From positions 12,923-45,380 of IMG/VR virus record IMGVR_UViG_3300030102_003660: a stretch of DNA of 32,458 nucleotides, one strand, 5' to 3'. Positions 1 through 32,458 of this stretch are shown here, in pieces (position 1 is the first letter of the stretch; each line of letters begins with the position of its first letter). This DNA comes from a virus. The notes under the pieces were generated by a model. That model searched no databases. It was given only the letters and a program-made list of their open reading frames with translations, and was not told the origin of the DNA. Both the position numbers and the translations under genes were made by a program.

Positions 1-84
1 GTGGGACGCCTCCGCGCCTATGGAAACGCCATCACGGCGCAAGTCGCGCAAGGGTTAATCGAAAGTTACATGGAGGTGAGATGA
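1..84 (+). CDS. C-5 cytosine DNA methyltransferase, C-terminal fragment (partial)
   Basis: The frame open from base 1 reads VGRLRAYGNAITAQVAQGLI and then seven more residues to a TGA at 82-84. The LRxYGNAI...VA..fI pattern is the usual last helix of C-5 cytosine methyltransferases of the Dcm type, where the region closes the AdoMet-binding domain. Only 27 residues are inside the window, so the catalytic motifs cannot be checked. The stop overlaps the next start as ATGA, so the genes are co-transcribed and probably translationally coupled. Phage methyltransferases of this kind usually protect phage DNA from host restriction. The assignment rests on a short but characteristic tail. Confidence 0.6.
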   Translation: MGRLRAYGNAITAQVAQGLIESYMEVR

Positions 85-515
85 TGTCAGAAACATTAAA
101 ATTGTTACGGCAAAAGAAACAAATGAAACAAGAAGAAGTGGCTGAGAAAGTTGGTATAACGCAAGCAGCCTACAGTCAGTTTGAGCTTGGTCAAACAAAA
201 CCAAGAACCATTGTCCGTAAAAAGTTGGAAGCTCTTTTCGGACAACCAATTCAAGACCTTGCTTCTACACGGAAGAAAAAGAAAAAAGTAAAATCAGACG
301 AATGTATATATTTCAATGTGCCAGATGCCCGAGTGATACAACGTGCGCTCTATTGGTATTTAGCTGAGATCACCGACAAAGTTGAGAAACTAAAAATGAG
401 TGCCGCGATAAAAGATCCACGTATTTTCATCGCAGTTTTTGAAGGGGAGAGAAACGAAGCTGAAAGAGTACATAAACTATTGAAAGAAAAACTTAATGAG
501 TTGGAGGAGTTATAA
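81..515 (+). CDS. XRE-family helix-turn-helix protein
   Basis: The 144-residue product has a Cro/CI-type helix-turn-helix at about residues 6-60 (LKLLRQKKQMKQEEVAEKVG, then ITQAAYSQFELGQ), followed by a lysine-rich linker (KKKKK, residues 65-69) and a charged helical C-terminal half. It should bind DNA as a small regulator. The length exceeds that of a minimal Cro, and the C-terminal half (about 75-144) has no recognised domain; its heptad-like KLLKEKLNELEEL end may dimerise. GGAGG at 72-76 serves two adjacent ATG codons at 81 and 84; the second has the better spacing (7 nt), so the first Met may not be used. It heads a run of overlapping small genes. Whether it controls the divergent promoters at 4217-4279 is only a suggestion. 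Confidence 0.75.
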   Translation: MMSETLKLLRQKKQMKQEEVAEKVGITQAAYSQFELGQTKPRTIVRKKLEALFGQPIQDLASTRKKKKKVKSDECIYFNVPDARVIQRALYWYLAEITDKVEKLKMSAAIKDPRIFIAVFEGERNEAERVHKLLKEKLNELEEL

Positions 516-734
516 ATGAGTGACTTTTATAAAATAGAGAAGAATATACCCATGCCAGAGAAAAATAAAATGCGTGAGGTTGCATCTAAAATGGATGTTA
601 AGGACAGTGTGTTTTTTGAAGGATCAAAAGCAAGATCAAAAGCATGTGACCTTGCCGCCAAACTAAAAAAGCTTGGACGGAAAGGTAGCTGTAGAAAGGT
701 TGAAAATGGATATCGTGTTTGGAGGATAGCATGA
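516..734 (+). CDS. small basic phage protein, function unknown
   Basis: The 72-residue product starts MSDFYKIEKNIPMPEKNK and ends in GYRVWRIA. The pattern of an N-terminal 'KIEKNIPMP', a central 'vkDSvFFeg' and a C-terminal 'RKVENGYRVWR' is familiar from small proteins of marine phages, but I know no function. It is lysine/arginine-rich, so nucleic-acid binding is possible. Its ATG directly follows the previous TAA, GGAGGAG sits just upstream at 503-509, and its stop overlaps the next ATG (ATGA at 731), so it is a middle gene of the left operon. Confidence 0.6.
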   Translation: MSDFYKIEKNIPMPEKNKMREVASKMDVKDSVFFEGSKARSKACDLAAKLKKLGRKGSCRKVENGYRVWRIA

Positions 735-892
735 TAGATGACAGAGTATGTATGCACTACGTCGTCGATCGATTGGAAGGATGTCTGAACGAGGGTGAGG
801 ATAAGATCCGAAAAGCGATAGAAGACTTTAGGGAAGAATGCATCTATAATCTAGGTGTGAACACAAGGATCAAGAGAAAAGGAGAAGACTAA
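731..892 (+). CDS. very small phage protein (53 aa)
   Basis: An ATG at 731 opens a 53-codon frame (MIDDRVCMHYVVDRLEGCLN...) ending in TAA at 890-892. GGAGGATAGC lies directly upstream at 721-730. The start overlaps the previous stop as ATGA and the stop overlaps the next start as TAATG, which is how all neighbours are joined and supports it as a real gene. The product is a predicted charged helix with two cysteines and no recognised family. Confidence 0.55.
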   Translation: MIDDRVCMHYVVDRLEGCLNEGEDKIRKAIEDFREECIYNLGVNTRIKRKGED

Positions 893-1140
893 TGATCAAA
901 GAATTTTGGAAGAAACTAACTAGCAAGCGTCAAAGTAACAAGGCACTTACTCGGAAGGAGCAAGTCTTGGCGGAACTCGATCGAGGTCCTGGGACAGCCC
1001 GACAATTGGCAGACCGGATGGGTTTGAAGCTATCGATTGTGCGGAATAATTTATCTCAGCTGCACAACAAAGGTTTGATCCGAGATACTAATATAGACGC
1101 AGGATCTGAAGGCGTGTGGGAGGTAGTCAAGGATGTTTAA
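892..1140 (+). CDS. winged-helix DNA-binding protein
   Basis: The 82-residue product has a winged-helix core at about residues 20-80: a helix KEQVLAELDRGPGTARQLAD, the recognition helix MGLKLSIVRNNLSQLHNKG, and a wing LIRDTNIDAGSEGVWEVV. The fold resembles MarR/IclR-type domains that use 'xTarqLAdrmgl...vrnnLsqLhnkGLI'. It has no ligand or dimerisation domain, so it probably works as a small transcription factor or as part of a larger complex. It overlaps the following gene by 8 bases. Confidence 0.65.
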   Translation: MIKEFWKKLTSKRQSNKALTRKEQVLAELDRGPGTARQLADRMGLKLSIVRNNLSQLHNKGLIRDTNIDAGSEGVWEVVKDV

Positions 1141-1381
1141 ACTATTCTACACGTTACTCGTCATTGAGTACGTTGTTGAAGATCAAGACGTAGCCACGTC
1201 TGTCATATTCCCGAGTGAAAAAGCTTGTTACGATGCTATGGGTGATGGAGTGATGGATAATCTGTACGATGTTCTTGCTGACACATATGGCAAAGAAATT
1301 ATGATGTACTGCAAGAGGACACCGTTTATGTCAGGCGTAAAGAAACCTGATGTCAAACCGAAGGTGAGGCCAGATGGGTGA
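1133..1381 (+). CDS. small hypothetical protein
   Basis: The 82-residue product begins MFKLFYTLLVIEYVVEDQDV, a hydrophobic strand-like segment, followed by FPSEKACYDAMGDGVMDNLY and a C-terminal Lys/Pro-rich tail (KKPDVKPKVRPDG). The start lies inside the previous gene and the end overlaps the next by 8 bases. The N-terminal hydrophobic stretch is short and contains acidic residues soon after, so a membrane span is doubtful. No family is recognised; two cysteines (in EKACYD and MMYCKR) could pair. Confidence 0.55.
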   Translation: MFKLFYTLLVIEYVVEDQDVATSVIFPSEKACYDAMGDGVMDNLYDVLADTYGKEIMMYCKRTPFMSGVKKPDVKPKVRPDG

Positions 1382-1562
1382 TGAATCACTAAGCCCTGCC
1401 CAGAAGTTTGAGTATCGGTTTCTGAAACAACAGGTCAACAGGTTAGAGGAAGAGCGTTATAGGTACGACGCACGACCAAATATACAACAGGACTTGTTTC
1501 ATGCGCGAGAAGAGTTAAAATCATTTGTCTCAAAGCTGAGAACGAACGGAGTTAAAATATGA
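1374..1562 (+). CDS. small helical protein, function unknown
   Basis: The 62-residue product (MGDESLSPAQKFEYRFLKQQ...) is highly charged and probably a helical hairpin, with 'VNRLEEERYRY' and 'DLFHAREELKSFVSKL' as candidate amphipathic helices. It overlaps both neighbours, sharing 8 bases with the preceding gene and ATGA (1559-1562) with the next. No family is recognised. Confidence 0.5.
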   Translation: MGDESLSPAQKFEYRFLKQQVNRLEEERYRYDARPNIQQDLFHAREELKSFVSKLRTNGVKI

Positions 1563-1738
1563 AACGATGGACTGAGGCGCAGAAAGAATGGATGGGTTAC
1601 AAACGCAGAGAAGCATACAGAAAGAAGAGCGAAGTAAGCTTGGCTGAACCACCATGGAAAGATCGTGAGATCAGCGTGGCACCTTTACCCGAGGCACATG
1701 CTGATCTCAGAGAGGAAAATAAATGGATGAAAGACTAG
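1559..1738 (+). CDS. very small basic protein (59 aa)
   Basis: The frame starts at the ATG in the ATGA overlap at 1559 and ends at TAG 1736-1738. The product begins MKRWTEAQKEWMGYKRREAY and is rich in Trp, Arg and Lys, with a Pro-containing middle (EPPWKDREISVAPLPEAH). No family is recognised. The coupling to both neighbours (the next ATG, at 1723, lies inside this gene) supports expression. Confidence 0.5.
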   Translation: MKRWTEAQKEWMGYKRREAYRKKSEVSLAEPPWKDREISVAPLPEAHADLREENKWMKD

Positions 1739-1893
1739 ATTCAATAACAAAACTATTAAAAAACAAACAAAAAGAACTTGACGACGTAGAATGGGAAAAC
1801 CCGAGCGATCCAAGGATTGAGGGCCTGGTCCGAGAGATTCGAGAATACAAAGATAAACTAGATAAGGGGGAAATATATGAACCAAAATTCTAA
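1723..1893 (+). CDS. very small charged helical protein (56 aa)
   Basis: The frame from ATG 1723 to TAA 1891-1893 encodes MDERLDSITKLLKNKQKELD and continues to a strongly charged, mostly helical product ending EIYEPKF. It overlaps the genes on both sides (the next ATG is at 1877), as the other members of this operon do. No family is recognised. Confidence 0.5.
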   Translation: MDERLDSITKLLKNKQKELDDVEWENPSDPRIEGLVREIREYKDKLDKGEIYEPKF

Positions 1894-2290
1894 TATAACG
1901 GAAATCATTTCTGCTGTCGTAGATACCTTGACAGAAAACGGAAGTGGCTTCGCAACAACCGAAACAGGAGAGGCGATATTTATTAACGCACGGATTATGC
2001 AAAAGATGAACTTAAAAGAGTTTGACGAGATCGATGCCTATGTAGTCCCGAATTACCCAGACAAGCAGGATCGAATCAAGTACCGAGCCACAAGAGTAAA
2101 CAAAGAACAAACCAACCTGGGCACACCCCCAGATTTAGAAGAAAAGATAAGAAGACTGTTAAAAGAAGATACTGGCTTGTGGAGTCTACGGGAGATCTGC
2201 GAAGAACTTGCAGAGGAAGAGCAAGTTGTATATGATACACTCATAAAAATGGAACAGGTAGTACGCACCGATGCGTATTACATACTTTAG
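1877..2290 (+). CDS. OB-fold (cold-shock-like) plus winged-helix protein
   Basis: The 137-residue product appears to have two domains. Residues ~18-74 carry a cold-shock/S1-like pattern: GSGFATTETGEAIFINARIM, then a short helix, then a strand EIDAYVVPNY and a final strand KYRATRV. This matches the strand order of an OB fold that binds single-stranded nucleic acid. Residues ~86-137 look like a winged helix (LEEKIRRLLKED, SLREICEELAEEE, VVYDTLIKMEQ, then VVRTDAYYIL). It may bind RNA or ssDNA as a transcription or translation modulator. The start follows GGGGG at 1866-1870. Domain calls are from pattern reading only. Confidence 0.6.
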   Translation: MNQNSNITEIISAVVDTLTENGSGFATTETGEAIFINARIMQKMNLKEFDEIDAYVVPNYPDKQDRIKYRATRVNKEQTNLGTPPDLEEKIRRLLKEDTGLWSLREICEELAEEEQVVYDTLIKMEQVVRTDAYYIL

Positions 2291-2299
2291 GAGTTAACG

Positions 2300-2461
2300 A
2301 TGGCATCATCTGCGGGTTTTAAAAGCATTTCTATTCTTGAGGAAGAACATGCCAAGGTAAAAGAGATGGCAAAACATGAGGAAAGAAACTTAGCACGACA
2401 GCTTGGAATAATCATAAGAAAAGAGTATGAAAGATTCAAAGAACGTGCTAAAGATAACTAG
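2300..2461 (+). CDS. putative ribbon-helix-helix (Arc-like) DNA-binding protein
   Basis: An ATG at 2300, preceded by AGGAG at 2289-2293, opens a 53-codon frame ending TAG at 2459-2461. The sequence FKSISILEEEHAKVKEMAKH then EERNLARQLGIIIRKEYERF fits the Arc/CopG layout: one beta strand, helix A, the turn 'ERNLAR', and helix B. Such proteins bind operators as dimers through the strand. It is the last gene before the terminator at 2500-2524, and it could be the regulator of a nearby palindrome such as the one at 4217-4279, though nothing in the sequence proves that. Confidence 0.5.
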   Translation: MASSAGFKSISILEEEHAKVKEMAKHEERNLARQLGIIIRKEYERFKERAKDN

Positions 2462-2499
2462 CTCGTGGTAAAGCTTCTGCCTGTGGCTTTACTGAAACT

Positions 2500-2524
2500 G
2501 ACCCCCGATTGGGGGTCTTTTTTT
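2500..2524 (+). terminator. intrinsic terminator of the left plus-strand operon
   Basis: The stem GACCCCC / GGGGGTC (2500-2506 and 2511-2517) with a 4-base loop GATT is followed by seven T (2518-2524). It closes the run of small genes ending at 2461 and lies just past the end of the convergent minus-strand gene. On the minus strand the hairpin is followed only by CAGTTTC, so it should terminate poorly in that direction. Confidence 0.85.
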
Positions 2525-2789
2525 ATGTTCGTTTGGTTTCGTTTGGTTTACCTTCTTTACCCTTACGCATTTGCTCGGGTTCTTTAGAATATCCACGAAT
2601 CTGAGTGACGTTGTCTCGTTTCATATTCTGTAGGATAATCTCACCGAACTCAGGAAGAATACCTGTCTTTTGATGTAAGGCTAGTGCCGCTGTCTTTAGA
2701 TTCCGTAATCCACGTCTGTAATCTACCATAATCTCTACAGCTGCTTCCCGATCCTTATCAGTCATTTCTGGGGTTTCAATGTTAACCAT
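2523..2789 (-). CDS. small protein encoded with the SNF2 helicase
   Basis: The 88-residue product is helical and basic (MVNIETPEMTDKDREAAVEI..., RGLRNLKTAALALHQKTG, ending in a Lys/Glu-rich tail). No family is recognised. It overlaps the 3' end of the helicase gene by 28 bases in another frame, so it is co-transcribed and translation is probably coupled; the only start signal is a weak GAGAG. A later ATG at 2765 is possible. The tight pairing suggests a helicase partner, which is inference from position alone. Confidence 0.55.
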   Translation of the reverse strand: MVNIETPEMTDKDREAAVEIMVDYRRGLRNLKTAALALHQKTGILPEFGEIILQNMKRDNVTQIRGYSKEPEQMRKGKEGKPNETKRT

Positions 2790-4228
2790 TCTCTCGCTTG
2801 TTCTCCTAGAACTTGTGCACCTATATCTATTTTATCTCGTAACGATTTGACAATCTTTTCGTCAATAGATCCTTCAGTTATGAGATCAATATAGGTGACA
2901 TTGTTTTTCTGACCAATTCGATGTGCTCGATCCTCACTCTGGATTCTTGTCTCCAGGTTAAAATCATTTGCGTAATATACCACAAGGTCGGCTTCGGTCA
3001 GAGTCAAACCATATCCTGCGGTAGCCGGGTTCCCGACAAAAAACCGTAATTTAGAGTCAGGTGATTGAAATTGTTTTACGATGTTATTCCTAGCATCGTC
3101 TGTTGTATCGCCGTAGTAAGAGGCTACACTTTCCTCGCCATATGTTTCAGCCAAGACTTTTGTGATCTGGATTATATCATATCTAAAGCGGGACCAGATA
3201 ATTACTTTACCGGCGTGTTCTTCAAGAATCTCTTTGAGTGCATCTACCCGACGGGACGGAAAGTATATCGTATCGCCGTCATCTGTTTTGAGATGTCCCG
3301 ACATAACCTGTTGCAAACGTAGCAGCTGAGTGATGACAGCCGGAGCCGTAACAAGATCCCCCGATTCAAGCATCACGATAGCAGTCTCTTGGATACTCTT
3401 ATACATCTTCGCCTGCTCGTCAGTCAAACCAACATATCTTACCGTATATATTTTATCAGGTAGATCCAAACAATCTTTTTTGAGCACCCGAAACGAATAC
3501 CGATCTATGCGCTCGGTCAGTTCATCGAGATTTTTGAAACCGACTATCTGTTGAAACGAATGAGCACCCATCGTCCTACGATTGATCACAGCGTACCGAC
3601 CTTGAAAAGCATAGTAGCTATCGAACCCGAGTAACCCAGGACGGAGGAACTCGCACTGTGAATATACATCCATGGGGCTTTTTGTAATCGGAGAACCAGT
3701 AAGCAATCGCCGGAATTGGAATCCCGCTGCAATCTTCAAAAGTGCTTTCGTGCGCTTGGCTTTGTGATTCTTGATTGTCGTTGATTCGTCAATGGCTATC
3801 AGACCACGACCCCCGAATCTTTGTGCCAACCATTTGCCTGCGTTCTGTCCTTTGACTGTAGAAAATGCTTCGACGTTTATGACAAAGATTGTAAGACCAT
3901 CAAACTTGTCTGCCACCGACTTGAGTTCTTTTTGTTGTGTTTTGTTTGGAGAAGACACCCACCTTATTACACGGTAAGGCACCTCGTCGGACATATGTTC
4001 TGGGATTTCTTTGGCTACCCAGTTACGATACACACCCTTTGGAGCAATGATTAACGCAAATTCAAGATTATAATTCAGATGTAAGATGCCGATGTTGTCG
4101 ATCAAAACCTTCGACTTACCAGTCCCCATCTCCATGAAGAAACCAAACTCCTGTTTGTTCCAACCTTGCTCAAGGGCTTTTACTTGGTGGTCAAATGGTT
4201 TTAATTTAAATTTATAGTTGACACTCAT
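2762..4228 (-). CDS. SNF2-type superfamily 2 helicase/translocase
   Basis: The roughly 488-residue product is a compact SNF2-like ATPase without accessory domains. Visible motifs, in order: a Q-like motif FDHQVKAL (about 13-20), Walker A MEMGTGKSK (33-41), APKGVYRNW (Ia), the Walker B box AIDEST (about 146-151), LLTGSPITKSPMDV (III), IIWSRF (IV), GYGLTLTEADLVV (V) and QSEDRAHRIGQ (VI) near residue 445. Such proteins translocate on dsDNA; phage versions are placed near replication and recombination genes. The ATG at 4228 sits 6 nt from GGAGG (4235-4239); a GTG at 4231 is too close to it. It is transcribed leftward from the promoter at 4250-4278, opposite to both flanking operons. Confidence 0.9.
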   Translation of the reverse strand: MSVNYKFKLKPFDHQVKALEQGWNKQEFGFFMEMGTGKSKVLIDNIGILHLNYNLEFALIIAPKGVYRNWVAKEIPEHMSDEVPYRVIRWVSSPNKTQQKELKSVADKFDGLTIFVINVEAFSTVKGQNAGKWLAQRFGGRGLIAIDESTTIKNHKAKRTKALLKIAAGFQFRRLLTGSPITKSPMDVYSQCEFLRPGLLGFDSYYAFQGRYAVINRRTMGAHSFQQIVGFKNLDELTERIDRYSFRVLKKDCLDLPDKIYTVRYVGLTDEQAKMYKSIQETAIVMLESGDLVTAPAVITQLLRLQQVMSGHLKTDDGDTIYFPSRRVDALKEILEEHAGKVIIWSRFRYDIIQITKVLAETYGEESVASYYGDTTDDARNNIVKQFQSPDSKLRFFVGNPATAGYGLTLTEADLVVYYANDFNLETRIQSEDRAHRIGQKNNVTYIDLITEGSIDEKIVKSLRDKIDIGAQVLGEQAREWLTLKPQK

Positions 4229-4279
4229 CACATACCTCCACTATTGTCTACAATACGGAAGGCACAATCCCGTGTCAAC
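4217..4279. promoter_or_regulatory. overlapping divergent promoters in a nested inverted repeat
   Basis: Plus-strand promoter: TTGACA at 4218-4223, 18 bp, TATTGT at 4242-4247. Minus-strand promoter: TTGACA read from 4278 to 4273, 17 bp, TATTGT read from 4255 to 4250. The two -10 hexamers form a perfect inverted repeat separated by CT (4242-4255), and the two -35 regions lie in a perfect 8-bp inverted repeat, GTTGACAC (4217-4224) and GTGTCAAC (4272-4279), nearly concentric with it. The plus -35 lies inside the helicase gene. The two promoters occupy the same DNA, so polymerase bound at one should exclude the other. -35 matches are perfect; -10 matches are 4 of 6. Confidence 0.65.
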
Positions 4280-4309
4280 CAACTCTAACCTGAAGAGGAT
4301 GTACTTACA

Positions 4310-4870
4310 ATGTCAGTACTAGAAGAAATGTTCGATGAATCGGGAGCACTCGATAAGGTCGAATTAGGGACAAGCAAAAGCTTGTCTGTATTAATTGGCG
4401 AGATGCGTAGACTTGAAGACGATATCCAAGCTGCGGAAGAACACGTCAAAGAACTCAAGAGAGAACTCAAAAGTTATTCCCACGAAAAGATACCTGCACT
4501 CATGGATGAAATGGGTACAGAATCGTTTACCACAGATGAGGGTGTGACTGTTGCGGTAAAAAATGTAGTTCATGCGTCTCTTACTCAAGAAAACAAAGAA
4601 CAAGCATTTGCATGGCTTCGCAAAGAAGGACTGGATGACATCATTAAGAATGATGTGGTTGTTACGTTTGGTAAAGGCGAAGACAATGTTGCAGGAGACT
4701 TTATTGGTCAGTGCGAACAGCAAGGACTTCATACAAATGCAAAAACATACATTCATCCGTCTACACTGAAGGCTTTTGTAAAAGAGAGAGTGTCAGAGGG
4801 TAAATCAATAGATCTAGACTTATTCGGCGCATACATAGCAAACGTCGTACAAATTAGGAGGAAAGCGTAA
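4310..4870 (+). CDS. coiled-coil phage early protein, upstream of the SSB-like gene
   Basis: The 186-residue product has a predicted coiled coil at about residues 28-60 (LIGEMRRLEDDIQAAEEHVK then ELKRELK), followed by an alpha/beta domain with KIPALMDEMGTESFTTDEGV and a helix KEQAFAWLRKEGLDDI. The C-terminal part contains 'IHPSTLKAFVKERVSEGK'. The layout of a helical hairpin plus small domain recalls Gam-like nuclease-inhibitor proteins, but I do not recognise the family firmly. It is the first gene of the replication operon, directly downstream of the divergent promoters, with GAGG at 4295-4298. Its stop overlaps the SSB-like start as TAATG, so it may act with that protein. Confidence 0.65.
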   Translation: MSVLEEMFDESGALDKVELGTSKSLSVLIGEMRRLEDDIQAAEEHVKELKRELKSYSHEKIPALMDEMGTESFTTDEGVTVAVKNVVHASLTQENKEQAFAWLRKEGLDDIIKNDVVVTFGKGEDNVAGDFIGQCEQQGLHTNAKTYIHPSTLKAFVKERVSEGKSIDLDLFGAYIANVVQIRRKA

Positions 4871-5709
4871 TGAGTAACGCAGTAGCGAAAACAAAAGGTG
4901 TAGAGGTCTCAACCGAGGTCGTAGTTGATATGTTTGAAGACGGAGCAGAGGGCGCTGTGTTTTCATCAGACGATCTTCTGATACCAAGACTTCAACTTGC
5001 ACAAAAGATGTCACCAGAACTTGATGAGAATGACGCAAAATACATAGATGGAATCAAGGCAGGGAACTTTTTTAATTCTGTGTCACGAGAAATTTATACT
5101 GAAATAGATGTCATTCCTTGTCACAGCAGAACGTCTTACACAGAGTGGGTGCCAAGAGATCAAGGCGGTGGTCTTGTTGGAGAACATGATGCTGACAGTC
5201 CTGATGTAAAGAGCGCAGAAACACATGTATCTGATGACGGCAAACGTAAAGATATCATGCGCAGTGGTAACGAATTAGTTATTGCCGACGAGTTTTATGC
5301 GTTCATTGTTAAAGAAGATGGAGACTATGAGCCTGTGCTTATTTCTATGAAAAGTTCTCAACGGAAAGTAGCAAAGAGATGGCGTACTCTGATCAGTATG
5401 AACAAGGCTCGTAATCCAAAGACGAACCAACTTCAGAGCATAGCAATCTACAGTACTTTGTGGAAACTGACGAGTGTCATAGAAGCAAATAAAAATAACG
5501 ACAAGTACTCAAACTTTGCCGTCCAAAAGATCGGACCAATAAGCACGGACAAGCAAGACTTGTATCATGCAGCGAAGCAGTTTCGTGAGAGTATCATTGC
5601 AGGTGAAGTAAAAGCAGTGCAGGAGGAAGATGCAGTTTCTTCTAAAGCAACGGCTGATGAGAAACAAAGCGAATCACCCCTAGACCAGGATGACGAAGTC
5701 CCGTTCTAG
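4870..5709 (+). CDS. putative single-stranded DNA-binding protein with SSB-like C-terminal tip
   Basis: The 279-residue product has a central region (about 30-235) with strands and helices such as LLIPRLQLAQKMSPEL, GNFFNSVSREIYTEIDVIPC and EPVLISMKSSQRKVAKRW. A low-complexity acidic tail follows from about residue 240 and ends DQDDEVPF. A disordered acidic tail ending in D-D-x-x-P-F is the hallmark of bacterial SSB and related phage proteins, where the last residues dock replication and repair partners. The core does not show an obvious SSB OB pattern to me, so it may belong to a phage-specific family of gp2.5-like function. It starts at ATG 4870 in a TAATG overlap and ends 10 bases before a strong terminator, and it is next to the primase. 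Confidence 0.65.
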   Translation: MSNAVAKTKGVEVSTEVVVDMFEDGAEGAVFSSDDLLIPRLQLAQKMSPELDENDAKYIDGIKAGNFFNSVSREIYTEIDVIPCHSRTSYTEWVPRDQGGGLVGEHDADSPDVKSAETHVSDDGKRKDIMRSGNELVIADEFYAFIVKEDGDYEPVLISMKSSQRKVAKRWRTLISMNKARNPKTNQLQSIAIYSTLWKLTSVIEANKNNDKYSNFAVQKIGPISTDKQDLYHAAKQFRESIIAGEVKAVQEEDAVSSKATADEKQSESPLDQDDEVPF

Positions 5710-5719
5710 TCGCTTTGTG

Positions 5720-5752
5720 GGGGTGGTATCTCCTATTACCACCCCTTTTTTT
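5720..5752 (+). terminator. intrinsic terminator between the SSB-like and primase genes
   Basis: A perfect 9-bp stem, GGGGTGGTA (5720-5728) with TACCACCCC (5737-5745), an 8-base loop and seven T (5746-5752). It lies inside the replication operon. Only 20 bases separate the T run from the primase ATG, too few for a complete promoter, so downstream genes depend on read-through or on a promoter inside the upstream gene. It may set high SSB-like and lower primase expression. Confidence 0.85.
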
Positions 5753-5772
5753 AATCTCATCGGGAACCTAGT

Positions 5773-7308
5773 ATGTCAGCAGCAAAAAGAATGCTTGCCG
5801 CTTTTGAAGGTTCAAAGGCAGCGCACGGCACAACTAAAGTCGGAAGAGTAGGTCGTAACGGCAAGGCAGAGGCAGACAGCCGAATTGTACGACAACCACT
5901 TACCGAAGAATTAATGCAAGGTCACATTGATGGAAATTTAGGTATCGGGGCAATCCCGATCAATGCGGATAATAAATGCAAGTGGGGAGCATTAGATATA
6001 GATGAATACGATCTGGATCATAATGCACTCCAAGCAAAGATAAAAAAACTAGAGCTACCGCTATTACATTGCAGATCAAAATCAGGCGGAGCGCATTTAT
6101 ATCTATTCGTAGATGACTACATCGATGCGGCAATATTTAGAGAATACCTGTTGGAGATATCCATCGCACTTGGACAGTCAGGATGCGAGATGTTTCCAAA
6201 GCAGGATCGAATACTCGTTGATCGAGGGGACGTAGGTAATTTTATTAACCTACCCTATCAGAATGCAGATATGACACTTCGTTACTGCTACAACGAAAAG
6301 AATGAAGCTATGGATCTGAAGCAATTTTTAGATGCCATAGACAAAAATCGTGTCAGGATATCTGATTTAGAAACGCTGAAGTTCTCTACAAAACGCGAAT
6401 ATTTTAAAGATGGACCTCCGTGTCTTGCACATATCTTTGCAGACGGACCTACAGGTGAAGAAAGAAATAAGACTCTTTTTCAAATAGGCGTTTACTGTCG
6501 TAAGAAGTTTGGAGATGAGTGGGAGCCAGAAGTTGAAAAACAAAACAGGCAAATGTTCACCACGCCATTGGAGTCCAGAGAAGTAGTTGGAATCACAAAA
6601 TCACTAAACAAGAAAGATTATAGGTATACCTGCAAACAGGAACCCTTTAAAAGTTTTTGTGATCCTGAGTTATGTGCCATGAAACAGTATGGCATTGGAG
6701 ATATGGGAGAGACTATGCCACAGATAGGTGGCCTGACTATTCTTTTGTCGGAACCACGCTTGTACTTCATGGACATTGGTGGGGGTAGGATTCAGCTATC
6801 AACGGAGCAGCTGCAAAACCAATTGCTTTGGCAACGTGCATGTATGGAACAAATACAAATGATGCCGCCTACGATGAAACCACAACAGTGGCAAAGATTA
6901 GTTTCGACTTTGATGGCAAACTCTACACAGTTAGAAGCAGAGCCAGAATTAACCTTGTCAGGTAGATTCCAAGAACATCTCAAGGAGTTCTGTACAAGCA
7001 GGATTAGAGCCATAGAACCAGAAGAGATGGAGATGGGTAAACCATGGACGGACAACGGTAAGACGATGTTCAAGATGTCAGGACTTATGGATTATCTTCA
7101 TAACAGAAGGTTTACTCACTACACTCCGGCACAAGTGCAAGAACAAATTAAAATGATGAATGAGGATAGGAACTGTCACGGGCATCATGCGATACTCAGA
7201 GAAGACGGTAAGAGAAGCACGATCCGAGTATGGTGGGTTCCTGCTTATGAAGAACAAGATATTCAATTAGACGCAAAGGAGTTTGATCCAAATGACATCC
7301 CCTTCTAA
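5773..7308 (+). CDS. archaeo-eukaryotic-type (TOTE-like) DNA primase
   Basis: The 511-residue product carries an AEP catalytic domain: the metal-binding DxD in WGALDIDEYD (D75, D77), HCRSKSGGAHLYLFVDD (100-115, nucleotide-binding SGGxH), CEMFPKQD (138-145) and GNFINLPYQN (155-164). These match the primase of TOTE-type systems and related phage primases. A PriL-like region follows, with GPPCL (C217), ERNKTLFQIGVYCRKKF (230-246) and YTCKQEPFKSFCDPELC (C287, C296, C301); the four cysteines could hold an Fe-S cluster or zinc. The C-terminal third (about 400-490) resembles a small helical nucleic-acid-binding domain. No Walker motifs are present, so it is a primase without helicase. The last residues, EFDPNDIPF, copy an SSB C-terminal tip. 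The ribosome site is weak (GGGAA). Confidence 0.8.
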   Translation: MSAAKRMLAAFEGSKAAHGTTKVGRVGRNGKAEADSRIVRQPLTEELMQGHIDGNLGIGAIPINADNKCKWGALDIDEYDLDHNALQAKIKKLELPLLHCRSKSGGAHLYLFVDDYIDAAIFREYLLEISIALGQSGCEMFPKQDRILVDRGDVGNFINLPYQNADMTLRYCYNEKNEAMDLKQFLDAIDKNRVRISDLETLKFSTKREYFKDGPPCLAHIFADGPTGEERNKTLFQIGVYCRKKFGDEWEPEVEKQNRQMFTTPLESREVVGITKSLNKKDYRYTCKQEPFKSFCDPELCAMKQYGIGDMGETMPQIGGLTILLSEPRLYFMDIGGGRIQLSTEQLQNQLLWQRACMEQIQMMPPTMKPQQWQRLVSTLMANSTQLEAEPELTLSGRFQEHLKEFCTSRIRAIEPEEMEMGKPWTDNGKTMFKMSGLMDYLHNRRFTHYTPAQVQEQIKMMNEDRNCHGHHAILREDGKRSTIRVWWVPAYEEQDIQLDAKEFDPNDIPF

Positions 7309-7510
7309 TAGATTACTTCGAGTGGGGGAAGTTGCTGAACTGCTCGGAGTTTCCAAATCATACATATACAAGCTTTCTCAAATAGGAGACTTTCCAAAAC
7401 CTATCGTGCTCGGAGACGAAACAAACCGTAGATCCTCCAGTCGGTGGGTTCTTTCTGAGGTTGAGGATTGGGTAAACAGTAGACCGAGAGGTAAAGTTGA
7501 TGAGCGTTGA
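7292..7510 (+). CDS. AlpA/MerR-type helix-turn-helix protein
   Basis: The 72-residue product contains the excisionase-like pattern LLRVGEVAELLGVSKSYIYK, LSQIGDFPKPIVLGD, then SSRWVLSEVEDWVNSR. This is the winged helix-turn-helix of the AlpA/MerR-like family, used by phage excisionases and small regulators. The ATG at 7292 has AAAGGAG at 7275-7281 with 10 nt spacing; an upstream TTG at 7283 is too close to it. It overlaps the primase end and the helicase start, so it is a fixed part of the replication operon. With no integrase in view, a regulatory or replication-initiation role is as likely as excision. Confidence 0.75.
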   Translation: MTSPSNRLLRVGEVAELLGVSKSYIYKLSQIGDFPKPIVLGDETNRRSSSRWVLSEVEDWVNSRPRGKVDER

Positions 7511-9023
7511 ATTAATTCTTGGCCCACCAGGTACGGGAAAAACTTATACACTTGTTGAAAAAGTCCGAGAATATTTACAAAACGGTGGGCACCCTTCGAA
7601 ACTGGGCATGGTATCTTTTACAAAGAAAGCAGTAGAAGAAATGCTTGAGCGTCTTTGCGCTGAGTTTAACCTCGAACCCAAAGACTTTCCGTATGTCAAA
7701 ACAATGCACGCTCTTGGATTCGCAGGACTGGGACTGACATCAAAAGATATTATGGACAAAGAGGACTACAATGTTATCGGAGAATCCCTGAGTTTAAACT
7801 TCAAAGGGATGGCAGCTACACATACAGAGGACGGTCTGCCAATTAATTCTGTCAAAGGCACAGGGGCGCAGTATCTCCGTTTGATTGCACGATCCCGTTT
7901 GAGAAAGACTAACTTAGAACAGGAGTACCGAGAGGCAGAAAACTTTGATCTCAACTTTTCAAAGTTGCGTCAACTAAGAGACACAATGATCAACTATAAA
8001 TCTACATACGCGAAGTTTGACTATGAGGATATGATTGAAGTCTACATTGAGACAGTAGATCCTCCCTACCTTGAGTTGTTTATTGTAGACGAGGGTCAGG
8101 ACTTATTGCCCTTACAGTGGGAGATGCAGCAAAAGATATCCGAGAAGAGTGATCATACGATTATAGCAGGAGACGATGACCAAGCTATCCATCGGTGGGC
8201 AGGGGTAGATGTAAAGTTATTTATGAACAGTACAAAAAACACCACCGTTCTGAATCAATCGTATCGATTACCGCACGAGATATGGGCGTTGGCTAATCGG
8301 ATCTCCAAACGTATCAACGATAGATTGCAGAAAGACTTTGAGCCTCGGGAACCAGGGGGAGAGGTGCAAACAGTCATGCATCTTACAGACATACCTTTAG
8401 ATCAAGGATCATGGACTCTGATGGCTAGAACAAATAGCTTTGCTCAAGATCTTGCATACGAATTAGAGGAGATGGGATACTTCTATTCGTTGAAGAACAA
8501 ACCTTCTGTGCCATTAGACCAAGCAAAAGCGATCCATGTGTGGCGAGAGTTACGAGAAGGGAAAGCTGTGGACCTGGCCCGAGTAAGAGAGTTTTATGAA
8601 ACGGTGCCGAAGCAGGGTGATTTTGCCGTAGTTAAACGAGGATCGGGTAAATTATTAGATGCAGTGCCGCCGGATGGACTATTAACCTATGAAGAATTAC
8701 TGGGTGAGTTTGGTTTGGTGGCACCCAAAGAACGCGATGAGTACAGTATAGTACGTGTTGGTAGTGATATGGAGCAATACATCCGTTCCATTGAGCGCCG
8801 AGGTCAGGATATCACAAAACCTCCAAGAATCAAAGTTTCTACTTTTCATGCGATGAAAGGGGGTGAAGATGACAATTGTGTAGTTTATACTGGGAGCACA
8901 TACAGGTGTGTTGAAGAAAACGATCCAGATGACGAGCATCGAGCCTTTTATGTTGCCATAACAAGAGCCAGAAAACGTTTGTATCTTTTGGAATCAAACA
9001 AGAAGTACAGGTATATAGTATGA
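7500..9023 (+). CDS. UvrD/Rep-like superfamily 1 DNA helicase
   Basis: The product is about 507 residues, shorter than UvrD (~720), and has the SF1A motifs in order: Walker A ILGPPGTGKTYT (about 7-18), motif Ia MVSFTKKAVEEML, motif II FIVDEGQDLLPLQW (about 195-208), motif III AGDDDQAIHRWAG (224-236), motif IV NQSYRLP, motif V VSTFHAMKGGEDDNCVV, and motif VI FYVAITRARKRLYLL near the end. It should unwind DNA 3'-5' using ATP. The 2B domain appears reduced. A TTG three bases upstream could also start translation, but ATG 7500 has GAGAGG 8 nt upstream. With no DnaB-type helicase visible, this is a candidate replicative helicase. Its stop overlaps the next start (ATGA at 9020). Confidence 0.9.
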   Translation: MSVELILGPPGTGKTYTLVEKVREYLQNGGHPSKLGMVSFTKKAVEEMLERLCAEFNLEPKDFPYVKTMHALGFAGLGLTSKDIMDKEDYNVIGESLSLNFKGMAATHTEDGLPINSVKGTGAQYLRLIARSRLRKTNLEQEYREAENFDLNFSKLRQLRDTMINYKSTYAKFDYEDMIEVYIETVDPPYLELFIVDEGQDLLPLQWEMQQKISEKSDHTIIAGDDDQAIHRWAGVDVKLFMNSTKNTTVLNQSYRLPHEIWALANRISKRINDRLQKDFEPREPGGEVQTVMHLTDIPLDQGSWTLMARTNSFAQDLAYELEEMGYFYSLKNKPSVPLDQAKAIHVWRELREGKAVDLARVREFYETVPKQGDFAVVKRGSGKLLDAVPPDGLLTYEELLGEFGLVAPKERDEYSIVRVGSDMEQYIRSIERRGQDITKPPRIKVSTFHAMKGGEDDNCVVYTGSTYRCVEENDPDDEHRAFYVAITRARKRLYLLESNKKYRYIV

Positions 9024-9829
9024 TTTTACCCGAAGGAAATGTCCTGATTAGTTTCAGTGGAGGACGTACTTCTGGTTATATGTTACACAGGATTGTGGAA
9101 GCCAATGAGGGGTTACCTTCAACCTGCAAAGTATTGTTTACCAATACAGGCAGAGAGATGCCAGGGACACTGGACTTTGTGCGAGATGTAGGAAAACATT
9201 TGGGTGTGGACGTAACGTGGTTAGAATATGACCGCGCTCCATCAAACCGATACATAAATGGATCAGCGCATTTTAAAAAAGTAGATTGGGACAATGCAGC
9301 GCGAAAGGGAGAACCGTTTGATAAATATCTTTCGTTTAACATGTTGCCAAATGTATTCCGCAGATCGTGTACACAGGAACTAAAAGTAAAAACAATGCGT
9401 CGGTATCTTTTGTCTATCGGATGGGAGCACTGGACAAACACAATAGGTATCCGAGCCGACGAAGCAAGAAGGGTCAAGCCAAGCAAAGATAAGCGTTGGG
9501 TAAACTGGTTTCCGTTAGCTGATGCGGGGGTTACGAAACAAGATGTTATGTCGTTTTGGTCAAGGGCACCTTTTGATTTGCAGATCAAACCAGGTTCAGG
9601 AAACTGTGACGGCTGTTTTTTAAAAAGTGAAGCGACGTTAGCTGCTATGTGGAGGGAGTATCCAGAGCGCATGGAATGGTGGCAAGGATGGGAAGAAAAG
9701 AAACAAAAATCTTTCCACGATGTAAGAACATACAAAGGACTCGGAGAGTTTGTAGACAGGCAAGCAGACTGGATCTTTGATGACGAAGCATATTTATGCC
9801 AAAAAAATGATGGGGAGTGTACAGGTTGA
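9020..9829 (+). CDS. PAPS-reductase-like (PP-loop) protein
   Basis: The 269-residue product has an N-terminal PP-loop SFSGGRTSGY (11-20) that binds ATP or an adenylylated substrate, followed by VLFTNTGREMPGTLDFVRDV and the TIGIRADEARR segment typical of the PAPS reductase/adenine nucleotide alpha hydrolase fold. Cysteines C117 (RRSCTQELK), C196 and C199 (NCDGC), and C260 and C267 near the end could form an Fe-S site, as in DndC-like members. Phages carry such proteins widely, but the substrate is not established: sulfur metabolism, tRNA or DNA modification have all been suggested. It overlaps the helicase gene by ATGA and lies just upstream of a DUF6378-like gene and polA, so a DNA-linked role is plausible. 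Confidence 0.8.
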   Translation: MILPEGNVLISFSGGRTSGYMLHRIVEANEGLPSTCKVLFTNTGREMPGTLDFVRDVGKHLGVDVTWLEYDRAPSNRYINGSAHFKKVDWDNAARKGEPFDKYLSFNMLPNVFRRSCTQELKVKTMRRYLLSIGWEHWTNTIGIRADEARRVKPSKDKRWVNWFPLADAGVTKQDVMSFWSRAPFDLQIKPGSGNCDGCFLKSEATLAAMWREYPERMEWWQGWEEKKQKSFHDVRTYKGLGEFVDRQADWIFDDEAYLCQKNDGECTG

Positions 9830-10116
9830 ATAGAAGTGAAATACTAGAGCAGGCGAAAAAACTAATAAACGGTTCAAGAGCCAAGGACTACGGAGATGCA
9901 TACGATAACCACCAGAGAATAGCAGACGGATGGAATGTTATTGTAAATGCAGCGGAGGGTAATCTTACTCCTGCTCATGTTGCTTTAATGATGGATTGGG
10001 TGAAGACGGCTCGATTACTAGAAACCATGGATCATGAAGACTCATGGGTAGATAAATGTGGATACTCTGCTCTTGGTGGAGAACACACAAAAAGGCAGGA
10101 AAATGACGCAGGATGA
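9826..10116 (+). CDS. DUF6378-like phage protein
   Basis: The product is about 96 residues from the TTG at 9826, chosen because GGGAG (9813-9817) lies 8 nt upstream and the family normally begins at 'NRSEIL'. A GTG at 9817 is the alternative. The sequence LNRSEILEQAKKLINGSRAK, DYGDAYDNHQRIADGWNVIV and ALMMDWVKTARLLE is the conserved core of a common phage family (DUF6378) that is usually found beside replication or nucleotide genes; its function is unknown. The pattern is mostly helical with conserved aspartates, which recalls MazG-like all-alpha pyrophosphatases, but the EExxE motif of MazG is not present. It overlaps PolA. Confidence 0.75.
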   Translation: MNRSEILEQAKKLINGSRAKDYGDAYDNHQRIADGWNVIVNAAEGNLTPAHVALMMDWVKTARLLETMDHEDSWVDKCGYSALGGEHTKRQENDAG

Positions 10117-12010
10117 TCTGTTCGGTAAGAGCGCAACAACTTACCAGATAAAAAACGAAATGGATTTGATAGAGAAGGACTGGAACGTACCACCAGAGTT
10201 TCCTGATCTACGAAACCACAAAGAGATAGCCGTTGACTTAGAAACCTGTGATCCAAACATCAAGACGTTAGGTCCTGGGTGGGCACGTAATGATGGATAC
10301 ATAGTAGGAGTCGCGGTAGCCGCAGGAGATTGGTACGGATACTTTCCTATACGGCATTCAAAAGGTCAGAACGTAGATCCGAAGATGGTTCTCAAATGGC
10401 TGAAGCTTCAGATGGAAACACCAGACATAGATAAGATCATGCACAACGCCACTTACGATGCAGGGTGGTTACGTGCAGAGGGTATAGAAGTGCAAGGCAG
10501 AATCATCGATACCATGATCACAGGGGCATTGGTGGACGAAAACCGATTCAGCTACGCACTAAACTCTCTTGGTAGAGATTATTTGGGAGAAACAAAAAAC
10601 GAAAAGCTGTTACGTGCAGCGGCTAAAGAGTTCAACGTAGATCCCAAGGCTGAGATGTACAAACTCCCACCAAAGTATGTTGGAGCATACGCAGAGCAAG
10701 ATGCTGCTTTGACTTTACGTTTGTGGAACCGTTTGAAAGTAGAACTGGAGGAACAAGACTTATGGCACATATGGAAGCTAGAGACTGGTTTGATTCCCAT
10801 GATGCTAGATATGAAGTCTCAAGGTGTACGTGTTGATCTTGATGAAGCAGATCGAGTCAAGCAAGAACTTCAAAAGAAAGTTAAGATGCTCAAGTCGTTT
10901 ATTAAGAAACGATCAGGCATAGAAATAGAACCATGGGCGAGTGCCTCAGTAGCAAAAGTGTTTGACGAGCTTGGAGAGGCTTATGAGACGACGGAAAAGG
11001 GTGCGCCGTCCTTCACCAAACAATGGTTGCAAAACCACTCTCACGAGGTCGCTCAGGCGATTGTGAAGCTAAGAGAGTTTGACAAAGCCGACAGTACGTT
11101 CATAGACACCATACTTCGCCACCAGGTAAACGGTAGGATCAACTGTGAGTTCCATCAGCTACGATCCGATGACGGAGGTACAGTAACAGGTAGGTTTTCC
11201 AGTTCAAACCCAAATCTTCAGCAGATTCCGGCACGGGACAAAGAGTTGAAAGCAATGATTCGGGGATTATTTATTCCAGAGGATGGGTGCAAGTGGGGAT
11301 CCTTTGATTACTCAAGCCAAGAGCCAAGACTTCTAGTGCACTTTGCAGCAAGCTTTGAAAGACGGCATCATATGGTCGATAAAATCGTAGATGAGTATCA
11401 CAAAGGTGATGTGGATCTGCATCAGATGGTGGCTGACATAGCAGGGATCAGCCGTAAAGAAGCAAAGACCGTGAACTTAGGGATCATGTATGGCATGGGC
11501 AAAGGTAAACTAGCCAACCAGTTATCTATCACGGAGAAAGAAGCAGAAGAGTTGTTAAGTGAGCATGGAAAGAACGTTCCATTTGTTAAAGGACTAGCGG
11601 ATCGAGCATCTAAACGAGCAGAGCAAATGGGACAGATCCGTACCTTATTAGGACGTAAGTGCAGGTTTGAATTATACGAACCAAAAAGTTTTGGGTATAA
11701 AAAACCTCTGCCTTGGAAAGAAGCTATGGAAGAGTATGGGCCATTGATAAGAAGAGCGTTTACTTACAAGGCGTTGAACAAACTAATTCAAGGATCAGCT
11801 GCGGATCAAACAAAGAAGGCTATGGCTGATTGCTATGCAGAGGGACTTTTACCTATGCTAACGGTGCATGATGAGTTATGCTTCTCAGTAGAGGGCGACG
11901 ATCAAGCGCGACGAATCAAGGACATAATGGAAAACGGGTTGTCGGATGTCTTGAAAGTCCCCTCTAAGGTAGACGATGAACTCGGCAACAACTGGGGAGA
12001 AGTCGGATGA
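10103..12010 (+). CDS. polA: DNA polymerase I family (family A) with 3'-5' exonuclease
   Basis: The 635-residue product has an N-terminal proofreading exonuclease with all motifs intact: AVDLETCD (D45, E47), HNATYDAGW (N115, D119) and YAEQDAALTL (Y196, D200). The polymerase domain has motif A FDYSSQEPRLL (D402), the O-helix RKEAKTVNLGIMYGMGKGKL and motif C TVHDELCFSV (H589, D590, E591). There is no 5'-3' nuclease domain, as usual for phage enzymes. The residue matching E. coli F762 is leucine (L459). ATG 10103 is preferred because AAAGG lies 7 nt upstream and the start overlaps the previous gene; a GTG at 10058 would add 15 residues. This is the replicative polymerase of the phage. Confidence 0.95.
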   Translation: MTQDDLFGKSATTYQIKNEMDLIEKDWNVPPEFPDLRNHKEIAVDLETCDPNIKTLGPGWARNDGYIVGVAVAAGDWYGYFPIRHSKGQNVDPKMVLKWLKLQMETPDIDKIMHNATYDAGWLRAEGIEVQGRIIDTMITGALVDENRFSYALNSLGRDYLGETKNEKLLRAAAKEFNVDPKAEMYKLPPKYVGAYAEQDAALTLRLWNRLKVELEEQDLWHIWKLETGLIPMMLDMKSQGVRVDLDEADRVKQELQKKVKMLKSFIKKRSGIEIEPWASASVAKVFDELGEAYETTEKGAPSFTKQWLQNHSHEVAQAIVKLREFDKADSTFIDTILRHQVNGRINCEFHQLRSDDGGTVTGRFSSSNPNLQQIPARDKELKAMIRGLFIPEDGCKWGSFDYSSQEPRLLVHFAASFERRHHMVDKIVDEYHKGDVDLHQMVADIAGISRKEAKTVNLGIMYGMGKGKLANQLSITEKEAEELLSEHGKNVPFVKGLADRASKRAEQMGQIRTLLGRKCRFELYEPKSFGYKKPLPWKEAMEEYGPLIRRAFTYKALNKLIQGSAADQTKKAMADCYAEGLLPMLTVHDELCFSVEGDDQARRIKDIMENGLSDVLKVPSKVDDELGNNWGEVG

Positions 12011-12246
12011 CAGAAAAAACAAAAGCCGTTGGCTTCAAAGACATGCATCCAATGCAAATACAGTCTCTGTTGGAACTGGTTCACATGACCTTGAATCTTG
12101 CCACACTCACTGGAGATGATGAGATCATCGAAGACGTAGAAGCATATACCGACGAAATGGTTAAGCTATTTGGTGGTCAAGGCGTGAAGTTAGAAGAAAC
12201 CGAATATAACATCAACGATTTAGGCGTCGGGCGATCTCTGCATTAA
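12007..12246 (+). CDS. small acidic protein downstream of polA
   Basis: The 79-residue product is acidic and helical (MTEKTKAVGFKDMHPMQIQS, LLELVHMTLNLATLTGDDEI) and starts in an ATGA overlap with polA. No family is recognised. It is the last gene of the replication operon. Its final 35 bases overlap the 3' end of the convergent virion gene, and no terminator follows it. Confidence 0.6.
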   Translation: MTEKTKAVGFKDMHPMQIQSLLELVHMTLNLATLTGDDEIIEDVEAYTDEMVKLFGGQGVKLEETEYNINDLGVGRSLH

Positions 12247-15200
12247 TAGCTTGGGACATTGGATTCGATCCCATTAAAGCATTGCTAGGTGTGCCATACT
12301 GAACCTGAACACCTGGTTGACGAGGCGGCACTACAGCCCTTTGACTAGAAACGGTGACAGAAGGTGTTGCTTCAACAGTGTTATTGTCAACAATTCTTTC
12401 TTTTAATACGTCTGTCCTTTGTTTACCAGATATCATACCAGACCCTATCAACTGAGCATTGACTCGATGTGCTGCTTCAAACAATCGGCTAAGTGCATCA
12501 AACTCTGGTCTATTCGCTCCACCTGGTCTATCTGCCTTTCTGATCGCAAGACCACCACCAGTTGGTCTAGATATGGTGTTTATGTATGGCTTACTTCTAA
12601 GAATTTTTGATCCCAAAGCTAAACCTGATGCTATTGAAGCTGTTTGAACAAGTCCTGTGAGATAAGCACTTAATCCTAAACCTGCTGCGTATTGCGCTGC
12701 GGCAAGACCACCTTTACCTTTGAGTGACTCATCCGATAACTTACGAGACGTTTGAATCAAATCTCGTAACCCTTTAAGAGTATCTTTTCCAAACAAAGCC
12801 TCAAGTGTTGGATCACCGTAAGAGTTTAAAGTTGACTCTAAATCTCTTGCAAATTTTCCAGAAGTCATTTCATCAATAAATTGTTTTGCGTCAACGACAT
12901 CAGGATCGGCCGCTTGTGCTAAAATCTTTCGCAAGGACAGATCCCTTGCTGCTTCCATGATGGCAGAATTTTCCCCTAAATCTTTTTTTGCTTTTATTAT
13001 GGGTCCTGCGTTATCTTTTTTCAAAAATATTGAAGCTACTTTATCTGGGTTTTCATCTCGTATAGCTTTTTCTAAAGATTTATAGAGAGCATCTCCTTCC
13101 AAATCTTTTTTAATAACATTCAAATCTTTTAATAATCTCACTTGTTCTGCTATGGGTTTACCTGCTAATTGAGCTTGTTCTTCTGGAGTTATCGTGCGTC
13201 CGGCGGAAGCTATATCTTGTAGTGTTCTCTCTAAGCCTTCAAATCCTTCTTTGGTAAACAAAGCATTTTTTGTGTCACCCAGTGCATTTATTTCTTCTAC
13301 AATTTTTGTAATATTAGGTGCGCCTAATACATCTTTGTTTTTATCAATTGTTTTTGTTAAGTACATTCCTGCTAACTGACGACGAACAGCTTCTCTCGTC
13401 TGAACACCTGTCTTTCGACTTTTAGCAATCCTATCTGCAAATAATTTTCTCTCTGCAAATATTCCCTCATAATATTTACGCAAAGAATCATCTTCTGGTA
13501 ATTGCTCTATCAGATCAGGTAATTTACCAGGTTGACCGCTAGGCAATGTTACTTCTATCTCTGGAACGACTTCTCTTAATGATTGAGGACCGATTTGAGG
13601 ATCCTTGCCAGATGGAACTACACTGTTAAGAAATCTATTTAAACCACGACCATTATCTGGAACAATAATACCAAATTGTGGGTTTATTAAATCATTCGGA
13701 TTAAAATTTTTACCTGAAATGTACTGTTCGTACACTTTTTGTGTAAGCGGTGCTTTGAATCTTTCTATACCTTTTCCATAAAATCTTTGAGCTTTTCTCA
13801 ACATATCAAAGCCTTCTGACATTTGTGCAAAAGGTTGTTTGCTTATAAACTTACCGCCCTCTCCTCTAACACCACCTTTTGTTGCGGTTATAGTTTTTGC
13901 CATGGCTTCGGTGGCATCAAAAGATTTTTTAACGGCCTCATTCAACTTTGTTAATACTTGAGAATCTACAGAGCCAACAATTGATGGATCAAAAGAAGCG
14001 TGGTTTAAGGCAGTTCTAAGACTGTTAGCAGTTTGCACGTCTATCATTTCAGGCATTTTTTTCACAAATTGAAAAAATCCTTTGTCTTCAAGATCCATTA
14101 CCTTGTACTGTTCCACAAGACCTGAAGCGACAGCTTTTAGATTTTTTACATCAACTATTTTTTCTTTACCTAACATTTCGTTTGCTCTTGTGAACAAAAC
14201 ATTAACGTCTTCATCAAAGGTACGTTTTGCTATATCTAATGCATCAGCAACTACTTTACCTCCTCTTGGATCAGGTTTGCCCATTAGGTTTTTAACAGCA
14301 TCTAATTGGACATCTACTGTCTCTCTCATGTTTCTTTCTGCATTTTTTATTAATTCATTAGGATCGCCGTAAATTTTTACGATGTCATCTCTAAGAACCT
14401 GAGAGAGTTGTTTGTAATCTGTTTCTTTGGCAACCACCCCTTGCGCCTGTTTAAAATCTTTTAATTCTTTAATAACAAAATCTGCGTTACGCTGCGCTGC
14501 TTTTTGATTAGGAAATACACCCTCATATATGGCTTGTAAGCGCCCCGCTACGGGAGCTTCATTAACTTCAAAAACGGTAGGACTAACGGCGGAACCTTGA
14601 GCACGAGCTTTATTAATTACCTCACGAGCTTCTGATCTAACTTGGTTAGCTGATTTAGATCCAGAACCTTTTATTAATCTAGCAAAACCTGCTGAAAGTG
14701 CTCGACCTACACCTTCACCACCCGCACCAAATGCAAATTCCATACCGAATTGTCGCGCTACATCTGATCCAGATTGTGCTTGTAATCCTCCTGTGTACTC
14801 TAGTCCCTCATCCAGTAAATATCCTGCTCCTGATCCAAGACCTGTTATTACCATTGCAATCGGTAATCCAACTCCTGTTGCCGCAAGACTAGCTGCTGTG
14901 CCACCAATGATAGCACCTCTGTTTCCTGCAAAAAACTCTTGAAAATCGTTAAAAGAAATTCCTGCATCTTCTACGGATAAAAGTCCCTTACCCTGTATAT
15001 CATATTTTTCTCTAAGTTCTGGAGTAAGTTTGTCTCTGTTAATTATGTATCCTACACCTTGAGGATCTTTCATATACATATCAGAAGTAAAACCAGAATC
15101 TTGTAAACGTAGTTCATACTCTTCGTCGTTTTCAGCACGCGCCAGAAATCTACGCAAACCACTATTGCTTACACCACTTCTATCTATTTCAGAAGAAGTG

Positions 15201-15337
15201 CTTACAGGAATATCTTTGGGTTCACCTAAAGAATCTTTGTTTTTATTGTAATAATTTGTAGCAATGCGTTTTGCTTTTTCCACATCGTCTGTTGGGATTT
15301 TTAGAATTTGACCCGATGGCAAGGCTATATCAACCAT
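12212..15337 (-). CDS. large internal virion (DNA ejection) protein
   Basis: The 1041-residue product starts MVDIALPSGQILKIPTDDVE, a leader often seen in internal virion proteins of marine podoviruses. A glycine-rich hydrophobic region lies at about 135-185 (NRGAIIGGTAASLAATGVGL, PIAMVITGLGSGAGYLLDEG) and a second near 920-960 (AAAQYAAGLGLSAYLTGLVQ). Between them lies a long, charged, mainly helical body. This is the layout of proteins ejected with the DNA to form a channel across the cell envelope. No lysozyme or transglycosylase motif is seen. It is the last gene of the late block, with AGGAG 6 nt before ATG, and follows two other large helical virion genes. Family placement is by composition and context. 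Confidence 0.6.
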   Translation of the reverse strand: MVDIALPSGQILKIPTDDVEKAKRIATNYYNKNKDSLGEPKDIPVSTSSEIDRSGVSNSGLRRFLARAENDEEYELRLQDSGFTSDMYMKDPQGVGYIINRDKLTPELREKYDIQGKGLLSVEDAGISFNDFQEFFAGNRGAIIGGTAASLAATGVGLPIAMVITGLGSGAGYLLDEGLEYTGGLQAQSGSDVARQFGMEFAFGAGGEGVGRALSAGFARLIKGSGSKSANQVRSEAREVINKARAQGSAVSPTVFEVNEAPVAGRLQAIYEGVFPNQKAAQRNADFVIKELKDFKQAQGVVAKETDYKQLSQVLRDDIVKIYGDPNELIKNAERNMRETVDVQLDAVKNLMGKPDPRGGKVVADALDIAKRTFDEDVNVLFTRANEMLGKEKIVDVKNLKAVASGLVEQYKVMDLEDKGFFQFVKKMPEMIDVQTANSLRTALNHASFDPSIVGSVDSQVLTKLNEAVKKSFDATEAMAKTITATKGGVRGEGGKFISKQPFAQMSEGFDMLRKAQRFYGKGIERFKAPLTQKVYEQYISGKNFNPNDLINPQFGIIVPDNGRGLNRFLNSVVPSGKDPQIGPQSLREVVPEIEVTLPSGQPGKLPDLIEQLPEDDSLRKYYEGIFAERKLFADRIAKSRKTGVQTREAVRRQLAGMYLTKTIDKNKDVLGAPNITKIVEEINALGDTKNALFTKEGFEGLERTLQDIASAGRTITPEEQAQLAGKPIAEQVRLLKDLNVIKKDLEGDALYKSLEKAIRDENPDKVASIFLKKDNAGPIIKAKKDLGENSAIMEAARDLSLRKILAQAADPDVVDAKQFIDEMTSGKFARDLESTLNSYGDPTLEALFGKDTLKGLRDLIQTSRKLSDESLKGKGGLAAAQYAAGLGLSAYLTGLVQTASIASGLALGSKILRSKPYINTISRPTGGGLAIRKADRPGGANRPEFDALSRLFEAAHRVNAQLIGSGMISGKQRTDVLKERIVDNNTVEATPSVTVSSQRAVVPPRQPGVQVQYGTPSNALMGSNPMSQAINAEIARRLNR

Positions 15338-15346
15338 TATATTCTC

Positions 15347-17032
15347 CTAACTTTGCTTCGGATTTCCGTATGTTTCTAAATCCTCTGCTGTTAACTCAAT
15401 CACATTTGGAGTTTCATTAGTCTTTTGTGTTTCTGGTCTTTCAGGGATACTTGCCCCTGGAATCTTTGTCACAATAGCTATATACTCATCGTCAATCTTT
15501 TTAGCTTTGCTTTCTATCAAATCTCTAACCATCATAATTTGATTTTTAAGTTCTTCATCAGAAGAAAATCCTCGTCCCACAAACTTACCAATTGTAAAGG
15601 TTCCATCTTTATTTGTGCTAACGGCAAATCCCAACATCTCAGCCACTCTTGCGCGGTCACCGTCAGATATTGTTCTACCACTTTCCCCAAGTAATTCTGG
15701 AGCTAATTGAGCAGCAAGAACACGTAAAACTTGATCGTATTTAGTGGCGTTACTTAAATCTTTTCCTAAGAATGTTTCTGCTCCAGGGATTCCTTTAAGA
15801 CTATCTTTAAGTCTTCCAGCGACTCCTGCAAATCCGGCGACTCCCCCATCTTCAGCATCAAGAAGTCCAATAGCAGAATCAACTTGTTGTAAATTCTTTT
15901 GAACACTACTAGATTTTGCAGCATACGCTGAATCAATTGTATTATCTCGTATGACTTTACCTTGCAAACCAGAATTGATTCCACGTTCATTTGGTAAAAG
16001 TTCATAATAGTCTATACCCAACAGTTCAGATGTTCTTTTTACAGCTTTATCAGTGTAATTACTTGCCTCTTCAGCCGTCAGAGAAGCTTTTATTAACTCA
16101 TTGATAGAACTTTCTCTTTCTTTTTCTACGTCAAGCTTTTCATTCAACCCAACAAGCATAGCATCTGATATGCGTTTAGCCATGCTACGGTCTCCACCGA
16201 TTGCACCACCAACTGCGACTCCAGTTATAGAATCAAGAAGCTCGTCTACCTTGTTAGATGTTTTAGCACCAGGATCTAAGTACTTTGAAATCTGTTGTAG
16301 TCCCTCTTTTGAGTTCTCAACACCAAAAGCGTCTGTTACAGCTAGTAACTGTTCTTCGTCTGTTGCGCTGTCAGAAGTCAAAGCTGCTTCAACGGTGGAT
16401 AATTTTTCTTTAGCTTTTATGTTTCCTCCAAGAGCATCTTTTATTTCCGCGAGTCCACGCTCTTTTCCAACGGTTGCAGGATCAAATCCATTCTTCTTGA
16501 GTCGTGACTGACGGAGTATAGCGTCGTCATACACAGTACCCGCAGGATTCATTATATCCGCTCTCTTAGCTTGACCGTCTATAAAAAACGCTAGATTAGG
16601 ATCGATTGTTCCTCCAGAAGGTGCCGCTACTGGCACTGTAGGATTTCTAAACTTCTGCCCTGCCATATAATCAGCATAGTTAGGATCCATAGACAGTATT
16701 CCCCCTGCCTGTAACTTGAGCGGATCTCCGTTGTTTTCCTGCTGCTTTACGCTAATTTCAATCTGTTGTTTTTCAGCTTCAGGTATAGCAGTTAACCCCA
16801 TTGGTTGATTCATAGGGACCTGGCCCATGGGCTGTTGACCCGTTATAACCTTACCCTGTCCTGTCATTTTTTGTTCTATTGCAGGAGAAAACCCCTCCTG
16901 TGCAGCATCTATGAGTTCTTGAGAAGAACTAAGAATCCCACCGATGTTACCAAGCTCTCTAAGTTTATTCCGGGCAGCTACTTCTTTTTTGCGTCTAAAC
17001 AAACGACGATTTCGGACTGGATCTTGCCTCAT
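15347..17032 (-). CDS. virion structural protein, probably internal
   Basis: The 561-residue product has a basic N-terminus (MRQDPVRNRRLFRRKKEVAA), a Pro/Gln/Met-rich low-complexity stretch (about 60-100, with GQQPMGQVPMNQPMG), and a long helical C-terminal body with a central glycine segment SITGVAVGGAIGGDRSMAKR near residue 270. The C-terminal end contains an ordered segment, ELLGESGRTISDGDRARVAE. No catalytic motif is seen. It sits between the 1041-residue internal protein and the 400-residue protein, joined to the latter by TAATG, so I infer a part of the internal or ejection complex. GGGAG lies 6 nt before ATG. Confidence 0.55.
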   Translation of the reverse strand: MRQDPVRNRRLFRRKKEVAARNKLRELGNIGGILSSSQELIDAAQEGFSPAIEQKMTGQGKVITGQQPMGQVPMNQPMGLTAIPEAEKQQIEISVKQQENNGDPLKLQAGGILSMDPNYADYMAGQKFRNPTVPVAAPSGGTIDPNLAFFIDGQAKRADIMNPAGTVYDDAILRQSRLKKNGFDPATVGKERGLAEIKDALGGNIKAKEKLSTVEAALTSDSATDEEQLLAVTDAFGVENSKEGLQQISKYLDPGAKTSNKVDELLDSITGVAVGGAIGGDRSMAKRISDAMLVGLNEKLDVEKERESSINELIKASLTAEEASNYTDKAVKRTSELLGIDYYELLPNERGINSGLQGKVIRDNTIDSAYAAKSSSVQKNLQQVDSAIGLLDAEDGGVAGFAGVAGRLKDSLKGIPGAETFLGKDLSNATKYDQVLRVLAAQLAPELLGESGRTISDGDRARVAEMLGFAVSTNKDGTFTIGKFVGRGFSSDEELKNQIMMVRDLIESKAKKIDDEYIAIVTKIPGASIPERPETQKTNETPNVIELTAEDLETYGNPKQS

Positions 17033-18234
17033 TATCTGCTCCCGCTAGTGTTTTGTATCGCCCCTAATATACCACCAATATTGCCCCCTCCTGCACTCAA
17101 TGTTTGAGCAGTGCCAAGGATTGAGGCTACAGGATTAGGACGCGGCACACTTGTAATACCAAGTGTAGATTGAGTTGTTGGAACCCCTTGTAAAATATCA
17201 GATACAAAACCAAAACGTTGAAATGGTTCGTATGCTCTTTCGATAGCCGCTGCACGTTGCACATCATACTCGGATTGTTGCTGTGCTTGTTCCAGAGAAC
17301 CTACATTGAATAATGCGTTTACGTCTCTTTGTAATGCAGCTTGGGTTGCTTCTCCAAGAGCACCTTGACGAGTCCCTAGTTGACTAAACAACTGACTTGC
17401 AGTCTGTCCTCGTTTCATTTGATTTTCAAAGGCACCTTGAGCTTGTTTTTGTGCTCCTGTAAAAGCCGCAGATCTAAGTTGTGCCCCTATCCGAGCTTTT
17501 CGATCATCGATGTTTCTTTGCAGTTCTTGCTCTCCCACAGCCTGACGAGAACCACCATACGCTCCTTGAGCTACAGCTTGCGCACGGTCTCCAATGCCTG
17601 CTATGTCTCCGGCACGTTGTATATCAGCCTGTGTAACGTCAATTACTTCCTCTACAAACGGATCATAAAACTCTTTGTATGACGAAGGATCATAGGCTCC
17701 TGTTGTACCTTTTAAAGTAGAGATACCTTCTTCAAACGTAGCCTGTGCATCTTGAAAGAGAGGTTCATACAAACCAATACCTTGAGGTCCAAGTGATTCG
17801 CCCGTTTCTGGATCTATTCTTGGTTGAGCAAGTAAGTTGATTGCAGCTTTTTGAGCATCTGTAAACTGCATGATATCGGCTTCAGGAACACCACCCATAA
17901 CTGCGCCGATCGGGGTTCCATATTGATCTGTCAATGCTTGAGACATGTCAGTAGTAAATCCACCACCCTCTGCGGAAGACCGATACAGTTTTATTAAATT
18001 GCCATCTGCGTCCCTTGCACCCTGTGCCGGATCTGTCGTTCTACCGCCATCGGCTGTTTGATACAATTGTTTCCCTTGCAAGGGATTAACAGAAGCAATA
18101 CCACTTACTATACCTGTCTCTGGATCAGTGTAATAAATGTTGGCGATTAAGTCTTTTGCAAGACGCTCCTGATACTCAGGAAGCATCCGCATAGTTTGTT
18201 GGAGAGCAACTGTATCTGGAACTGCTGTAGCCAT
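17032..18234 (-). CDS. virion structural protein, probably internal
   Basis: The 400-residue product (MATAVPDTVALQQTMRMLPE...) has an N-terminal region with YYTDPETGIVSGIASVNPLQ and a predicted long helical, Gln/Ala-rich middle (about 180-310, e.g. DIAGIGDRAQAVAQGAYGGS and AQGAFENQMKRGQTASQLFS). It ends in a Gly-rich tail, GGGNIGGILGAIQNTSGSR. Glutamine/alanine helices like these are common in virion proteins that pack inside the head. It overlaps both neighbours by TAATG. No specific family is recognised. Confidence 0.55.
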   Translation of the reverse strand: MATAVPDTVALQQTMRMLPEYQERLAKDLIANIYYTDPETGIVSGIASVNPLQGKQLYQTADGGRTTDPAQGARDADGNLIKLYRSSAEGGGFTTDMSQALTDQYGTPIGAVMGGVPEADIMQFTDAQKAAINLLAQPRIDPETGESLGPQGIGLYEPLFQDAQATFEEGISTLKGTTGAYDPSSYKEFYDPFVEEVIDVTQADIQRAGDIAGIGDRAQAVAQGAYGGSRQAVGEQELQRNIDDRKARIGAQLRSAAFTGAQKQAQGAFENQMKRGQTASQLFSQLGTRQGALGEATQAALQRDVNALFNVGSLEQAQQQSEYDVQRAAAIERAYEPFQRFGFVSDILQGVPTTQSTLGITSVPRPNPVASILGTAQTLSAGGGNIGGILGAIQNTSGSR

Positions 18235-18944
18235 TATGCCATCCTCTCAAAATTATTCATCATCTTGTACATCTCAGCGGCTCCCTTTGCTCGATTGCCA
18301 CCGCCTGCACCTTTAACTGCATCAGCCGTCATGACAAACTCACCATCTGATAGTCGTGCCTCTTGCACTCTGCCACCATTTTGATAGATCGCTGCGGGTA
18401 TAGAATCGCTTTTACCTGTTCCCGGACCTTCAATCATGCCCCCTTCAGCGGCGTACCTAAAATCAGTAACCGCAGTGCCTTCATAACTAGGGTCTCTTTC
18501 ACCCGTTCTTATTTGTGCTCGTTGAAGATCTGTTAGCATATCGCCTTTTGTATTCAATGCTTCAAGAGCCGCTGCCATTACGAATGGATTATTAAGACCC
18601 ATCTTTTTAGCTAAACCTACAATTCCACCAGATTCATCCATATAAGGAGCATTAGGGTTGTTGTCCTGACCACGTCTCTGATCCCCTTGTAACATGGACA
18701 TCATCTGAGCGCCTCGGGAACGACTGCCACCTTGCATCCCTGATATGGCATTCAAGAAGTCAACACCAGGGCCAAACTTGCCCATCGCTGCTGTTCCGGT
18801 CAGACTTCCTATTCCTGTCTGTAATGCTTGATTGAAATCACCTCCGCTGAACAATGTACCTGCTGCGGATCCAAGTGCCGCACCTGCTGGCCCACCTATT
18901 GAAAAACCAATTAACTGTCCAATTGCTGAAGCTAACTTACTCAT
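18234..18944 (-). CDS. virion protein with glycine zipper and SDGEFV motif
   Basis: The product is about 236 residues from ATG 18944, which is 7 nt from GGAG; the adjacent ATG at 18947 is possible. The N-terminus is a glycine-zipper hydrophobic segment (IGFSIGGPAGAALGSAAGTL), suited to membrane insertion. The C-terminus carries EGPGTGKSDSIPAAIYQNGG followed by LSDGEFVMTADAVKGAGGG, a signature I know from many phage virion proteins whose role is undefined. The middle is Met/Gln/Asn-rich. It may take part in DNA delivery, given its zipper and its place next to large internal proteins. Its start overlaps the zinc-ribbon gene. Confidence 0.6.
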   Translation of the reverse strand: MSKLASAIGQLIGFSIGGPAGAALGSAAGTLFSGGDFNQALQTGIGSLTGTAAMGKFGPGVDFLNAISGMQGGSRSRGAQMMSMLQGDQRRGQDNNPNAPYMDESGGIVGLAKKMGLNNPFVMAAALEALNTKGDMLTDLQRAQIRTGERDPSYEGTAVTDFRYAAEGGMIEGPGTGKSDSIPAAIYQNGGRVQEARLSDGEFVMTADAVKGAGGGNRAKGAAEMYKMMNNFERMA

Positions 18945-19171
18945 CATGCCTCTCCTGATATGGCCTCTGGTGCCGTTACCATTATACTTGTGCTGCGCCT
19001 TTCTTTTCCTGTCCAAGACTGTCCGCAATCTGGACAGTTCCCATCTGGGTAAGTTGCAATCTCTTCAGGCGTGTCAACTGCGTTTTCACAGTTTACACAA
19101 TGCACTGTATCAGAACTTGTCGAAGGTTTCCACTTAGAACCGTTGGACATTATAAGAATTGTATCGCTCAT
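18944..19171 (-). CDS. small zinc-ribbon protein
   Basis: The 75-residue product contains two CxxC knuckles, HCVNCENA (C25, C28) and GNCPDCGQSW (C46, C49), with 17 residues between them, the usual layout of a rubredoxin-like zinc ribbon. The tail is Ser/Thr-rich. Its start overlaps the end of the upstream gene as ATGA. The role in the virion block is unknown; it could be a minor virion or assembly protein. Confidence 0.65.
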   Translation of the reverse strand: MSDTILIMSNGSKWKPSTSSDTVHCVNCENAVDTPEEIATYPDGNCPDCGQSWTGKERRSTSIMVTAPEAISGEA

Positions 19172-19464
19172 GTCGTTGTCACCGTTACTGTTCCTACCGC
19201 ACCTATCGCCCCAGAACCACGGACATGCGGTTTGTTAATTAATGTTATCTTAACAAAACCATCCTGTTGAAACAATGCTCCATTTTCTAAGCCTGCATCA
19301 TCTGTTGGTAAATCTGTCAAGGTAAGTCGTGTTGCTCTTTCTTCTCCTGGGTTCTGTTGTTGTTCCATATATACAGCAAAACTTCGCGTGAGATTTGCGA
19401 AGTATTGTTGGTCGTACTGCGTTGGTGGCACAGCGAAGAACGGAAGAATTAAGTTTCGTGACAC
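19168..19464 (-). CDS. small virion protein ending in a shared repeat
   Basis: The 98-residue product begins MSRNLILPFFAVPPTQYDQQ and YFANLTRSFAVYMEQQQNPG, a pattern I associate with small marine-phage virion proteins. It ends GSGAIGAVGTVTVTTT, a partial copy of the short repeat found in three other virion genes here. It starts with GTG, preceded by GGAGG at a good distance, and overlaps the upstream stop (TAGTG). Function is unknown; tail or connector association is inferred from its neighbours. Confidence 0.55.
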   Translation of the reverse strand: MSRNLILPFFAVPPTQYDQQYFANLTRSFAVYMEQQQNPGEERATRLTLTDLPTDDAGLENGALFQQDGFVKITLINKPHVRGSGAIGAVGTVTVTTT

Positions 19465-21686
19465 TATCTCCTCCCATCAGGACGCACATCTAGTCTTGGT
19501 GAACCCAATCGCCACCCCACCCCAGAGGCTGTAGATTCTACTCGCATTGCAAAACTACGTCCGCGTAATCTCAAATGCACTTGGTCTGTGAACTGCTCAA
19601 CAGGCACCGATGCTGACTTGGTGATAGCACTCGATGTTGACTGTAGATAATTGCCTCCAGGGAAGTTACGTGTTTTTACTGTTATGTTTGCAGAAGGACT
19701 ACCTGCTGTTGATCCTCTGAATGTTAGATCTGGAATCATTCTTTTAATAAAAGCAAACTGATCGCCGTCTCCTATATCTATTTGACTAGATTCAATGTAT
19801 GCGGTCAGTGCAGATCCATCATCATCAAAGCCTGTCTCTTGTGAGTACAAATAGTTATTAGGGCCTGCCGCGATTGGCTGTTCAAAAATCCCCCTATCCA
19901 TCCAGAAGCTACGAGACATTGTGCCAAAATACCAAACTTTTTGTTCGTAGTTATAGACCACATATCTATCGTTATTTGTGCTAGAAGCAGAAGGATAAAA
20001 CCACCAGATTTCAGAAAATGCTGTGTTACTTGAAGCAACAATTTTTTCTCTTTGTTCTATATTAATATCACTAAAAATGTAATCTCGAACAGAACAAGGC
20101 AGACGCTGCACCGTACCGCCATATACATAAAACTCTTTTAGACCCATCCAAAAGACGTTGTCTTCAACGGCAACCGCAGACAATGGACCCATTGTGGTAA
20201 TGTTTTCTGATACTAAATTGATACCAAAAGTAAATGGTGGCCCTAAAAACTGCATGGCATACAAGGATTCGTCGGTGTACACCAAGATCTGCTGTCTTGT
20301 TTCTATAGCTGTAAGTATCTCTGAACCAGAACCGAGACGCAACTCTCCTGCTGTATTGGTCGCTGTGGATGCCCAGTCGGTTAAAGATTCTTGGGAAGAG
20401 AATCGTATAGCCAACGGATCTTGGACACCCGGATTAGCCTCTGTATCACAACCAAATGCTATGATATGTCGGTCTCGGTCTGATACCAAAACTTGTTTTG
20501 CAATAGTTGGTGCGCTAGTAGACCCTGTTAAAGAATCTAAAGCCACCGCTCTTGTATTAAAACCACTTGTTTTATCCCAATAGTATATACCGCCATTACG
20601 CACATTAATTAGAAGGTCTTCACCAAAATTATCATGTGTCCAAATTCGTAACGTATCTGTTTCTATGCTAGTGCTTGCGGCACTTCCCCATGTCCCGCGT
20701 CCCCATGTTCCTGCACCCCATCCAGTCCCATAGACCACCGAATCAAGTCCTGCGTTTAATTGATATTGTGCAACACTTGTAACTCCTCCATCTCCAACGT
20801 CTGAACTATTTGCAACAACAGGCGTTGGGACAAGCTGACCATTAACTGTAATGTCTTGTATTGATGTATTTGCTAATCGAGCAACAAACGTAAAAGTTTG
20901 TGAAGAAGGAACAGATGCTATTTCATATTCTTGATTGAGAACATCTGCTGTAATATTGCCACCTAAACTATCTACACCAGAAAAAGTTACAAAAGATCCT
21001 GTTGTTGCTCCATGTGCCTCGTTTACAGTCACAGTTATTGTTGAAGATCCGTTTGTTGCTGAAAAAGAAAGATCGTCAAACACTGTTACGTTTTGACTTG
21101 ATGTGCCTACTGAACCAACGGAAGATGTGGCCGAAACTCCAGTCACGCTAACAGACTCGTCAAGATCACCTGAAATAGTTACTTGCCCAACAGACCCTAT
21201 AAGCGCAGGTGCAGACAGACCAACTATTTCATTTGTAGCTGTGTTTGTGCTTCCACTTACTAAAACAGAACCCACCGCCGCTGAACCGCTGACGCCTGTT
21301 ACAGTGGCTACATTGTCATTTTTAGTTATTTCACCAACGCTCGTTGTAGCAGATACTCCGACAACACCTATAGTAATAGAATTATTTAGTTCATTCGTAA
21401 GACGAAGAGGAGTTATATCCCTAAAAGAACCGCTATCTTGATTTATATAATATTTAACTGATGTTCCAATACCAATTAATCGGCTATTATCTAACCCTAC
21501 CCAAGGATGCATAGCTCTTGCTGTTCCTAAATAAGATGCAGGCGTAAACTTCTCCCACCCACCAATTTTCTCAGGCATACCAAAGCGAAAGCGTACTTTG
21601 TCTACATCAAACCAACCGCCCTCATTGGTGTAAGAGGTGGTCTCTCGATTGACCCCTGGGCGGAACTGAAGTTTGGTAAGTGGCAT
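19464..21686 (-). CDS. putative tail/connector protein with inserted repeats
   Basis: The 740-residue product starts MPLTKLQFRPGVNRETTSYT and continues WFDVDKVRFRFGMPEKIGGW, a leader typical of a family of marine podovirus proteins in the DNA-stabilisation/tail-connector class (P22 gp10-like by size and beta-rich composition; an inference). Residues 104-200 are four copies of a 21-26-residue repeat (TGVSATSSVGSV type). Later segments contain beta-propeller-like strands (KQVLVSDRDRHIIAFGCDTE, RQQILVYTDESLYAMQFLG, KIVASSNTAFSEIWWFYPSA) and a Trp/Gly stretch WGAGTWGRGTWGS. AGGTGATAA precedes the ATG. It lies between the repeat-propeller genes and the internal proteins. Confidence 0.6.
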   Translation of the reverse strand: MPLTKLQFRPGVNRETTSYTNEGGWFDVDKVRFRFGMPEKIGGWEKFTPASYLGTARAMHPWVGLDNSRLIGIGTSVKYYINQDSGSFRDITPLRLTNELNNSITIGVVGVSATTSVGEITKNDNVATVTGVSGSAAVGSVLVSGSTNTATNEIVGLSAPALIGSVGQVTISGDLDESVSVTGVSATSSVGSVGTSSQNVTVFDDLSFSATNGSSTITVTVNEAHGATTGSFVTFSGVDSLGGNITADVLNQEYEIASVPSSQTFTFVARLANTSIQDITVNGQLVPTPVVANSSDVGDGGVTSVAQYQLNAGLDSVVYGTGWGAGTWGRGTWGSAASTSIETDTLRIWTHDNFGEDLLINVRNGGIYYWDKTSGFNTRAVALDSLTGSTSAPTIAKQVLVSDRDRHIIAFGCDTEANPGVQDPLAIRFSSQESLTDWASTATNTAGELRLGSGSEILTAIETRQQILVYTDESLYAMQFLGPPFTFGINLVSENITTMGPLSAVAVEDNVFWMGLKEFYVYGGTVQRLPCSVRDYIFSDINIEQREKIVASSNTAFSEIWWFYPSASSTNNDRYVVYNYEQKVWYFGTMSRSFWMDRGIFEQPIAAGPNNYLYSQETGFDDDGSALTAYIESSQIDIGDGDQFAFIKRMIPDLTFRGSTAGSPSANITVKTRNFPGGNYLQSTSSAITKSASVPVEQFTDQVHLRLRGRSFAMRVESTASGVGWRLGSPRLDVRPDGRR
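21087..21377 (-). repeat. four copies of a 21-26-residue repeat in the connector-like gene
   Basis: Codons 104-200 of the 740-residue protein hold units beginning VGVSATTSVGEI, TGVSGSAAVGSV, VGLSAPALIGSV and TGVSATSSVGSV. The same unit is found in the genes at 28555-29475, 31593-32057 and, as a partial copy, 19168-19464. Confidence 0.7.
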
Positions 21687-21693
21687 TTATCAC

Positions 21694-23157
21694 CTATGTC
21701 TTTACTACGAGTTCGGTTGCAGAAATAGCAGTTCCTGCCAGTACACTTGGGCTATCCGCTGTTGTGCCTATAGTTCCATCTCCCTGTACAAAGTATTGCT
21801 GTCCTGCGGTAAGACCAGATTGCTCATTATTCACTGCACCAATAATATCTACAGTTGCACCCTTGGTGTCAGCTACAGCGCCACCTTTAGATATGCCTAT
21901 ATAGTTTTCTGAGGTGAGGTTTGTTGATGTGTACGTTGCATCAATAACAATTGCCGCAACATTAGTACTCACGACATCAGGATCTCTGTAACCAAAAACA
22001 ACTTTCTTTTGATCTGGATCATAAGTCGCTGAGTTTATAAACCAAGTAGGTGAAGAACTTGAAAATTCTACAGCAGTCTCAAAAGTAATACTGTTAGTGC
22101 TTAAAGCGCCAGAGGCCACCGTTCCAAATTTAAATTTACCAGAGGTATCTGAATTATCTCTGTATGCAACAAATACTTTTTTAGCTTCTTCGTGATAAGC
22201 AGCATTACTATAATAAGTCGCAGCAGAATTATGAACAGTTTCCCCACTGACAGTAATAGTTGACCCTGACACAGTAGCTGTAACATAACTCCCATAGGTT
22301 GAATTGCCCTGATCTGAATAAAATATTACAAATTTTTGAGCATTTTTATCATAAACAGCAGAAGTGTGCTGAGTAGCAGCATTGTTAAAAGTTGCACTAC
22401 CGTTAAGAGAGACAGTGGTGCCACTGACCGAAACGCCAACAACATATCCTTTACCACTCGAACCTTCATAAGACATAATCAACACATCATTATCGGAGTC
22501 ATAAGCAAAACTAGGCCACTCCATGTCACTGCCTGTTAGGGTGCCAACTGAACCAAAACTTATAGAAGTTCCAGACACGGTTCCTGCAATAAATTTTGAA
22601 GAAGCCGCTTCATAAGCAATCACAATACATTGTTGAACTGGATGGTAAAAAGTAGCAGTGTGTCCATAAATAGAAGCTGCAAACTCTACTGCGGTTCCAA
22701 AGCTTATAGATGTACCGCTGACTGTACCTACAATAGCCTTTCCTTTACTACTGTCACCCGAAGCTTGATAAGCTATTACAATTTTACCATTGGATTCGTC
22801 ATAGGCACAAGATGGATAATAAATATTTTCGGAGCTAAAAGCTACAGGTGTACCAAAGCTTATAGAATTATCTGAACCGTTTACTGTTCCAACAACAGCA
22901 TAACCATTATTATCAATTAAATCTCTATAAACAAAAACTACTTTGTCATTTGCAGTGTCATAAGCTCGACTTGATATTTGATATGAGTTATTAGAAGTTA
23001 TTGCTACTTTTGTACCTGCTGCCTGAGTTCCGCTACTCGATGAAATTACAGACACAGTACCATCAGCATTAACCAACACTGGTTTACCGCTTGGCAATGT
23101 GCCACTGGCTACTGCTTTAAACTCACCACTTTCTTCAGCCCCTATACGTCTTAACAT
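21694..23157 (-). CDS. repeat beta-propeller virion protein A, putative fibre/adhesin
   Basis: The 487-residue product has three parts. The N-terminal cap is ASGTLPSGKPVLVNADGTVS. About seven divergent repeats of roughly 50 residues follow, with core consensus VGTVSGTSISFG, then YDxxNxKVVxxYRD (e.g. AYDTANDKVVFVYRD). A conserved C-terminal domain of about 75 residues starts at NLTSENYIGISKGGAV and ends TELVVKT. One four-strand blade per repeat would give a seven-bladed propeller. The C-terminal domain is common in fibre-like proteins of marine phages. It is adjacent to two paralogs. A host-surface role is inferred from this and from the neighbouring fibre genes. Confidence 0.65.
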   Translation of the reverse strand: MLRRIGAEESGEFKAVASGTLPSGKPVLVNADGTVSVISSSSGTQAAGTKVAITSNNSYQISSRAYDTANDKVVFVYRDLIDNNGYAVVGTVNGSDNSISFGTPVAFSSENIYYPSCAYDESNGKIVIAYQASGDSSKGKAIVGTVSGTSISFGTAVEFAASIYGHTATFYHPVQQCIVIAYEAASSKFIAGTVSGTSISFGSVGTLTGSDMEWPSFAYDSDNDVLIMSYEGSSGKGYVVGVSVSGTTVSLNGSATFNNAATQHTSAVYDKNAQKFVIFYSDQGNSTYGSYVTATVSGSTITVSGETVHNSAATYYSNAAYHEEAKKVFVAYRDNSDTSGKFKFGTVASGALSTNSITFETAVEFSSSSPTWFINSATYDPDQKKVVFGYRDPDVVSTNVAAIVIDATYTSTNLTSENYIGISKGGAVADTKGATVDIIGAVNNEQSGLTAGQQYFVQGDGTIGTTADSPSVLAGTAISATELVVKT

Positions 23158-23159
23158 AG

Positions 23160-24644
23160 TTACCCTTTCACGATAAGTTTAGTTGCCGATACAGCCGTCC
23201 CTGCAAAGACGCTAGGAGTAGCCGCTGTTGTGCCTAATGTGCCATCCGTTTGAACGTAGTAGCTTTGCCCTGCTGTCAGCCCTGAGAGGTTGTCGGCTAT
23301 TGCACCTTGCGTATCAATCACAGCCCCTGCACCAGAAGCTGCACCACTACGAGATATGCCTATGTAGTTTTCTGAGGTAAGGTTTGGGACTGATCCTGCT
23401 GCTTGAAAAACAAGTGATGTACCATAACGAGAATTACTTGAATCTGCAAAAGATATTACAACTTTTTTTGAATTTGAATCAAATGTTGCACTGGTATAAC
23501 TATAATGCCCTCCTGATATTGAGCTATCAAACACAACTTGAGTATCAAATGAGATGGATGTTCCGCTTACTGTACCAACAACCAACTCTCCTACTCTTGG
23601 ATTGTCTGTATCATTTTGATATGTAACAACTATTTTATTTGCGTTTGAGTCAAATGCAATTGACAAATAATTACAATTTTTACTTCTAAATACAGTCTGA
23701 GAGCCAAAGCTAATAGATGTACCAGACACTGTTCCTACAATTCCGCATCCTTCACCTGGTACAGTTCCGTCAGGATCTTTATAAGCTACAATCATTTTAT
23801 TGTTAGTTGTATCAAAAGCACCACGTATTTCATTTAGACTATTGCCAGTGATATTTACAGAAGATCCAAAACTTATGGACGTACCAGAAACAGTACCAAC
23901 AATTGCTTTCCCAATGCTACTTGCGTTATAAAAGATAACAACTTTGTTAGAGTTACTATCAAAAGCAGCATCTATATTAGTTGTGTTTGATGACTCAAAT
24001 GCAGTATTTGAACCAAAGCTTATACTAGTTCCAGATACCGTTCCAACTATTGCCATTCCATAATTTGAATTTGTTGCTTCTCTGTATACAATTACCACTT
24101 TACCTTGACTACTATCAAATACAGCCGATAATGGAAAGGTATCACTTGTTATCTCACCAGTTTCAAATTCAGTTTCAGAGCCAAAACTAATAGAATTATC
24201 TGAAGCATCTACTGTCCCAACAATTGCTCCACCATCACCCCCATCAGAGTTTTTACGATAAGCAATAACTATTTTATTGTTGGTGCTATCAAATACTGGT
24301 TTAGACCATATTACTGTACCAGCTTGATATACAACAGGTGTACCAAAGCTTATAGAGTTTCCGCTTACTGATCCAACTACGGCTGTACCATAGTTACTAT
24401 TTCCATCGTCTTTATAAACAACAACTACTCTATTAGTGCTGCTATCAAAAACGGAATTAATATATTCAGTTGTAGCACTTTCAAAAACGGTCCCACTACC
24501 AACATTTTGAGAAATAGATACTAAGCCTACACTACTCACAGTCCCATCAGCGTTCACAACAACGGGCTTGCCGTTTGGCAACGTACCACTGGCGACTTCT
24601 TGTGTCTGTCTTGGTACGCTTGGATCGTTACCAATGATACGCAT
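23160..24644 (-). CDS. repeat beta-propeller virion protein B, putative fibre/adhesin
   Basis: The 494-residue product has the same plan as its downstream neighbour: an N-terminal cap VASGTLPNGKPVVVNADGTV, about seven repeats with VVGSVSGNSISFG or IVGTVSGTSISFG and FDSSTNRVVVVYKDDGNSNYG, and the C-terminal domain from NLTSENYIGISRSGAA to TKLIVKG. Repeats are more alike here than in protein A, with spacing near 52 residues. Its stop is two bases from the start of protein A, so the two are co-translated. The shared cap and C-terminal domain argue for duplication of a whole gene. AGGA lies 6 nt before ATG. Confidence 0.65.
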   Translation of the reverse strand: MRIIGNDPSVPRQTQEVASGTLPNGKPVVVNADGTVSSVGLVSISQNVGSGTVFESATTEYINSVFDSSTNRVVVVYKDDGNSNYGTAVVGSVSGNSISFGTPVVYQAGTVIWSKPVFDSTNNKIVIAYRKNSDGGDGGAIVGTVDASDNSISFGSETEFETGEITSDTFPLSAVFDSSQGKVVIVYREATNSNYGMAIVGTVSGTSISFGSNTAFESSNTTNIDAAFDSNSNKVVIFYNASSIGKAIVGTVSGTSISFGSSVNITGNSLNEIRGAFDTTNNKMIVAYKDPDGTVPGEGCGIVGTVSGTSISFGSQTVFRSKNCNYLSIAFDSNANKIVVTYQNDTDNPRVGELVVGTVSGTSISFDTQVVFDSSISGGHYSYTSATFDSNSKKVVISFADSSNSRYGTSLVFQAAGSVPNLTSENYIGISRSGAASGAGAVIDTQGAIADNLSGLTAGQSYYVQTDGTLGTTAATPSVFAGTAVSATKLIVKG

Positions 24645-24652
24645 GTGAAGTC

Positions 24653-24910
24653 CTACTCTTCTTCTTCAGGCTCTACCCAATCAGGATTAGCTGACCACGT
24701 TGTGCCATCAAACTTATACTTATTACCTATCCAATCCTCTGGTGCGTTGGTCACGTTCTCAGTAATTGTGGTGTTGCCACTGTTGAGATCAGCGATAATA
24801 AACTGAGCAGGATCACCTACTGTGATATCATTCGCTGTCGCTGTGATTACTACGTCATCTGCAAGTAAATATTTGCTCAACTTAGTTGAAGTTTCCACGA
24901 TAGTTTTCAT
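24653..24910 (-). CDS. small fibre-associated protein
   Basis: The 85-residue product starts MKTIVETSTKLSKYLLADDV, continues VITATANDITVGDPAQFIIA, and ends in GNKYKFDGTTWSANPDWVEP plus a Glu tail. The WxGxKYkFDGTTW...NPDWVEP ending is known to me from small proteins encoded beside marine-phage tail-fibre genes. It lies between two propeller genes, 3 bases after one and 8 bases before the other. It could be an assembly factor or a small fibre component. Confidence 0.55.
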   Translation of the reverse strand: MKTIVETSTKLSKYLLADDVVITATANDITVGDPAQFIIADLNSGNTTITENVTNAPEDWIGNKYKFDGTTWSANPDWVEPEEEE

Positions 24911-24913
24911 TGT

Positions 24914-27463
24914 CTAACCTTTCACTATTAGCTCTGTGGATGATATCGCAGTTCCCGCCGTAACGGAAGGACTTCCTGCTGTTAAACTTAATGTGCCTGC
25001 GGGAGTAACAAAGTATGTCTGCCCCGCTGTTAAGCTTGTTTGATTTCTTGCAATCGAGCAAGAAGAAAGTATCTCGCCATTCGTGCCGTCTAACGCTGCA
25101 CCGTCCATAAACCCTACGAAGTTTTCTGTGGTGAGGTTAGTGGAATTAAATGTAGGATTATAAATCCTAGATTTACCAGTGGAAGAATGACTATATCCAA
25201 TAAACATTTTTTCGTTTGCGGTATCTTCTGCAAGCGCATAAGCCCTGCCACCTACAGTGCCACTGGTTTCTAACTGTGTGCCACTTGAAAAAGTTATTGT
25301 TGTGCCGCTAATTGTTCCATATTTCAACGTAACTTTTTGGCTTCCGTCACCAATGTCATCGTAAACTAAAATTACTCCGCCCCCAGAAAATCCTCGTATG
25401 CCCATCCAATCAACTGAACCAGATTGAAAGGTAACTCTACTAGCGTAAGTAATAGTATCACCCGATACCGTACCAACAAAAGCACTACCATAAGCAGTAT
25501 TTGCTTCATCTCTCATAACAATTACAATTTTTCCTGATGCAGAATCGTATGCAATTTCATTTTGGTTGGCTTGACCATTGGTAATATAACTTTGCCTGCT
25601 ACCCGCAGTTACAGACGTTCCTGATACAGTCAGAACTCTTGCTGTGCCGATTGAGCTACTTGCTCTAAAAGCAACAATTACTTTTTCATTAACAGGGTCA
25701 TATACAGCAGCATTATAAATACCCGAACCACCGTCATATGTTACTATACTTCCAAAACTTATAGAATTACCTGATACAGTACCAACAATAGCTTGCCCAG
25801 ATGGACTTCCACCGTCATAATATGTAACTACAACTTTACTTTCCGCAGTATGATATACTGCGCTAATATAAGTTGTTTCTCCACTATGAAAAACTACTGG
25901 CGTACCCCATGTAATAGTTGTTCCACTTAATGTCCCAACAATTACTTTACCATAAAAACTATCGTCTTGATCTTGATATGCCACTACAATTTTAGCATTG
26001 ACAGGATCATAAACTGTCGAAGTCCATTGAGTTTGGCCTGACTCAAAAGTCGCCTCACTACCATAAGAAATAGATTGACCAGAAATCGTACCAACAATGT
26101 AGGTGCCTGCCCCACCATTTCCACCATCTCTGTATATGACGACGATTTTACCATTTGCACTATCATAACAAGCTGATGCAAAATTAGAGCTAGACGAATT
26201 ATAATTAACAGTAGAACCAAGACTTTCTGAATTAGCCGTTTGACTAATACTACTCACAGTCCCATTTGTATTTACAATGACAGCCGAACCATCGGCTATC
26301 GTGCCGCCTGTGGCTTGGGAATAACCTATTTTGAAAACGACTGCCTCACCGTAATTTGAATTGCTAGGAGATCTATAGGCAATAACTACTCTTCCTTGAT
26401 TAGCATCATAGGCAGAGGCAATATAGTCTGCACTTGCATCTTTGAACAAAACCATATCCTCAAAAGTTATAGAGGTTCCGCTTACAGTTCCAACATACGC
26501 TTCTCCCTTACTACTATTTGAATCATCAGAACCAGTTATTAAAATTCTTCCTGCACCTGAATCAAACGTAGTTGAAAAATAACCGCTATTACCTTCATTA
26601 AAAACTACGGGAGTACCAAAAGATATAGATGTCCCTGAAACTGTACCCACCACAGCGGTTCCATAACTGCTGTTCCCACTGTCTTGATAAGCAAGCACTA
26701 TTTTTTGATTTACACTGTCGTAATCACCTGAGATGTAATTACAATTACCTGATTCAAAAGTTGCGGCTGTACCAAAGCTTATAGAGGTTCCGCTTACAGT
26801 TCCCACTATGGCTTGTCCAGTGCTTGACTCTTGATAAGCAATTACGATTTTATTGTTTGTACTGTCATATATTGCAGTATTACTTACGGACGGCCCTGTG
26901 TCATAGACTACAGGTGTACCAAATGAAATAGAGGTTCCACTTACGGTTCCTACAGCCGCAGTGCCTCTAAAAGTATTTCCATCATCTCTATAAGCAACAA
27001 CTATTCTTTGGGCATTAGCATCATAAGCTGTGCCTGTATCCTCAATTGTAGCACTTTCAAAAGTGGCTATAGATCCAAAGCTAATAGAAGTGCCACTAAC
27101 TGTTCCAACAACTGATCTGCCATAATTTGAAGAACCCCTAAAACAAAAAACAACTTTATTATTATTTGAATCAAAAGCCCCTGATATATACCCAGTAGTT
27201 GCACTAGAAAAGACGGCGGGGGTTCCAAACGAAATACTAGAACCAGACACAGTTCCTACGATTGCAGTTCCATAATTACTGTTTCCTTGATCCCTATAAG
27301 CAATAACAATTTTTTGGTTACTTGAGTCATATACGACAGCATTAAAAGAAACTGTTGCACTTTCAAACGTTACAGAAGATCCTATTTCTTGAGTAACAGA
27401 TATACCTTCACTGACCGCAGCCCTGATGATGGCGTCTTTGGTTAAGTTGCCAATTACCTTCAC
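24914..27463 (-). CDS. double repeat beta-propeller virion protein C, putative fibre/adhesin
   Basis: The 849-residue product holds about twelve to thirteen ~52-residue repeats in two blocks. Block one has six clear copies of VGTVSG(T/S)SI(S/T)F. Between the blocks is ATGGTIADGSAVIVNTNGTV, which resembles the N-terminal cap of the paralogs. Block two has more divergent copies (IVGTISGQSISYG, IVGTLSGTTITWG, FVGTVSGDTITYA). The protein ends with the shared domain from NLTTENFVGFMDGAAL to TELIVKG. The architecture is that of two fused propellers, each like proteins A and B. The start is GTG with AGGAG 7 nt upstream. Receptor binding is inferred. Confidence 0.65.
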   Translation of the reverse strand: MKVIGNLTKDAIIRAAVSEGISVTQEIGSSVTFESATVSFNAVVYDSSNQKIVIAYRDQGNSNYGTAIVGTVSGSSISFGTPAVFSSATTGYISGAFDSNNNKVVFCFRGSSNYGRSVVGTVSGTSISFGSIATFESATIEDTGTAYDANAQRIVVAYRDDGNTFRGTAAVGTVSGTSISFGTPVVYDTGPSVSNTAIYDSTNNKIVIAYQESSTGQAIVGTVSGTSISFGTAATFESGNCNYISGDYDSVNQKIVLAYQDSGNSSYGTAVVGTVSGTSISFGTPVVFNEGNSGYFSTTFDSGAGRILITGSDDSNSSKGEAYVGTVSGTSITFEDMVLFKDASADYIASAYDANQGRVVIAYRSPSNSNYGEAVVFKIGYSQATGGTIADGSAVIVNTNGTVSSISQTANSESLGSTVNYNSSSSNFASACYDSANGKIVVIYRDGGNGGAGTYIVGTISGQSISYGSEATFESGQTQWTSTVYDPVNAKIVVAYQDQDDSFYGKVIVGTLSGTTITWGTPVVFHSGETTYISAVYHTAESKVVVTYYDGGSPSGQAIVGTVSGNSISFGSIVTYDGGSGIYNAAVYDPVNEKVIVAFRASSSIGTARVLTVSGTSVTAGSRQSYITNGQANQNEIAYDSASGKIVIVMRDEANTAYGSAFVGTVSGDTITYASRVTFQSGSVDWMGIRGFSGGGVILVYDDIGDGSQKVTLKYGTISGTTITFSSGTQLETSGTVGGRAYALAEDTANEKMFIGYSHSSTGKSRIYNPTFNSTNLTTENFVGFMDGAALDGTNGEILSSCSIARNQTSLTAGQTYFVTPAGTLSLTAGSPSVTAGTAISSTELIVKG
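25200..27330 (-). repeat. tandem ~156-bp (52-codon) repeats of propeller protein C
   Basis: Repeat cores recur every ~156 bp. Two positions, 26467-26491 and 26779-26803, share the same 25 bases (plus-strand start TTATAGAGGTTCCGCTTACA) exactly 312 bp apart, i.e. two repeat lengths. Related degenerate copies extend through 21930-24480 in proteins A and B. Confidence 0.75.
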
Positions 27464-27474
27464 AACAACTCTCC

Positions 27475-27849
27475 TTATGAGATCTCTTCGTAACTCACAA
27501 TCACTTCAAGATCATTTGCCGTACCTGCGGTAGCCGTAATAGAACGATCTTCTTCCAAGTATAAAGCTGTATTCTTGTCTATAACAACCATTGAAGAATC
27601 CGCTGCAACGGAAGCAGTGGCGATTAAAGAGTACGCTGTGCCACCACCTGTTGCTGCGCTGTGTACATCTATCGTTATGTCACAAGCATTTGCTCCATCT
27701 ACGTTTGCAACTTGAATCATATTTATTTTAAATACTTTGTTACTAGATGCAGCATTGCTAACAAGCGTTGTCTGTGAAGTTGTACTAAGTGCAACGGTGG
27801 CAGACTTGCCTGTAATCGTTGCCACATTAACAATATTTGGGGCGGTCAT
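27475..27849 (-). CDS. small beta-rich virion protein
   Basis: The 124-residue product is rich in Ala, Ser, Thr and Val (MTAPNIVNVATITGKSATVA, then FKINMIQVANVDGANACDIT), suggesting a beta-sandwich such as a small fibre, decoration or tail protein. The ATG has AAAGGAGG 7 nt upstream, the best ribosome site in the window, so high expression is likely. It lies upstream of protein C in the transcription direction. No specific family is recognised. Confidence 0.6.
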   Translation of the reverse strand: MTAPNIVNVATITGKSATVALSTTSQTTLVSNAASSNKVFKINMIQVANVDGANACDITIDVHSAATGGGTAYSLIATASVAADSSMVVIDKNTALYLEEDRSITATAGTANDLEVIVSYEEIS

Positions 27850-27862
27850 TGTCTAGCCTCCT

Positions 27863-28543
27863 TTACCCAAAAACAATAGCCATAGCTATGGCTTTACCAG
27901 TTGAAACTCCAGCACTTCCAAAAGAAATAGTGCCACTGCCATTTGTAACTAAAGCTTGCCCATTTGTCCCATCGGACGTAGGAAGAGTAAGAGCCGTTAC
28001 AAATCCCTGTAGGTTTGAGTCATAAGCCAATACATCTGACCCAATCGCAACCCCTAAATTTGTTCTCGATGTTCCTGCATTTGCAACATCGGATAAATTA
28101 TTTGCAGCTAATAAAGCACCTGATACGGGAAAAGTGGCAGTCAGATCCACAACTGCGGCACCTGATCCGGCACCATCACAATATATTATTGCAGATTTTC
28201 CATTTGCTACAGTAACATTTCCACCTGATCCTTGAGAAAAAGTAGCGGACTGACCTGAGTTGTTTTTCACAACATATAATCTTTTTGCATCATTCGGAGA
28301 AACCGTTATGGTATTTGTTCCAGAAGGAGAGCCGCCTAAAACCAAAACATGATATTGTCCGTCTGAAGCGGAACCATCTGATGTAGTCAGTGTATGTGTC
28401 GTTCCCGATAGTGTGATGTCTCCAACACCCACTGCCAAACGATCAATAATGTCAAAATTAGTATTGGTTGACGTACCCCATGTTCCAGATTCATCACCTG
28501 TCGCAATCTTTTTAATACCGCCATTTGTTGTATAGGTTGCCAT
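27863..28543 (-). CDS. putative tail fibre protein
   Basis: The product is 226 residues from ATG 28543 (AAGGT upstream); a longer frame to 28576 exists but lacks a ribosome site. It starts MATYTTNGGIKKIATGDESG TWGTSTNTNFDIID, a leader typical of short phage fibre proteins. A beta-rich middle (VLVLGGSPSGTNTITVSPND) follows, then the fibre motif LAANNLSDVANAGTSRTNLG VAIGSDVLAYDSNLQGF, common in T4- and cyanophage-like fibres. It overlaps the stop of no neighbour and lies 12 bases from the next gene. A role in host contact is likely. Confidence 0.7.
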   Translation of the reverse strand: MATYTTNGGIKKIATGDESGTWGTSTNTNFDIIDRLAVGVGDITLSGTTHTLTTSDGSASDGQYHVLVLGGSPSGTNTITVSPNDAKRLYVVKNNSGQSATFSQGSGGNVTVANGKSAIIYCDGAGSGAAVVDLTATFPVSGALLAANNLSDVANAGTSRTNLGVAIGSDVLAYDSNLQGFVTALTLPTSDGTNGQALVTNGSGTISFGSAGVSTGKAIAMAIVFG

Positions 28544-28554
28544 TTTTTCTACCT

Positions 28555-29475
28555 TTACGCTGCTATTTCTGTCCAAATTGTGTTTGGATTAGGCTGTTCC
28601 TCCGTCCATGTGCTATTAGGATTTGGAGTCACACCTGTCCAACTTGTACCTGGAGCAGGAACTATATTACCGTAAACTAACACAGAACTTACGCTTGCGC
28701 TAGTGCTTACACCAGTTACATTCACAATAGAGTTTGCTTCAATTGTTACACTGCCAACTTCGCCTATTGAAGATAAATTACCTCCAAACACAGGAACTCT
28801 TTGAACTGTTTTTAAAGTGACTGTTCCAACAGAACCTATTCCTGCAACACCTGTAATCGCAACATCTGAAGCATTACCAATAATACTTGGTTCTGTGACA
28901 CGTCCTGTAGCTTCAACTCCTGTTACGTTTACATCAATACCTGTGCCTGCGTTTATAGAAACAGTGCCTACGCCGCCTCTGGCTTCAAGTCCTGTAGGTG
29001 GAACACTAGCGCCTGCTTCTACAGTTGTTCCAGATCCAACCACGCAATTGGCTTCAACTCCTGTAAGTGTTATAACAACACCATTACCTTGAACTACAAC
29101 CGCTGTGCCGACACGACCAATGCTTTCAATACCTGTAACTGGAACGCTTTGTTCTGTAACAAGAGTTACATCACCAACTCTTGCTATACCTGCAATACCT
29201 GTAAGTATTACACTATTGTTCCCTTTTGCAGTTGAGGTTCCTACATCACCAGTGCTTTCAATACCTGTTACACTAACTGAAATATCTTCACGTATAACAG
29301 CAGTGCCAACCTGCCCTTGCATTGCAGCAAGAGTAGATTTTTCACCACCCCACGCGGTTGTGCCGAAACCTTCCTCACCCCAACCAGTTAGTTCGTGACC
29401 AACAGGAACAGAGAGTGCTTCATTCCAAGCACCCTCACTCCATGCTCCACGACCCCAACCTGTGATGTTTGTCAC
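28555..29475 (-). CDS. repeat-rich virion protein (9-10 short repeats)
   Basis: The 306-residue product has a Trp/Gly-rich N-terminus (GWGRGAWSEGAWNE, GWGEEGFGTTAWGG), nine or ten repeats of 22-24 residues at about 50-262 with consensus VTGIESxGxVGTVxV, and a C-terminus of three related Trp-rich segments (TSWTGVTPNPNSTWTEEQPN, then PNTIWTEIAA). The repeats are probably short beta hairpins that stack into a rod or prism. It starts with GTG. A structural role near the fibres is inferred from neighbours. The same repeat occurs in three other virion genes here. Confidence 0.6.
   Translation of the reverse strand: MTNITGWGRGAWSEGAWNEALSVPVGHELTGWGEEGFGTTAWGGEKSTLAAMQGQVGTAVIREDISVSVTGIESTGDVGTSTAKGNNSVILTGIAGIARVGDVTLVTEQSVPVTGIESIGRVGTAVVVQGNGVVITLTGVEANCVVGSGTTVEAGASVPPTGLEARGGVGTVSINAGTGIDVNVTGVEATGRVTEPSIIGNASDVAITGVAGIGSVGTVTLKTVQRVPVFGGNLSSIGEVGSVTIEANSIVNVTGVSTSASVSSVLVYGNIVPAPGTSWTGVTPNPNSTWTEEQPNPNTIWTEIAA
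28690..29320 (-). repeat. tandem 66-72-bp repeats encoding TG(I/V)ExxGxVGTV units
   Basis: Units starting TGIESTGDVGTS, TGIAGIARVGDV, TGIESIGRVGTA, TGVEANCVVGSG, TGLEARGGVGTV, TGVEATGRVTEP, TGVAGIGSVGTV, FGGNLSSIGEVGSV and TGVSTSASVSSV follow head to tail within the gene at 28555-29475. Confidence 0.75.
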
Positions 29476-29488
29476 GAGAAACCTGGGT

Positions 29489-29971
29489 TTATGATGAAGC
29501 TATACGGATAATCGCGTTTGTTGCGTCAGCCGTTGGAAAAACAATCTGAAAGTCACCCGATGTTGAAGATTTGTCAGAACCAAAATCAAGAACAACAACG
29601 GCGTTTGCTGTATTTGTACCACCGCCTGTTTGCGTGTTATAAATCAAAGCACCACGAGCGGTAATTGTTGCAGAAGTAAACGTTTTATCTGCAAAATCAG
29701 TAAAAGCTGTTGTGCCCGAAGTGGTAGGTGTTGATTGTGTTAATGAGTTTGTTGAGGTTGCACCCGCAGGTCCGCCTGTGGTGTAAGTACCAGAGGTGTC
29801 AACTTCATTGTTGCCTGTGCCAAAAACTGCTGTGGAAGTCGCAGCAGTAAAAGACGCACTATTGGTATATAAAGCAATACAAAAAGTATCTTGTCCGCTT
29901 GTAAAATCGTGTTTACCTTCAAGAAGTTCTTTCTTGAAAGAAGTACACATAAAGTTTCCTGAAAAGGCCAT
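29489..29971 (-). CDS. virion structural protein
   Basis: The 160-residue product starts MAFSGNFMCTSFKKELLEGK HDF and continues with FCIALYTNSASFTAATSTAV, a pattern I know from a small beta-sandwich protein common in cyanophage and pelagiphage virions. The rest is Ser/Thr/Gly-rich beta sequence (GGTNTANAVVVLDFGSDKSS). GGAG lies 8 nt before the ATG. It is one base from the upstream gene. A minor tail or fibre role is likely; exact function unknown. Confidence 0.65.
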   Translation of the reverse strand: MAFSGNFMCTSFKKELLEGKHDFTSGQDTFCIALYTNSASFTAATSTAVFGTGNNEVDTSGTYTTGGPAGATSTNSLTQSTPTTSGTTAFTDFADKTFTSATITARGALIYNTQTGGGTNTANAVVVLDFGSDKSSTSGDFQIVFPTADATNAIIRIASS

Positions 29972-29972
29972 A

Positions 29973-30269
29973 TCAAAGTCTCCTTATAAGTTCAGCCAGT
30001 TGGGGATGACCTGCATCTTTAATTGCATTGCATACAGTGGTGCGGTCACTACGAATAGCCTGTCTCATATAGTATTCGACGAGCTTTTCAACGTGCTTTG
30101 AGAAAGCACGAGCTTGATCTCTTATCCCAGGATGGGCGTTATCAGAGACCGAAATTACTTTTTCTACGCATTGTTGCGCTAATTCTTCAGGCGTAAAACC
30201 ACGGTTATTTGTAGTTCTTACATCTAAAATTTGTTGGTTTTGCGGTGCGTTTACATCTATTTTAAACAT
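29973..30269 (-). CDS. small helical virion-block protein
   Basis: The 98-residue product (MFKIDVNAPQNQQILDVRTT...) has a helical body, GFTPEELAQQCVEKVISVSD, DQARAFSKHVEKLVEYYMRQ, and a basic end. It overlaps the adaptor-like gene by TAATG. The sequence type recurs beside phage adaptor genes in marine phages, but no function is known to me. Confidence 0.6.
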   Translation of the reverse strand: MFKIDVNAPQNQQILDVRTTNNRGFTPEELAQQCVEKVISVSDNAHPGIRDQARAFSKHVEKLVEYYMRQAIRSDRTTVCNAIKDAGHPQLAELIRRL

Positions 30270-30919
30270 TATTGCTTGGCCCTAATTACTTTTCCAGTGC
30301 GATATTCGTCGGTAGTTTCTTTTGCTTCTCCAAGCATCTTAATACCAATTAATGATTCCTCAAACCGTTTATTATACATTGCCATGACATCTTGTTCACC
30401 CTTCATGTAAATATACGCCTCAATAAGTGCGCCATATAACAAAGCCATTTCAGCGTTTTCGCTTAACCAAGTGGTTCCACCGTCCGCTCCGGCAGTTAAA
30501 CTAGCAGGGCGATAAAAATAGTGAAGTTCTGCGGTGAACGTAGTATTCGGAGTCGGAGCCAATATAAAGTTGTCTACATCGAAAACAGCATAATATTTAG
30601 GAGATCCTGTGGTTGTAGCATCTGGAGTGTATGTCTGTATAAAGCTAGGATCTTTAAAATCTATGAAAAACTTGTCTCCATCTGTGCCTGCAAGGCTAAG
30701 AGAAAACGGAGCTAAAAAATCACTAGGACAGGCTAAAAACTTATTACTTGCTGTTGTAGAGGCAGTAGCATTTTTACGAAACAAACTAAGTTGCACGTTT
30801 TTTAATATTCGTTCCTCTGCTATTCGTATAAACAACGGAAGATTTGTTACGAAAGAAGTCTCATCATTTTCCGTATAATCTTGAATAGCTGTTTTAAGTT
30901 GTGCGTATGTAAAACTCAT
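30269..30919 (-). CDS. head-tail adaptor-like protein (phage SU10-type)
   Basis: The 216-residue product starts MSFTYAQLKTAIQDYTENDE TSFVTNLPLFIRIAEERIL, then PSDFLAPFSLSLAG, YYAVFDVDNFILAPTPNTTF TAELHYFYRPASLT, and ends with NAEMALLYGALIEAYIYMKG EQDVMAMYNKRFEESL. This order, an N-terminal helix pair, a beta domain and C-terminal helices, matches the neck adaptor family of podoviruses such as SU10. The protein should sit between portal and tail. Placement by pattern recall; no search was possible. Confidence 0.7.
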   Translation of the reverse strand: MSFTYAQLKTAIQDYTENDETSFVTNLPLFIRIAEERILKNVQLSLFRKNATASTTASNKFLACPSDFLAPFSLSLAGTDGDKFFIDFKDPSFIQTYTPDATTTGSPKYYAVFDVDNFILAPTPNTTFTAELHYFYRPASLTAGADGGTTWLSENAEMALLYGALIEAYIYMKGEQDVMAMYNKRFEESLIGIKMLGEAKETTDEYRTGKVIRAKQ

Positions 30920-30926
30920 ATCATAC

Positions 30927-31589
30927 TCAATTTGTGGTCACTATTGTTATATTTCCTACCATAGCACTATGATTAGTGCATTGATATACTAGAGATGTAT
31001 CACTTGGTTCATGTGGTACGATAAACTGCGTCAACCCTGTAGTTGAATTAAAGTTTTCTGTAACACCCGTGGTAAAAGCAGAACCACCATTGGATGTTCT
31101 AATCTCCAAAGGATGACTACTTACATTTGCGGTGTTGTCAATTAAATATGTATGTCCACAATAAAAAACAAAATTTGGGTTATCTCCAGACGTAGCTCCA
31201 GGGCCAGTAAAAGTATATGCAGATGATCCATTTGTTCCCGCTGTGTATTTTGTTACAGGACCAGATGTCTCATCATTTAAACGCAGCCATGCCCCTCCAT
31301 GCGCAAAATATAGTCCTCCAGTCGCATGAACATGAGCCACAGCGCCATGATATGTAGAGGCACTTGGTAAATCGCTTAAAGCTGCATAATAGAATACAAT
31401 TTTATTTGCACCAGAACTAACATCAAATAAACCATTTGAATCAATTATATCAGTAAGAACATTAGAACTATTACCTAATGCAGCATAAATCTCATTAAAG
31501 TTATCATTTATTTTATCCGCACCTGCACGAAGGGTGTCCCCTGTTCCGTCATTTGCAGATGAGCCAATACCTACTGTTTGTTTTGCCAT
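30927..31589 (-). CDS. tail fibre-like protein with cupredoxin-like C-terminal domain
   Basis: The 220-residue product starts MAKQTVGIGSSANDGTGDTL RAGADKINDNFNEIYAALG, the standard leader of marine-phage fibre proteins. A domain with HGAVAHVHATGGLYFAHGGA follows (81-100). The C-terminal half (about 113-218) reads TYLIDNTANVSSHPLEIRTS and then LVYQCTNHSAMVGNITIV. The residues H159, C204, H207 and M210 lie where a type I copper protein has its His-Cys-His-Met ligands. Similar domains occur in cyanophage virion proteins; whether metal is bound is unknown. AAGGA lies shortly before the ATG. Confidence 0.7.
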   Translation of the reverse strand: MAKQTVGIGSSANDGTGDTLRAGADKINDNFNEIYAALGNSSNVLTDIIDSNGLFDVSSGANKIVFYYAALSDLPSASTYHGAVAHVHATGGLYFAHGGAWLRLNDETSGPVTKYTAGTNGSSAYTFTGPGATSGDNPNFVFYCGHTYLIDNTANVSSHPLEIRTSNGGSAFTTGVTENFNSTTGLTQFIVPHEPSDTSLVYQCTNHSAMVGNITIVTTN

Positions 31590-31592
31590 CTT

Positions 31593-32057
31593 TTATCCTT
31601 CATCAAATGTCTGTGATGTTGAGTCTAACGTAATTGATGTGCTGTCAAATCTATCCGCAACTGATACGGTTGCCGAACCAACAGCACCTATTGCAGAAAC
31701 TCCTGTTAGATTAACTGCCTCATTACCTGAATCAGAAATGGTTACTGTAACAGTCCCAACTAAACCCTGAGCAACGAGATTGTTTGGAGGTGTTATTCCT
31801 GGTATGTCTCTAAAACCAACAGGATTATATCCGTGCTGTATAGATCTTTGTTCTGGTAACTCTGTCTCTGGTCTGGGACCGCGTAGTGCCTGTGGGTCTG
31901 GAAACGCTCTTGGTGGAAATAGTTGTGGATGCTTTGGTTCAAACTCATCAGGACCGACCTTTGCGCCAGTCCACTCTGTCTTCATTTCACGAAGACGGTA
32001 ACGGCGACCTGACCGATCAGATATACCATAAGCATGTTTACCACTGGCGTATGCCAT
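31593..32057 (-). CDS. conserved marine-phage virion protein with short repeats
   Basis: The 154-residue product starts MAYASGKHAYGISDRSGRRY RLREMKTEWTGAKVGPDEFE PKHPQL, a strongly conserved leader in marine podovirus and myovirus genomes that looks metal-, DNA- or RNA-binding-like only in part; no function is known. A Pro/Arg-rich linker (RAFPDPQALRGPRPE) follows, and residues about 94-140 carry two copies of the shared repeat (LVGTVTVTISDSGN, LTGVSAIGAVGSATVSV). It overlaps the partial gene upstream by TAATG. Neck or tail location is inferred. Confidence 0.65.
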   Translation of the reverse strand: MAYASGKHAYGISDRSGRRYRLREMKTEWTGAKVGPDEFEPKHPQLFPPRAFPDPQALRGPRPETELPEQRSIQHGYNPVGFRDIPGITPPNNLVAQGLVGTVTVTISDSGNEAVNLTGVSAIGAVGSATVSVADRFDSTSITLDSTSQTFDEG

Positions 32058-32458
32058 TAGACCCTCAGATAACTCAAGCTAGGCTGCAACTTCAAAGGTG
32101 TTCGACCTTGATCCTCGTCCGCTGCACGTTGGAACTCTTCTTCATAAACTGATTTTAACATCTGAATACGATCTGGTGCTCGTTTCATAGACATGTAGTA
32201 TGCTAACCCCGCCACCATACAAGGAAAAAAACGAAAAGGCATATCAGTAGTATTAACAAGAGTGTCTGCATCTTCTATCCTGCGTACATAATAATAACGG
32301 ACCTGGTCCGTAGAGTTTTCAGGAGTAGACCATAGGTACATTACAGGAGTGATCTGCCTATCTAAATAATACTGACTAGGTCTACCCTGAGTTGATTTAT
32401 TTGGAAGTGTTGCATAGTCGCTACGACTTATTCTCTGAACTTCAAAGTCTGTGCTGTT
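32057..32458 (-). CDS. neck/tail-type virion protein, N-terminus outside window (partial)
   Basis: The minus-strand frame stays open to the right edge, so the gene is cut. The visible 133 residues begin NSTDFEVQRISRSDYATLPN and run through GRPSQYYLDRQITPVMYLW, VRYYYVRRIEDADTLVNTTD, MPFRFFPCMVAGLAYYMSMK and EEEFQRAADEDQGRTPLKL. This matches the C-terminal half of a phage adaptor/neck family, similar in type to the protein at 30269-30919. The internal ATG at 32341 is not the start, because coding signal with family-like sequence continues upstream of it. It is the most upstream visible gene of the late block. Confidence 0.7.
   Translation of the reverse strand, partial: NSTDFEVQRISRSDYATLPNKSTQGRPSQYYLDRQITPVMYLWSTPENSTDQVRYYYVRRIEDADTLVNTTDMPFRFFPCMVAGLAYYMSMKRAPDRIQMLKSVYEEEFQRAADEDQGRTPLKLQPSLSYLRV

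Follow-up and report, generated by a model that had tools for sequence, protein, structure and literature searches.

Seven-bladed propeller cassettes carried by three tandem, probably tail-associated adhesins of a marine phage

The tracking of changing host surfaces by marine phages is usually seen only as hypervariability of the host-recognition genes. The window analyzed here (32,458 nt, positions 12,923 to 45,380 of IMG/VR virus record IMGVR_UViG_3300030102_003660) comes from a marine phage with three adjacent tail-adhesin-like genes, A, B, and C. A sequence-only reading of the locus had proposed stepwise duplication within one phage, with C produced by fusion of two genes. Comparison with related phages points, instead, to an old set of scaffolds among which whole propellers are exchanged.

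Results

Three paralogs with one or two seven-bladed propellers

A blade profile search confirmed the repeats of about 52 residues previously noticed in the three proteins, counting 7 in A, 7 in B, and 14 in C (whole-protein E values of 1.7e-85, 2.5e-124, and 2.2e-224, respectively; the best value among 300 shuffled A/B/C sequences was 1.4). A and B, which are 40% identical over their full length, have the cap ASGTLPxGKPVxVNADGTV in common, and both end in a domain of about 70 amino acids. This C-terminal domain, as anticipated, also ends C, and the two repeat blocks of C indeed flank a cap segment; C starts with a short peptide that lacks the cap and carries its sole cap between the blocks, at residues ~388-405. 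Repeat-to-repeat DNA identity is patchy and low (65-90% in short stretches), and Tandem Repeats Finder, run over the window, detected no array at the A/B/C repeats, so that the blade repeats are old at the DNA level and recent repeat slippage is ruled out as their source.

The AlphaFold model of B consists of one seven-bladed ring (pLDDT 88, pTM 0.84) and that of C of two separate seven-bladed rings (pLDDT 86), bearing out the predicted propeller geometry, although the pTM of 0.50 for C means that the relative orientation of its two rings is not fixed by the model. VIA-align against propeller structures yielded Z scores of 28-32 across ~300 residues and, together with the models and the repeat counts, identifies the fold as a β-propeller with seven four-stranded blades per ring. 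The top structural matches in the PDB are seven-bladed propellers, fucose-binding lectins among them (Z ~30). Scanning A, B, and C against Pfam and PHROG returned no convincing family, and PDB sequence searches gave nothing significant, with no match at E 0.1 in a profile search. The rings resemble PLL, PHL, and BP39L, the Photorhabdus and Burkholderia lectins (PDB 5c9l, 5mxf, 6gxr; Z ~30), which are likewise seven-bladed, repeat-built binding proteins, but, at only ~10% identity in the structural alignment and with no profile match, they are not relatives of the PLL family by sequence; they also differ from these lectins in being phage-borne and inserted into a scaffold.

Foldseek places sialidases high, as would be the case if the propellers were sialidase-like enzymes, or else virion decoration, and their exchange served, for example, depolymerase specificity. 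We consider this unlikely because the best structural alignments are with YncE and nonenzymatic seven-bladed lectins, no family or PDB profile, including the Pfam sialidases, ties the sequences to an enzyme, and the tail-fiber-like N termini found on the same module in other phages favor adhesion.

Genomic context suggests a role in adhesion

Given that an SU10-type adaptor and a protein with the T4 gp9/10 N-terminal domain are encoded nearby (Table 1), the trio belongs to the virion structural module. A, B, and C themselves have only a short N-terminal peptide, with no recognizable tail-attachment domain. In some relatives, the same scaffold with its propeller is also found at the end of tail-fiber-like proteins, and, in related phages that have been cultured, genes for lectins or tail fibers occur in the same neighborhood; these two observations make host binding by A, B, and C plausible. 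Around the homolog in HTVC023P, the tail-region genes have no clear lectin or fiber annotation except for one putative tail protein. The cultured marine podovirus Lentibacter phage vB_LenP_ICBM2 (Zobellviridae) encodes a propeller-like relative, gene 49, in its tail gene region, adjoining genes annotated as tail assembly chaperones; in contrast to the window, this gene is single and divergent (~30% identity), and there is no trio. For these three paralogs, which are probably tail-associated adhesins, we infer presence on the virion and binding to receptors.

Table 1. Positions of the trio, its scaffold, cassettes and borders, and neighboring genes in the window
Feature	Positions	Strand	Remarks
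Protein with T4 gp9/10 N-terminal domain	30927-31589	(-)	
SU10-type adaptor	30269-30919	(-)	
Short tail-fiber-like protein (phrog_31104, phrog_2282)	27863-28576	(-)	upstream of C; 100% nt identical in L089
Gene C (slot 1)	24914-27463	(-)	849 aa; one scaffold with two seven-bladed propellers
C N-terminal scaffold peptide (MKVIGNLTKDAIIRAAVS...)	27390-27463	(-)	95-100% nt conserved in L089, L309, L145
C propeller cassette 1	26335-27389	(-)	site a, inside N-cap; 100% nt identity in L089; replaced in L145
C cap segment between rings (GGTIADGSAVIVNTNGTVSS)	26241-26334	(-)	89-98% nt conserved
5' border of C propeller 2 (AATGGGACTGTGAGTAGTATT)	26246-26266	(-)	site of L089 breakpoint
C propeller cassette 2	25139-26240	(-)	site b; unrelated ring in L089, L309, L145
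3' border motif of C propeller 2 (AACCTCACCACAGAAAACTTCGTAGG)	25113-25138	(-)	3 mismatches
C C-terminal scaffold domain	24914-25138	(-)	
85-aa ORF between slots 1 and 2	24653-24910	(-)	inside backbone block 24534-25138
Gene B (slot 2)	23160-24644	(-)	494 aa; single seven-bladed propeller
B 5' border (GATGGGACTGTGAGTAGTGTA)	24528-24548	(-)	
B propeller cassette	23385-24533	(-)	replaced in L145, L309, L077
B 3' border motif (AACCTTACCTCAGAAAACTACATAGG)	23359-23384	(-)	1 mismatch
Gene A (slot 3)	21694-23157	(-)	487 aa; single seven-bladed propeller
A 5' border (GATGGTACTGTGTCTGTAATT)	23044-23064	(-)	diverged
A propeller cassette	21922-23049	(-)	retained in L077, 84% nt
A 3' border motif (AACCTCACCTCAGAAAACTATATAGG)	21896-21921	(-)	1 mismatch
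Stabilization/virion structural protein (phrog_3287)	19464-21686	(-)	directly downstream of trio

Whole propellers are replaced between conserved borders

Alignment of the window with its relatives reveals a variable module swapped between conserved flanks. Gene C of L089 is 100% identical to that of the window over the first 1,215 nt and then, from the 5' border, runs into an unrelated second propeller. In L145, all four propellers are replaced, in a backbone that is 84-95% identical to the window at the nucleotide level in the parts compared between the rings and 75% identical further upstream; the backbone block noted in Table 1 is 87% identical in L145 and L309. Rings that are nearly identical (up to 99% nucleotide identity over ~1.15 kb) occupy one slot in one phage and a different slot in another, their breakpoints falling at or close to cap/DGTV and ENYIG. 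All cases of exchange between slots are from metagenome-assembled contigs; the cross-slot pair L101/L103, proposed from sequence patterns, was rejected as probably a slot-labeling error. The movement of propellers between phages as cassettes is well supported by these comparisons. The exchanged unit is the whole seven-blade ring, which argues against blade shuffling inside rings as the main mode, and no contig carries near-identical rings in two of its genes, which likewise eliminates gene conversion within a genome as the principal origin of the rings. In C, one ring occupies the usual site and the second lies in a loop of the N-terminal half of the scaffold, inside the cap; L077 has an additional ring just downstream of the A 3' border motif (site c). 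Some pairs display local mosaicism inside the ring.

Ranked by synonymous conservation across slots, the border codons take the top seven places among 227 columns, and the same codons recur in nearly every scaffold lineage, whereas a control scaffold stretch differs by lineage. The 3' border consensus matches A, B, and C with at most 3 mismatches; the 5' consensus has no match in the window DNA with 2 mismatches allowed, reflecting variation at two or three codons of these borders in the window. A bolder proposal, that the borders are recombination sites selected at the DNA level and giving any slot of compatible phages access to a shared global pool of propeller cassettes, possibly through a dedicated recombinase, seems doubtful to us. 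If true, it would make the borders part of a gene-cassette system for phage adhesins. Site-specific shuffling systems (shufflons, invertases) and diversity-generating retroelements use a dedicated recombinase or reverse transcriptase with recognition repeats; here, the border motifs are conserved, and neither enzyme was recognized among the larger ORFs of the 45-kb record that were scanned. The location of the effect at synonymous positions would also fit a codon- or RNA-level constraint on expression, such as pausing or structure, unrelated to recombination, but this appears quite improbable, considering that the conservation marks the two ends of the exchanged unit, the places in which breakpoints cluster, and is weak over the rest of the scaffold.

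Scaffolds stay in their slots

The family comprises at least 551 related stretches in IMG/VR, and the ordered trio (slot 1, the 85-aa ORF, slot 2, slot 3) recurs in ~30 contigs. The blade count is 7 or 14 in 224 of the 238 complete, nonidentical proteins. A slot may hold two rings, one ring, or an empty scaffold with no ring, as in L172, and the extra rings are located at five different loops of the scaffold. The contig of L006/L047 has two slot-2 genes, and its empty slot is treated with caution because this contig may be chimeric. A search of genome contigs retrieved a single relative, in a contig of a marine euryarchaeote metagenome-assembled genome that is possibly a misbinned viral contig. 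Fitch changes of slot, counted for 136 single-propeller proteins, number 4 on the scaffold tree and 58 on the propeller tree (shuffled mean 63.2 for each), the latter count being partly noise because the deep branches are poorly resolved, so that the near-identical pairs carry the argument. By this test, scaffolds are inherited by slot and propellers are not.

These results bear directly on the duplication scenario, in which a propeller gene was duplicated twice in one phage lineage and two copies were fused into C. Although A, B, and C are clear tandem paralogs and the repeats of C fall into two blocks, the scaffolds sort into three old orthologous groups whose order is the same in many contigs; C has one cap and one C-terminal domain; propellers of different genes within one genome are at most ~63% identical (median 43%); and what distinguishes close relatives is that entire rings have been replaced. 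In its simple form, this scenario is refuted by the slot tree and by the presence of only one scaffold in C, and we deem it very unlikely overall; rather than being a fusion of two genes, gene C encodes a slot-1 adhesin whose rings occupy two sites. The likewise very unlikely possibility that short-read assemblers created false exchanges by joining different phages at the borders, which are short conserved stretches within repeats and hence a classic place for misjoins (the contig of L006/L047 looks odd), is countered by differences of ~1-10% of nucleotides in the shared tracts, so that these are not the same reads, by recurrence of the same combination in contigs from several samples (e.g., L014, L015, L033, L034), by L145, where a single misjoin cannot explain a divergent backbone with all rings replaced, and by the synonymous conservation of the borders, which is independent of any single contig.

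Discussion

Taken as a whole, a model of tail-associated adhesins with exchangeable propeller cassettes appears likely. Under this model, a scaffold of ~110 residues, composed of the N-terminal cap and the C-terminal domain of ~70 residues, holds exchangeable seven-bladed propellers in its inter-strand loops. The sequence comparisons show that the scaffolds remain in three ordered slots, that entire propellers of 7 blades (~1.1 kb) are exchanged from phage to phage and from slot to slot, and that the exchange tracts end at or near two borders kept at synonymous codon positions (5' GAYGGNACTGTNAGTGTT, 3' AACCTCACCTCNGARAACTAC). The propellers may bind host surface glycans or proteins, and exchange, presumably during coinfection through homologous recombination at the borders, would yield combinations of receptor specificities.

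Propeller-cassette exchange is a variation on already known swapping of adhesin modules. In the T4 superfamily, recombination between conserved motifs of the gp37/gp38 adhesin modules reportedly generates new receptor specificities. As in that system, adhesin parts are exchanged at conserved motifs; here, however, what moves is an entire seven-bladed propeller, carried in the loops of a separate scaffold, and the slots, three paralogs in tandem, may contain no ring, one, or two. For the exchange of receptor-binding domains in tailspikes, conserved flanking DNA motifs have been proposed as recombination hotspots (Pas et al. 2023, PMC10408124). In tailspikes, a C-terminal domain is exchanged, whereas here the cassette lies within the coding sequence, bordered on either side, and also moves between the three paralogs. 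In marine phages that otherwise resemble one another, the hypervariable parts, or metaviromic islands, include genes for host recognition (Mizuno et al. 2014, PMC3909814); the islands are described there from the recruitment of reads, and the words propeller and cassette are absent from the paper.

Because the unit, its borders, the slots, and the empty state can all be read from sequence across the family, rates of exchange, combinations of cassettes, and links to hosts become measurable. The small scaffold, taking intact propellers at five loops, would represent a natural modular adhesin, and exchange of its propellers could allow fast change in what these phages stick to.

Fold and genomic setting

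The neighbouring adhesin-like genes C, B and A, transcribed in that order with the stabilisation protein gene directly downstream, encode repeats of about 52 residues recognised by a blade profile, against which shuffled A, B and C sequences score an E value of 1.4 at best. AlphaFold modelled B as a single seven-bladed ring (pLDDT 88.3, most of the ring above 90; pTM 0.84; alignment of 86 sequences) and C as two separate rings (pLDDT 86.1; pTM 0.50; 33 sequences), the relative placement of which is not fixed by the model because of its pTM. The propeller geometry that the sequence-only reading had proposed, with two rings in C, is borne out by these models. The top structural alignments (Z 29-32, about 10% identity) were to YncE and to seven-bladed lectins from Burkholderia and Photorhabdus, and the Foldseek ranking also includes sialidases and integrin heads. 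The nearest predicted viral structures are three entries (26-43% identity) and a protein of Lentibacter phage ICBM2.

The window represents 32.5 kb of a 45,380-bp IMG/VR record, and its late genes encode a large terminase, an SU10-type adaptor, a protein with the T4 gp9/10 N-terminal domain, the stabilisation protein (phrog_3287) and an ejection protein. At 51-54% identity, the nearest relatives of its DNA polymerase are found in phage 023Pt_psg01, Pelagibacter phage HTVC023P and phage DSL-LC04. The stabilisation protein has an apparent insertion of about 200 residues (residues ~95-270), with repeats like VTGVSATSSVGSV that resemble those filling a separate protein; its homologues align as two pieces flanking this insertion.

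Features of the window and of related contigs (L numbers)
Feature	Location	Strand	Length	Description
Phosphoadenosine phosphosulfate reductase gene	9020-9829			Auxiliary metabolic gene; helicase on one side, DNA polymerase on the other
Stabilisation protein	19464-21686
A	21694-23157	-	487 aa	Slot 3; 7 blades
B	23160-24644	-	494 aa	Slot 2; 7 blades
Small ORF	24653-24910		85 aa	Acidic tail; between slots 1 and 2, within conserved backbone
C	24914-27463	-	849 aa	Slot 1; 14 blades
Separate repeat protein	28555-29475			VTGVSATSSVGSV-like repeats
Adhesin	L058:5754-7991			Slot 2; usual ring plus different-family repeats (DGTKMYV...YxLSTAWD)
Adhesin	L061:4935-7151			As in L058
Scaffold with large insert	L316:4718-6343			Slot 2; insert at usual site, unrecognised by blade profile; another insert type
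Tail-fibre-like protein	L163:7451-14509		2,353 aa	Four scaffold + seven-blade units
Empty scaffold	L172:201-581		127 aa	Slot-2-like N-terminal half, slot-3-like C-terminal half

Rings as units of gain and loss

Relatives share a recurrent gene order of slot 1, a gap similar in size to that carrying the small ORF in the window, slot 2 and slot 3, with slots labelled from N-terminal sequence patterns that leave a few errors among the labels. Ring numbers per trio are 1+1+1 in 15 contigs and 1+1+2 in 13. Exactly 7 blades were counted in 184 of the 238 complete, non-identical proteins and exactly 14 in another 40, so the whole ring is the unit gained or lost.

In single-ring relatives, a cap ending in VNADGTVSVV leads into the ring, followed by NLTSENYIG and the C-terminal domain. 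The suggestion that C arose by fusion of two genes did not hold: its N-terminal peptide runs directly into ring 1, and a single cap, ring 2 and one C-terminal domain follow. The same layout occurs in L086, L088 and L145, and L089 and L309 start with an N-terminus and ring 1 like those of C. The second ring of most other double-ring proteins lies after ENYIGMSGG. A further such loop lies before LTxGQxYFVQ: L081 and L132 carry a ring there, and L058 and L061 a propeller-like repeat that belongs to a different sequence family. In L078 a ring sits in yet another loop, before the last strands. One small scaffold (cap plus C-terminal domain) therefore accepts rings in five different loops.

Blades are present in 585 of the 601 ORFs having the C-terminal domain. 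A few scaffolds have almost nothing between DGTVSxV and NLTxENYIG, so ringless scaffolds can exist: L047 (117 aa, complete, on a doubtful contig), L172, and L012, L068 and L237, which are truncated by contig ends. The L172 hybrid looks as if recombination had removed everything between its two halves. Contig IMGVR_UViG_3300032087_000961 (L006, L047) carries two distant slot-2 genes, one filled and one empty, and may be an assembly chimera.

Exchange of rings between slots and phages

Exchange was assessed throughout by comparing assembled contigs. In separate trees of 136 single-ring proteins, the scaffolds required 4 slot changes versus 63.2 for shuffled slot labels (minimum 54), and the rings, the deep tree of which is noisy, required 58 versus 63.2 (minimum 53). 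Shared rings link slot 1 of L019 to slot 3 of L038 (99.7% identity at the amino-acid level and 99.1% at the nucleotide level over 1,166 nt), slot 3 of L010 to slot 2 of L024 (99.3% over 1,148 nt), slot 3 of L011 to slot 1 of L049 (98.7%), and slot 3 of L021 to slot 2 of L054 (96.9%). Identity in cross-slot pairs drops steeply beyond the shared block, which begins anywhere from 16 codons upstream of DGTV to 2 downstream of it and, in most pairs, ends 2 to 7 codons beyond the E of ENYIG (exceptionally, 13 codons earlier in L031/L046 and 11 later in L010/L034). These recent, near-identical cases indicate that rings moved between slots. Rings of different genes in one contig are at most ~63% identical (median 43%), making other phages a likelier source than internal copying.

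Replacement is also seen around the window's own genes. A stretch of 5.67 kb in L089, which comes from another sample, is 95.7% identical to the window; it begins upstream of gene C and runs into the gene itself, whose first 1,215 nt, including ring 1 and the cap, are identical; directly after AATGGGACTGTGAGTAGT, L089 switches to an unrelated ring. L145 retains the N-terminal peptide (95%) and cap (89%) of C and two further blocks: one takes in the C-terminal domain of C, the small ORF and the B cap (87.5%), the other the end of B together with the A cap (84%). Apart from short repeat matches, none of the four window rings aligns with L145. In L309 alignment fails likewise for the second ring of C and for the B ring, and ring 1 is a related one (78%). 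L077 retains the A ring (84%) and bears one additional ring in slot 3.

Shared codons at the ring borders

For 134 single-ring genes, we scored per column how often the same residue has the same codon in different slots, minus the codon-usage expectation. The mean excess over 227 columns was 0.056 (sd 0.114), and the seven top-scoring columns (0.41-0.67) are confined to the two borders, at ACT, AGT and GTT in DGTVSV and at AAC, CTC, ACC and AAC in NLTSEN. The chance of this ranking is 3.5e-9 assuming independent columns, which is not strictly true. In nearly all scaffold lineages these border codons are the ones most often used, and thus rings only ~40% identical have the same synonymous border codons; the control stretch PSVxAGTA has lineage-specific codons. 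This pattern would be explained either by constraint on the DNA or by constant recombination inside the border. Hitch-hiking alone does not account for it.

Putative adhesin function and known systems

In five relatives, scaffold and ring make up the distal portion of proteins whose N-termini resemble tail fibres, a resemblance assigned by a tail-fibre PHROG match in L070 only and by sequence in L042, L051, L062 and L063; L163 encodes several such units in one protein. The L163 contig, binned to a marine euryarchaeote MAG, could be a virus placed in the wrong bin or could belong to an archaeal virus. Among related cultured phages, DSL-LC04 carries a concanavalin A-like lectin protein and CRP-901 a tail fibre in the stretch upstream of their homologous stabilisation protein. 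These fusions and neighbours point indirectly to a putative role in adhesion.

Swapping of adhesin modules at conserved motifs in T4-like phages is described in work cited in PMC7289586 and PMC10408124, recombination hotspots have been proposed at conserved DNA motifs that flank tailspike binding domains (PMC10408124), and marine phages have variable host-recognition genes known as metaviromic islands (PMC3909814). Since the open-licence papers searched gave no account of propeller cassettes that can be exchanged, of scaffolds in three slots or of slots left empty, we judge the propeller cassettes to be a novel form of this known swapping.
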